Part shown: piece after piece, positions 1-64,000 of the stretch
Layout: every line of letters starts with the position of its first letter
How positions within the stretch are numbered: the stretch's first letter is position 1
Origin: Cymbomonas tetramitiformis
Lineage: Eukaryota; Chlorophyta; Pyramimonadophyceae; Pyramimonadales; Pyramimonadaceae
Direction of reading: 5' to 3'
Assembly (NCBI GenBank): GCA_001247695.2
Contig: LGRX02014079.1
Coordinates: 1 to 64,000, forward strand
DNA length: 64,000 nt
Program-made: the position numbers and the translations under genes
The notes under the pieces: model-generated
What the model was told of the DNA's origin: nothing
Database searches by the model: none
The model's input: the letters and a program-made list of their open reading frames with translations, nothing else

Positions 1-623
1 CTAGGTAGACATTAGAAGACGCGTAGAAGATCGTCAAAAAAATGAGGAAGACGCCCCTAAGAGGGGTGTTAAGACGTTCGGTGGAACTTCTACAAGTTGC
101 AGATTTCCAGAAGACATGTCTTCCTCAAAGACATCTCTGGAGGGTAACAAGATGCACAGAAGATATCTGGGGTGTCTTCCGAATGTTTTTTGGGTGTTTT
201 TGTATTTTTTGAAAAAAAACTATAAAAAATCGCGAAAAACAAAAAAACATATAAGGTGCGCAATATTGGGCAAAACCGTACTGTGAAGGTAGAATTGCAA
301 AAAAACAAGTGGTTTGTTCGGGAGAGGGTCAAACGTACCAAGTTACTAAGTTAAAACGGCCGCCTAATTTGGTAGAAGAAACTGCTCTTGTTTTAGAGCA
401 CCATCGCTCCTAGCAACGGTCGAAGAGTCGATCACGCGCGCAGCGGACAGTGCAATCTGCGGTCCAGAAAACCCCCCCCGTCTTAATCGGACGGTCTCCA
501 TGAGTTACAGAAACTTAAAATGGCATGAAGGCGTGGGGGGGCACCCACGACGCCCCTTGTGCACTAGCGGCGTCGTTGGCGGTAATCGCCTCATATCGCT
601 AGAACACAAGGGGTATCGTGGAT

Positions 624-712
624 GCCCATGCCTCCAAGGGGATTCGAACCCCTCACCCTCGCGCGAGACGCGTTCGGCTTACCATATTTGACCACTCGGC
701 CATGCACCCACG
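624..712 (-). tRNA. tRNA-Ser/Leu-like sequence, degenerate or SINE head
   Basis: On the minus strand there is a perfect A box (TGGCCGAGTGG) and a perfect B box (GGTTCGAATCC), with an AGGGG/CCCCT T-stem. The conventional acceptor stem pairs poorly and no clean anticodon arm can be drawn. An outer GTGGGTGC/GCATCCAC pairing exists instead. It is more likely a tRNA-derived SINE head or a decayed tRNA than a working gene. The adjacent plus-strand sequence 543-622 can form a hairpin with a 17-base stem with two mismatches. Confidence 0.4.
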
Positions 713-1037
713 ATGATGGAAACCCGCTGCACGGCAAAAGTTATATTCAATAAAATCGCGTTTCCCTACAGAGAGTCCTCGATTTTCCCGTAAAAAACCA
801 TCTAGAGTTCACTCGACCGATCCGACGCGATAGGTAAAGGGGCTCGCTGATCGACGGCACTGTTTGAACGTTGGTGTCGTTTCGATACCGGTACGATCAC
901 CGGGGTACGGAACGGGATGCGTCAGAGACACGCGAAAGACCTTCTACCCGTCTTCCAGGCATCTTTGCGGCGCTAAAAAGTACCCGTTTACGATACTTCC
1001 AGCACAGTTTGACTTTTTAAAGAACTCAGAAAACAAA

Positions 1038-2932
1038 ATGTCTAATTCCTTGAAACGAAAGAATGCCAGCGGGGTGAAGGAGGGTGACCTCCGGGAGAAG
1101 TTTGAGTCGTTCGTCGCGGCGGTGGGAGGCAACGCCAGCGACGAAAACTTCATCAAGTGGCTCGTAGCAAGGGATGGGGAGGAGGGGAGCGGAGGCGGTG
1201 GGGGAAACCAACGCGGGGAGTCCAAGAAGAAGTTGTCCAAGACGGGCGGGCTCCACTTCCAAGCGGACTTCACCCGCATCATGGTGGAGCGGATTTGCGA
1301 CGGGCGGCTGGACCCGCTGCTTAACGTAACGGACCAAGCGTTTGCGGCTACGGCCTTCAGGGAGGAAGTCCTGGCCTGCAGCGACGACTACGATGTTCGT
1401 GATGTGAGCAGGCGCCTCAGGAACATGATTTGCGATTTTAGAATATTTTGGAGGTATGGGGTGTATACCTGTGTGTCGGGGAGGGGCACCGAAAAGGGAA
1501 AGTGGGTTTGGCAAGCCTCCCGGACCGCCCACCCATACTACCGCAAGCACACGGACGCCATTCAGGCGTTGGTCATTGAGACCGACGCCCGAACCAAGTA
1601 CCCAACGCACGAGGAAAAAAAGGCAGCGTTGCTCAGCATCGACGGGTTGGTGCTGCACGAGCTGCCCGCCAAGGCCTTGGACGCCTTGGACGGTGAGGCG
1701 AAGGATGAGATGGGTACGTTAATTTGTTTAATTAATTTCTGTTTCACCTGTTTTGTTGTCTCACCAAGAAGACGTCACCAGGACACCTCAGAGACGTTTT
1801 GAGAGTATTCTGCACGTCTTCCTTAGTTAATAGGGCTTAGCTAATAGGCAAGTATGACTGAGTGTCTTCTGAGTGTCTTCTGAGTGTCTTCTGAGAGTCT
1901 TCTTGTATAACATACTAACATATGCCTGTTTCAGTGGCGGCATGCTTGCAGCTCGAGTTGGAGTCAAAGACGCAGATCGAGGAGCTGGAAAAAAAGGCGG
2001 GCAGCTCTAAGGTTAGGAAGGTGGCGGAGGCGGTGGCGGAGGACAACAAGGCGAAGGGGAAGGCGGCATCGGTGGACCCGAAGGGGAAGGCGGTGGCGGA
2101 GGACCCGAAGGGGAAGAAGAAGGCGGTGGCGGAGGATGCTGAAGAGGGGTTTGAGGTGGGTAGCCACGTGGTATTGTACTGCGTGGTGGAGTCTCTGGTG
2201 AACGATCCGGAGATACTCCCCACGGGGTTCTACCACGAGAAGGGGAAGTCCGCGATATGGACCGCGGACATGCCCCTTCTCACGGGGATGATAACGCACC
2301 CACCCAATTCAAAGGATGTGGCCGCCCATGGCTTGAAGTCGGGTACAGCGAAAAAGAAGTCGGTCACCGCCCTTCACTTGAATGGCGAGTATGTTGGCAT
2401 CAAGGTATGGTTCTGCAAGCACAACCCTTAGAATACACGATATCCAGAAGATATCACATATGTCTTCTGGGTATCTTCCGCACGTCTTCTGGATATGTAT
2501 TTAGTTTCTTTAATTACGTAAGTGACATTTGCAGCTGATCGTAAACTTTTGTGTGACTGCACCCAGGTGCTCTCTTTGGCCGTAGACAAGGACGACGTTG
2601 GCTTTGACAACGCCCCGTTGCTCTTGTCCGCCTGGCAAAATGGCATGGAAATGGCCTTTGTCGGGTTGGAGAAGTTGTACGGCAAGGGCCTCAAGGCGAA
2701 CGACAAGATCGCCGGGCCGGGTGGCCTCGGGTCCCAACTTCTCACTGCGATGGAGGAGAAGACGTACCCCTTCGGGGACAAGTCAAAGGGGGGCCTGGTG
2801 GTTCCCATCAGCCACCTCCGCCCCATCTTCAAGGAGAACTTGCATCGGGCATACGAAACCACCAGCTCCGAAGCGGGGTCTCCGAAGGAAATCCTTTCTA
2901 GTGCTAGTAGTGAAGACGGTTCTGATGATTGA
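1038..2932 (+). CDS. Unknown three-exon gene inside the repeat-flanked element
   Basis: Exons are 1038-1713, 1935-2404 and 2567-2932. Joined, they give an uninterrupted frame of 503 codons plus stop. Intron 1 (1714-1934) starts GTACGT and ends TTTCAG with phase 1; intron 2 (2405-2566) starts GTATGG and ends CCCAG with phase 0. The start chosen is the ATG giving MSNSLKRK; the frame is open further upstream to 864. Visible features are a Gly-rich linker around residues 55-60, a predicted coiled-coil and Lys/Ala/Glu-rich stretch after exon 1, and an acidic Ser-rich C-terminus (SSASSEDGSDD). I recognise no domain. Both introns contain GTCTTCTGA-type repeats identical in style to the flanking repeats, which ties the gene to the element. 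It may be a transposon-encoded protein, but no catalytic motif is evident. Confidence 0.7.
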
Positions 2933-3054
2933 AACTGTAAATATGTAAATAAATAGCTTTGTAAAAAACCTTCTTCTTTGTTCCATTTGTATCATCCTGC
3001 CAACGAACTGCATGCGTGTAACCTGGACGCATACGTATAGCGACTTTTGGTAGA

Positions 3055-3720
3055 GTTACAGAAGACGTCCGGAAGATGTCTTCTTGACGTCTTCTGCACA
3101 TCTTCTGGGTTCCGGAAGACGTCTTCTGCACATCTTCTGGATCCCAGAAGATGTGCAGAAGATGTCCGGAAGACATCTTCTGGACGTCTTCTAATGTCTG
3201 TATAATGATATGTATATATATAATAAGACGTCCAGAAGACGTCCCGAAGATATCTTCTGAACGTCTTCTGCATGACTTCTGTACATCTTCTGGATTCCGG
3301 AAGATGTCTTCTATACGTCTTCTGGATTCCAGAAGATATCCAGAAGACATCTAGAAGACGTCTTCTACGCGACTTCTAATGTCTACCATCTTCTGAGTTC
3401 TGGAAGACGTCCAGAAGATCTTCCGGGAAGATGTTCAGAAGACACCTAAAAGATATCAAGAAGACATCTTCCGGAATTCAGAAGATGTACAGAAGTCATA
3501 CACAAGACGTCCATAAGATAACTTCTGGACGTCTTCCCGGAAGATCTTCTGAACGTCTTCTGGAAACCAGAAGATGGTAGACATTAGAATGCGCGCAGAA
3601 GACGTCTTATGGACGTATTCTGGGTGTCTTCTGGACCCAGAAGACGTCTCAGAAGACGTTCAGAAGACGTTCAGAAGACGTTCAGAAGACGCGTCTTCTG
3701 GTTTTCCCAGAATGTAGGGT
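3055..3720. repeat. Dense AGAAGAC/GTCTTCT self-complementary repeat block
   Basis: Dozens of AGAAGAC words and their reverse complements alternate here, often as CCAGAAGA...TCTTCTGG hairpins. The part 3368-3592 is a larger palindrome: its left arm (CTTCTAATGTCTACCATC...) matches the reverse complement of the right arm ending GATGGTAGACATTAG at about 90 percent by eye. The same words occur at 100-200, in the introns 1714-1934 and 2405-2566, and nowhere else in comparable density. Confidence 0.8.
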
Positions 3721-3741
3721 ATGTACAGTCACAGGGTGGTG

Positions 3742-3933
3742 TGCTGGATTCAGTGACCCGTAGGTCATAACTATTCTGACTCCCGTTAGCTGTACCAGTA
3801 CTCGTACAGTACTAGGTGACAGATCCCTAGGTCACAGACACGTTATATTCGTTTAACTCTTATAATCAGTTTACACTTGTATGAAAGCGATTCAGTGACC
3901 GCCCCGATATAATACGTTATATTATATCTCACA
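3742..3933 (+). mobile_element. Solo or truncated LTR (same family as element at 37174)
   Basis: The 192-bp sequence starts TGCTGGATTCAGTGACCC and ends ATATCTCACA, matching in reverse the 190-bp LTRs at 37174-37363 and 42165-42354. It is preceded by the internal-end motif CACAGGGTGGTG, which looks like the polypurine tract, so this is a 3' LTR in plus orientation with almost all of its element missing. Confidence 0.75.
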
Positions 3934-5215
3934 CCACCGTCTGAGCTGAGCTGTCACCGAAATGTATAGGTACCATGTGCACCATTTTACTCAGCTTGCA
4001 AGTGAAGGCAACAAACGCGTCATTTCCCCGCTCTGTGAGAGGTAATCTCGTGACGAAATCAACCCCCACCTCCTGCCAGTTCCTCAAGGGAATGGAATGT
4101 GGGTTGAGCAGCCCATCTGGATATGATGCTCGTGGACGCACATCCTGGCAAGTGGGACAGGAGGCTACCCATTTCGCCACATCCTCTGTAGCGTTCTTCC
4201 ACCGGAATCTACGCAGCACCCTTTCCAGCGTCTTCTCTCGCCCTGTATGACCTGCTGCCACTGAGTCGTGAGCCTCCCAAAATATCACATCCCGCAGGGG
4301 CGAGTCCTCTCCCAGCACCAACTGATAGCGGCCTGCTGCTACTCTCCACAGTACATCTCCCACGATCAAGGTTGTCAATCAGATAAAAATCAGACTGATA
4401 TCAGATCTGATCGGTCTGATCTGATCTGATACCTCTGATACCTCTGATTCGTCTGATCGTGGGAGGCACGGGAACATATGGGTGCCTGAAGGGACTATTT
4501 TGGGGACATTTTGGACAATTTTTACCCATACTAAAACGTCACATCTGATATTTTACATCGGCCCACTGTAAGAATCCGATTCATCGATGAAATATCGGCG
4601 GTTATCGATAAATTATCGACGAGTATCGATAAAAATCGCATAATGTCGATATTTATCATTAAAACATGAAGGTATCGACACACATCGATAAATTATCGGC
4701 CATTGTGGGCTGTAAGGACACACTCGAAAGCATGTTCGCGAAAAGCAAACAGAATCGTGTCGATATTTTATCGATATATGTCGATGATTTATCGATATAT
4801 GTCGACTCATAAATACGTTTATCGGTAAACATCGATATCTTATCGGCAAACTACGAAATTTTATCGACACATGTCAATATCCATCGATAATTTATCGAAA
4901 TATTCCCCGTACCAACGAATGAGTATTCCATTTCGTCACCGTATCATTCGACATATGATCGTTACTACCCGTCTGATTTTCGTCTGATTCTGATCTGATT
5001 CTGATCTGATCTGATCTGATCTGATCTGATCTGATTCTGATTATGTCTGATTGACAACCTTGCCCACGATACGAAACTCCTTCGCTGCCTGATGTGGTGC
5101 CGCCTTGACCCGCTCGCGCAGCTCTCGTAAGGGTCCCTTCCGAGTATAGTCATCTCGCAGTGCTTCAAGAAATGTGGAGTCTGTGGGCGGCTCAGTTGTG
5201 TCTCGCACCTTTCAT
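3934..5215 (-). pseudogene. Ty3/gypsy-type retrotransposon integrase fragment, split by a MITE
   Basis: On the minus strand the reading frame runs through 5215-5071 and, after the MITE at 4367-5062, through 4366-3934. The encoded fragment has the integrase zinc-binding pattern (HDSVAAGHTG ... CPTC) followed by the start of the core domain (VGVDFVTRLPL), which holds the first catalytic aspartate. It is cut off after this by an LTR, so the rest of the catalytic triad is missing. The frame is open on both sides of the inserted element, so the insertion broke a coding copy. Only a fragment remains and it cannot be functional. Confidence 0.8.
4367..5062. mobile_element. hAT-type MITE (696 bp) inserted in the integrase fragment
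   Basis: Perfect 17-bp terminal inverted repeats, CAAGGTTGTCAATCAGA, bound the element. It is flanked by a perfect 8-bp target duplication CCCACGAT (4359-4366 and 5063-5070). Eight-base duplications with ends starting CA-G point to the hAT superfamily. It carries no coding capacity: subterminal ATCTGATCTGA repeats surround a core rich in ATCGATAAATTATCGA-like palindromes. Confidence 0.9.
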
Positions 5216-5263
5216 ATCTATATTGGTTCCAGGATTGTCTGATATCCGTGAACCGGGATATTC

Positions 5264-5339
5264 CAATAAGTAGCTCTAACGGCAAAGCGCTCGTCCGGTT
5301 TGCGAGAGGTCCGTGGATCGATTCCCGGCCGGGCTCGCC
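5264..5339 (+). tRNA. tRNA-like sequence fused to an LTR end
   Basis: A box-like TAGCTCTAACGG, a good five-pair anticodon stem (CTCGT/GCGAG) around a seven-base loop with GGT in the anticodon position, a B box GGATCGATTCC, and a TTTTT terminator at 5340 are visible. Base 33 of the loop is C instead of T, the T-stem has mismatches, and the 5' acceptor strand is replaced by the end of an LTR (GGATATTCC at about 5258-5266). It is probably a 5'-truncated tRNA pseudogene or a tRNA fragment captured by a retroelement. Confidence 0.4.
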
Positions 5340-5389
5340 TTTTTCGGGCTGCTGGTCTAGCGGTACACTTTCTGTTTCCCCATGAGATA

Positions 5390-5645
5390 TACATACGTAT
5401 AAGGAATATATATATATATATATATACAGTGAAGGGCGAAAAGCACAGTCATGCCGGGTGCTCGTGAAGGAAGTAGCATACAACTGATAAGCGTGTGTTA
5501 AGATACACGGATGTCTAACTAGGACGGAAGTTGTGGTATTGAGTCACAATCACGGGTGACACATACATGCCACACACGGCGAGGGGTGAAGCTAGGAGAA
5601 GCAGGCCCCCATCAGTGGGGGGGAACGAATCGCGGGCTCGTTCCC
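5390..5645 (-). mobile_element. Solo LTR related to element D (9843-14986)
   Basis: It shares the (AT)n tract, GCCGGGTGCTCGT, CACACGGCGAGGGGTGA and the terminal TTCCCCGT with the LTRs at 9843-10119 and 14742-14986, but is clearly diverged. No target duplication was identified, and edges are approximate. Confidence 0.6.
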
Positions 5646-5730
5646 CGTCGGTGAAGCGTCACGGTTTCAAAATGACCTCCTGTGCATGGTTCCGATTGGT
5701 ACAACTCTCAAAATCGACGGTTCTACAAAG

Positions 5731-6217
5731 TGCTGAAATCTGTATAGGCAGCCCTGACCGGGAGTCCCGGTGCAGGCCCCTATGACAGATAACTAGGACC
5801 AACATTGGACTGCTGACTGATCTGTAGGTTCGCACTGTGACACACGTTATGTCACAGGTAGGTTAGACACCGAGACCGTCCGAGACCGTTCCGGGTATAT
5901 CTAGCTTAGGGTTTATTTATCTTATGAGTTTATCCACACAGAGTTCGGGATTGTCTGCTGAAATCTGTATAGGCAGCCCTGACCGGGAGTCCCGGTGCAG
6001 GCCCCTATGACAGACTCCTAGGTAGCCAACACTGGACCTGTGACTGATCCGTAAGCCCGTGCGGTGACACATCAAGGTGTCACAGGTAGCTAGAACCGAG
6101 ACCGTTCCGACTCCGTGACCGTTCCGGGTATATCTAGATTAGGGTTTATTTCTTATACGATTTTATCTATATTGGTTCCAGGACTGTCTGATATCCGTGA
6201 ACCGGGATATTCCAGTA
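5731..6217 (+). mobile_element. Two tandem LTR copies of family F
   Basis: The first copy begins TGCTGAAATCTGTATAGG at 5731 and runs into a second copy starting at 5956; the second ends GATATTCCAGTA at 6217. Other copies are at 15075-15337 and 33920-34183, and a 3' end fragment is at about 5216-5268. At 15075 the copy is preceded by GGGGTGGTG, the same polypurine-like end as the other LTR families here, which sets plus orientation. Confidence 0.7.
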
Positions 6218-7003
6218 GGTCGTGGACCCATTCCACGTTATTTTCCACAGCGAATTTGGCCATGATTGGCTAAAACAGCCGCTTTGAGAGGTGGTGCGCG
6301 ACGGCGCGTTTGGGTACGCACGGGAAATTTGAGATGAGCGGTTTGCGGTGAGCGTCTTGAGCCGCAGCTATGGGGATTCGACCTGGACCGGGCCTAGTCG
6401 ACGCAATGTTCATTTACGGTATTACGCTTGCCCTGATCCCGCTTGCTACCGATTTTTGGGCTGGTGGCTATAGCACCTTCGACCTCGACGACGTCTTCCA
6501 GTGCCCCTCGCTCGCATGGCTCTGCCGCTCTTTCCGTAACTGAGGCGTTGCATCTTCCCCACGACATTACCCGAACGCGCCCCGGCGTACCACCTCCCAT
6601 CAAGCTTTCAGATTTATGGGAGTTACCACGAGAGCGAAGAAGTCCCTCACGAGGGACAGCGACATTGATGCCTCGCTGAGGCTTATCGACGGGGTTCGGA
6701 ACAGCCCGACGGTGCGGACGCCGACTGTCCCGACAACACACTATTCGATGAAAATGACATTATCATATGTCATTTTTGGATTTATATATATTTCATAAAA
6801 ATCAGGGTTTAGTGATATTTATGCGCGAAATAGGGATACATAAAGGCAACAAGCTAGAAAAGTGCAGTATGCGTACAATGAAAACACCGAAATGTGCATA
6901 CATGTATCATTCTTTATTCAAATGTTTACGAGCAGAGTACTTTTCACCCTATACCGTCGAGGCATGACTAATACTATCAGTCAGGGCGGTCGACAAATCC
7001 TGC
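6218..7003. other. No recognisable gene
   Basis: Short open frames of up to about 115 codons occur on both strands without recognisable motifs. The GC-rich part (6380-6740) could be decayed retroelement coding sequence; the part after 6750 is AT-rich and featureless. Confidence 0.4.
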
Positions 7004-7007
7004 TAAT

Positions 7008-7635
7008 TTATTCAGCATTCTCTTCGGTCTCATCTTCATCTAACTCTTCTTCCTCAGATTCGACAGTGGCTGCTTCCTTCCCCTTACTCGTCGGGTCAGT
7101 CTTCTTTTTTGGCTTCGTCTCGGCATCCTGATCGGGCTCGGCGTCGAAATTGGTCAGCCGTTGCTGCGCAGAGCTGACCATGTACGGGTCGTGGTCGAAG
7201 CCGATCGCGTTCAAACCACACCTCATGGCGGCCATGGACGTCGAGCCGACGCAGCAGCAAGCGTCGAGAATCCAGTTGAGTGGATGGCCGTCGTCATCCA
7301 CCTTGCCCGGATTGTCACCGAGCATGTGGCACTGGATCAGCTCCATCAACAGTGCTAGGGGTTTCTGATGGTTATTTACGACTTTGCCGTCGCGTTTGTA
7401 CATCTGGTGCACAACCGGGAAGCCGCGCAAAAGTGACGCGCGGCTTAAACGTTCACCTTCCCCCAGATCAAAGTTGAACATCCACTCCGGTTTTTTAGAA
7501 GACTCCCCCGCGGCATCGCTCTTTACATGGTACCCCAGGACCCCACATTCAATGTCATTGAAGCGTACGGACTTGTTGGGGTTCATGTGCACGTTCTGCT
7601 TGTGCCAGAAGAACCGCTCCGCGCGGCCGGAGCAG
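7008..7635 (-). pseudogene. C-terminal fragment of an N6/N4-type DNA methyltransferase
   Basis: On the minus strand the frame runs from about 7635 to a stop at 7008. It contains LNWILDACCCVGSTSMAAM, then a CG-x-x-AIGFDHDPYM stretch and an AQQRL helix. This is the S-adenosylmethionine-binding FxGxG-type motif and following helix of DNA methylases that carry this motif at the C-terminus (PF01555-like order), although the usual DPFxGxG is altered to DACCCVG. An acidic Lys/Glu tail follows. The same segment organisation appears in the full gene at 48599-53352 (DPFMGTG), so this is a second, diverged copy. The upstream part with the catalytic DPPW-type motif is absent, because sequence past 7635 is retrotransposon gag on the other strand. 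Confidence 0.6.
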
Positions 7636-7639
7636 TAAA

Positions 7640-9587
7640 CCGCGCTCCTGACTGGCAGCCCACCGACGAGACCCGCAAGCTATCGCTCTACAACCGCCTC
7701 GACCCAATCGTCTACGCGGCGGTGAAGGTGCGGTACCCGCTTGCGGGTGACCTTCGTGGCGTCCCCCTTCGTTCCCTCCAGGCCCTGGTTGTGGCAATTT
7801 ATCAGGCATGGGCACAGACGGAGGAGGAGGGGGCAGCGGTGCGTGAGAAGCACACGTTGGGGACGGACGGCAAGCCCTCCGCTCTCGCCACGTCGTCGGA
7901 GTACGCGGTGCTCCTCGAGGAGAAATGATCGCGGCCTTAAAGGCCTTGGTGCGTGGTAGCCGTGCGGGCGGGGGGCAGCAGCCGCAGCAGCAACATCGGG
8001 GGAAGCAGCATCAGAGGGGGTTTCGCGTTGGTGCGGGCAGCCCCCCCCCGCCGTCGGCTTCGACCGCGACAACATGAAGGCGAAGCCGCTGTGCCACCGC
8101 TGCCGCAAGGCCGGTAAAGGTGAGGTGTATCACCCTTACCGCGAGCAGGGAAGATATCTTCCTGGGATTGGCCGGCCCGGGGCCGTGTCACGGAGGCCCG
8201 GGCCGAAGGCGGGCCGAAGGCGGGCCGAAGGCGGGCCGAAGGAAAAGTTGCGGATGGGCCGAGTCGCATTGAGGGAAAAAACGATAAATTTCCAAAATTT
8301 TATCGATTTTTGACAAATTGCCATACTTAAAATTAAAATTTTGCGCCTGCGGTGGGCAATTTTGGGTTCGGGCCGAGACGGGCGGAAATGTGGCCGAAGT
8401 AAATTCCCAATGCGGGCCGAGTCACCTCCGCGGAAGATATCTACCCTGACCGCGAGTGCCCGCTTGGCGGTCGCCAACATTCACCCGCCACGGTCGCGGC
8501 TTTCTGCATTCCCATTGAGCAGGAGGACGCGGAGGGCCTGCACGCACTGGCGCTAGTGCAGGTCTTCCAGGACGCGGCGGACACCGGACCGGAGGCATTT
8601 TCGCATGCGGCATTGGCGTATGGTCCGCCCGCGGTGCTCTCCGCGGACGGCGTCGGGGGGATCGACGTGGCGGCCTACGGTTTCTCCGTGCCGCCTCCGC
8701 CTTCCGGTGAGAGGGACGACGAGGACATCTTGCGGCGACTTGATGCCCTCACCTCTGAGGTTCAGGCCGCCCAAGAGAAGGTACATTTCACCCACGCATC
8801 TTTTGTTCCCGGGAGTGAGGTGGAGGAGCATGCATCGGCTGTGGTGTGTGGCCTTGCCGCGGCGGCGGGGATTACGCCGGAGGAGCAGGTTCCGGCAGGT
8901 GGTGCGGCGGCATCGGCGTCCGCCGTGCAGGCCCCTGCTATGCCTGTCTCGCAGGTGGAGGATGTGGAGCCCGCGCCAACTCAATCGGCGCGGGTGACCA
9001 CCACGGCGGCGACGGGCGGCGAGTTCGAGGGATTCGTGCAGACGGTTAATCACGCCGCAGTCCAGCCGTCTTACCTCACTGGGTACGACACGGATGAGTA
9101 CGAGGACTTCGCCGACGGCACTTTCGCGGTGAAGTCGCGGACTCCGGCCATCTCGGCGAATCGTGCGTCGGAGTCCGCAGCCCACGTGCCTCGGTCTGGT
9201 GGTGCTTCCCGCACCTATGGTTGTGGCAAGCCGCCATGGGGCTTCCCCGCACACGCGGGTACGTGGGGCTTTTCTTTCTTCGTCTCTCTTATCCTCTTGA
9301 TCTCGATCATGGGAGTGGGGGCTGCCGCCTACACGGCGGCCAACGACATCGACTCTGTACAGGTATCGGGTCGGGCTGCTCCCGCAGCCTGTGCTGTGCA
9401 GGGGGGACTTGTGCATCTACCCGGGTATCTCCGAGCTGGACCCCGTCACTCTGGATGCGGTACTGCACTCCCTGGGTGCTGCGACGGTGGTTCACCGGCC
9501 GCCTGACCCACTGGAGTGCAGCGCTGCAAACTACTACTATGGGCATTGTGGTGACGGTACTCCTCTGTCCTTTGACCCCGAGTAGCG
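7640..9587 (+). pseudogene. LTR-retrotransposon gag-like gene with zinc knuckle and membrane segment
   Basis: An N-terminal helical gag-like part (about 7640-7927, with LSLYNRLDPIVY), a Gln/Gly-rich stretch, and a Cys-Cys-His-Cys knuckle (PLCHRCRKAG ... YHPYR|ECPL) are readable. The knuckle is interrupted by a MITE at 8146-8448; removing it with one target copy restores a CX2CX9HX4C pattern. After it come an acidic linker and, near 9250-9340, a strongly hydrophobic segment (WGFSFFVSLILLISIMGVGA) followed by Cys-rich sequence (LCRGDLCIYPG) in a shifted frame ending at 9587. Frames change near 7928, at a run of nine C at about 8041-8049, and near 9360, so the copy is broken or mis-assembled. 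No protease, reverse transcriptase or integrase is seen. Confidence 0.6.
8146..8448. mobile_element. hAT-type MITE (303 bp) in the zinc knuckle
   Basis: The ends CAGGGAAGATATCTTCC and GGAAGATATCTACCCTG are near-perfect inverted repeats. A perfect 8-bp target duplication ACCGCGAG lies at 8138-8145 and 8449-8456. The interior is GC-rich GGGCCGAAGGC repeats around an ATCGAT-containing AT core. A second copy in inverted orientation lies at 35994-36274. Confidence 0.9.
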
Positions 9588-11520
9588 TTGGCTCTGGTTC
9601 TGGCAGTACACCACTTTTCTGGTGGTGTACCGAGATGTGCTTTGACCTCAACATGGTCTTCAATTCGGTTTATGCGTTTACTTTGACACCTTTACATTCT
9701 TCAATCTGACTTGCTGGCACAATGCTTTTCAGTAGTTTAGCGGGACCCGCTTCATTGCCCGTATATTTCTCGCTCTTGTGCTAGCTAGAGGGTTCTAATT
9801 AGTGTATCAGAATTGCACAGTTAGATTAGCAGTTAGGCCTTGTTATAGAAAGGATGATCGGGATATATATATATATATATATATAATGTCATATATATAT
9901 ATATATATATATGCAGAAAGTGACAGAAAACACACAGGGCCGGGTGCTCGTAACGGAGATAGCATAAAACTGGATATAAAGTCTGAAGGCAGACTACTAC
10001 TAACTAGCAAGTCACGGAACAGAGTCGCGGCTAAGGGTGTCACATGACACACACGGCGAGGGGTGAAACAGGGAGAAGCAGGTCCCCATACGGTAGGGGG
10101 GAAATCGGCTTCCCCGTGACACCCGCACCTCACCCCGAAGGTGTGAGTGGCCATCCCGAAGCAAGCAAACCCTAAATCCTAACCCAATGCTACTAGAATG
10201 TTTAGGCCTAAGGGGCCTTTCTCGACCCAACTAGAAGCACATCCGTGCATGGGGCGCTGCCTAAACTTCTAGCACCTAAGGGCAAGCAAGACTTGCAAAC
10301 CGTCATTTTACTTTTTTTTAAGGGTTCAAGCTAGGCCACGATGAACGTGGGTGGCGGCGTTGTTCTCGATTGCGGAAGTCCTCGAGCGCCACGAAAACGA
10401 CGAATCAGCCAATGCCCGCGCGGTGCCAAAGCCAAAAGCGGCCTGGCGCCACCAGAGCGAATGCGTCGCTGAAGAGGGGATAGGGAGGTGGAACGTGAAA
10501 AATGCGGTGAGGGGACGTGATTGAGGTCATGGGGAGGAACTCGAAAGGGATGATGGATAGGGGGGAAGTGGGCGTGATAGCACCACCAGACACCACCATA
10601 TGGTGAACGGGTGAGGTGCCAGGCGAGGGCGAAGGGAGTGGAGGGATGACGAAGTCGAAGGAGTCAAAGCACTCGCTGTCGACGACGAACGCGATGGACT
10701 CGAGCTTGGTGCTTGGTGTGGAAGCTCCACCAGGGGTGCTGCTGGTCAGAAAGTTGAGTGGACGTTTGGGCTGACGGTGATAACGTAACTTCTCGTAAAA
10801 TTAACGGAATCGGACGATGTAGGGGTCAAATTTGGGTAACTTCGACGAGGAAAACGGTGGTGACGTCAAAAACGTCGTACGGTAAACCAGTTATTCGGCA
10901 GCAGAGGCGCTGCTGGCCAGAGTGTTGAAGGACGTTGGGGAGACATGCCTAGAACGAAGTAGGATGCCAGCATTACGGTAAAAGACGGATAAAATAAGAG
11001 TAGTAAGCCACCAATCACAAACGGTAGGCGGAGTATTGGAACGGGCAAAGACGGAAGTTAACGGAGATGCTTCATGGGAGTGCCAACTTTCTCCCCCCAT
11101 AAGGGGGGAACAGTGGTGCCCCCAGTGTCACCCCTCGCCTGGTAGGATGTCACTTGCAGTGCCTGCCTGTTTGCTCCGCGAGTGTGTCACGGTCCTGCCA
11201 GCTTAAGTCCGACCATCATTATTGTATTATCTGACTTTAGCCGAGAACCGAAACCCTACCGCGATGCTTTTCATTTTCCAGTGACAAGCATATATATATC
11301 AATAATATCTGCTTTCACATCAGGCCAGGACCCACCTACGTTCAGTGGTGTTGTTTCTTTCATTCTCCGTCCGCTTCGCGCCCGGCGATTCTATCCGACA
11401 TCTTTTTAGTCCGACATCTTCTTAGTACCGACATCTTCCGACAATTAACTGCCGGCATCGACCGCCTTGCCTTCGCACCGGTCACCCCCGACATCCCGAC
11501 ATCTTTAGTACCGACATCTA

Positions 11521-13458
11521 TAATGGAGAACCTGAAATATGTCTGTGATATATATTCAGGTTGGACTCCAAAAAAACAGTCGGGCACTCGCAGATACACA
11601 CGAAGACTAAGATGAGATAATAAAATAACTTAGGTGTTTTATTATCTGTGCAAACGGTGAAAAGCTGACTGCCGACGTGGCACCTCATGGCGAGGGGTGA
11701 CAGAAGAGGCTGCTCTACCCAACCTTATGGGGGGGGTGTGAGTCAGTCTCCCCGTGACACCACCTCATCCCGAAGGTATGAGGTGCCACAGCAGGATCCT
11801 AAGTCACAAGCACGGAAACCCTAACTGCACACGTCACAAGAATCAAGGGGTCTTCCAACCCAGCTAGTACGGCATCCGCCTGCGCTAATCTTGTGTTGTG
11901 CTCTAGGGGCTTACGCCCATGCATGTGCCGTGGGGATTAGCTACTCCCACGGGGTAGGCTGCTAAATTACCGAGCAGGCTAAAGTGTTGGCGGCGGTGTC
12001 CTTGATGTGGATAAAGGTCGAGCGCTGCCAAAATGCGAAGTGGTCACCCCACCCCTGTGCGAGGCCAAAGCCNNNNNNNNNNNNNNNNNNNNNNNNNNNN
12101 NNNNNNNNNNNNNNNNNNNNNNNNNNNNNNNNNNNNNNNNNNNNNNNNNNNNNNNNNNNNNNNNNNNNNNNNNNNNNNNNNNNNNNNNNNNNNNNNNNNN
12201 NNNNNNNNNNNNNNNNNNNNNNNNNNNNNNNNNNNNNNNNNNNNNNNNNNNNNNNNNNNNNNNNNNNNNNNNNNNNNNNNNNNNNNNNNNNNNNNNNNNN
12301 NNNNNNNNNNNNNNNNNNNNNNNNNNNNNNNNNNNNNNNNNNNNNNNNNNNNNNNNNNNNNNNNNNNNNNNNNNNNNNNNNNNNNNNNNNNNNNNNNNNN
12401 NNNNNNNNNNNNNNNNNNNNNNNNNNNNNNNNNNNNNNNNNNNNNNNNNNNNNNNNNNNNNNNNNNNNNNNNNNNNNNNNNNNNNNNNNNNNNNNNNNNN
12501 NNNNNNNNNNNNNNNNNNNNNNNNNNNNNNNNNNNNNNNNNNNNNNNNNNNNNNNNNNNNNNNNNNNNNNNNNNNNNNNNNNNNNNNNNNNNNNNNNNNN
12601 NNNNNNNNNNNNNNNNNNNNNNNNNNNNNNNNNNNNNNNNNNNNNNNNNNNNNNNNNNNNNNNNNNNNNNNNNNNNNNNNNNNNNNNNNNNNNNNNNNNN
12701 NNNNNNNNNNNNNNNNNNNNNNNNNNNNNNNNNNNNNNNNNNNNNNNNNNNNNNNNNNNNNNNNNNNNNNNNNNNNNNNNNNNNNNNNNNNNNNNNNNNN
12801 NNNNNNNNNNNNNNNNNNNNNNNNNNNNNNNNNNNNNNNNNNNNNNNNNNNNNNNNNNNNNNNNNNNNNNNNNNNNNNNNNNNNNNNNNNNNNNNNNNNN
12901 NNNNNNNNNNNNNNNNNNNNNNNNNNNNNNNNNNNNNNNNNNNNNNNNNNNNNNNNNNNNNNNNNNNNNNNNNNNNNNNNNNNNNNNNNNNNNNNNNNNN
13001 NNNNNNNNNTGTCGGTACTAAAAGATGTCGGTACTAAGGGTGACCGTTGCGAAGGCAAGGAGGTCGATGTCGGCAGTAAATTGTCGGAAGATATCGGTAC
13101 TAGGAAGATGTCGGTAAAGATGTCGGTACTAAAAGAGATGTCGGATATAATCACGGGGCGTGAAGCGATCTTGTCAACGAATCAACGAGGTAAAAAAAAT
13201 AAGCGTGTCAGGGCACCATAACCTAATGGAGAACCTGAAATATGTCTGTGATATATATTCAGGTTGGACTCCAAAAAACAGTCGGGCACTCGCAGATACA
13301 CACGACGACTAAGATGAGATAATAAAATAACTTAGGTGTTTTATTATCTGTGCAAATGGTGAAAAGCTGACTGCCGACGTGACACCTCAGGGCGAGGGGT
13401 GACAGAAGAGGCTGCTCTACCCAACCTTATGGGGGGCTGTGAGTCAGTCTCCCCGTGA
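11521..13458 (-). mobile_element. LTR element C nested in B
   Basis: LTRs are 11521-11757 and 13224-13458 (TAATGGAGAACC ... TCTCCCCGTGA). The 5-bp target duplication ATCTA lies at 11516-11520 and 13459-13463. The purine tract next to the left LTR (GGGATGAGGTGGTG on minus) gives minus orientation. Most of the interior is the N gap. Confidence 0.85.
12073..13009. other. Assembly gap (937 N)
   Basis: An uninterrupted run of N sits inside the internal region of element C, so the true size and content of that element are unknown. Confidence 1.
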
Positions 13459-15074
13459 ATCTACCGACATCTAGCGCACTTTTACGTGCGTAACCGACAA
13501 TTACCGACACTCTGGCCAGCAGCGCCTTTGCTGCCGGAAGATTGGCTTATCGTACGACGGTTTTGACATTACCACCGTGTTCCTCGTCGAAATCTACCCC
13601 AATTTGACTTTTTCATTGTTGGAAATTGTTAAATTTGCGAAAAGTTACGTTATCCTTGGAAACCCAAACTCCTTATCTTGCAGATTTTACAGCCGCAGCT
13701 GCATGGCTTCTTTGCGGCAGCGTGCGCGCATGGGCGCGCTGAGATCGGCGCTTGAACTCCTTCGAAGGCAACAATTTACCGCTGGTTGCAGTCTGGTGTT
13801 GCTTGGTGGTGCTTGTGCACCAAGCACCAACATCGACACCAGCGTTTGCAACAACATCGACAACGAGAGCTCTGACTGTGACGACTCCGACTCTCCGCGT
13901 TTTTCACCGTTTACACCTACATCTTGTGCGCCCCCTTGTTGCCATCTGGTGGGGGCGGGTGGTGCCGCCGCACCCCCCCCACCTTGCCCTAACGTTGGTT
14001 TTACATTGGGGTTGGAGGATTGCGCGCTGTCTCGCCGCATTTTTCGCACTCGCCCCCCTTGCAACGGCACACTTGCTCTGGTGGTGCCCGGCCGTTTTTG
14101 GCTTTGGCATCGCACAGGCATCGGTTGAACGTTGACTACTTGGCGCTCGACACCGTTCACCATCGGGAATGACGCCGCCACCGCCTAAAACCTGCCCGAA
14201 CCCTAACTGGCACATCGTGATTAGAAATGTAGAGTGTTAATGTCCTTCGCTGCTCCTAGCTGGGTTGGTGTAGCCCTTTAGACTAACTTTGACATTTCTT
14301 CCTAGCCGCCTGCCCGGATGTACCGGCTGGCCCTGCAGTGCACCTCCCTCCTTCGGGGTGAGGTGGTGTCATGGGAGTGCCAACTTTCTCCCCCCATAAG
14401 GGGGGAACATTGGCGCCCCCAGTGTCACCCCTCGCCTGGTAGGATGTCACTTGCAGTGCCTGCCCGTTTGCTCCGCGAGTGTGTCACGGTCCTGCCAGCT
14501 TAAGTCCGACCATCATTATTGTATTACCTGACTTTAGCCGAGAACCGAAACCCTACCGCGCTGCTTTTCATTTTCCAGTGACAAGCATATATATCAATAA
14601 TATCTGCTTTCACATCAATGCTGAGCCCACGGAGAAGACGGATAAGAAATGACGGAGTAGACGGAGTTAGAATCGGCGTTCAGGCCGAAGCGAGCCGCTG
14701 ATGTCAGTGAGCACCATTAGCGCGGTACGGGACCGATAATCTTATGGAAAGGATGATCGGGAGATATATATATATATATATATGCGGAAAGTGACAGAAA
14801 ACACACCGGGCCGGGTGCTCGTAACGGAGATAACATAAAACTGGATAGAAAGTATGAAGGCAGGCTAACTAGCAAGTCACGGAACAGAGTCACGGCTAAG
14901 GGTGTCACATGACCGACAAACGGCGAGGGGTGAAACAGGGAGAAGCAGGCCCCCATACAGTAGGGGGGAAATCAGCTTCCCCGTGACCTTGTCACCCTGG
15001 CTCCTGCCCTAACACTTGCGTCTTACATTTTCCGACTCTCCTAGTCAGTCACCACCCACAGTGCTGGGGTGGTG

Positions 15075-15337
15075 TGCTGAAATTTGTATAAGCAGCCCTG
15101 ACCGCCGGGAGTCCCGGTGCAGGCCCCTATGACAGATAACTAGGACCAACATTGGATTGCTGACTGATCTGTAGGTTCGTACGGTGACACACGTTGTGTC
15201 ACAGGTAGGCTAGACACCGAGACCGTCCGAGACCGTTCCGGGTCGATATCTAGCTTAGGGTTTATTTATCTTATGAGTTTATCCACACCGCAGAGTTCGG
15301 GATTGTCTGATATCTAGTGAACTAGGATATTCCGGTA
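15075..15337 (+). mobile_element. LTR of family F
   Basis: It runs from TGCTGAAATTTGTATAAG to GATATTCCGGTA, and is preceded at about 15057-15074 by an internal-end remnant with GGGGTGGTG. It lies just outside the right target duplication of element D. See the copies at 5731-6217 and 33920-34183. Confidence 0.7.
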
Positions 15338-15687
15338 CAAAGTTTCCGCCTATGGGAAACAAACCGATAAGGAGTTAGACCCCACCTAACCCATCGTCGC
15401 GGATCGTGGAGGAAAATGTTTTAACGACACCTTAATCGGGGGAGGTGTTGTTGCTGGGGTCGGTGGGGTGTGACCATATGAGATACTCGTGTCACACGGT
15501 GCGAAGTCCTAAGTGTAAGTGGAAACACGACCACCAAGACGCGCCGTTAAACGCGCCGTTAAAAACGAACGGAAACATTCGGATTGAACGCAACGGATAC
15601 ATTCCCCGTCGCGTGCACATTAGCCAATCGATCATTCGATCATTATGACAGAGTAATCTTGTCTCTCGACTGTGACGAAGCGAAGTC
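15338..15687. other. No recognisable gene
   Basis: I see nothing in this stretch beyond short unrelated frames; it separates the repeat-rich zone from the small minus-strand gene at 15688. Confidence 0.4.
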
Positions 15688-16020
15688 TCACTGTCTCCAT
15701 GTGTAAATGCTGTTTTCCTGAGTTTCAGACGAGTTTTCCGACAGCGACAGCAACAGAATAGGAATTTTGCATGAGAAAGCTCTACAATAATATTTACTCA
15801 CGTCCCAGTCAAGACCATTGTGCGTAGCCCGGAACTTTACAGCTAGACTTTCAGGAGAATTGAATTCCAAGCCCTCGTCCGTGCCTTTGCCCCGAAAAGG
15901 ACAAAAGGTTTTGAATTGTGTTGCTAACTCTTCGGAGTCGGCAAAAGCCTCGGCAGCAAACGATTCCTGCCAGCGCTCCGAGCCTTGAAAACTCGGTGCA
16001 GAAATACGAGCATATTGCAT
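15688..16020 (-). CDS. Small unknown two-exon gene
   Basis: The start ATG is at 16020-16018. A good donor (GACGTGAGTAAAT) and acceptor (TGAAACTCAG) define an 84-base intron at 15718-15801; because 84 is divisible by three, the unspliced frame is also open. Spliced, the product is about 82 residues and ends ENSIYTWRQ. The sequence has an acidic, aromatic character (FADSEELATQF, FCPFRGKG) with no signal peptide or membrane segment. I recognise no family. It starts 98 bases from, and is divergent from, the plus-strand gene at 16119, which suggests a shared promoter. Confidence 0.5.
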   Translation of the reverse strand: MQYARISAPSFQGSERWQESFAAEAFADSEELATQFKTFCPFRGKGTDEGLEFNSPESLAVKFRATHNGLDWDVSKYYCRAFSCKIPILLLSLSENSSETQENSIYTWRQ

Positions 16021-16118
16021 CGTCTAAGTAGCTCGCTGCTGGCTTTTCTCGTCACGTACAGGCTTGAAGAGGCCTCCAAAAACACCAGACAACCAACTTC
16101 TCTTGAAAGTGCGGCAAG
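16021..16118. promoter_or_regulatory. Probable bidirectional promoter
   Basis: Only 98 bases separate two divergent start codons (16020 minus, 16119 plus). No TATA box is obvious. This is inferred from gene layout alone. Confidence 0.35.
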
Positions 16119-19100
16119 ATGGCTGCCCCGACGCACGACGCCTGGCGTACTGCTGAAGAAACCGCCAACGCTGCTCTGGAGGCTGCAGAGGCGCTCAAGC
16201 GCATAATTTTCGCCGCACAGTCAAGTGGCGATTCAGCGGACGTTGGCTCCGTTGCAATGCTCTCCGCTCAAACACTGCGAAAACTAGCGGAGGCAACGGA
16301 ATCCGCGGTCCAGCATACACAAGGTCATGGCACACCGGCTTCGCTAATGCAGGGGTAGTCATCACTAGGAATCCTAGGGCTCCTTTGATTAGGGCTACTT
16401 GAGCTTAGCATGATGTGCCTGCTGCTGCCCACGGGACGCCCGTTGAAATGCCTTCTTGGATTCCATCTCCATTCCTTCGAATTTGCCAAGCTGGCTGCTT
16501 ATCCTTGACACCCAAAACTCCTCCACTGTCAGCCTCTCACGCACCTCGCGCCGGTCTTTGCAGGTTCTAGCCACCCAGAAGCACGGCAGCCTTCAACGCG
16601 AAGAACTCGTTCGACTTCAAGGATGCCCACTCCCTCATCAGCCCGGGGGGCGCAAACCGCGCGTGCAGCGCGCCCGACATCCGCGCCACGAACGCGGGGT
16701 CCAGTGATCCCATCCAGCGTGTCTTCTTCTTATATAGGATACTCGAAATATGCTGGAGACCTTGCTTCCTCCCCCGTTTACAGCAGATCCGGTGTGAAGC
16801 AGAGGAAAGCGGGCACACAGCGGTCGGAATCCGCGCGCCGCAGCCGGCTCGACCCTCCGCTCCCGCCTCCTTTTGCCAAGCAGCGGGGCATAGCCAGGCT
16901 CAGCCAGAAGCTGCAGGCCGGCAGGGCCTCCATCGCGGACACACGCCCGGCAATGGCGCCCGACTCCCCGGACCTGTCAGAATCATCCCCGGATCGATCC
17001 ACCGGCTCGCCGCAGGTGATGGAGGTGACCGCCTGGGACCCTCAGGACACCGACCCGGTTCACTACGGCGTCTTTGAACGGAAATCTCCGCCCGCGGCTC
17101 CCCGGCGCATGCCGCTCCAACCGCGCCCCGCGCAGTGCCCGGCAGCGGTACGGGCACTAGCGATGCCCAAGCATTCTCCGCGCACCATCTACATCCGCCG
17201 CGTGGACAAAGGCGAGCGCCGCGGCGTCGGGGCCTCCGTGGTGCGTCAGCTCGCAGAGAGCGGCAAGGGCTACGTCCGCACCAATGGCCTCGCCACTTTC
17301 GTCCCGCTGGTCATCCCTCGCCGCATCGCGCCGCAGGTGACACTGCCCTCATGTTGTGCCCTGTGCTCAGTCGCGAGGCCGCTCTCCCTTCGAAAAGCGC
17401 GCGCTCGAGGCGTTGTTGCCGCGAGCCTGGTCTGCGGGTAGCATGGGCCTGCCGCGAGCTTTGTCCGCGGGTAGCATGCGCCTGCCGTGAGCCTGGTCTG
17501 CGGGTAGCATGGGCCTGCCGCAGCCTGTTCTTGGGCCTGCCGCGAGGGTAGCCTGCCGCGAGCCTGGTCTGCGTAGCATGGGCCTGCCGCGAGCCTGGTC
17601 CGCGAGGTCCGCGGGCAGCATGGGCCTGCCGCGAGCCTGGTCCGCCTGCCGCGAGCCTCTTGAGCCTGCCCGCGATGGGCCTGCCGCCTGGTCTGCGGGT
17701 AGCATGGGCCTGCCAGCCTGGTGGGCCTGTGGGCGGGTAGCATGGGCCTGCCGCGAGCCTGGTCCGCGGGTAGCATGGGCCTGCCAGTCTGGCTGCGGGT
17801 AGCATGGCCTGCCGCGAGTCTGGTCTGCGGGCAGCATGGGCCTGCCGCGAGCCTGGCGGCGGGTGATGCCGCGAGACCTCTCTGGTGCGGGTATGGGCCT
17901 GCCGCGAGCCTGGTCCGCCGCCGTGATATATGGGGCTCCAGCGAGCCTGGTCTGGCAGGGTGGCATGGGCGCGAGCCTGGTCTGCGGTAGCATGGGCCTG
18001 ACCGCGAGCCTGGTCCGCGGGTAGCATGGGCCTGCCGCGAGCCTGGTCCGCGGGTAGCATGGGCTTGCCGCGAGCCTGGTCTGCGGGTAGCATGGGCCTG
18101 CCGCGAGCCTGGTCTGCGGGTAGCATGGGCCTGCCGTGAGCCTGGTCTGCGGGTAGCATGGGCCTGACGCGAGCCTGGTCTGCGGGTGGTACTGGGGGCT
18201 TCGAGCAGCACGAAGCCGTGAAGGGAAAGCGGCGGTTCAACGAGGACATGGTGCCGGTGATCCGCCAGATGGCAGACGCGCTGGGAATTGTGGTGCCGAT
18301 TCGCGCCGTGTACGGTCAGCTAGGGGACCGCAAGTACAGCCTGGAGGACTTCGCCGACGAGGAGCCCGTGGTGGTGGTCGCCTCGGGTGCGTCCGCCCGC
18401 CACCGAGGACGGACGCTGTGCTGCTTTCGCTGGCGAGGCCTTTCCCCCAGAGAGCAGCCGCGTGTCGCGCTCCTTGTAATGACCTGGAGCGTCGATACCA
18501 ATAGTTAGTTATCCGACGCCCCGAGTTGTTGTGCTAGTTCGACCGTCTGAGCGCCTCGGGTGTAGGGTAAGTCACCCCATGATGCCTCGCAGGGATGGGC
18601 CTGAGAACACAATACGCCCCGGCAGTAACTGGGGGTTCCGCATGGCGATGGCTTTCGGATGCCGAGCTGACTCGCACCTCCCCCAGGCTCCTCCACGCTG
18701 GGAGTCTAGCCTGACACTGTTGCCCACCTACAACAGATCGAGCTGCAGGATATTGCTGCTTGCCGCTGAGTGTGTTTGCCACCGAGTGACGAGGCGTGAA
18801 GTGATGTAACTGTGAGGCAGATCACCAGAGGGCTGCGAAGGAACGAGGGAATAATTGACAACCACAAAGGCGTGGGACCAGGCTGGCGAGAGGTGGCTTC
18901 AAGAGTATATTAGGAATGAGCTCAGGCACACGAGCTTATCAGCGCCCGTGCACAGAGTACACATGCGCACAGGGGTTGAAGAGGGTTCCTTGGGTGCGAG
19001 GTGCTTTGTGCATCTCCAACACCCACGTTTGTCGTGCCACTTTTTGGGTGTAAGAGGCTGCACTCTTCACTTGGCCGCTGTGCTAGCTAGTGCTAGTCTG

Positions 19101-22100
19101 CCTGACGCTCTTGTACCAGGCGCGCCACGTGGAGGCTGCCGCGTGGCGCTCACCCTGCGGCGTCCGTTTGCAGGTGAAACGTACCAGGCGGGGTCACGGA
19201 ACGAGCGTAGCCAGGCCCGTGAACAACGCCGGTTTCTGCCCTGCCCCTCCCATGTCCCCTCCCCCCTGAGCGCAGCCGGGTTCGTCGGCATGCCCCCTCG
19301 TCCACATCCCCTTCTGGCGGCTGGGCCTGGCCCCTGGATCGGTGCATCCCCCTCCTCTCTCCGATGTCAGGCGCGCGGGCCAGAGCAAGCCCTGCATCGA
19401 GCGCATCCCCACAGCGGCGCACGGAGAGCTCGCCGGAGCTGCCGCGCAGCCTGTAGAGGGGCTGGAACGGGCAACCTGAGCCAGTCTGTCGGATTGAGAC
19501 GGAGTGATAGAGAGAGATGATGAGTTTGTGTATGCTCCTTGCGACTCCTTTTGGCACCCCGTAGCCACAGAGAGAGATGATGAGTGTGAGTGTGAGTGTG
19601 GAACGGCCCGGGGAGAGTGATGGCAGGAGGGGCCCGGTCTGTGGCACAGGTCCATCAAACGCCTCTCCACCTCCAAGCCCACGAAGCGGGTCGTCACGGT
19701 GACGGTGTACCCCTCTGGCTCGCATCAAGATACTGCTGGTAAATCCTGCCCGTGCATGAACTCCGCAGCCCTTCCTCCTGATTCCGAATCTCTCCTTCGG
19801 CACGGTTCGACCGATTAAAGCAAGTCAGATAAGGTGAATCGTGCGTGCCATGTGTGGCAACGCTGGAGGGTCATGCCTACGTTTCATACTCGACGGCGCT
19901 TGAGCGTTTTGTTGGGGTTTCGTGTTCGGGGCTCCGGGCCACGCCCCATCCCCCCCCCCGGGGCTACTCCTGCACGAGGTACCTTATCTGTGCGCCTCAC
20001 CCTCCTGGAGGCCTTGCTGATGCGAGTGCGAGGGGTTCTTCGGTGAGGGTGGCATGGGCGACGGATGCGCGCAGGCGTGGCGGTGTCACTGCCGTCCAGC
20101 GTGGGCGACATTGCGGGCGCGTGCCAGCGCATCGAGCTGGCCCTCGGGAAGCACCTCGTGACGCCCATCCGGGCCCTGTACAGCCTGGAGGGTATCCCTT
20201 TGGAGAATGTGCTGCAGGTGCTGCCCTCAAAAACCCTCAGCGCACCCCGTGGAACGTTCCGCCCAGGTCGGAAACCCGGAAAGTCATCCGCGACTCGCGG
20301 ACTGTATGACCCCGTGGACCTCTCCCGATGGCAGCTCCCTGCGCGCCGCCGCTCGGCTGTGACGGCGCAAGCAAACAGAGCTTCGAGCCCGATGCCGCAA
20401 GCGAACAGAGCTTCGAGTTGCGGGCAGGGCTATGCGTGACGCGTCGTCTTGGCTCTGCGTGACGCGTCGTCTTGGCTCTGCCGCGCGGAGCCGAGTGCAT
20501 GTCTCATCCCAGCAGTGGATGGGCGAGTGCTCTGACGAGGGGTGCCGAAGCGATAGCCCAAAGGGTCCCCTCGCCATACCTGAGGAGGAGCATGTTTCAA
20601 CGGAGAGGGGGCGTGCGGGGCGGGGTCGGCGGAGGGGCAGATTCACGATGGCATGGAGTTGTACTACTGCTGTGTGAACATGCCTCCGCCCTTGAGTGCT
20701 TCGCAGTTCGTGCCCTCGTCCAATCTCAAGATGAGCCAGGTGTGCTTCCGCTGCCGCCCACCCATGCGCGGATAGTGTTGGGGAAGATGACACTGGACAG
20801 TTAGAGATTCCTATCTGAGACAATGGTGTTCCCTTGACGAACAGAGACATAGAGCTATTGTGATTCATCGGAAGAAACGGCAGTGCTCTTGTGATTCGTC
20901 GGAATTGCCCGCTGCGCCGCTGAAGGGTTGTTGGTGCGTTTTCCCGAGGAGCGGGTGGTGGGAGACCTCCGCGGACGTGTAGCGTGCGCGGCACCGAGGA
21001 AGCGAGGCGGCGGGTGTGGGTCGCTTCTTCCTTCTGAGTCAAGGCAGAGAAGATCGCGCGGCGTCCGTCGATGCTCGGAATCTGACTGCATATGCAAGGT
21101 CGCTCCAGCGATGCAGACCGTTGATGCTTTGGGAAGTGCAGGAGTGCCTCTTACTCTCGATGCGCCGGCAGGGAGGGACGGAGGGGAGGTGCACCTGATC
21201 ACAGTCTGCCTGGGGGGGGTCGAAGCAGATGAAGGCCGCGGAGAAGCTGGCATCTAACAAGTCTACCAAGTCGACCAACTCGGCCCCTCACGTGTATTAC
21301 GTGGCGCATCGGTGCACCCAGCCTCTTGGGCTGAACACCGGCCATGTCGTGCGCCTGCCCCACCAGCACCACGGTGCGCCCCTGCAAGCGTCGAACTTCT
21401 CCTGATCTCCCGTCTCGCTTCCCCTTACCCCTTACCCCTGCCCTGCGGCACCCCTCCTTGACCCAATCTCTCCAGGATCATTAGGTGGGCATTGGGTCTG
21501 GCTAGTGCAGAGGTCACAGCTGATCACAACCGTCAATCGCTGTTTGTCGATGAGCAGTTTAGGTGGGGTTAGGCCAGGCGCAGCCGGCGATGCAACTGCG
21601 TGTGACAAAGAATGTGATTGCGCGTGACAGATGATGTACTCGCATGTGACAGTTGATGTCATTCACTGACATAAACAACTCATTCACTGAAATCGTACTG
21701 TAATATAAACTGTCCCCACCTTGACAGTGACAGTATCTTTTGAACCTTTGCTCAGGAAGTTGCGTCCCATCTCGTGATGAACACATTGCATACTTGAGAC
21801 ATTTGCGCACTGGCAACTCTAGCAACGCACGGTCGCCATTCTTGTGCGAACATGCGCACGTGGGGGTGCCCCAGTGCACACCGCGTCTACACGGCCGCAG
21901 CATCGATGCATGCGGCCTCATTCGCACAACCTTGGACACCGCATGTTGCCACAACTAGCACCGAGCGTTTCCAAAGAACCCGGGGGCGGCTCAAATTGCT
22001 TGGGGGGACTCTTAATGTTTAGTATAAGCGTGCTAATCTTTCGTGGCCATGGCTACACCTCGGAGTTCGGGCGCACGAGCAAATCACGTCATCGCTCAGA

Positions 22101-25100
22101 GACTGCATTATCATGCTGCGCAACAAACGTTGTGCGAACGTCACGGATATCTTCCCGTACGTTTCGGAACATTTATGGTGTGGAATGCCTCGGAGCGCTG
22201 AAGACTTCAGCGACCGCCGCAAACAGACATGCTGCAGGCGAAGCCATGCTGTCAGGGAGGTGCACTGCACCGCACGCGCACACTGGGCATGCACACAGCT
22301 CACATATGTATATGTGGCTTACCCTTGGACCGATTTCTTAGGCGCCAGATAGCCACAGAAAGTCGGCTGCACTATGTATCCGTAGTGGGGAACGGATTTG
22401 GCACACACTTGGAGACACTCATGTGGATTCTCCGGAGCCTACTAATGGAGAACAGGACCCCCTAACCCTGACTGGGCCACCTGAGCCCCTCTGCGACTGC
22501 ACCGCCGGCGCACTGAAGCTGTGTCTCTGAAGCCAGTCCACTTCTGCTCCGCAACCTGCCCGAGACATCTGCCCACCCCCAAAGCTTGGCAATGGCGCGG
22601 CTTCGGGGCACACGCAGGCTGTGGAGGGTGGTGATGGGGCGACACCCGGCAAACATGGCAGCGGCACATCAAGGGAGGGGCATGGCGAGACTTGGCAAGA
22701 CTGGGGGCGCCCTTCCCTCTGGCTGTCTCCTGCGGGCCTGGCAGGTTCTGTGGCTACGTGGTGCCAACGCAATCGGTCCAAGGATAAGCCACACAGATAA
22801 TCTTCTGTGGCTACGTGGTGCCAAAGCAATCGGTCCAAGGATAAGCCACACAGATAATCTTCTGTGGCTACGTGGCGCCAAAGCCATCGGTCCAAGGATA
22901 AGCCACAGATAATCTTCTGTGGCTACGTGGCGCCAAAGCCATCGGTCAAGGATAAGCCACAAAGATAATCTTCTGTGGCTACGTGGCGCCAAAGCAATCG
23001 GTCAAGGATAAGCCACACAGATAATCTTCTGTGGCTACGTGGCGCCAAAGCAATCGGTCCAAGGATAAGCCACACAGATAATCTTCTGTGGCTACGTGGC
23101 GCCAAAGCCATCGGTCCAAGGATAAGCCACACAGATAATCTTCTGTGGCTACGTAGGCAAAGCAATCGGTCCAAGGATAAGCCACACAGATAATCTTCTG
23201 TGGCTACGTGGCGCCAAAGCAATCGGTCAAGGATAAGCCACACAGATAATCTTATGTGGCCACGTGGCGCCAAAGCAATCGGTCCAAGGATAAGCCACAC
23301 ACACGTCATCATCGTCATCCGGCGACTGCCAACTAATGGCGCAGGAAGGCTGGAGAAGTGTGGCTGTACGATGAAGTGGGTGGCGATGGGGTCGTTAATC
23401 CTCCAGCGTGCGTGAGACCTGATGGATGGACTGCGGGCGACGAGGTGCAGGGGTTGGGCTGGAGGAGCTGATGAAGAGGATGACGCGCTCGATGCATCTG
23501 CCCGGGTCCATGAAGGTCGAAGCGCTGTTCACCCTCGACGGCCACCGCCTGACCCGCACCGACCATCTCCGCATTGGTGCCCCCCCCCAGACCACCCATT
23601 GGTTGCGCTGCGGGTAGCACTGTGAGAGCGCTCACCTTTTGCTTGTCGTGTGGCATTGGCGGGGGTGGTGGTGCGGTGTGAACGAGTCCAGATGGTGGCT
23701 GGGAGCCTGTATGGATGCGGCTGGGCTGTCTATTCCAACGGCGAAACTTTTAATGTATGCGGTTCGTTGAAATGAAGATGGATCAGAAGGGCGAGCATGG
23801 CATCGTTTAGGGGTGTGACACGAGGGACTGAGGGGCTTTGGGCGGGGGAGGCAGGTGAGCACATGCTCTTCGCATGTAAGGGTGATAAGTTCCCGAAGAA
23901 GAAACCTTACTCCGGGGGGCCGATGGAGACGGTGGAGGCGCTGTCAGGGCTGGAGGACGCGCCGTACTGGGTGCGCCAGGAGGCCGGGCACAATAAGAAG
24001 CTGTTTGCCCGTGGCACCCGCCCGGAGCGCAGCCCGCCGGGGGAAGCTGCCAGGGGGGTGCCGCCCGTGATCAACTGCATCCCCAAGCATGATAGGGGGA
24101 GGGCACCGCAACTTCCGTACGCCCCACGCGCCCTTCTGTTCCCCCTTCGACGCAGGCCCCCACCCCGGATCTAGCTTCCTGGGTGCCTACGTCTAGGTGT
24201 GCGGCACGCTGCTCGAGGGTTCCAGGAGCACCAGCAGAGTGATTTCTTCTGATAAATTGTACAAAGCGAGCACGCGCCACATCCAACGCCTCTGAAAAGT
24301 GTGTGGTCAGCAAATGCCAAGTGGGCACTCTAGCATCTCAGTATAGGAAGGTTAGTTTGTGAAAACCTGCTCGCAAAATGTGTAAACAAGTATGAAACAA
24401 ATCTTCCTGTTCATAGCGAATCGTGTTCCTGAATCTAAAGGTTGCTGCGCTTCGGAGGTCTGCCCTTGAGGTCGGCGAGACGCCTTGAGCACGTGACTCC
24501 TGCCATACCAATCAGCACGACTGTCGGCCCGTCAGTGTCCGAGACATAACACGGGTCTCTTCGTGGAAGACGCCCAACGGCCCCCGCGCGATTTCATCGG
24601 TGTGAGTGGCGTGGTCTCGCCATTCCAGACTGGGGTCGCGGTGCAGCTGGGCGAATGTGGGACTTCTTTTGGACCCCTCATTTAATTGCCACGCCTCAGA
24701 GATTGTAGCTGCTGTAGCTGCACGCCCCGCGACACACCCGGCCTGCACCTGCTGTAGCTCCCTGTAGCTGCTGTGGCCAGCACGAGTTCACCGCAGAACT
24801 AAGCCCCTGCCGCCAGAGGGCATCTTGAGCCCCCTGCTGGCTGCAGGAGCTCCATCAGGCCCCCTCTGGCTGCAGGAGCTCCACCAGGCCCCCTCTGGCT
24901 TCCTGCTCCCCTGCTGCTGCGGGAAGGGGCGCGCTGCCGGTCATTTTTGTCGGTCATTTGGAATCTCCGCAGTTTGAGGAAAAAGATGGAGTAATATTTG
25001 TGCAGCGTGGCGCACAAGGATATTCCATGAAGAATTTCGTGTGAAGTTCTTTTGCAAACTCAAAAGAAAAGAGCGGAGGAATTCCGACTGATGGAACCTC

Positions 25101-26625
25101 TGAGTACCTGATGTGCAAGCCGACAGATCTCTATCAGGCGCCTCTGCTCCCGATCCGACGGGTAAAAAGCTCCTGTCAATCTAATGGTGCAGAAACCTCT
25201 TGGATTCCGCCACCTCCGAGTGTATCAGAATGTAGCATAGGGAAGCCTGACAGGGAACCTTCATTTGTTTACAGAACCCAAGCCGCACAGATTGATGCGA
25301 AGAACTCATCCGAGCTGGACGAGATGACTGCAAGACTCGAGTACAGGTGAACGATCACCCATCCTTGATACCAAGGATGAGCGCGCCGTGAAATTGGTTC
25401 TGCGATCCGCGCCGTGATTCATGGATACAATCTTGTGTCAGACAGCATTTCGAGCTCAGATTCCTCAGCCTTTGAATATACCTGGTGACAATATCACCCT
25501 GCCCTGTGCGGTCACGGGTTACACTGCCGTGGCCATCATATTCCAACAATTGGCGCGCTGCTTGCTGCGAGATACCCAGATGCCCAGGCAGAGTAGCGCG
25601 TGGATGGACCTTCGACATTTACTTTATCAACCCGCAGCCGACGATCGCCAGATGTTCCCCGGGGGAACGGTTCGGATTTGTTCATCGTCATCCTTGACAC
25701 AGTGCGGCTGCCAACGGGACGAACAGGATCCGCACCAGCACGGTGAGCCTGGAGGATCCTTCAAGCACTCGGGAGCACGAGCTGAGCCAGAGCTCCCTCC
25801 TGCAGAACATGAAAGAACGGGACATGATGCGAGACCTGGAACCGGGCCTGGCGAACCGCCAGGAGCACCTGGCAAACCGCCAGGAGCATGACCTGAGCCA
25901 GAGCTCCCTCTTAGACTACGCCAGCTCAAGGATTGCTGCAGTGGAGGCGGAGGAAGCAATGCGAGGACACGAGCTGAGCATGAGCGTGCTGCGGGAGCGG
26001 GGAAGCGCGGAGAGGGGAAAGGAGAGGCAGGGCCGAGAGATGAGCCAGAGCGGCCTCTTGGCACGGCGCATGAGCCGCGAGGCGGAGCCAGATCGTCCGG
26101 TGAGGGAATGTTGTCATGGCTCCCCCCAGGGCATCTAAATCACACTCATGTTGATATGGACTTTTGTGGCCATCCACGAACAGATGTCCCTGCTGCCCCA
26201 TCTTTTTTGGTCAGGACACATGATGCACTTCTTTTTAAATTGATAGAATGCTATTTGAATATCACTGTATGGTCGATCATCGGCAAAATTTATTAATGAT
26301 CTCCAAAGTTGGATTGGCTCCAAAGTTGCACCGCAATCCTCCTTACATATGTTTGGATCCTGAAACTCATTAAAATGCAAGCGGCTATAGTGGGGGATGG
26401 GACGTTCTATGAGGAGTGGTGCTTGGACAGTTTGTGCAGGTGCCCAAGCCGCACTCCCCGGCTGTAGAGCAGGCCAAAAACGAGGCTATGCAGTGGATGC
26501 TTGACGAGGAGTTGTCGGATTCCAGCCCAGAGCGTGGACCCGAAAATTATCGGACAAGGAGCAATCACAACGAAGGGAAGTCGAACGCGCAGGTCGAGCT
26601 GCTCTCTAGCTCACCTTCGCCGTGA
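16119..26625 (+). CDS. Candidate multi-exon doublecortin-repeat gene
   Basis: A series of plus-strand exon-like segments shares high GC and codon character. They are 16119-16327 (start MAAPTHDAWRTAEE, Ala-rich helix), 16564-17335 (Ser/Arg/Pro-rich, ending before GTGACA), 18209 onward and 20074-20217 (doublecortin-like), about 20650-20790, 21231-21404, about 23850-24030 (possible further repeat), 25275-25347 (bounded by TTTACAG and GTGAAC), about 25640-26098 (charged coiled-coil with repeated HELSQSSLL motifs), and 26420-26625 (acidic, ends at a stop). Doublecortin domains bind microtubules, so a cytoskeletal or axonemal role fits. Exon joining was not proven, and the segments could belong to more than one gene. 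Long introns carry the minisatellites at 17420-18190 and 22745-23310. Confidence 0.4.
17420..18190. repeat. 33-bp GC-rich minisatellite
   Basis: The unit is GTAGCATGGGCCTGCCGCGA followed by GCCTGGTCTGCGG, in about twenty variable copies, several truncated. Because 33 is divisible by three, long frames of an 11-residue repeat stay open on both strands (for example GSRQAHATRRP on minus); I treat these as by-products rather than protein. Confidence 0.85.
18209..18402 (+). CDS. Doublecortin-like exon 1
   Basis: After an acceptor-like TTCGAGCAG, the frame encodes HEAVKGKRRF, a helix (VIRQMADALGI), then IRAVYGQLGDRKYSLEDF and EEPVVVVASG. This follows the doublecortin pattern: basic strand, helix, (I/V)R-x-(I/L)Y-x-x-x-G, x-x-LEDF, and a final VYVVASG-type strand. 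The domain is about 60 residues in this exon, with its N-terminal strand possibly in the previous exon (IYIRRVDKG at about 17190-17216). Confidence 0.5.
20074..20217 (+). CDS. Doublecortin-like exon 2
   Basis: Bounded by GCGCAG and GTGCTG splice-like sites, 48 codons encode LPSSVGDIAGACQRIELAL followed by TPIRALYSLEGIPLENVLQ. This again is the helix plus IRALY-x-x-xG-x-x-LE-x-x pattern of a doublecortin repeat. It lies in the same orientation as the exon at 18209. Confidence 0.45.
22745..23310. repeat. 56-bp minisatellite, about ten copies
   Basis: The unit contains CTGTGGCTACGTGGCGCCAA then AGCAATCGGTCCAAGGATAA then GCCACACAGATAATCTT. Spacing between copies is 55-57 bases. The TAAGCCACA/TGTGGCTA parts are self-complementary. 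An isolated related copy lies at about 22310-22365. It is within the probable intron zone of the doublecortin-like gene. Confidence 0.85.
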
Positions 26626-29600
26626 ACAAACCAGGTGTGAGGCAGGCAGGCATGCCTACAGAGAGCACAGAGCACCAACAAGCTAATGGTTGCCCTGCGA
26701 TCATTTAGCAAGTGATGGCATCCTGTACATTATATGCGCTTAAAGTATTGGAAAAGTCATATGACTGGGATGTTGATGCGAAAGGGCAATCGCCTTCGTT
26801 CGAAGAAAGGGTTGTCTGATGAAAGAATTCTGGCTACTTGTAAGGCCGATAATAAGGTTACATAAAGGCGATCAATATGCCGCCGAATCGGTAAGGTGGA
26901 TCAATATCAGCATACTCTCAATTATTTAAAAATCGGTTCGTCGTGTGTTTCGTGTTGTCATCATTGTGCGTACCAGATATGCAATCGCAGTGATTACTAT
27001 ACATCGTCGTGGACCCGCACTAATGTATCCATGGTTGAGGTGCTCGGAGAGAGTTCGAATTCGGTTATCTCAACCGGCAACACGATCTGAATGACCTGTG
27101 ACGTCTCGGTCGAGTATTTATCATGTCAGCCGGTGGGCGAGAAATATTCTAGTAGTCTGACAGTGCAGTCACAATCTACAGTGAGTTTTCATCATCCATC
27201 GGAATGACTGGTTTTTTATCGATGAACGAAAACGGATGATTAAAGATAAGTACAACCGGTCATTGCATCGCCAGCTCACCCAGTGACGCATTATACAGCG
27301 ATGCATATCTGTGACTGGTGTGCAACAACTCATTACATATCAGCCACACGAACTAGCGTTGATGATGAAATTTGCTGGAAAGTGTATTCGTCGCGGTTTC
27401 TCATCTGGCATTATTACTATCTTAATAAATTGTGCGTGATGTGTGCCCACGATTGAGCGATAGTGCAAGGTTGACATAATGTGGGAGGTGCGTGAACATA
27501 CCCTCAAGTAGGTAATAAGACCGATTCATCTAAAAACCGACCCTTGGGAATTTTTTGAAATTCACACGATAACGATCTTGGAAGTCGGTTTCCAAGTTCT
27601 CGATCGGCTGCAAGCAGATGTTTAAGAGTTATTGGCATTGATACCGCAATTTGCCGACACATCTTATAGTGATGACCATATATGTATGGTTGGATGCTTG
27701 CGCGGACCATTATTTGGTATATTTTTACCTACTCCAACTTACTTTACTGCTGCGATTACTGGGTTACTAAGGGGGTACTATTGGGGACGAGTGTGTCATA
27801 TTATATGGTATGCATGAATGCACCACAGTGCGGCGAGGCGCGGTGTCAAGATTGTTTTGGCTATGTGGCAAACCGGCGGAGCGGAGATATAACACCGCGA
27901 GGTATCATGCATCAGGTTTCGAACTCTCGGCGAGTGCGGCTCCGCAGTTTGATATGTCACGGTGAATGATGTTTTCCCCATCACCCACCACCCGTATCCG
28001 CATTTCCTAGTTTTGGTGTTTACCGGCTCGTGTTGTGTGTTTTCACTATCCTGTGGCGGTTACGATTCTTTACCGTCCCGTAGTTTGCATTCACGTATTG
28101 GTATTATCTGTTTACGGTATCCATGGAGTTACCATCCTGGCGTCGATTTTTTTTTTGCAATCCTGTATGCTCATCAATAGTTCCACGGAAAGTGCTAGAA
28201 CTCTCACGTTGGTGAGTTGTTATTTGGTGTGTATGCGGTATCGGCTTTCGTATTCGAGACTTGGGCAAGGTCCCTACAACCTGAAACGAACACACACCTA
28301 CGTATATCGAGCAACGAAACACTTGCTGAGAATTGCATGGATATTTTGCTTCTAGAGGACAACCGCGATCAAGAGAATAACACTTCGACATCACGGTTAG
28401 TTAGGACTCCCTTGCGAGATGGAAATGTTAAATTTTCATCCACATGGTTTGTTACCTAAAAGAACGTCCAGGAAATATGGATGCGTAGAAGTTCGGATGT
28501 CGCGACATAAACGTGATGTCGTCCACTCACGAGCTATCTGTTCACTGTTCTCAGGATCAAGGACACGCGATATAGCAATTCGAATATTATTACTCACGCT
28601 GGCTTACCACCACGCATCGTGCGATCTGGTGTACAAAGCAACGTCGATAGGCATCAAATACCGCGATTTAGTAACGAAACCGTGATAATAACGACGGTGT
28701 CCCGCGGCGCGACGGGGCATACAAGGCTACACACGCGAAGCGATTCACAGTGTGAAACACACATAGGTACGTATATATGAGCGAAGGTCGACTATATATC
28801 TTATAGTCGGTAAATATATAAAGTACATAAATATCCCATATGCATACGGTATTAGAATCATACACGTATGTCAATTTACATCAGCACCCAAAAGCGGAAA
28901 ATCGAACAAAATGGATATGTACAATAACTCAGTATGTACGTCACCACAAACATTATGCCGTCCACTCTGGTTCTCAAGATCCGCAGTACAAGCACTGTAG
29001 CAATTCGACGTCAAGGTGTTAAGATACTAACGGATTTTTGCCTGACCGCCCGCTGCAAGAGTCGCGTTTCAGGGCTCGACCTATTCCCTATATTTGCACT
29101 GACCAGTAGGTGTAGTCTGTAATGTCACCGTGAAACACAGCTGTCACTCACCGTTAGCTTCGCCGGTTATTCAGTATATTTGGTTTCGGACTCTTTATGT
29201 TATTAACGTATTTATCTGCATTCCAGAGTGATAGTCAACCGCGACCGAGTATGTCCCGCCCGCACCCGGGGTGTATCTTTACAAGGATCGACATCGGTAG
29301 ATAATACCCTTCCGGGACATGTTTCTTGGTTCTTGCCGCTTCACAGATGTTGGGTAGCTATGGTGGCTAGGGATGCGGGGTCCCGTAGGGGGCGAGGTGT
29401 GTCACATAACGACCTCTTCGCTCTTGGTATACGGTGCGTGTTCGTGCACAAGGGATGCAGGGTTGTCCGAATAACCCGCGATATACCACCCGCATACTTG
29501 TACACCTCAAACGTAGCAAAAGTGCCCGATTTTGGGGCAATACTTATATAAGTAGTATATATGTTATACGCCAATCGCGCCAAATGTCAGAGAAGTATGG

Positions 29601-31323
29601 TTTTCTACGTTTTCTTTGTTGAACATGGTTGAAGTATATAACTTACAATTTGTAGGCTCTATGGGGAGCGATTGGCGTGACATTTTTCACAACGCCAATC
29701 ACGCCGGGCGGGATTGGCGTGAACGGGGCGCGATTAATCGCGCAGCGGGATTGGCGTGTAACATATACATTTGATATATAAGGGCTGAAATTAGGAATGC
29801 CGCTATGTGGTTATGTACATGTAGGGTTCTCGATAACTTAATGTGACCTCAAACCTATAACCTTCGGAGGTTATATCAGGGGTTACTACATACCCGCCTC
29901 GATCGATATAAGGGTTATATATCTCGTGTAACGAACATGGGTACACGAATAAGCCTTTCCCCCACGGATTTCCAGCATCCTAGTTGTTGTATAGTGGGTT
30001 TGCCACTGGGAATGCAAGTTCCTGGCATTTCTTACAAATTGTTGGAGTGTTATTGTGCTTGCACCACGAGTTGTAAGGACCCGTATTGTGTTTCTAGTGA
30101 AACCCAACTTTGTTTGCGAAAATACTACATGCATTATTGCTTCAAAAGTACTATCTCATACCTACCTTGCCTAGCACCGAGTTGCAACAGCAAGTTATAC
30201 TTGTGTCCACGGAGTTGCTTCCAATCCATTGCCTTGCAGCTACATGTTGTGATTCAAAGCATGGTTAGATGCATGTTGTTTGATTTTGTTTGCGAATGCG
30301 CGCAGATGTACACGCAGACCACGAGCTGTTCAATAATCAATCAAACTGGCAACCGCATCCACATTTCCGCTAGGGTTTCATCCCTCATTCGCGCTCTCGA
30401 CTGCAATCGAGTATGCGTATCGGGTGAGGGAAGCGTTAGTGGGTTGGGCACACTGAATATGTATGGTGCGATGTGAGTACAGCTCCTCCGACACGCGACC
30501 AGAAGGGGGTGTGGCCTGTAGGATGTACGTATGTGGTTGTTTTGGGTTGGTGCGGCAGACCGTGGGCGCAAGTGGGTTGGGCACACTGAATATGTATGGT
30601 GCGATGTGGGGACAGCTCCTCTGACACGCAACTAGAAGGGGGTGTGGCCTGTAGTATGTATGTGGTTGTATTTATTTGTATTTATCTATATTTATCTGTT
30701 GTATGTATTTCGTATGTGTTGTCTTTCAGGAATACATTGTACAGACTGAACGGTCAGCCACACGCATCTCGCAGTGGGCTGACGCGTTCATTTGGGTAAA
30801 GCGGGCGGAATTTCAGGATTTTGAAACCTCCAAAGGATGCGATATAGGTTATCATCCTAGGTGAAACGGGTACGAACACACTCAGTATGAATATGTAATA
30901 ATACTGTATAGCAATATGATACTTAGATTAATACATGATCCTAGAGATCTTTACTTCGAGTGGGTGGGGCACACTCTGCGGGAGGGCTCGGCTTAACTTG
31001 AAATTGCATATTTAACAAATAGCAATCAAGCAAGGAGACTGTACAAACCGGCGATCCATTGCAAACGAAAAGCTACAGAGGTCAGACGCAACGCGAAAAA
31101 CCACCGATTATGTGACTGTGACACGCAGGAACAATCAAATGTTTTTAGCTGACGTGTGCATTCGATGCAATAAATTTGGGCAAACATATTGAAAGTAAAT
31201 TCTCAATTTTAAAAAATGACGTCAGCAATCGAAATTAAATCTCGCTCGTCGCTTCATCGAAAAATGAACGGCATTCATAATGTCATGACGATGACTGAAT
31301 TCAGGGTGGTCACGAACTAGCTG
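26626..31323. other. Long stretch without recognisable genes
   Basis: There are many short frames under about 180 codons and none has a recognisable motif or consistent splice context. Visible pieces are a GATTGGCGTGA-type repeat around 29560-29770, a dispersed repeat at about 29858-29915 (CTTCGGAGGTTATATCAGG) shared with 42598-42650, and the duplication at 30439-30669. It may be decayed transposon DNA. Confidence 0.4.
30439..30669 (+). repeat. Imperfect tandem duplication of about 100 bp
   Basis: GTGGGTTGGGCACACTGAAT and the following sequence down to TATGTGGTTGT occur at 30439-30540 and again at 30572-30669 with few changes. Confidence 0.8.
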
Positions 31324-32376
31324 TCAATTTTTATAGTGGGAACGGAATGGAGTGACCCGCAATTGTACCAACCTGCTTGTCAGCAGATCATCGCCAATCA
31401 TCTGTCCAGATTGTCGACTTCGGTTTGCCAGAACAGCATGTGTGTTAATGCAAATATCATGATGGCACGATTTCTTGACTATGGCCACGACACCATAAAG
31501 TGTATAATGCGGAGTCATCTCCACTGCTTCATATGTAATTGCCACACGTACGCTTTCCCCTGGCGGTAACTTCCCCTCGACAGGTTCAACCTGTAGCCAA
31601 CCTGCCTCTTGTGTTACTATATCAGGATACTGTGAAGTTGATATGCCCTCAGGGATTGTGGACGCCTTCTGCACCTTGAACTTAAGCTCTTTATTCCCTA
31701 CGTTGTGCACCACGAGCCATTGGGTGTACATTTCCCCTGGGCGCAGGGTGACAGTTGGCAGACCGACTCCTGCTGGCTGGATCCATACTGAGGCTACTGT
31801 ATTGGCACAGGAGAAAGAGGGATCGTGTGTGGACCAGTGACTGGGAATTTGTAGAAGGGCATGCCAAAGGCGGCAAGAACCGCCACTTCAAATGCGGACA
31901 ACGCATGAGGCAAGAAGGTGGTGCCATGAAGCTGCCCAATGAATGAATATGGATGTGTGTCATCATTGCTACGGCCAAGGAAGTTTTGCTGTCCGAATGT
32001 GCTGAAACGACGACCCTCTGCTCGATTATTATCCTCTCGGCCATCCACGCGTAGATGCCAAGTGCACCTGCCTCATCAAGGGTAACTGCAACATGATGTC
32101 AAGCACCTTCATTCAGTACAGTGCAATCTCGGCGGGTGTCCTCGGTATCCAGAGTAGAAGTCGTGTAAGTACGTACCCATCCACTCCAATGCAAGATCCT
32201 TGTGACCCATAGCTGGCAAGGTTAAATGCTTGGAAGGATGTTGCTGTGCCAGTGCTGACCACTGCATAGTTATTCGTTGAGGTTGTGCGGAGATGCTTGG
32301 GCATGGATGGTACGTGCACTACTACCTTGGGCAGCAACTGGGAGGAGAATGTTGACAGCATCAGAGGTTGAACCAT
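31324..32376 (-). CDS. Fragment of a gene with an ASH/MSP-like immunoglobulin-fold domain
   Basis: The clearest exon, on the minus strand from about 31845 to a stop at 31324, encodes TVTLRPGEMYTQWLVVHNVG, then a beta-rich stretch with KLPPGESVRVAITYEAVEMT. This pattern (x-PGE...W-V-x-N-x-G ... LPPGE-x-x-x-V) is typical of ASPM/SPD-2/hydin or MSP-type domains, common in cilia and centrosome proteins. Upstream frames at 31950-32048 and 32113-32376 may be further exons, but their junctions were not settled. No end domain or full length can be given. It could be a decayed gene. Confidence 0.4.
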
Positions 32377-32457
32377 GGAAGGTGTGCACAGTGCGTCGCT
32401 TTATTGTCTTATAATTAATTAATTGTTGTCTGGAGGCGAATACTCTAAGGCTTATAT

Positions 32458-32651
32458 AGTGTTGAATTTCAAAAGGTTTTGCCCCGAAATCGTTTGGGGG
32501 GAGGGGGTGCCTTTGGCCGAAGGCCAAATCTTTTGAAAAAAGGCTTATATATGGGGTCTTTTCGATCAGTTTTAGGGGGATGGGGAGGGGGCTTTGGGCC
32601 TTGGGTCAAAACCCCAAACGATTTCGGGGAAATTGTTTTGAAATTCAATAC
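32458..32651. mobile_element. Small MITE-like inverted repeat
   Basis: The left end GTGTTGAATTTCAAAA matches the reverse complement of the right end TTTTGAAATTCAATAC with one mismatch, and the pairing continues inward (CCCCGAAATCGTTTGGGG against CCCCAAACGATTTCGGGG). No target duplication longer than two bases could be assigned. Confidence 0.6.
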
Positions 32652-33919
32652 TCTATTAAAACAAACTGAAATTCTATTTATTTCGGGGAAAATCGTGTTA
32701 TACAAACCACAGGATGTGCAATTAATTAATTCTGAATGAACCGATGCGATGCTGCAACAAAGTCAACGACAAAGTCAAGTATTATCTAATTATCGATCGA
32801 GTCACCCTGTATAATATAACAAACGACAAGGAACAACGCTCATAATTTATATTCACCTCGTAGAAACAAGCCTCACAAATTGAAACCCAAACCACAACAT
32901 TCTGAGAATAACCTAAGTCAGCTTCGCCTTTCAAAAGGAGGCTACTGTCGGTATGTCCGGGGGTTTTATGGTTATTAGTCGCTCCCGCCGAGAACTCCAC
33001 AACCTCTTTGACACCGTTTAAAGAGGAGCGGCGAAACATTTCTTCGCCCCCTTTGCCATCTCAGTCTTCACCTGGAGATGACGCGTCTGACTTCTTGTAG
33101 TCTATCCCACGATGCGATCCGCCCTCTGGATGGCCCTGGAAAGTCGCCACCTCAATGGTTTCTTGCTTACATGTATCAAACAATTTTCACACCTGTGCTC
33201 GCGTTCAATAGAAAAGGCAAAAGCGTTTTAGTGACAAATCATAATTTGCCAGGATGCAACTCAGACCTTGTATGTTGTGGAGGCAATTCGCCGCGAATAC
33301 ATTCTTGACGTCGAAGAGAAAATTTTGCATGCTCTCCAAAGCACCAAGGCGCCACGGGCACTGACGCAGACGTTGCGCGTTGGCGACACGTACGCCAACA
33401 CACGACAAACAACAAAGTCATGGATTATTTATTTTCCGCGTCCCGAATACTGCAAAAACAACCAACAAAGCCATCAATTAATTAATCGAATCAAGCCGCA
33501 AAAGACGGTGCAACAAAGGTGACTTTGTTTCAAACAATTGTTTCGAAAACGGTACTGTAATTAGAACAATAAAGCGAAGCACTGTAACCAGGGATCTCTG
33601 TATTTGATCCTACTGTACCAGGAATACTGTATTTCCTAGCGTACTATCATCTATCAATGATATTTTCATCCACGAGGGTCTCAACGTCATTGCGGGGCGT
33701 GTCCAGTGGGCGTGCCATCGTTGTCAGAGTGATGCGACTCGATGCGGCTAAGAACATCGGCAGCTCATGTTGCCCGGTTCACGGTCGACGTTGCAAGGTC
33801 GGCCTCTTTGTCGATGCCGTTAGAGCTCGGAGCATCACTTAGAGACGCTGTAATTTCACTAAGGAGCACCGCCGTAGTTGAAGGCTGGAGCAACGGCAAA
33901 AGTCGTCGCCTGTACGGGT
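32652..33919. other. No recognisable gene
   Basis: Only short frames occur here, without motifs, splice context or repeats that I recognise. Confidence 0.4.
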
Positions 33920-34183
33920 TGCTGAAATCTGTATAGGCAGCCCTGACTGGGAGTCCCAATGGTGCAGGCCCCTATGACAGATATTTAGGTAGCCAACTAT
34001 GGGCTGATGACTGAGCCGTAAGTTCGTGCTGTGACACACCGAGTGTCACAGGTAGCTAGGTCCGAGACCGTTCCGACTTCGAGACCGTTCCGGGTATATC
34101 TAGCTTAGGGTTTATTTTCTTAAGAGAGTTTATCTATATTGGTTCACTGACTGTCTGATATCTTGAACCGGGATATTCCAGTA
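33920..34183 (+). mobile_element. Solo LTR of family F
   Basis: It runs from TGCTGAAATCTGTATAGG to GGATATTCCAGTA and is full-length relative to the copies at 5956 and 15075. Flanks CGGGT and CAGGT differ at one base, which is too weak to call a target duplication. Confidence 0.7.
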
Positions 34184-34650
34184 CAGGTTCTCCTGAAACG
34201 TTTATCAAAGCATACAAAAAATTAACATCACAGTTCTCCAAGCGAAATGTAACCGCTTGTCAGGGACTGCAAATTGAGGCTTTGCGCAAATAGTATTCGC
34301 ATCACTGTTTCAAGGGATTGTTCTTTTGTCTTGAACATCGATACGAAAGAGCTATACAGAGGCCACCTCTCTCTCTCTCTCTCTCTCTCCGACGTGCAAT
34401 GCGGTTGTGTATCGATATCTGCACCTCCTAATAAATAGAAACACTTCAGTCACAAACACTTGGAGTTTGATATTAATATCCCTGCAATGAAAAGTAAGGC
34501 TAACCCTAAAAACGCAATTTTCACGAACACCTCACCACGTTTGTTCAAACCTGGTACGAAACTCTCAGCATCATGATAATGCGTTAGTCTATGAGCCATG
34601 CCGGAGAAAAGCGTGTAACCAGCTGGTCGTCGGCAATACTATAATGAAAA
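34184..34650. other. Intergenic, with a CT microsatellite
   Basis: A (CT)n tract lies at about 34369-34390. Nothing else is recognised up to the GAAAA target duplication (34646-34650) of the next element. Confidence 0.5.
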
Positions 34651-35174
34651 TCATGGGAGTGCCATCTTTCTCCCCCCATAAGGGGGGAACAGTGGTGCCC
34701 CCTGTGTCACCCCTCGCCTGGTAGGATCGATGTCACTTGCAGTGCCTGCCTGTTTGCTCCGCGAGTGTGTCACGGTCCTGCCAGCTTAAGTCCGACCATC
34801 TTTATTGTTATATCTGACTTTAGCCGAGAACCGAACCGAAACCCTACCGCGCTGCATTTATTTCATTTTCAGTGACAAGCATATATATCAACAATATCTG
34901 CTTTCACATCAGGTCAGGACCCACCTACGTTCAGTGGTGTTGTTTCTCTCATTCTCCGTCCGCTTCGCGCCCGGCGATTCTATCCGACATCTTTTTTAGT
35001 ACCGACATCTTCCTAGTACCGACATCTTCCGACAATTTAGCTGCCGACATCGACCTCCTTGCCTTCGCAACAGTCGCCCCTCTAGTACCGACATCTTTTA
35101 GTACCGACATCTTCCGACATCTGGCGCACTTTTTCGTGCGTGACCACTCAGCTGGACCGACAATACTTAGTTTT

Positions 35175-36531
35175 TACCCGACATGGCTTCCGCCCGACGT
35201 GAAGGAGTTGGCTCCGCACTTCGTGCAGCACGTGCACGTCATGGTGCATGCGTCTCCGTCCCCATCACCGACCGCTTCGCACTCTACACCATCTACGAGT
35301 GCTCGACCCCGCCGCATTGTGGGGACTTCGTCCTTGCGTGCGAAACCGACATTAACGATTGAGGCTCCCACAGCTTTCGATTTCTTCAACGACCCCGACG
35401 TTTTGGTTACTACGCCTGTGGAGGAGGGCCGCGAGGAGGAATTCCGAGAACAACTTTCTTACGCATTCACGTATGGAAGTGACCTGTCGTCAGCTTCCTC
35501 AAGTCCACTGGTTTCAAGCTCCCCGCTGGTTAGGTGGGTACACCCTCGACAACGACACCGCCGACGCTGACTTCGCTGCCCTCACCGCTGGACTGGCCCA
35601 CGTCATGTTCCCGATCTCGTACGCGGAGTCGGCCAAGCTGCTTGACCTGGAGCACAAGCACGACTTCTACCACAGCACTATGAACGAGATCCTGTTCTGC
35701 ATCCTGCCTCACCCCCTTCGTGGTAACGCCTTATCCGTTCGTTATCACGAGTGTGCGCGTACCCATCCCGCTGACGGCCGCTACGCACTCCAGCGACTCC
35801 GCTACGAGGTCGAGGGCGTGCCCGACGCCGATGGCATGCGTTATTGGACCCAGATGAGGGCCATCACCCTCTCTGAGACCGTGGACCCAGCTCCCCAGCT
35901 GGCTACGATTCGACGCCTTTGTGAATGTCACCGTAAGATCAAGCCGACGTACTCCGACTCTGACCGCGTCGCTGACCTCTGGCACATTCTGCCCAGGGTA
36001 GATATCTTACGCGGAGGTGACTCGGCCCGCATCGGGAATCCACTTCGGTCACATTTCGGCCCGTCTCGGCCCGAACCCAAAATTGCCCGCCGCAGGCGCA
36101 AAATTTTAATTTTAAGTATGACAATTTGTCGAAAATCGATAAAATTTTGGAAAATTATCGATTTTCCCCGCAATGCGACTCGGCCCGTCCGCAACTTTTC
36201 CTTCGGCCCGCCTTCGGCCCGGGCCTCCGTGACACGGCCCCGGGCCGGCCAATCCCAGGAAGATATCTTCCCTGATTCTGTCCGAGTCCGCCAAGAAGAG
36301 CCCCTACGTCGCCCCACTGTACCTGGTGGTGCTCCGCGAGCTGCGTGCAGGTCATTCGTTCTCTTTTGACCGCCTCGCACTTCGCATCCGGCTCGCAGAT
36401 GCTGACGCGGCCTTCCAGTCCGTGCGGCTCTCGCCGCCCGCACCTAGTGGTGATGACACGATTGACACCGTCGATGGCGACACTCTGGTGGTGTCTGCGG
36501 CTGAGGACCTTGCCCCCCCCGCTTCCGGATG
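35175..36531 (+). pseudogene. Gag-like gene of element A, interrupted by a MITE
   Basis: The readable frame runs from about 35520 (YTLDNDTADADFAALTAGLA) to the MITE at 35994 and continues after it (ESAKKSPYVAPLYLVVLREL) to a stop at 36530. Upstream, at 35183-35510, the coding frame shifts at least once, so the start is not certain. No zinc knuckle is seen in this family. It is helical and probably a capsid-like protein; this is inferred from its position between the LTRs. Confidence 0.5.
35994..36274. mobile_element. hAT-type MITE (281 bp), second copy
   Basis: The ends CAGGGTAGATATCTT and AAGATATCTTCCCTG form the inverted repeat. Flanks ATTCTGCC (35986-35993) and ATTCTGTC (36275-36282) form an 8-bp target duplication with one mismatch. 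It is the same family as 8146-8448, in the opposite orientation. Confidence 0.85.
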
Positions 36532-37577
36532 AGCCTGTTGGTGCTGCTCTCGCCTTCCATGACGACGACACTGACTGGCCGGCTCTCCGTTCCTCGCCGA
36601 TTTGGTTACCGAACTCTGCAGTTACTGGAGATGTCAATGGCAACCTGCCCGAACCCTAACTGGCACATCGTGATTAGAAATGTAGAGTGTTGATTTGCTT
36701 CACTGCTTCGAGCTGGGTTGGTGTAACGCCTAGACTAACTTTGACATTTTTTCCTAGCCGCCTGCCCGGATGTACCGGCTGGCCCTGCAGTGCACCTCCC
36801 TCCTTCGGGGTGAGGTGGTGTCATGGGAGTGCCAACTTTCTCCCCCCACGTAAGGGGGGAACAGTGGTGCCCCCTGTGTCACCCCTCGCCTGGTAGGATG
36901 TCACTTGCAGTGCCTGCCTGTTTGCTCCGCGAGTGTGTCACGGTCCTGCCAGCTTAAGTCCGACCATCTTTATTGTTATATCTGACTTTAGCCGAGAACC
37001 GAACCGAAACCCTACCGCGCTGCATTCGGTCATTTTCAGTGACAAGCATATATATCAACAATATCTGCTTTCACATCAGAAAACACGTTCTTTTAAATTT
37101 ATTAAAGCATGGTCTGTCTCGAATCATGCGATGCCAATTCATATTATGGGTTGTTTACCCGTTTGTACATTTCTGTGAGATATATTGAACCGACAATATA
37201 TCGGGTGTCACTGAATAGTTTGATACAAGTGTAAACTGATTATAAGAGATAACGAATATAAGCCGTCTGTGACCTAGGTATCTGTCACCTAGTACTGTAC
37301 GAGTACTGGTACAGCTATCGGGAGTCAGAGTAAGTTATGACCTACGGGTCACTGAATCCAGCACACCACCCTGTGACTGTACATAGTGCTGTTACAGGTG
37401 GCAGAGAGCGGAGCACAGACAAATCAAATTGTTCCGAAACAACAAACAGCTAGGAGCTGGAAACTGCTAGAGGGAGGCCTGTGCTTTAGCCAGGGCGGTC
37501 CCTTTCTAAAACTGCTGCTAGGATACCGCTCACAAGCTAAGTTCCTACAGCTCGATCTTACAGCTACTCAGCCACTT

Positions 37578-38573
37578 TCAAAGTGGTCCACAAAGCTGCA
37601 GATAGAGTTCACCAGAGTTGAAGAAGTCGTCAGTGTCAAAGATGTTCAACCAGAACCAGAGTCCAGAAGTCATAATCCAGAACCAGAGTCCAGAAGCCAG
37701 AGTCCAGAACCAGAAGCCAGAACCATAATCCAGAAGCCAGAGTCCAGAAGAAGACTCGTAGAGCAAATTTAGGAATCCACAAAAGTGAAAATCCGAGTCC
37801 AAGCCTGCCGAAACTTCAAAAGGAAAAGGCCTGCCGAAAGGAAAAGTGCACGGCAAGGCAGACAGACTGTTGGCAGTCACCCCAGCGGGATGTACCGCTG
37901 CGGTGAATTCAGGGGCTCGATCGAGCACCACCGAACCCTGAACCGCTGACACACATGCAAGACACATGAGTGCGGGCAGGGCTAGAGATGCAAAAGAGAA
38001 GACTCTCGGCAATGTTGCCACACCGACACGTGACCGTGTAGCCGGTGGGGCCGAGGGAATCTCGTCTCCGGAGGAAGAAAAACCGTCGGAGTCGTCGTCA
38101 TCGTCGATCACGGAAAGCTCCCCCGGGTGAATCGAGCCGTGAGAAGGCTTAATCGAACACAAATTAAGGGAGGTGTCTCCGCATGCCGGTAATACCTGGT
38201 CCATAAAAGTGACCCGCAGTGGCTCCTCGAAAGGAGACTCGCGGGCAGCCGGGTCCGATGGCAAAACAGGGTAGAGCCTAGTGTCGATCCCGTGATTGGC
38301 AGGCGGTGGCACATCGCACACCGCCTGCGGCACAGACAAAGTGCCAAGGTGTAGTGAGGGCTGCACACTGGCCGTGGCAGCACCACCGACCTGTGCAGCC
38401 GTAGCCGCAGACCGAAGGGAGTCCAACACACTGCGTGCGTCGGCAAGGACGCTACCCATGCCGGTGTCCGAGGCGCTACGGCTCAAGCCCGCGTAGTGAG
38501 CGCGCAATCCTACATCGTGCTCTACCGGGTAGGTGAAGGGCTCTGGGTCGTCGCGCACCAGCGGCTGGTCGTA
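37578..38573 (-). CDS. Downstream ORF with a membrane segment (element G)
   Basis: It is in the same frame as gag, five codons after its TAG; the first Met is at 38558. About 326 residues: an acidic linker (SVIDDDDDSDGFSSSGDE), a hydrophobic segment (VFSFASLALPALMCLACVSA) around residue 185-210, then an aromatic low-complexity tail (SGLWFWIMTSGLWFWLN). Its place after the zinc knuckle parallels the membrane segment in the gag-like gene at 7640-9587. It could be made by stop-codon readthrough, by internal initiation, or be separated by a chance nonsense mutation. I do not recognise a domain. Confidence 0.55.
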   Translation of the reverse strand, partial: YDQPLVRDDPEPFTYPVEHDVGLRAHYAGLSRSASDTGMGSVLADARSVLDSLRSAATAAQVGGAATASVQPSLHLGTLSVPQAVCDVPPPANHGIDTRLYPVLPSDPAARESPFEEPLRVTFMDQVLPACGDTSLNLCSIKPSHGSIHPGELSVIDDDDDSDGFSSSGDEIPSAPPATRSRVGVATLPRVFSFASLALPALMCLACVSAVQGSVVLDRAPEFTAAVHPAGVTANSLSALPCTFPFGRPFPFEVSAGLDSDFHFCGFLNLLYESSSGLWLLDYGSGFWFWTLASGLWFWIMTSGLWFWLNIFDTDDFFNSGELYLQLCGPL

Positions 38574-39980
38574 CTAGTGGCACAGGTGAGCAAATTCCGT
38601 GTCGTTCTCGTCGTCGAAGGCGGTTTGGAAGGCCGAAACCACCTCGTCCAAGTCCATGGCGGCATCACGAAGCTCCACATCACACGAACCACACACCTCC
38701 GGGCAACGCGCCGTGTCGTGAAAGTGTCCAGGGCAGAGGGGGCACTCCTGTACGAAGGCCGAAGATGCAGAGTGAAAAGAAATGCACCGCGCCGCCTGCC
38801 TGGCATGCGTTTGTGACCAATTCCCGCCCTTCGGGAGCGGGTAGGCCGCGAAGCGTTGCTTCAATCCACCTCGACGGTTACGGCCATGAAACTTACCGTC
38901 GGATCGACGGTTCCGTTCGTCGCGCCATTTGGACGGCGGAAACTTGACACCACCGCCCCCATGCCGACGGGGAAAATTATCCCGTGGCAGCGGCGGTGTG
39001 TCTCGTGCAATCTCGCGCTCGTCATGACGGAGGGAGGCAACAAGAGTAGAGGCCTCACCCACCAAACGAGCAAACTCCTCGAGGAAGTCCGCGATGTCGC
39101 GCTGCTCTCCACCTGCGTACGCTAGACCGAAAGGCGTGTGCGTCGGGGCAGGCGCGTTCGCCTTCGGGCGGTCGGGAGGGCCATTAGGGTTCGCACACCA
39201 CCAAACCTCGAGAACGTGCGTGTAGATCTCCTCGATGCCCACTTTCGCCAACTCGGTGTCCAGGCGAAGCGGGGTAATGACCTCCTTGTAGAACTCGGCG
39301 TCGAGTGCCGCCAGAAGCTGTCTCTTGGCGGCCTCGTCGTCCAGAGAGCCGGCTCCGCTAGCCGCAATTGCCTTCAGACATTCATCAAATTGGGCCACCA
39401 AGGGCTCTGGATCGTCAGAGGATCCAAAAGAAACGCCTAAAAGCTCCTCGTGATGGCGGAGCGGCCGATGCCCAGGCGGCAGAAGCCGCTTCGTAATCTC
39501 CAGGAGTGCGCGCTTACCGTCGCGCGGAGAAATTCGAGCCGAAGCGTCGACCCACCTGCGAGCTGGAGAGTGGGGAGTCGTCAAAGACACTAATGTACGA
39601 AGCAAGATGTCGTTGAAAATCGGGTGAACCTCCTTGTAGACGTCCACGAGGTCAAAAATGTCCTCGTTGGCGGAGTCCTTGTTGACGAAAGAAGCCTCCA
39701 ATGCGGTAACCAAGGAGTCCCAAAGAACTAGCCGGTGTGGCTCGCTTCCGGAAAATGACGACGCCTTGGTACCTAGGGTGTCCTTGGCAACACGTTCAAC
39801 AACGTCAACGTCCCAAGACGACTGCAAAACCGCGGTGCCACGCGTTTTGTCAGTGGCAGCAAGTGCCGCATGCACCGACTGCGGGGTGCTCTTATAACGA
39901 GCACCCACGTTCCTAGCGAAAATCGAATCGAGGCGCATCCTAGCGCCCATGGCCGGTGTGTTAATGCTAGATGTAGACAT
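38574..39980 (-). CDS. Gag with CCHC zinc knuckle (element G)
   Basis: The 468-codon ORF starts MSTSSINTPAMGARM. The middle is a helical gag/UBN2-like region (LLPPGHRPLRHHEELLGVSF, then FDECLKAIAASG), followed by a basic Arg/Gly-rich linker (RNRRSDGKFHGRNRRGG) and a canonical zinc knuckle CPLCPGHFHDTARC (CX2CX4HX4C) near residue 430. It acts as nucleocapsid/capsid in retrotransposon particles. The ORF ends at a single TAG (38574-38576), beyond which the same frame stays open as the membrane-segment ORF. Confidence 0.75.
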   Translation of the reverse strand: MSTSSINTPAMGARMRLDSIFARNVGARYKSTPQSVHAALAATDKTRGTAVLQSSWDVDVVERVAKDTLGTKASSFSGSEPHRLVLWDSLVTALEASFVNKDSANEDIFDLVDVYKEVHPIFNDILLRTLVSLTTPHSPARRWVDASARISPRDGKRALLEITKRLLPPGHRPLRHHEELLGVSFGSSDDPEPLVAQFDECLKAIAASGAGSLDDEAAKRQLLAALDAEFYKEVITPLRLDTELAKVGIEEIYTHVLEVWWCANPNGPPDRPKANAPAPTHTPFGLAYAGGEQRDIADFLEEFARLVGEASTLVASLRHDEREIARDTPPLPRDNFPRRHGGGGVKFPPSKWRDERNRRSDGKFHGRNRRGGLKQRFAAYPLPKGGNWSQTHARQAARCISFHSASSAFVQECPLCPGHFHDTARCPEVCGSCDVELRDAAMDLDEVVSAFQTAFDDENDTEFAHLCH

Positions 39981-40357
39981 TCAGAATAAATGCGAGGAAG
40001 ACAGATACGCTGTCCGGCTAAGCTCGCTAGGAATCAAACTGATAATCTCATAAACAGTGTCTGGCCGAGGCTTTATGCTCTCGGAAACCCAGACAGTAAA
40101 CAATGACTGTACTACTGTACTGTACTACTGTACAGTACAGTGCTAGGATGTCACGGACACGAGACGGAAGCAGGGTCAGGCTAGGGGCTAGTTAGAGCCC
40201 ATAATAACTAAGCCTAAACCCGAAGTCCAACAATAAATTCCTATAGGAGGGGTGTTGGGGTGAAAGCGAGGCGCAAATTGTAAGGTGGCGAGCGACGGGA
40301 ATGCAGTTGCGGAGTGAGGATAAAATGGGGGTCGAACGAAATCAACGAAGTCGAATA

Positions 40358-41920
40358 CAGTAATCACTCACCAATAAGAAATAATAGCAATAAGAAACCA
40401 GCCAGCGTTTGGGGGGGTCACAACTTGACGAAATTTTGGCTAGCTTTAATTTCTTAAGAAATTTGCCAAAATACTAAATCAAGGGGCTGGTTGGCTTGAA
40501 TCATAGTGAAAAATGGTTAAGAAATTTTGGCTGGATTATTTGGTGGGTTTACTTGATTTAACAAGGATTTTGATGCTTATACACAATTTATCTCAATAAA
40601 AATATCATACAGACTGTTGAAGTTTTTCGAACGGAGGTGCAAACGTTGGCTGGTCGGCGAAAAGTGACTTATCAACTATCACATGTCTGCTCACGGCTTT
40701 CAGGATCCATACTAAAGTTTTACCACTGTGGCCGTCGCTGAGTGCCAATTTCATGATAGCTGGCTGCCTCCTCCTTAAGCAATAAGAATAAGAAATTGGC
40801 TGACTGAGCTACGAAATCGAGATTTCTTATTCTTAGCAATTTCATAGGTCGCTGGCGCTGGGGGGGGGGTCACAACTTGACGAAATTCGCCGGTCGACCC
40901 CATATTTAGCAAGGCGTGGTATCGATATTTCGATATTTCGATATATCGATATATCGAAATATTGATATCGATTGATATTATTTTTGGTGCATATCGAAAT
41001 ATTGAATATTGATCGATCGGACGGGCGAAAATATCGTTATTGATCAATATCGTGAATGGAAATATCGATATTGATCAATACTGAGACGGCAAATATTGAT
41101 ATTGATCGATATGACGGCGAGAAATCGCCATATCGATATATTGATATATTGAACGGGAGCGTTGACAGGGTGGCAAATTTTTGCTTCGATCCCGAGATAG
41201 CTGTTTTGCTGCCCATTATTGGTCATTTAAACATTTATCCACCCCCAATCCCCCCCCCATCGATTCTGCGATTGCCGTTTCGTTTCCCATGATTGGTCCT
41301 TTCTCCCTACCTCTTATGGTCGGTCTCGTAGGATACGCATATGTAATCTTTGTAATGGGCCTAGTGACCGCTGACCAGCACATAATCCTCATTTCCAATT
41401 TTCCATCATGGGCAAACGCGGTCGTGGCAAGCGCCCATTACGGGCCGCAGAAGATGTACTGCTTTGCCAGGGGAAGGGTCCAGTGAAACGAACGCAACTG
41501 CATGCCTTTGACCTTCAGAAGGTACCATTCAGCATTCATTGATGGCAGCTCTAAACATTGAGTAAATTATTACTCAAATCAACATACTTTGTCTTGCTTG
41601 CTTGCCTGTTCAGTAATTGAGTAAATTGACATTGGCTAGTATCAATATATCAATATATTGATATATTGTGAGAACGGGTAACATATTGATATTGATTGAT
41701 ATTCCCGCTTAGAATATTGATATTGATTGATATTCAACCTTGGAATATTGATATTGATTGATATACGGCTGGAATATATTGATATTGATCAATACCCTTA
41801 GCCGATATATTGATATTGATCAATATGATTTTTGCGATATCGAAAAAATATCAATACGCCAAAAACACTTCGATACCACGCCCTGATATTTAGGACTTTC
41901 TTATCGGTGAGTGATTACTG
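40358..41920. mobile_element. Tc1/mariner-like MITE in the leader of element G
   Basis: Ends CAGTAATCACTCACCAATAA and its reverse complement (one mismatch) are flanked by TA on both sides (40356-40357 and 41921-41922). Removing the nested hAT-type element leaves about 590 bp. Internal sequence has many AATAAGAAAT words and a direct repeat of GGGGGGTCACAACTTGACGA at about 40425 and 40863. Confidence 0.8.
40910..41885. mobile_element. hAT-type MITE (976 bp) nested in the previous MITE
   Basis: Ends CAAGGCGTGGTATCGA and TCGATACCACGCCCTG form a 15/16 inverted repeat. A perfect 8-bp target duplication ATATTTAG lies at 40902-40909 and 41886-41893. Both subterminal zones consist of ATCGATATTGATCAATAT-like palindromes; the middle (41160-41640) is unique DNA without a clear gene. 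Confidence 0.9.
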
Positions 41921-42354
41921 TACGCGACGGCCAAGGAGATGTCGACAGGGGTGATCGAGCCAAGTCAAAAACAAAATCCAACGCGGACACTCGAAGAAGA
42001 GGCCGAAGTCCCCAATCCAAAATCTCACCGTAACCTAGCGCAACCGCACGCTCTAAATTGGCCAATTCAACACCTCGCGAGGCCCCAACGCCCCGCCAAG
42101 CGGAAAAGCTTAGCCAATCATGGCAAAGTTAGCAGTGAAGAAAGCGGGGTGATACCCCATAACCTGTGAGATATATTGAACCGACAATATATCGGGTGTC
42201 ACTGAATAGTTTGATACAAGTGTAAACTGATTATAAGAGATAACGAATATAAGCCGTCTGTGACCTAGGTATATGTCACCTAGTACTGTACGAGTACTGG
42301 TACAGCTAACGGGAGTCAGAGTAAGTTATGACCTACGGGTCACTGAATCCAGCA

Positions 42355-42894
42355 ATTTCTCCAGGCTCACAATAAATTGAAAACGCTATGAGTATCTATG
42401 TAACACTTCGACTATGGACACTCTCAGATCCCGAATATTTCCAAGATGCCCTACAAACCCATGCCTTGCCATGATCTCATTCTCTACTTTCCCAAATAGA
42501 AACGTCGTATTTCCAGAATTTTCCTCCACTTCGCCCTTGCCCATCAATGTTACCTATCTATACCGTGACACGCTAGCGTAGCGGTAGGTTCTACCTTCTT
42601 GAAACCTTCGGAGGTTATATCAGGCGAGGGGTTACATACCCCTCGATAAGGGTTATTAGGGCTACCAGCAGGCGAGGGCCAGTGACACCTCCCCAATAAC
42701 GAATAAGGGTTCAGAATCGTCAATTGATCTCTCTTTTTGTTTTCTGGCGTGGAAGCGAAAGACAAACGAAAGAGAGCTCGTCGGAATGTGCACTTGAGAC
42801 TTATTATGCACCCGTGATTCACCCGCGAGCATTCGCCTTTCTCCATTCAGAGATTTCTCACGTTCTTACACAGTATTACTAGCACCAGCCACCG
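42355..42894. other. Upstream region of the FIST gene
   Basis: It contains the right target duplication of element G and a dispersed repeat at 42598-42650 (CCTTCGGAGGTTATATCAGG) shared with 29858-29915. The last 100 bases presumably hold the promoter of the gene at 42895; no clear motif was found. Confidence 0.4.
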
Positions 42895-44313
42895 ATGCTG
42901 ACCAGGCTATGCGCTTCCTGGGGTCGGTTAGCCTGTGTGGAAACTGGTTCCCTCTCGCGACATCACCCGACGTTGTTAGCCTTCTGGCAGCACTCCGCAC
43001 GTCGTCCAGGACACTCTGTCAAAACAGGACTACGAAGCTTCTGCAAGATACCGCCCTACCTTGGGCTCCCTCAAGTTTCGCGTAACGACTTTTGTTTCGG
43101 AACGGCATACTCTTCGGCACCCACACTCGCAGAAGCAATATCAGAAGTCGTCAGTCGCTCGATCGCGCAACTTGATGGCGCAGAGCCGAACTTATGCCAG
43201 CTATTCGTTTCATCTCGGTACGAAAATGCAAGTCTCGCGCCACTTTTTGCACAAGAGTGTCTTTCCGATGGTGATAGAAGTCCCGCATTAGTTGGCGGCG
43301 TTGTCCAAGGATGTATCTCGAATGATGCGCAACGTTGTTCAGGTCGCAGTGTTTCTATGATGCTCATGTCTTTGCCGGGAGTGGAAATAACTCCATTTTC
43401 GACCACAGATTCGTCCGTGCCAACGCTTCCTAATAATACTTGGGAAGAGCTTTTGAAGCCGAAGGCTACGAACGACTCCGTTGCGTTTTTTATGCTAACC
43501 GAGCCACGCTGCAGTGACGTTGACGACCTGCTCTTTCGCTTGCACTCACTGGTTCCTCAAAGCACCGTATTTGGAGGGCTCGTTGCGCCCTCAAGTGCAT
43601 CAGAACCCGACCGCGGGTCTTTATTTTATGGTTCCTCGACAATACTGGAGGGGTCGGTAGGAGTCCTACTCCGAGGCAATTTTGCCCTTGATCACTTCTG
43701 CGTCCCCTGTTGCCGAAACGTTGGACCCATGAAATATGTGACACGCGTCGAAGGCAGCAGTATCATGGAGTTAGACGGCGAATCAGCCCTTTCTGAGCTT
43801 CACCAGATGCTTGCCTCGTTGTCCGAGAAAGAGAGGGCGTCAAACCTGTTCCTCGGTATCGATGGGCCAGTGTCGAACGTGGACCAAGGAGACGGTGTGG
43901 CAATGCAAAATGCACAAATTATCGCTATGGATCGTGACAACGACAGTTTCACCATAAATTTAACTCACGTGAGACGGGGCGATCGGGTGCAACTCGCTGT
44001 GTATGATCCGGAATGGGCCCGAGCGCAGGCTATGAAGCAGGTAGATGGATACGCGAGCCGGTTTGCTATATCGACGTCGGGTTCCGAACTTGCAGATGAA
44101 TCCACGTGTGTACAGGCTAAACACTCGGAAGGCGCCTTGTTGCATTCATGTGTTGGGGCCACACGTGAGGAGACCCAGCACTTTCGCAGAGCCCGACCTT
44201 CAGTGAGTTTGAGCGGCGGATTCTTGCACGGGGAATTCGGGCCCACACGTAAAGGAGGTAGGAGTGTGGTGCACTCTTTCACAACGCACTTTAGTGTCTT
44301 GCGTTCGCTATAG
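42895..44313 (+). CDS. FIST-domain protein
   Basis: An intronless ORF of 472 codons. The first 50 residues are basic and hydroxylated with few acids (MLTRLCASWGRLACVETG...), like an organelle-targeting peptide. Residues about 70-265 fit the FIST N domain (AEAISEVVSRSIAQLDG, ALVGGVVQGCI, STVFGGLVAPSSASEPDRGS, GSVGVLLRGNF). Residues about 270-445 fit the FIST C domain (ELDGESALSELHQML, RRGDRVQLAVYDPEWAR, GALLHSCVGATRE, GGFLHGEFGP). FIST proteins are predicted small-ligand sensors, best known in bacteria and some algae and F-box proteins; no F-box is seen here. The frame has no lesions and its composition differs from the surrounding repeats, so it is likely a working host gene. Confidence 0.85.
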   Translation: MLTRLCASWGRLACVETGSLSRHHPTLLAFWQHSARRPGHSVKTGLRSFCKIPPYLGLPQVSRNDFCFGTAYSSAPTLAEAISEVVSRSIAQLDGAEPNLCQLFVSSRYENASLAPLFAQECLSDGDRSPALVGGVVQGCISNDAQRCSGRSVSMMLMSLPGVEITPFSTTDSSVPTLPNNTWEELLKPKATNDSVAFFMLTEPRCSDVDDLLFRLHSLVPQSTVFGGLVAPSSASEPDRGSLFYGSSTILEGSVGVLLRGNFALDHFCVPCCRNVGPMKYVTRVEGSSIMELDGESALSELHQMLASLSEKERASNLFLGIDGPVSNVDQGDGVAMQNAQIIAMDRDNDSFTINLTHVRRGDRVQLAVYDPEWARAQAMKQVDGYASRFAISTSGSELADESTCVQAKHSEGALLHSCVGATREETQHFRRARPSVSLSGGFLHGEFGPTRKGGRSVVHSFTTHFSVLRSL

Positions 44314-45436
44314 CTTTACGAAGAGTAGGTGGAGGGTGCCGACCGTAAACTCCAGGCCTGCTCTGTTGGGATTGGGTGCAGTATGTGAGTGTCTACGCAC
44401 GTTCCTATGTGGAGAACTGTGCATCTATGGCCTTGTCTACTGCTGTGCCTTGCCTACTGCTGTGCCTTGCCTACTGCTGCTTGGGAAACTCCATATATAG
44501 GGCTAGGACTTTATGTGAGAAGGGAAGGATGGTATTCAGAAATAGACTAATGACTTTTTTGTAGTAGAATTCTGGTCATCAATCAGGCTGATATCGTCAG
44601 GTCGCCACGGAAATATTGTTTCGGATGCCGTTGCCCGCAAATGATTTTTGGAGGGAGAACACAACGTTTCGGAGGGATTCCCCTTGTAAGAATTGAGGTA
44701 ATTATACCTTATGCGTTGTGTTCACACACAACTATTTTTCGCAAGTAATAATTCATTTGATTATCATATGCTTTCGTTTTTCTGGCCCACTCCACTTTGC
44801 AGCCGTGCACTGTTGCAAACACGCGTCCACGCAACTCACGTTCCGGTGTCTAACCGCTGGCACAACTCCCGGTATGGGGGAGATCCGAATGAAATACATA
44901 GTGATACTTACTCAGGCAGTTTATTTGAAAATATGCTTTATATAGCGAGGTTGACTCGAGTTCTCCAATCACGGTAGTTGACGCACTGGACGTGTACCCA
45001 ATGTGTACGAAACCGAGAATGGTGTGCCGAGTGCGTAAAACCCGCTGTGCATCGGTGCACGTGTACCCCGATGTGTACAATTACTGGCGCATACGCCCGG
45101 TACGCGTGTACCCGAATGGTTATCCCGTTGGTACGTATCGGGTGCACTATGGGTACATCTGTAACGCGTCATTTGCGAAGCGGAAACGTGAAACGAAGGA
45201 TGCCTGAAATTCCTTCTTATAAAGGGAAATTTGAAATTTTAAAAAACGAATCCGTCGATCCGTCGAAGGATTTTATAGGGAGGGGGGTAAGGCCTTCGCG
45301 CCCAGTGCCCCAGCCGGAGATAACCTCGCACAAGATCATCCAGAAGGTGAGATAAAGGACGGCAAGTACGTGCAAGCGTGTGTGGTACAAACATTGCATG
45401 CAGCCGTTCGCGCATTGCTCATGTGCAATGTTTGTC
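44314..45436. other. No recognisable gene
   Basis: It contains a short CTGCTGTGCCTTGCCTA duplication at about 44440-44480 and a GTGTACCCGATGTG-like stretch at 44980-45160 with repeated GTGTAC words. No coding signal was found. Confidence 0.4.
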
Positions 45437-46087
45437 TCATGCGAGATTGTCCATGGAAGTGAGTGTATCCGAGTAATCGGTGCCGAGATCGGCGAGATTC
45501 CCTTCTACTAGCGCCTCGCGGTTCAGCGACTCCGCCGCGTCCAGCTTGCATTGGTTGCTAAGCGTATGTGCAAGGTCGTGCATGGAATGGCGCGTATTCG
45601 GGCGGTCAGCGCTGAGCTTGGCGCGCCTTCCCTCCAGTGCCTCACGGTACAGCGGCTCCGCCTCGCCCAGCTTACCTTGGTCACTCAACAGGTTTGCGAA
45701 GCGTGTGATCAATAACGACGTGGTTCGATCCTCTTCGGCCATCTCGCGTCAAATGCGCTCTGCCCTTGTGCCTCGAGCCACGCTCGCAGCACCCCAATCA
45801 CCACCTCGTTCAGGCGCCCAACACCTCCTAACTCCCGCACGGCTTGCATGATCTTACATCTTAGCAAGGTCTTGGGGATCCAACGCCTCCGCGCGCTCCA
45901 GGTTCACCCTCGCCACCCATGTGTTGAAGTCATACTCGCCATCCCGCAGTTGCGCAGTAAACGTCATTTCGGCATCTTTGGAAGACAGTCGCAGGTCCAA
46001 CACCGCGCCCGTGTCCACCGTGCTGAAGATCTCAAACATGCACCAGGCGCGTGTCAACGGGATGGGGTCGTGGAACATTTTACACAT
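45437..46087 (-). pseudogene. Broken TPR protein of the WCMFEI type
   Basis: On the minus strand, in order: PLTRAWCMFEIFSTVDTGA with the following LDLRLS stretch (46087-45854), then an RELGGVGRLN helix (45845-45745), then TPR repeats with LLSDQGKLGEAEPLYREAL and LSNQCKLDAAESLNREAL (45742-45437). This order matches large TPR proteins expanded in several algal lineages, where TPR arrays follow an (A/V)WC-x-(W/F)E domain. The frame changes near 45852 and near 45745 and the array stops after about two repeats, so this is a decayed fragment. Confidence 0.65.
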
Positions 46088-46799
46088 ATATCGAGGTTAC
46101 GAGGGTCCGATATGAGTTTTTGGCCAAAAGACTAAGCATTTTTACAAAATATGGCCCGTGTTGGAGGGGTGCTTTGGGACAATGTTGCAAGCAGAAACAG
46201 GCTTCGTAATTACAAAACTATTTTTGGGGGAGATCTTATAAGGAAATGTCAAATATCAATACTAATTTCATTCCAAATATATTCGAATACACTCATATTT
46301 AATGGTGTTCCAGCACACTCGGCTTGCCCATTTCATGGAAACACCTACTAATGCCGCGGCAAAAACTAGATTGCTAGCTCTTCATCCTTTGGGAACTTCT
46401 CGCTTACACGGTCCCACCTCAATCATGAACTTAACCTGCGAGTGAGCTATCAGTGCGTGCTACCTCGTTGCAAACTATTTGCGTCCATCACTCCCGGAAT
46501 GTCAGAGCGCCGGATTGAATCTTCTCCTCCTCCATTAGGTGCCCATCAGGGTGCACAGGTAGGTCGGTTGGTGTTGCTGCGACCCGCATGTAATTCGGCG
46601 TCACGTGAGTGCAGCAAGGGTGCTTCAGACATAATTGGAATTTTGGTCCACCCAGTAGTCATTCACAAGACGTTTGCCCATTACCACAACGCGTTGCGAC
46701 CGTGCACGCAATATTGGCTGAGGCACTTTTCGGTCTTTGTTTTTGTTCTTGGACTTTGCTCAAGGTCGTATATGATGTTCTTTTGCTAAGCTAGATGAG
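46088..46799. other. No recognisable gene
   Basis: Short frames only; I see no motifs, repeats or splice context here. Confidence 0.4.
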
Positions 46800-46975
46800 G
46801 CGGAGAATTTTTGTGGGCCAAAAGCCCGCGCCCGCCGGGAAAAAACGAAAAGGGAGAGGAGAAAGTTTTGCGAGCCGAAGGACCACGCCTGCCGGGAAGA
46901 CGGGGGCGAAAACTTTTGGGAGAGGCTAGAGGCAGAAGAAAACATTTGCAGGCCGAAGACCGTCCGCACCAAGGC
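46800..46975. repeat. Degenerate tandem repeat
   Basis: Three diverged units contain GGCCGAAG or GGCCAAAAG, CGCCxGCCGGGAA and GGGAGAGG at spacings of roughly 55-60 bases. Confidence 0.55.
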
Positions 46976-47339
46976 TCGGAATCGATTGTTGGGACAATCA
47001 TAATCAATCGGGTTAATAGTGTTTACACCGATGAAATAGGTTTCAATTTGGGATATAGAATTCTGATACATTATCATAATTCCTTCCGCGATTGAAAAGT
47101 TCACCACTATTTATGGAGAATAATTATAATAATCAAACCGGTTTCAAAGTGGAAATACGTCGAATCGATTGTATAACTGGATCGGAAAATGAAACTAAAT
47201 CGTATCCTTGATCCGCACCCACCGGGAATAGAAAAAGGGGAAGTGGAAAATAGCCGTCGCGCAAAGAATGGGTGAATGGGTGAATGGGCGAATGGGTAAA
47301 TGGGTAATTCACCAAGTGAAAATACAAAATGGTCCTCGA

Positions 47340-48090
47340 ACTATTTTCAAGTGAAAATTCAACAACGCGTCCCTCTTCCGGAATATCCCCGCACCCCCCT
47401 CCCCGACAAGTGAAATTCCACAACGGGCCCCGGAAATACTGAAAATACACTTTGGTCTCCTTTTGCTAAAAAATGCACCGACACCTCCCCGATAAAGTCA
47501 AAATGCAAATCAGGTGAAAAACAACAAGTGAAAATACAAGGACGCGTCCTTCGTCCGGAATATCACCGCACCCCCCGCCCCGACAAGTGGAATTACACAA
47601 CGGGCCCCGGAAATACTGAACATACACTTTGGTCTCCTTTTGGTAAAAAATGCACCGAGACGTATCGTCCCCGCTCAAGTCCAAATCCAATTCAGGTGAC
47701 AAACAACAAGTGAAAATACAATGACGCGTCCTTCTTCCGGAATATCCCCGCACCCCCCTCCCCGACAAGTGAACTTACTCAACGGGCCCCAAAAACACTG
47801 AAAATACACTTTGGTCTCCTTTTCTGAAAAATTGCACCGAGACGTATCGTCCCCGCTAAAGTCCAAATCCAATTCAGGTGACAAACAACAAGTGAAAATA
47901 CTATGACGCGTCCTTCTTCCGGAATATCCCCGCACCCCCCTCCCCGACAAGTGAACTTACTCAACGGGCCCCAAAAACACTGAAAATACACTTTGGTCTC
48001 CTTTTCTGAAAAATTGCACCGAGACGTATCGTCCCCGCTAAAGTCAAAATGCAATTCAGGTGAAAAACTACAAGTGATAATACTACGACG
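47340..48090. repeat. Tandem repeat, unit about 182 bp, four copies
   Basis: The motif GAATATCCCCGCACCCCCC recurs at 47381, 47558, 47740 and 47922 (spacings 177, 182, 182). Each unit also has AACGGGCCCC, ACTTTGGTCTCCTTTT and AAGTCCAAATCCAATTCAGG. The array ends just before the region rich in GTCATCGATGAC, so it may mark the boundary of that unit. Confidence 0.88.
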
Positions 48091-48217
48091 CGTCTCTCTT
48101 CAAAAATATTGGTAATTCTGAATACTGAAACCGTGAATATTCAGAAACCTGCATAGATATAAGTGAAAATACAAGTTCCCATTTTGCCTGGCAAACGAAT
48201 ACAACTAGGACTCCACT

Positions 48218-51200
48218 CGACATCGATGACAACACAACCACAGGCCAGAAATAACGGACACACATCAACCTTCAAAAGATTATATAACAGGGACCTCCCC
48301 CGTCATCGATGACAGTGCAACCGTTTTTTGTTATAGGGATAACACGGCATCCTAGATTACTTCCCCCGTCATCGATGACAACAAATACCTAAGAAGTTAT
48401 ACTTCAGATTCATTTCTATTTATTTGTGATAAAACATTTTTCGCCGAAGTTACTTTCCCCGTCATCGATGACAGCACATACCTAAAAAAATTAAACTTCA
48501 GATTCCCTTCTATTTATTTGTGAAAGTACAATTTTCTCTTCGCCTAGTTGAACAAATAACAGGACGAGTCTAACACTTATCACTCAAGCGCCTAAGTCTC
48601 AGACTGACATACACGCCAGATTATGAGATATCATTGTCATCGCCTGACAAAAGGTCTCTTGTTGGATCTCCATGCCAAAAAACGCACGTCTAGCCAGTAT
48701 TGCTCCACATCCTGTGCTCCCTGTATACACACACTTCGACAATACTCAAGATATTTGACAAGATTGCTTCTCTGAAAACCGTCATCGATGACAAAGTTTC
48801 CAGCAGGCGCACATGCCGAACATTAAGTCCGGATTACGCTTCACTTTGAGAAACATTATACGCCTAGCAGACATAGCAATCAGGAACTTATTCCGATTGC
48901 AAGCTCGTTTCAACACTGTACAAGCCGGCATGCAACTCGATTAGGAAAGCAGAACATACCGGTTCCCATGAACGGGTCCATCACGAGCTGCCCTGGCATG
49001 TACGTGTACCGCTGCACAAGCATGTTCATCATCCAAGGCTCTTTCTGTCCGTAAACCAAAGCCTTTCCAGACCTCTCACACGTATCTTGCTTAAACGCAA
49101 GGCAGCCAGTCAGTTTGCAGTCATGTTTCACCGTGGTTGACGACACCACCTGCTTGAAAGCCCTGTTCATACGTGTGAACTCATCGTCAAGCAGGTCCTC
49201 AACCTTAGCAAATTCCTCCTGCACCTCCTCGTCATCGTCGCCCGGCGCCACTTCTTCTGCACGCTGCACCCGAATGCTTTCCTTCACACCGTCCAACAAG
49301 TTGCGCAGCAAAGCTTTCTTCTCCTCGTTCGACGGGCAAGTCAGGATGTTCCCGGTAAACGAAGTCGACAGGACGTCGTACTTGTGCTGACGGGTGAGCA
49401 CGTATTTGTGATGCTCTGAAACCTGAGGTGCGTAGAATGCTTTCCAATCCATCACGACTTTAGACGGAGTTCTTGCCAGGCGTGTGTACCAGATTCCAGA
49501 GGAGCACGGGGTATTGCTCCTTGTCTCAGAAAGCCTCAGCTGGGAAAACGTAATGCAACCTGCAAAACAGTGGCAATAACTTCGTCATCGATGACGAAAA
49601 AAGCTGAACAAAATATTTCAAACATGGAATAACGATGTAAATATGAGTCTCATATTGTCATCGATGACGATATTTTCAGATATGAAAACAAAGGGGGTAT
49701 AAAATGTTTCTTTCCTGGCTATCTCGACTACCCAAATAATACAGGAGACATCATACCGGGAAGGTTCACAAAACCAGTGAGATTGCAGTTCTTCGCTTCT
49801 TCTTGTATTTCTTGGAGCACTTCAAGTGTGCCCATCACAGTGAACACGGTTTCTCCATCAGGCCCGCCTAGGTCCACAGCTTTCTCGTACGTGTCCATGC
49901 TACCGTTGTTATCGGCCACTGAACCGAAGATTGCCTTCGTTGCCACCTTCCGGTCGATGTCAGTTGGGTACCCGGCTTTCTCGCTGCTTCCCCAAGGAAC
50001 GTCCGTGATGACAGCGGCCACACCAACCCCCTCAAAGAACACAGACAGCAGCTGCTTCGTAGCTTTCACTGCGTCACAACACGCCAATGTCACCGCGGGT
50101 ACTCCTGCGTAAGTGAGAACGTCGCTCTGAAATACCCAGCACTTGATCTGCTCAGCACCGATGGCCACCACAGTCGCTTTGTACCAGACACGAAAAAAGA
50201 CCTTGGATGCCTTTTCCGTACAAGGTACGTATATGTCACTACGAGAAAAGCCAATTGGCTTTCCTTCCAACGGGTTAGCAACCAGGAACTCCAGGAACTC
50301 AATCTCATTTATCCCAGTCTTACGGGCGTCCCAAATAGAACCATCTCGCTTGGTCATCTTCTTTTCTGTCTTGAAGTCGAGGTTTCCATCAGCAGCGCTG
50401 AGTGCTCCGTAACATTTCACTGGGTCCCACGGGCTACCGTAAAAGAACCCCGGCTGATTTGGAACAGCGGGTGATTCTTTGGGGGCCTGATACAAAAAAT
50501 GTTCTTTTTAAGAAAGTCGTCATCGATGTTAACAACACCAACTACTAAATCTTTACATTATAAGTTCAACAACTCACCGGTGTTGCGTGACGAGATTCTG
50601 CTTCTGGAACTTCAGGAATGGGCATCAGTACAGGTGGCAACTCAGGTACTCCGGTTTCTTTCGTCGGGGTGCTCATCTCTAGCTTCTGCGAGACTCCGGC
50701 CAACGACGCCTCAAGAGTTTGTCGTCGCTCCTTCTTTTTCTTACGCTCCGTAGTCAGCACTTCGAGCTCGTCCTTCTTCCTCTTCAACTCCGCCCTTACT
50801 GCCGCTCACGTCTCGTCCTGTAAGTCCATCTCTTGGAGGTTCTCGGTCACGTAGTTCTTTATTACCTTATTTAACTTCTTCACAGTCTTCTTTGCAGCTT
50901 CGTGGCCATCAGCTGCCTGCTTTGCCTCTTCTTCCAGCTTTGCCTCTTCTTTATTTGTTCTTCTCTGCGAGGAGAACAACTTGTGATCAAAGTTTGTTCC
51001 GTCTCGAACATTAAACGTAAGTCATGTGTGAACCTAAAAAAACAGAAAATAGTATTGTAATGTATAGCCTAAACTTCGTCATTGATGACGAAAAACTTCG
51101 TCATCGATGACGAAAAACAAAACTAATTTATTGTGACCAAGTGTTTTTCTGGGAGTTCTACGTACCAGCACTTCCCCCTGGCTTAAATAAGGGCCGAATG

Positions 51201-54200
51201 TCCAAGAAGTCCCGTTCCTGCTGCGCGGTGTCCTCGTTGAAAGGTTGTTGCCCCCCCACCGTGTCGTCGTCGGCTTGCAACCAGGCTTGAAATTGATCAT
51301 ACTCAGGACTAGGAGGACGCTGCTTGTCATGCTGAGACTCAGCCACGTTCTCTCCAGAGACTGCTTCTTTTGCATGCTTTTCACCCTCCTCCGCAGCTTT
51401 TACATAAACATTAACGACCTCCATCTCCTCCACTTCGCCGTCCTTGAAGAAAACTGTGGTTTTGAACTTCCCCTCCACAAACGCAAGTGCCTTTTTTATT
51501 TCGTCCTCTTTCAGTATGCAAGCTACTGGGCTGGAAGGCAACGGGCTTTTCTCAACCGGAAATAGATAGCTGTCTTGGCTGCGAGACACACTTTATTCGT
51601 TAGCTATAAATAATAACAGCTTGCAATGACAACTAAAGCACATTGTTCAAAGGAAGCACATTGTTAAAAGGAAAAGAAGAAGGGAAAATAACCTTACCAT
51701 CCTTTAACGATTCCAGCCATGAACTCATCTGCTTTTTCTTGGTTGAAAGTAACACCCGTTTCTTTCATGAGCTCTTCAAGTCTTGCCGTTATCTTTTCCC
51801 TCATTCTAAGGGTTGTATGTACAGAAGTCAGTAAAGCCCCTTGCTGACTTAATGACCGGCGTGTGATCCTGCAGGGTTTGTGTCTGCAGCCAGTGTCCTT
51901 TCTCAGAATCTTCTCCGTGCTTGAAGTAGGTCACATTCTTACACACCGCCTGAAAAGCTTTCACCTGAAAAGTCACCACAACATGCCATGCTTTAAAGTT
52001 CTACCTGTTCTGCATGCCGACAACAGGAATACATGTACGCAGTTGTCATCGATGACAACAATACTTAAAACGGAAACAAATATACGGTAAAGAATATTTT
52101 TCTTGCGTAAGTTATACCTTATTTTCCAGCGACAAATCCCCAAGCTCCTTGTTTGAATACAAACTAGCAAACCCGAAAGGACTGTGACTTCCGAGGTCCT
52201 CGCAGTTCTTCTCAACCAAATCAAGCAGTCGCTGGTCCTCACTTAAAAGTCTGTGAACGGAGATGAGCTTCTTGAAAAAGGTTTGGTTGTAGTCTTCGTC
52301 GAGCGTGCCGTAACGAGCAACCATCGCAGGTCCAGAAAGCTTCGTTTCCTTTGGATGGCCAGGCTTTCAAAAGGCGATCAAAATACATGAACTTTGAAAA
52401 ACAATTATAAGCCTTCACCCCCTTCTCGTTCGTCACAAAACGCGAGCCCGCAAGAAAGTTGATCTCCAGTGGCGTTATGTCCTCAGAAAAAACCTGGCAC
52501 AAGCATTCAGGCTCAGAAAAATATTGTCATCGATGACAAAAATATTTCTAAACGTATATACGTCCAGTGAATAAACACGACAGGTACCCAGACCGTCATC
52601 GATGACAAAGAATACTAAGTTCCTAGAAATATAACGACTAAATGTCCGCGCAGAGACGTGCTTTGTCATCGATGACGTTTGAGAAAGAGTTAAAGCACGA
52701 ACCAAAAGCGAACTCCCTGACAAAATACAGGAAGGTTGTCATCGATGCAAAAAAAAAACTCAGAGGGACACCGATGACAACCTTTTTAACCCAAAATGTT
52801 ATCAATGAAAAGATTGAAAAAAATAAAACCGTACCTGCACCCGGGCCTTCAGCCAGCGCTCGTCGCCGGGTGCGACTTTCTTGCCTGCAATGATGCCACC
52901 GTCTTTATGCGCCTTCCGGAAACCTTCGTTTCTTCCGTGTCCGTCAATTGCCTTGTACTTGTGCCTATAATTAAAGCTAATAGGTCAGGAAAGTAAAAAG
53001 AACGCACGACTGCAAAGAAAGAAATAGCTTACTTTTTACTGCTCGGCGTCTTGTACCACATCATGTCGCAGCTGGGGTCGAGTCCCACGAGCTCGATGCG
53101 CTTCATGGCCTCCACCGCACAATGCTTGTGACCTCTTGGATTGTCATCAAAAGAGCACTCACTCAAGTTCAGTTCCTTTGTTTCAACATATCTTGCCTTG
53201 TGTATCTGCCCAATGTTAAGAGACTCAATGACCTCGTCTGACTCTTGTTCAGAACTGGTGGGTGCAGACTTGCCCCGCGCACTTCTTGCCTTGCTGACTA
53301 CGTTCCATTCTATGGGCGTTTTAGAGTTTCTTTTTCCGGCCGAGTCTGCCATTTAATTATCACTGAGTGTGCAGCGTTGACTGTGGAGTGAGGTGGGGTG
53401 GCAGTGACAAATATTTTGAACTGACAAAGGGGCCGCCACTTTCCGCTTCTTATTGTCTAAATTCGTCAACCACTCGTGACTTCCAGCCGCGCGTCGCGCG
53501 CGTTTTTTTGGGGGGGTGGGGAGGTGGGGGGGGTAGGTCAAGGGAGTTGGGGGTAGTCTTTTTGACAAACCTTCGTCCCAGTTTATTATCGCTTGCTGCA
53601 TAAACAATTATTAATTTCATATATAATATTATATTGGCAATTTTAATTTTCAACTTTCTGGCGCGGACTACTTAACACCAACTTATTTTTCGAACTGCAC
53701 ACTCCTTAACAAACAAATATAGAACTCCAACAAGGTTGCAACTTCGAGATGACAATTTAATTAGCTTGATATCAGGTAAATACTTGACAAATTATTGTTT
53801 TGTCGATAACATGTCATCGATGACACTACGACCCCTCCCTCTCTCTTAGCTCTGACTGAATCTTTACATGTTACCTGTTTCGTCGTCGATGACATTCGAG
53901 TGCGTGTGAAATATTACAGCTATTTGAACTATTCCATTTGCACAATGGCCAACTTTGTGGATTTCTTCTTCGAAACCCCTCAAGGTGTTCTTCTTTGTCA
54001 GCCTATTCCATGGCGTGTACGTGGGAAGCGATGCCAAGTTTTGCACAAGGACATTTGTGACGCCTTCGGACTTAACCCCGACGATGGATTGGCTGTTGCA
54101 AAACTGGCTAGTAGGAAATATGTCTGTGAGAAGGAGGTGTACCGCGTGGACCCGGAATGGGGCTACTCCGTTATAGGTTGTTTGATTGATACCGAAGACG

Positions 54201-54838
54201 AGCCCGAAGATGCTTCACCGAAAACTCCTCCCGCAACCTCCGCGGCTTCAGGGTCTGAGGACGAACCTGAAATCACTGGCGAAGCTGCTTCCACTTTTGA
54301 CAACTTATGCGACTCGGAACCTGCAGATATCTTTGAACCAGAGCTTGATACTCCTGTTGCGAATTTGTCAAAGCAGGACTTTGAGTTTGCAAACGCGTTC
54401 CCTAAAGATACAATCTTCACCACCCAAGTGCCTCCTAACGTCGACGGGAACACTACCTTCGGTTTCCACGTCAAACAACCGCCATCCAAGGACAGACGTG
54501 GGTTTACGTTGACTAAACTACCGTTCTTTCAAACACCGCGTACTTGGTCACATGCGAATAAATCGACCGACAAGGCAATAACTGATAACTGGAAGCAGTT
54601 GGGTGCCAAGGTGAACATTCGAAGTGTGAAATGCCTTGGAGAGGCAGTATGCAAGAATAAGACTTGTCCGTTCCTTCAAATACATGGCAAAAACTTCATT
54701 GAAAAGGTATGAAACTGTTTTTGTACTTTGTATAATTATAGTACTTTCAAATATCGTCATCGATGACAGTTCTTTCGCAAGTTTATTTTTTGAGAGTAAC
54801 TGCTTTATAATGTTTTGACTGTTTTGGCATCGATGACG
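48218..54838. repeat. Dispersed 12-bp palindrome GTCATCGATGAC
   Basis: Perfect copies start at 48302, 48368, 48461, 48781, 49584, 49657, 51100, 52045, 52526, 52595, 52665, 53813 and 54756. Near copies lie at 48219, 50519, 51078, 52738, 53883 and 54827. Every copy is in an intron, an intergenic space or a flank of the two divergent genes here; I found none in their exons and none elsewhere in the window. The word is usually followed by AC or GA, and flanks are otherwise unrelated, so these are not simply copies of one longer repeat. Confidence 0.9.
48599..53352 (-). CDS. ParB-like domain / N6-N4 DNA methyltransferase fusion, multi-exon
   Basis: Starts MADSAGKRNSKTPIEW at 53352. Exon 1 ends 53033 (GTAAGC donor). 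Exon 2 (ending about 52835, GTACGG donor) continues the frame. Together they show NPRGHKHCAVEAMKRIELVG and KYKAIDGHGRNEGFRKA, matching the NPR and DG-x-x-R-x-x-A signatures of ParB-like N-terminal domains. Middle exons (52501-51169) are unrecognised; 51010-50581 is a Lys/Glu-rich coiled coil. Exon 50488-49757 carries ITDVPWG, the DPPW-type catalytic motif IV. Exon 49559-48960 ends VMDPFMGTG, and the last exon 48720-48599 completes the SAM-binding motif (STGCGAILARRAFFGMEIQ). Such enzymes methylate adenine N6 or cytosine N4. A shift near 52370 is explained by a possible short intron (GTGAAG...GAAAG). A second shift near 51865 and an in-frame TGA near 50806 remain, so the copy may be damaged or mis-assembled. 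Introns carry GTCATCGATGAC. Confidence 0.6.
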
Positions 54839-55394
54839 AATATTGTTACTTCCTTGCAAACCATTTTCATTGAATAAATATAGATTTTAATTCAATAGGT
54901 GGCGCATGCAAGTCGGGAAACAAGTACAAGTGGCACCGATATGTCCAAAGTGCAAACAAACTACTTCCATGGAACCTTGTGCCGCTACCGCCACGCTTTA
55001 CCGTGGTGAACTTAAGCCTGGATCAGGCTATGTGTTGATGTTTAAACACATCGGGGAACACTCTTGCACAAACCTTGTCAAAAAAACCAAGCCAGCAGAG
55101 CTTTGGGAAACCGAAACTGAGGCAGTGTTGAAGGCAATCCCCGAGATGGGCGCAGCTCGATTGGAAAACCTGAAGATGGCTGCAACCGCCAATGTGATGA
55201 ACAAACTGCTGAGTGGACACGAATCATCCACCCTACAAGACGTACTGAACGTGTCAGAGGCGGTGCAAGATGTTCGGGCTTTGGAGTACGTTATTCGAGG
55301 AAGCAAGAGCTCGACGTATGTCCCCTCAAAGGACCCCGATGTCGAGATAAGTGGCTACTGCCAGACAGTCCTACAAGATGCGAACCAGCATTAA
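53945..55394 (+). CDS. Two-exon gene with Cys/His motifs, divergent from the methyltransferase
   Basis: Exon 1 is 53945-54706 (MANFVDFFFETPQGV ..., donor GTATGA). It has an acidic Ser/Thr/Pro-rich middle (EDEPEDASPKTPPATSAASG) and ends with Cys residues (KCLGEAVCKNKTCPFLQIHG). Exon 2 starts near 54899 (acceptor TCAATAG) and encodes ICPKCKQTTSMEPC, then FKHIGEHSC, then a helical C-terminus ending at 55394. The Cys pairs and the final H-x4-H-x-C suggest a zinc finger, somewhat like FLYWCH/MULE-type fingers, but this is not certain. With the splice sites named, exon 2 would be read out of frame by one base, so the true acceptor differs or there is a small indel. Its intron (54707-54898) carries two GTCATCGATGAC-type words. 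Confidence 0.55.
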
Positions 55395-55584
55395 ACCATA
55401 TGCGAACGTTTGCAGGAAGGTCACAATAATCGCATTTCATGACGAGTTTGCCTTGAGGCATTCAGGTAGATTTTGGGCTGAGCGTGGTTAGTTGTTAGTT
55501 GTTAGTGTCAAGCTGGGGTGGCACGATGGTGAGCGTAAGCAGCAAATGAAGGCTAGGTAAGAGGTATTGAGCTTTTATACCTGC

Positions 55585-55998
55585 TCAACTAAGGCAATCG
55601 CAACTGATACAGTACTCGTCGAAAGGTGTCGTTTCGTCATTCTGGTACCAACAGACCAATAGGCGTACAACGTCGACTGGAATAACCATTAATCGCGGAG
55701 TCATCCACGCTTCACCCCATGCATATTCAGCGCGATCGGGATAGCGTTCCGGCTCTACCAATTCAAAAAACAGATAAAACCGAGTTCGTCGGGTAAAGCG
55801 CCACATAGCCATTATCAGATCATGCCTGTGAGGCATCGGCGGACGGCGGACAGGGCGGTTTGCCATCGTTGTCAAAGTCCACTGGTGCAAATTGCATTCG
55901 GGGCATGGTCGGTGCACCATCTCATGGCGATGAATGGCATCTACATCGATACTGGCACGATTCCGATGCACACCAAACCTTAACACTGAAGGCATCAC
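55585..55998 (-). CDS. Unknown protein, near the local multigene family
   Basis: A 137-codon ORF with MVHRPCPECNLHQW (a Cys pair) and an aromatic middle (FTRRTRFYLFFELVEPERY), ending YCISCDCLS. The downstream sequence (GGGGTGGCACGATGGTGAGC at about 55513 and after) is shared with 56045 and 60500, which links it to the gene family of 56.1-61.9 kb, but the protein itself aligns only loosely. Function unknown. Confidence 0.4.
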   Translation of the reverse strand: MMPSVLRFGVHRNRASIDVDAIHRHEMVHRPCPECNLHQWTLTTMANRPVRRPPMPHRHDLIMAMWRFTRRTRFYLFFELVEPERYPDRAEYAWGEAWMTPRLMVIPVDVVRLLVCWYQNDETTPFDEYCISCDCLS

Positions 55999-56099
55999 GA
56001 GTTTGCAGAGGCGCGTCGCTCACTCTCTGGTAGGAGGTGGCATGGGTGGCACGATGGTGAGCGAAAGCAACAAATGAAGGCTAAGTAAGATGAATTGAG

Positions 56100-56200
56100 C
56101 TTTTATACCTTAGTCGGAGTCGGAGTCGGACAGCAACTGTGGGACTTCGGTATCCTGCCAGAACTCGCAATCCGCGCCAATCTTGGGCCAACATTTGTCC
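56100..56200 (-). pseudogene. C-terminal remnant of a family member
   Basis: The sequence TTTTATACCTTAGTCGGAGT and on to TCCTGCCAGAACTCGCAA nearly matches the 3' end of the gene at 60569-60985, including its stop and acidic tail. Beyond about 56165 the match stops, so only the C-terminus remains. Confidence 0.6.
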
Positions 56201-56384
56201 GCGCCAATCTTATCTTGGCCAATCTTGTGATTGTTGGTTTCATCCTATTGGTTTGCGGCATTCACCTTGAGAGGCCCAAGCCCTCCTTGGCAATATTTAA
56301 ATCGATTGAGGCCTTTAGGAGGATCATTTTTCATTCCTTCCTGGAAGACACACCGCTTCATCTTTGCATTATCAAGAATGAAGA

Positions 56385-56984
56385 ATGGCGGATACCCATT
56401 ACGTCCTGTTAGGGATTGTTCTTCCTTACATTCGGGAAATGCGTCAATTGCGTGAGGAATACTTTGTGCAGGCATGGGTCGAAGAACGTTTCTTGTGGGC
56501 GTTGGAAGAAAAAGTTTTGACGTTTTCGGGCATGTTTGGTGATGTTTGGATGCCTGTAACTTTGGCTCACTATTTCTATGAATTACGTGATCTGCTCGAA
56601 GTCGATTGGGGGGATGTTCGTGATTGGGGAAATTTCTTGCAGATATTCCCTACCTCCAACTTTGAAGCCCCACATTACGATGATGAAGGGTTCCATTGGC
56701 AAGGACCTGGCATGTCAAACAACTTCAGATTCCGGCTAGACTACATCGATTTCGACGACTTCGAAAAACGATGGCTTCGTGAATATCACTGGGCCTGGTA
56801 CAACGGCTTTTACAACGAGCATGCAGATCCTCAATGGATCTACCCGTCGCGGTACGAGTTGTCTATGAGGCCTGCCTGCAGTCGATGCCGACGCATTGAT
56901 ATGGATCTTACCCGTATTGGCGAAGAGTACATCTGCACTGACCTTGTCGACTGTCGGCGGATGACTCGTCTTGATTTGAATTGA
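56385..56984 (+). CDS. Family member, about 200 residues, Cys-pair protein
   Basis: A complete-looking intronless ORF from MADTHYVLLGIVLPYIREM to a stop at 56984. The N-terminal helix (REEYFVQAWVEERFLWALEE) matches the fragment at 61590-61847 (REECFLHAWVEERFL). The middle has REYHWAWYNGFYN and the end has CSRCRRID ... EYICTDLVDC; these correspond to HHWAWCNGWFRN and CDDCGRSD ... RYICVDRASC in the copy at 60569. The Cys pairs could bind zinc. No known domain is recognised. It is the most intact member in the window. Confidence 0.6.
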   Translation: MADTHYVLLGIVLPYIREMRQLREEYFVQAWVEERFLWALEEKVLTFSGMFGDVWMPVTLAHYFYELRDLLEVDWGDVRDWGNFLQIFPTSNFEAPHYDDEGFHWQGPGMSNNFRFRLDYIDFDDFEKRWLREYHWAWYNGFYNEHADPQWIYPSRYELSMRPACSRCRRIDMDLTRIGEEYICTDLVDCRRMTRLDLN

Positions 56985-58110
56985 TGGTCGAATCTCAATC
57001 GGTGGGTGTAGCCACCACCCATCTATTCTAGAAAACAATTCTTCTCGATGCGGGCAACAAAAATATCATAAGTCACGTGTATGGTACAAGCAATGGTATA
57101 AGAACCCCGATCTTCACATTTTTTATAATCATTGTATGTTACATTATTACACAGTGGTTGTTACATTCCATATGTATTCTATTCAATCGTGCATTATGAC
57201 TACTGTGGTTACACTATTGAACTTAATACCCCGCAACGCCATAAATAGTTTAATAAAATCAATAGGGAATTCATGCCTCAAGGACATTAATTATATCATT
57301 ATTATTTATTGTTTGTTGACCTTGAAGCTATATATATATATATATATCGACTATTTGTTATTGACTATTGCATGCATACGTCCGAACCCCATTAATTATT
57401 ATTTCTACTATCACATTATTGTTACTGTACACCGCACTTCAGTATTTAGGGTTTTAATCAAGGCACTTACTGTACAGTAATCGGTTTGGGCTTTGGGGAT
57501 AGATCATCGATTGATTTCGATATATTATGATACTTCAAGAAAAGACAGGAATATACATACGTAAACATACATATTATACGTAAATATACACCTAAGCTGC
57601 TGACGATAGACGCCTGTGGCAGCTTATCCAAGCGTCGACGCTTGACCAACATGTCACCAATGGTGACTCTCACACATTGGCATGGCCCTTGAATGCCCCT
57701 AACCCGACAAATAAGGCAGTCCTGGGCGACCTGTGCACCTTCACTCATTTTGATTTTCAAGTTCTGAAATTTGTGCCGCCTGTGCAATTGTTTACCGTGA
57801 TTGCCGTTACCTGGAGACTCTCCAGCTGGACGTGGAGAGTTGTCGACTGTTTGTCAACTGTTTATTTATTTTGTCGATTGTCGATTGTCGCACGATATGC
57901 GGTGGAATCATTATATAATTTCCGAACTATTCACTGTTTATTGTTGTTCGCACGATCAATGAGCATCAGGATATTTATTTAACTACTATCGATTTGTTGG
58001 ACAGTTGTCATCACTAGGAGTTAATTAGTTTTTATCAATTGTCGTCCGATGAAAGAAAAATCAACGATTAATTTGATAAAAGGAAGTTCAATAGTGTAAC
58101 CACAGTAATC
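56985..58110. other. AT-rich stretch without a clear gene
   Basis: It has an (AT)n tract at about 57330-57346 and short frames only. A minus-strand frame at 57640-57787 contains CLICRVRGIQGPCQC but has no other support. Confidence 0.4.
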
Positions 58111-58114
58111 GTGA

Positions 58115-58420
58115 CTAATCGTGCAGGGATCCCGCCGACGGATCCGAATCGGTTGAGTCGTCTAAATGATGGCCCCATTCCGAATCTGTGTCCTCGTGAG
58201 CTTCTTCAAGCTCAATCACACTATCGCAAGCCTCCCGATCGACACAGATGTAGCGGTGTGGCATATCTCGGTCATTGCAACGTTCAAGAACTGTCCTTTG
58301 AGAACCGCAATCATGGCAACAAGCCCAGGTGTATAAGCGAGCATAAAATATATTGTCATCTCCATCATAGGTAACTTGATTGCGAAACCAGCCGTTGCAC
58401 CAGTGGCTACTGCCCAGTGG
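58115..58420 (-). pseudogene. Family member split by a transposon
   Basis: On the minus strand, HWCNGWFRNQVTYDGDDN, CCHDCGSQR and PHRYICVDREACD are in one frame ending at a TAG (58115-58117). This is the C-terminal half of the family seen at 60569-60985. At the codons for HHWAWCN the gene is broken by the element at about 58405-60110, and a trace of the matching 5' side (ATCATGGCCTGGTG on minus) lies near 60095-60110. Confidence 0.6.
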
Positions 58421-60110
58421 TACTAGTCATAGTACCAGAATCGAATCTGGTACTATCACAAGTACCAAGACGCTAGAATTTTTTTTGATGTCCTCCTCCA
58501 TCCTGATGGTGATATCCATGATATACCATTACCTTAACGACCCAAACTGAGTTGTATTATGCCCCATTGGTCCATAGGTTACGTGTAGCCCTCCCAGTGG
58601 ATGCATATTGCCAACAAGGTGGAGTTTTGTGTTACACAATGGTGTCTCACTTGTCTTCGAAATCATGGCGCTACTTTCGGATTTCTTTTTCAACAGACTT
58701 GGGATTCTATTCAACCCAGCGATGGCTCAAATTGAAGCTGTATAACATGGCCAATGATGGATGTGAGCATGGGGCAGTTGGCATACTGCCCGTCGCTGAA
58801 ACTGCGACATGCTAAACATCCCATCTCCACCAAATGGTCCAACTCAAGATTCCTTAAGTATGAGGGCTATCGTCGATTTTGGAGCCTAGTCGTGGCACTA
58901 AAGCTACGAAATAAGTACAGTGCCCACGCGTTTTTAAGCAACAACCAAATTCGATCCAGCGGCCAGCGGGTCATTGCTTATACTGAAATCGGCAGATTTT
59001 CCAGCGGGCAGCGAAATCGATTCAAATTCGATTGCTTAAATCGCTCTAATTAGGCAGTAGCGGATGTGCTTTCGCAGCCGATAGAATTGCTTGTTGCGGG
59101 ATTCCGAAGGACAATCGCAGGTGCACAGCGTTGCCAATTGCTCAAACCCCGGAATCGAAAGGTCGGTGGTCTGACTCCTCCGCTCCCTGAGAATTGCTTA
59201 TGCGGGTGACTTTTTCGTGGCATTCAATGTTCCGCAGGCATATAAAAATGGAATTTCGGCATTATAGCATAGACTCGCTCATAACCTAGTGCTAGATCCG
59301 TCGCAATGCAATTTCCCGCGAAAACTCCGGCGGATTAAGCAATTTCCAGCGAAATTTTTAGCGGATTAAGCAATTTCCAGCGACTGCTAATAACGGCGCT
59401 GGAATTGCTTACGGCACATATGCCAAATTCCAGCGGTTTTGCAAACGCTGAAAATTGCTTAAATTTTCGGAATTCCAGCGCTGGTTGCTTATTTTGAAGT
59501 TGCTTAAAAACGCGTGGGCACTGTATATTATAACGTCGGATCGCCTCACCAGCGTTTATGACATCAAAAGTAAACCCATATGTCGATTTTTCAAGACCTT
59601 TACATGCATGAGAAGTTGCCGTACTTGGACTCTACACATGGAACTTAAGTACGAAACCGCTCCCGATATTACTACAAAAAATGCTGAGAGGTCATTTTAT
59701 CACACCCTTGGGTGTTATCGAATCCCAATACTGGCGTTAAAGACGTTCAAATGGCACAACGCATGACGACCACTTAGGATACATCCCAATAATGAAATTT
59801 GACATCATGCATGCCACCTCGTGGCCACATAGCGTGCCCTTTTAAGTCACCGCGCGCTTGGTACTTGTGACAGTACCAGAAAATTTAATTAATTTTATGG
59901 CGTTACACCCCCCAAAAGCACACCGCACATACACATACCTAAAGTTCACGAGAGTACATTTCAGCATCAATAACAATTCAAAAGGGTCCTAAATGATTTT
60001 TCAAAACCTTCATGGGACTCATACACCCCATCTAGTGCCCATAATAAAGCATACATTTTGGTACTTGTGACAGTACCATACCACCGGGCAGTAGCCACCA
60101 GGCCATGATC
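58405..60110. mobile_element. Inverted-repeat element inserted in a family gene
   Basis: GTGGCTACTGCCCAGTGGTA at about 58408 and its near reverse complement at about 60080-60102 form the ends. Just inside both ends are TGGTACT-type palindromes (GGTACTTGTGACAGTACC at about 59862 and 60060, and similar at 58423-58470). Possible target duplication is CCTGGTG/CACTGGTG-like, not exact. Interior frames are short and unrecognised, and it contains a second MITE. Confidence 0.55.
58918..59523. mobile_element. Tc1/mariner-like MITE (606 bp)
   Basis: Perfect 24-bp inverted ends beginning CAGTGCCCACGCGTTTTTAA are flanked by TA on both sides (58916-58917 and 59524-59525). The interior is rich in GCAATTTCCAGCG and AATTGCTTA words. 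No coding sequence is recognised. Confidence 0.88.
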
Positions 60111-60234
60111 GCTTGCAACGACACGGAAACGAACGTACACCTTTTAATGCTTCCGGTAACAGATGGTCCTGCAAAGGCAAATGAATGACAGGAGTTATGC
60201 GTCAGAAACCCGAGATCACGACGACATTATGACC
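59880..60234. other. No recognisable gene
   Basis: It holds the right end of the inverted-repeat element (to about 60110). Sequence from there to the hairpin at 60235 shows no coding signal. Confidence 0.4.
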
Positions 60235-60426
60235 GCACAGAGGTCACCTATGGTAGCATTACGAAGTACAATCGAGGTCTTACTGACAACACCTTCGACT
60301 AGACGTGAAGAATTACAATCGCTGACCTATCGATTGTAATTCTTCACGTCTAGTCGAAGGTGTTGTCAGTAAGACCTCGATTGTGCTTCGTAATGCTAGC
60401 AACACTTCTATAGGTGACCTCTGTGC
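60235..60426. repeat. Long near-perfect hairpin
   Basis: The arms 60235-60321 and 60331-60426 are reverse complements, with only one mismatch in the inner 66 pairs and a small asymmetric insertion further out; the loop is nine bases (60322-60330). It may be a foldback-type MITE or an assembly palindrome. Confidence 0.9.
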
Positions 60427-60568
60427 CGCATCGGAAAAGGAGAAAGTGGCCGTGGGCTGTCATCAGGTGGGTGGCTCTCAGAATGGTAGGAGGTGACAGG
60501 GGTGGCACGATGGTGAGCGAAAGCAAGAAATGAAGGCTGTGTAAGAGGTATTGAGCTTTATTTATACC

Positions 60569-60985
60569 TTAGTCGGAGTCGGAGGACAGCAACTCTGGGA
60601 TTTCGGTATCATCGGTATCCTGCCAGAACTCGCAACTCGCGCGGTCGACACATATGTATCGATGTGGGTAAGTCACTCGCATAACAAGTGAATCTGACCG
60701 TCCGCAATCATCGCAACAGGGCCGGTCGTATACACGATCATAGACGAATTCGTTACCATCAGCGTCATAGTCAAGGAGGTTGCGAAACCAACCGTTGCAC
60801 CAGGCCCAATGGTGATCATATAACCATCGTCGGTGGAATTCGTTTATACTGCGATAAAAATTCATACCGGAAATCCAACTAGTCCGATTAAAGTAGGACG
60901 CCTCATTGACTCTTAAGCCGCCGACGTCGTCGTTCACAATTCTCCGAGGATGAAAAAAAAAACGCGCAAGTGTCACAGGAAACAC
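60569..60985 (-). CDS. Family member, C-terminal two thirds
   Basis: The frame shows YDHHWAWCNGWFRN, DRPCCDDCGRSD, PHRYICVDRASCEFW and an acidic tail ending ELLSSDSD. It matches the C-terminal part of the family at 58115 and, more distantly, 56385. The first Met in frame (MFPVTLARFFFHPRR) corresponds to WMPVTLAHYFYELRD in the middle of the copy at 56385, so the N-terminus is missing or lies in another exon; a poly-A run near 60955 could hide a frameshift. Confidence 0.55.
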   Translation of the reverse strand: MFPVTLARFFFHPRRIVNDDVGGLRVNEASYFNRTSWISGMNFYRSINEFHRRWLYDHHWAWCNGWFRNLLDYDADGNEFVYDRVYDRPCCDDCGRSDSLVMRVTYPHRYICVDRASCEFWQDTDDTEIPELLSSDSD

Positions 60986-61589
60986 AACAATTTCTGAGGT
61001 AAATGTGCCAGGGATATCGGGGCATGTAATGCGTACTCGTGTTTCAAGGGCCCACAGAAATGTCCACTACCCGGCCTTGGGTACATCGGGATGTACCCAA
61101 GGTCACTTGTACATCCTTGGGTCGTGCATGCAAGATTTGTGTCCGATGGCCTTATGGTTGATAAGACATGTCCTCAAGACTTCCCTTCAGATATACAACC
61201 ACTCGCTTTGAGCAATTTCGATCATTTGGGTGATTTTCATATGGTATCATAGTTGTCAATTTGCAGGTTTATAGTGGTTTGTAGTTAACAATTTTGCTGG
61301 GTACATACCTTGGGTACATCGACCTTTAGGTACATTTATGGGTGGTGTAAAAGGTCGATTCAAAATTTGGAGACCCATGTTGAAAAGTTCACGAGCTGCG
61401 CTTTCTGAAGTGTCATGTCAAAAATTGCATCCGACTTCATCTTCACCGAGCAAAATGGCTTCAAAGTTAAGCAACGTTTCTTGATCACGAACGAAACATG
61501 TGGAAATAATTATTCAGCAAGGGGTATGGTCGCCATAGTGGTGCAGTGCGCGGCCGTCCATGTCCCATCTCGAACATACGTGTCAAATG
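60986..61589. other. No recognisable gene
   Basis: GTACATC/GATGTACCC words recur (61080, 61300, 61680) as short palindromes such as TTGGGTACATCGGGATGTAC followed by CCAA. Nothing else is recognised. Confidence 0.45.
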
Positions 61590-61847
61590 TTATATTTCCA
61601 TCCTCGACGATGACTTGAGGCCAAAGTGCGGTGTCATGGATGTCAATATGGTGCATGATATGTCGAAAATGCTTGGGTACATGGGGATGTACCCAAGAAG
61701 GCTGGGGTACATCGCAATGTACCGCAGGGTAGTGGACAGAAATCGTTCTTCTACCCATGCGTGCAAAAAGCATTCCTCGCGGGAACGGCGTCTTTCCCGG
61801 ATGGCGGGAAGCACAAAACGGAAAAGGACAATGTAGTAGTCTGGCAT
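61590..61847 (-). pseudogene. N-terminal fragment of a family member
   Basis: MPDYYIVLFRFVLPAIRERR followed by REECFLHAWVEERFL matches the N-terminus of the protein at 56385. The match then stops and the frame runs into unrelated repeat sequence rich in GTACATC words. Downstream sequence (61855-61930) again shares the family 5' flank (GGTAGGAGGTGG, GTGAGCGAAAGC). Confidence 0.6.
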
Positions 61848-62102
61848 CTGGGTGTGTCGCTCACTGGTAGGAGGTGGGGTCTATCGTGAGCGAAAGCGAG
61901 AAATGAATGCTGATGAAGAGATAGGCAGGCTTTATAATGCGTGACATTTTACATACCAAGCATGCGTATAGGCATAGCATGAGTCATACAATGAGTGCAA
62001 GGAAATCAAACGTGGTAATACCACGATAGTTCAACATTAGATATTCACAATATATACTATTGTTTGACAACTCCTATATACAAGTTCATCGGACTGATCG
62101 AG
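61848..62102. other. Spacer between gene family and transposase-like gene
   Basis: It contains the shared flank of the multigene family (to about 61930) and AT-rich sequence, with no gene. Confidence 0.4.
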
Positions 62103-64000
62103 TTATTCACACATCTGGTCGTCATCATCGGACAAGGACGACAAAGAGGCTTCCTCGTCCGAACTCTCACCCTCTTCAGCCTCCGCGTTCTCTTTATCCT
62201 CTTTATCCTCTAATGGCATGATTGCGTCGCGCAGTAAGAGTTTGGGTGTTCTATGCTGGGGTGGCTCAAAGCTCTTTGACATGTCGCTGGCGATGACTCG
62301 TTTGACCAACAAGTCATATTGCTCACCCGGGATCCATCGCTGTGTGCTTGCATTGATCTTTCGGCGCTCCTCTTCCGTGTCCCAGTCCCATGCTACGAAT
62401 ACTTCGCTTGGTGTATACGGCGCCACCTGCTTGGTACGTTGATGCAGCCGGAAACTTTCAGGTTTCGATGCCTTCTCCTTCGAAAGCCGGGAGTCTGTAT
62501 TCTGGGCCTCCTTTTGGGAGGCGCTCGTGAGCTTAAATGTACCACAAGTCAACCACCGCAAACATTTTTCTCCTGCACCAGAAAGAAGATACAAGAGGTA
62601 TTAGATTGACATAAAACGTTGTGATGTTAAAAGCAGGTTGCGCGCGCAATCACATCAACAAACATTTCTCACCTTTCTCATTTAGCAGCTGCTCTTGTAC
62701 CTCACAAAGGTACAGATATCTCGACCATCCTCGGCTCCTTCCAAGAGCGATACGAAACGGGTATTCCATCCGGGCAGTCTTCTCGGATTCGGGAGCAATT
62801 GCAATCAACACAGCCATGCTACCTTTCTTCATCTTGCTGTAGCTCACATCGTAGTCCGGGCCGTCAGTTTCTCCCAGAATGTATTGCGCAAGATGATCTC
62901 GAGCTCGTCTTCCAATGGTATTTTTTTGTGCCCCGATGTAGATACATTAGGACGAGGTACTGGGCGCACGTGAACCGCTACGGAGTCCCGAAGGCCCTGC
63001 ACGTAATCAGCCAGTTGTGCATCCGTGTATCCACGTTCAATACCATTCGTATCAGCCATTGGCTCATCGACAATCAGTACTTCCGCATCTCGCCCGTTCG
63101 CGCTCAAACCACCCGAAGGAGCAGGCATCATGGGTCCAGTAACCTCAAAGGGAGCCTCGTGCAGCACCCACGTTGTCTTCTCTTTTAGTTCGAACGTTCC
63201 TGTCGCAATGTCACGTTGCATTTGAACATACCCTTCAAGAAAAGTATTTGCGCGCTTGGCTAGAAATTGAAGCCGTTCCGCCTCCTCGGTGGTTGCGACA
63301 TCTGCAAAACAAAAACCCGAGAAACTGAGAAGGCCACTTACATTTGAAATATGACAAATCAAATCGTAATCGCTAGCAGTGCAGTGCTTACCTCGAATGC
63401 ATAAGCAAAGATTCCTCTGGCATTGAATGACAAGATCCTCGATCTCTTTCAATGGTTTGCTCGTAGACTTCCTGGAAGTCGCAAGTTGCTTCGCTTGTTT
63501 CCGTGCGCTCAATTCGTTAATGGATTTAGGCTCGACAAAGCATGGTGAGCCCTCGGGCAGGCTGCTCTTAAATGCCTTCACCCCACCTTCCTTTGGAAGC
63601 CAGACTGTATCGAATGAATAACGTTTCGCCTGCACTAACACGTCGCCTGTGGGCCCAGAAAAAATCTTGAATGCGTGTTGGAAGCTGACATCGCGCACTT
63701 CGTTATAGCATCCATGCATCCAGCCCTTGATATCGTGCACCTCATCGATCAGTTGACATTCCGGAACTACTCCATCCTTAAAGCAGTTCCTAGCCACCTC
63801 CATCAAATGCTCGATGTCCCAAACGTTCAGCCTCCTCAAAGCCACAGAAAACCTTGAAAACATCTGATCGATATTTTCGTGTGTATGTCCCACGATCAAA
63901 TAGTTGATCTTCACCTTGCGGAATACCCCACGTTTGACCAGCATGGCACAATAAGCAATCAGGAAGTGGCTCTTATTGCTGCTTACATTGTCCAATTGTA
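62103..64000 (-). CDS. Transposase-like protein with VGHTHENIDQ motif (DUF7869-like), 5' end outside window
   Basis: The frame enters from the right end. It shows MDNVSSNKSHFLIAYCAMLV and NYLIVGHTHENIDQMFSRFS, the D-N ... GHTHE-(D/N)-IDQ-x-FS signature of transposase-like proteins (DUF7869 family) found in many eukaryotes. An 90-base intron (63302-63391, GTAAGC ... TTGCAG) keeps the frame. Another intron is 62573-62672 (GTGAGA ... GTGCAG). The last exon 62103-62572 encodes a Lys-rich linker, a WDWDTEEERR stretch and an acidic Ser/Glu-rich tail ending DDDDQMCE. Between the two there is one apparent frameshift near 62880 (ILRNTFW to YILGETDGPDYDV), so the copy may be damaged. Probably part of a DNA transposon. 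Confidence 0.65.

Follow-up and report, generated by a model that had tools for sequence, protein, structure and literature searches.

The DNA analysed here, called the window throughout, is a stretch of 64,000 nt from Cymbomonas tetramitiformis (GCA_001247695.2, contig LGRX02014079.1, positions 1-64,000 of the forward strand). It contains a nine-exon methylase gene that is read on the minus strand from 53352 to 48599. This is not a lone transferred gene: together with a second, divergent gene it belongs to a DNA transposon of ~12.6-12.9 kb with long terminal inverted repeats, of which the window holds a truncated and decayed copy at 47255-55349. The main features are as follows.

47255..55349, truncated transposon copy, 8.1 kb left of ~12.6-12.9 kb; both limits lie where homology to 10 further copies in the genome stops
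47255..48109, terminal repeat region: terminal sequence, then an array of ~177-182-bp direct repeats (family D1, 47309-48109)
53033..53352, minus strand, exon 1: N-terminal module, NPRGH inside; splice sites kept across copies
52835..52964, minus strand, exon 2: YKAIDGHGRNEGF inside (GxxR, Box II-like)
52118..52493, minus strand, exon 3: SEDITPLEINFLAGSRF inside; frame broken in the window copy
51698..51964, minus strand, exon 4: frame broken in the window copy
51166..51578, minus strand, exon 5: linker
50578..51033, minus strand, exon 6: linker rich in Lys/Glu; upper boundary uncertain (intron 5 acceptor); in-frame stop in the window copy
49757..50486, minus strand, exon 7: TDVPWG (methylase motif IV) at about 49989-50003
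48960..49559, minus strand, exon 8: motif I DPFMGTG at the exon end, about 48960-48978
48599..48720, minus strand, exon 9: last part of the AdoMet-binding motif, then the stop codon (ends at 48599)
53946..54708, plus strand, second gene exon 1: divergent from the methylase gene; presumed transposase; relative of P0002
54900..55349, plus strand, second gene exon 2: Cys/His-rich CPKCK...C...H..HSC; start approximate; ended by the truncation

The preliminary description had reported a spliced fusion of a ParB-like domain to a DNA methyltransferase. Its signatures NPR (exon 1), YKAIDGHGRNEGF (exon 2), DVPWG (exon 7) and DPFMGTG (end of exon 8) lie on the minus strand where it had placed them, and the gene itself is real; exon 9, the broken state of this copy and the surrounding palindrome-dense mobile element had gone unmentioned. 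The claim of good GT-AG sites holds for seven of the eight introns, at which GT...AG is kept in all mappable copies (at each site 8 to 11 of the 11 copies tried, counting the window); intron 5, whose acceptor position is uncertain, stands outside this count. Intron 2 measures 341 bp in the window copy versus 534-541 bp in eight other copies, and 93-bp repeat units are visible in it. The window copy is broken by frame disruptions in exons 3 and 4 and by the in-frame stop in exon 6, and at the break point of exon 3 the reading frame is open in the copy on C25652. Errors of the nanopore/Illumina hybrid assembly could account for some of these disruptions. Its decayed state makes the window copy a relic of an active transposon family and not a working gene.

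The two ends of the methylase protein

The C-terminal end is a beta-class N6/N4 DNA methylase, in which motif IV (TDVPW) precedes motif I (DPFMGTG), the latter being completed by the short exon 9 (GTGSTG..ARRAFFGMEIQQE). Of 20 genomic copies, 18 carry both motif IV (exon 7) and motif I (DPFMGTG..STG, exons 8-9). At its second position, motif IV has V in this family in place of the usual P (D/S/N-P-P-Y/W). A protein search with the full-length methylase returned one relative among 7,992 scored candidates, P0001, which is 79% identical and lacks exons 1-2. P0001 scores 33.8 bits against Pfam N6_N4_Mtase PF01555 (cut-off 26.7), with a match that spans only profile positions 164-217 of 221, and exons 7-8 of the window alone stay below this cut-off at 13.6 bits. 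The methylase matches DpnA and CcrM in the PDB; its score of 24.4 bits against the CcrM equivalog NF050803 lies under the cut-off of 830. From these motifs and profile matches the protein is predicted to be an N6/N4-type DNA amino-methyltransferase, whose mark would be 6mA or 4mC. The proposal of a spliced eukaryotic gene with an N6/N4 methylase domain of bacterial or phage type is supported.

The reading of exons 1-3 as a ParB domain fared differently. NPR and a GxxR box (GHGR) occur in all nine copies with a read N-terminus, Box II GxxR being defined as in the excerpted text of PMC12704722 and, as a pattern of four residues, weak evidence. Pfam finds no ParB in the N-terminal module, and its HMMER ParB score of 2.1 bits is under the best of 20,000 shuffles (9.4). 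An hhalign comparison with 17 phage domains gave P 0.0035 (2 of 400 shuffles as high) and P 0.0024 (1 of 500), in the correct register, and this signal weakened with the larger profile of 78 domains (P 0.023, 9 of 400 shuffles). In the latter comparison the module reached a probability of 2.1%, versus 94.5-99.0% for five of five left-out control phage ParBs, all of which were recognised. A PDB search with the module returned nothing relevant, tblastn against phage gave chance matches, and a search of the N-terminal part against 5.8 billion proteins left none of 823 candidates at E <= 10. The ParB label is therefore not borne out as a domain assignment, although NPR and GxxR are present, and it is only suggestive at the level of these short signatures.

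A multi-copy transposon and its palindrome

The methylase exon is found at at least 54 places in the genome of C. tetramitiformis, and the copies share common element boundaries with terminal inverted repeats. In the window copy the methylase-side terminus, which reads ...GCGCGACG at 47255, is intact, whereas the opposite terminus and the distal portion of the second gene have been lost. In complete copies the same ~177-182-bp array stands inverted at the opposite end, and the two termini resemble each other in their outermost bases without being identical there. Target-site duplications of 9 bp flank all six copies that were read at both ends; this set leaves out those in which one end was missing or unrecognised (such as C15371, C19045, C3869, C16281, C23164, C17321, C890 and C14912). 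As a control, the left flank of one copy was paired with the right flank of another: one of 30 such pairs (left of C3443, right of C261) had a 9-base word in common, and in the remaining 29 the common word was no longer than 7 bases. The copy number, the inverted repeats and the duplications support carriage on a mobile element, a scenario that had been put forward beforehand.

Mutator-like transposons (MULEs) have terminal inverted repeats and 8-11-bp target-site duplications, and both features are found here. No ORF of the second gene has a Pfam match above cut-off (the MULE transposase domain and the SWIM zinc finger being PF10551 and PF04434), and a SWIM-like CxC...CxH pattern occurs in two of 11 stretches, so that the element is not filed as a MULE. 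A protein search with the second gene returned one relative among 2,323 candidates, P0002, for which a single-sequence AlphaFold2 model was uninformative (pLDDT 33). The frame of exon 2 relative to exon 1 is uncertain in the window copy, and a transposase is presumed as the product.

The element is dense in a 12-bp palindrome, GTCATCGATGAC, with 13 occurrences in the window copy and 50 in the 25,448 bp of two complete copies, 25 per copy. In the window these are located as follows.

48302..48313, palindrome GTCATCGATGAC, 3' flank of the methylase gene
48368..48379, palindrome, methylase gene 3' flank
48461..48472, palindrome, methylase gene 3' flank
48781..48792, palindrome, methylase intron 8
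49584..49595, palindrome, methylase intron 7
49657..49668, palindrome, methylase intron 7
51100..51111, palindrome, methylase intron 5
52045..52056, palindrome, methylase intron 3
52526..52537, palindrome, methylase intron 2
52595..52606, palindrome, methylase intron 2
52665..52676, palindrome, methylase intron 2
53813..53824, palindrome, between the divergent genes
54756..54767, palindrome, second gene intron 1
48219..48230, near-palindrome (1 mismatch)
Starts 50519, 51078, 52738, 52767, 53882, 54826, other near-palindromes (1-2 mismatches)

It is present in all 20 copies examined (3-9 each), and it is absent from the remaining 55,905 bp of the window and from 40,643 bp of flanks of seven copies. 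None of the 136 palindromes that map onto the window element is exonic. The remaining 67 of 203 lie mostly in the far half of the second gene, where exon limits are approximate and one palindrome, at 5673 in the C25652 stretch, falls within an approximate exon interval. The sites are frequently spaced 66-73 bp apart. Differences between copies affect 26 of 912 palindrome positions (2.85%) versus 896 of 10,028 other non-coding positions (8.93%), a change three times slower than in the other non-coding element DNA, and none of 300 random site sets was as low. An 18-base pattern of the palindrome was found in 18 viral stretches, with one site in each stretch available for inspection and hence without clusters there.

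Proposed self-marking and its alternatives

We think that the transposon may carry its own sequence-targeted DNA-marking system that methylates element copies as self, a proposal for which we see the chances as evenly balanced; in our best reading it would work like VANDAL/VANC of Arabidopsis. The methylase gene is one half of a two-gene transposon and combines an N-terminal module, possibly ParB-like, with the C-terminal beta-class amino-methyltransferase; the divergent gene would supply the presumed transposase. The ~25 GTCATCGATGAC copies in the non-coding element DNA would be recognition sites for an element protein, probably the methylase via its N-terminal module. Methylation of the element DNA (6mA or 4mC) would then mark the copies as self, and this mark could permit escape from host silencing or govern the timing of transposition. 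The element, its mobility as seen in repeats and target-site duplications, the arrangement of its two genes, the methylase motifs and the conserved palindromes are observed; we infer the binding or modification of the palindromes by the methylase, and likewise the target, the kind of mark and its effect. Rather doubtful is a scheme in which a divergent ParB-type clamp, loaded at parS-like palindromes, would deliver the amino-methyltransferase along the element and so leave a private 6mA/4mC mark on every copy, countering silencing or licensing transposition.

It could also be the transposase that binds the palindromes instead of the methylase. The subterminal 12-bp sites of En/Spm, which are bound by TnpA, illustrate such an arrangement. 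That the palindromes serve the transposase or another DNA-binding protein of the element, with the methylase acting elsewhere or without specificity, is a real if minor possibility, with which the Cys/His-rich segment of the second gene and the presence of palindromes along the whole element, introns of both genes included, are compatible. Yet the sites also occur away from the termini, unlike usual transposase sites, and they fill the introns of both genes as VANC sites do in VANDAL21 according to the excerpted text of PMC5735166. Improbable in our view is a regulatory function of the palindromes for a host factor, such as a transcription factor, the methylase being a captured enzyme with another role. 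The non-coding location, frequent spacing and slow change would suit any bound factor, but the absence of the palindrome from the rest of the window and from the flanks argues against one that belongs to the host.

The selection data bear on whether the methylase could be a passive passenger, captured from the host or a bacterium and without function for the element. For three disjoint pairs of subfamilies, dN/dS is 0.06-0.29 in the N-terminal part, 0.25-0.31 in the methylase and 0.68-0.74 in the linker; the N-terminal module and the methylase (0.06-0.31 together) are under purifying selection between subfamilies. Within subfamilies, where changes are few, dN/dS is 0.57-1.25, with the exception of one 126-codon comparison, and recent constraint therefore lacks support. 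Values near 1 in places for close pairs and the fast linker would agree with a passenger, but the low values between subfamilies and the retention of both motifs in most copies make it quite unlikely. The least probable reading is a fragment of an endogenous virus: Cymbomonas is rich in endogenous viral elements, with Polinton-like, giant virus and mirusvirus-related elements all present in its genome (excerpts of PMC10675990), but IMG/VR scans by six short peptide patterns each found no relative of P0001, the N-terminal part or P0002, the second-gene ORFs lack Pfam matches above cut-off, and the inverted repeats and 9-bp duplications suit a DNA transposon.

Relation to known systems

Some transposons are known to encode DNA-modifying proteins with which they counter silencing, namely VANC, TET/JBP and DNMT elements, and all of these act on cytosine methylation, as far as excerpts of PMC5735166, PMC12730594 and PMC5890265 describe them. 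In the open-licence literature we found no report of a DNA transposon that combines an N6/N4-type methylase with an element-wide palindrome, and neither "methyltransferase" nor "methylase" occurs in the main text of the paper on the Cymbomonas genome. If the proposal is true, methylase and conserved palindrome would amount to a eukaryotic self label resembling restriction-modification, and the family would be a natural test case for whether a selfish element in eukaryotes can write non-5mC marks on its own DNA. Since the family has many copies and the alga can be cultured, base calls from nanopore or PacBio reads would offer a direct test of self-marking.

The order proposed here, an N-terminal module followed by an N6_N4 methylase, is that of phage ParB-CTPase/N6_N4 methyltransferase fusions, which have about 400-460 aa (the four methylase-annotated ones being L005 with 404, L007 with 460, L009 with 404 and L010 with 413 aa), whereas the algal protein exceeds 1,100 aa, is spliced and contains a long linker; in the ParB-CTPase context, sulfiredoxin is named as the most common eukaryotic representative (excerpts of PMC12704722). 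The N4CMT gene of bdelloid rotifers is likewise eukaryotic, contains introns and encodes a permuted N6_N4_MTase domain that came from bacteria, but it is a host gene with a chromodomain, and the 4mC that it writes serves to silence transposons (excerpts of PMC8885841), while the algal gene belongs to a transposon. Retrotransposons of Symbiodinium and charophytes also encode their own DNA methyltransferase; these are C5-cytosine enzymes (excerpts of PMC5890265), whereas the algal enzyme is of N6/N4 type and belongs to a DNA transposon whose palindromic sites are conserved. Fungal DNA transposons carry a DNA-modifying enzyme as well, a TET/JBP dioxygenase that oxidizes 5-methylcytosine and does not amino-methylate, and the excerpted text of PMC12730594 does not mention an element-wide palindrome. 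The VANDAL elements of Arabidopsis, as described in excerpts of PMC5735166 (see also PMC10398659), are DNA transposons whose second gene encodes a protein acting on DNA methylation. They share with the algal element a short motif that is dense in non-coding parts including introns, partly in tandem repeats (PMC5735166), here the 93-bp units of intron 2; the algal palindrome, dense in non-coding element DNA, is absent outside the element in the window and in the flanks of seven copies, as would suit a VANC-type system. VANC, however, leads to the loss of cytosine methylation and is not a methylase, and its motif YAGTATTAY is not palindromic (PMC5735166), whereas the algal element combines a predicted bacterial-type amino-methyltransferase with the palindromic GTCATCGATGAC.

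Gene structure and enzyme class

When the DNA is read in all frames and across the exon junctions, the methylase gene comprises nine exons on the minus strand, with the ATG at 53352 and the stop codon ending at 48599. All signature motifs named in the preliminary description were recovered, the N-terminal NPR as NPRGH in exon 1, the second N-terminal signature as YKAIDGHGRNEGF in exon 2, DVPWG as TDVPWG in exon 7 and DPFMGTG at the end of exon 8, from where exon 9 extends to STGCGAILARRAFFGMEIQQE. The good GT-AG sites also claimed there hold for seven of the eight introns, which are GT...AG in every copy that could be mapped (8-11 per site, counting the window's), whereas the acceptor of intron 5 is unclear. 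The window copy is damaged: compared with the database relative P0001 and the copy on contig C25652, its frame is disrupted in exons 3 and 4, and exon 6 contains an in-frame stop. Intact versions of the disrupted exons are present in other genomic copies. As the assembly combined nanopore and Illumina reads (PMC10675990), single-base errors could conceivably account for some of the disruptions. P0001 (CYMTET_8702 of Cymbomonas tetramitiformis, 79% identical) is the sole protein relative among 7,992 scored database candidates, and its gene model begins inside exon 3 because exons 1 and 2 are missing from the copy on contig C2199.

P0001 scores above the Pfam cut-off for N6_N4_Mtase, and the window exons match the motif I regions of the DpnA structure (E 7.4e-6) and the CcrM structure (E 0.0013) as well as phage methyltransferase families (best 2e-7). 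Motif IV precedes motif I, which is the permuted, beta arrangement. A permuted N6_N4 methylase is also treated in PMC8885841.

The ParB-like nature claimed for the N-terminal domain is at most suggested by the sequence. The NPR...GxxR boxes and, further on, the SEDITPLEINFLAGSRF segment follow each other as they would in phage ParB domains, NPRGH and GHGR are both kept in 9/9 copies read, and hhalign against 17 phage ParB domains aligned exactly these boxes (P 0.0035, 2/400 shuffles as high; with an 8-row profile of the module, P 0.0024, 1/500 shuffles as high). However, Pfam gave no match for the module, HMMER gave 2.1 bits, inside the shuffle range, and hhalign with a wider, 78-domain profile reached P 0.023 (9/400 shuffles as high), where five left-out phage ParBs scored 94.5-99.0% probability. 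The ParB identity is therefore a lead and not a result. According to PMC12704722, ParB-N6_N4 fusions typically occur in phages, and the commonest eukaryotic representative of the fold is sulfiredoxin.

In three disjoint copy pairs taken between subfamilies, exons 1-3 have a dN/dS of 0.06-0.29 (the value of 0.06 comes from exon 3 only), exons 7-9 one of 0.25-0.31 and the linker, exons 4-6, one of 0.68-0.74. That exons 1-3 and exons 7-9 are constrained in parallel speaks for their serving one gene, short of proof of one transcript. The pair including the window gave 0.46, 0.54 and 0.51 for exons 1-3, exons 7-9 and the linker, values in keeping with decay of this copy. Within subfamilies, where changes are few, dN/dS is 0.57-1.25, except that exon 3 of one pair gave 0.07.

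The mobile element and its surroundings

Carriage on a mobile element, one of two scenarios offered at the outset, is borne out by many genomic copies, inverted end arrays and 9-bp target-site duplications. In the genome (851.7 Mb in 25,745 contigs), the exon 7 region of P0001 has 121 matches overall and occurs in at least 54 places on 54 contigs, a lower bound that comes from scoring 54 of 2,574 candidates and excludes the window's own copy, and some of these contigs may represent alleles or overlaps. Ten genomic copies, taken together with their flanks and compared with the window, share one layout, in which the methylase gene and a divergent second gene lie between two arrays of ~177-182-bp repeats, one at each end and inverted relative to the other. 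Both ends are present in two of the stretches, C25652 (12.6 kb) and C21932 (12.9 kb), and the window copy spans 47255 to 55349 and ends inside the second gene. A 9-bp target-site duplication adjoins the terminus GCGCGACG in 6/6 copies with both ends readable, from a sample of the ten fetched copies and short stretches around the ends of ten more (one stretch was nonexistent). As a control, flanks of different copies shared an equally long word in 1/30 pairs and at most 7 bases in the remaining 29.

Exon 1 of the second gene is 89% identical to the EukProt protein P0002 across the aligned part, and in complete copies the gene runs on through several further exons. A Cys/His-rich segment was matched in 8/11 stretches, two others containing the gene only in part and one apparently none of it; a SWIM-like CxC...CxH pattern occurs in 2/11, and a Pfam search of the gene gave no match reaching its cut-off. 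Its position, the 9-bp duplication and the inverted repeats suggest a candidate Mutator-type transposase.

Further features of the window are:

3929-4378, minus strand: ORF resembling, by eye, a gypsy-type integrase zinc-binding region and core
7008-7679, minus strand: a second, distinct C-terminal segment that resembles a methyltransferase, LDACCCVGSTSMAAMRCG
12.0-13.0 kb: stretch of N (the window has 937 N)
55585-61880, both strands: several members of a repeated ORF family, among them the next three
56382-56984, plus strand: ORF of that family
60569-61066, minus strand: ORF of that family
61590-61880, minus strand: ORF of that family
62844-63998, minus strand: ORF with DUF7869 (E 1.9e-36)

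The segment at 7008-7679 matches Pfam N6_N4_Mtase below the cut-off (E 7e-4) and Methyltransf_25 (E 0.004); by eye it falls outside the family of the element's methylase and is possibly the methylase of another element. The repeated-family ORFs have motifs in common, among them AWVEERFL and W(Y/C)NG(F/W)(Y/F)(N/R)N, and the one tested had no Pfam match. DUF7869 is associated with algal mobile elements.

The repeated palindrome

The 12-bp palindrome GTCATCGATGAC has 13 exact copies in the window, the first at 48302 and the last at 54756, and 0.0003 would be expected by chance in the element (first-order model); with up to 2 mismatches, the element region holds 20 and the rest of the window 3. 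Around the methylase exon, 20/20 loci of 3.8 kb carry 3-9 copies each, and the two complete copies contain 50 in 25,448 bp, where the next commonest 10-bp palindrome occurs 5 times. The count was 0 in 40,643 bp flanking seven copies and 0 in 55,905 bp of the window outside the element. Among the 203 palindromes of the ten copies and the window, none of the 136 mappable onto the window's element is exonic; the other 67 do not map there, and one site in the half of the second gene that the window lacks lies in an approximate exon interval. Their positions recur between copies, with 19 of 26 union sites exact in at least 7 of the 11 stretches, several of which cover the element only in part.

Neighbouring palindromes often lie 66-73 bp apart, and also 93 bp (window 48302-54828 and the other copies), a pattern that may stem from a rule on how far apart a bound protein sits. 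Within intron 2, the 93-bp interval reflects tandem repeats; this intron measures 341 bp in the window versus 534-541 bp in 8 other copies.

Across four disjoint copy pairs, palindrome sites differ at 26/912 positions (2.85%), other non-coding DNA at 896/10,028 (8.93%) and coding DNA at 1,250/18,847 (6.63%), and 0/300 sets of 12-mers drawn at random from non-coding DNA were equally conserved, although some bias toward conservation remains because an exact match in a single copy sufficed to define a site. Homogenisation between copies, instead of selection, could also produce such conservation, but it would need to spare the neighbouring bases, as the flanking 12 bp differ by 5.9-8.4% in the same pairs (here with the reference copy as the sole source of the sites).

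Comparison with known systems

Eukaryotic transposons carrying DNA-modifying genes are already known (PMC5890265, PMC12730594), and a bacterial N6_N4 methylase has been described in a host gene of a eukaryote (PMC8885841). Our searches of open-licence papers turned up no DNA transposon reported to have both an amino-methylase and a palindrome conserved throughout the element. By analogy with VANDAL21/VANC21, we propose that the palindromes would be a putative address and the methylase the writer, through which the element would place an amino-methyl mark on its own DNA; such a mark could conceivably block host silencing, time transposition or regulate the element's own genes. In VANDAL21, the family's own protein recognises short motifs that are dense in the transposon's non-coding DNA (PMC5735166). 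The Cymbomonas element likewise has a short motif dense in its non-coding DNA, and its recognition by the element's own protein is what we propose.
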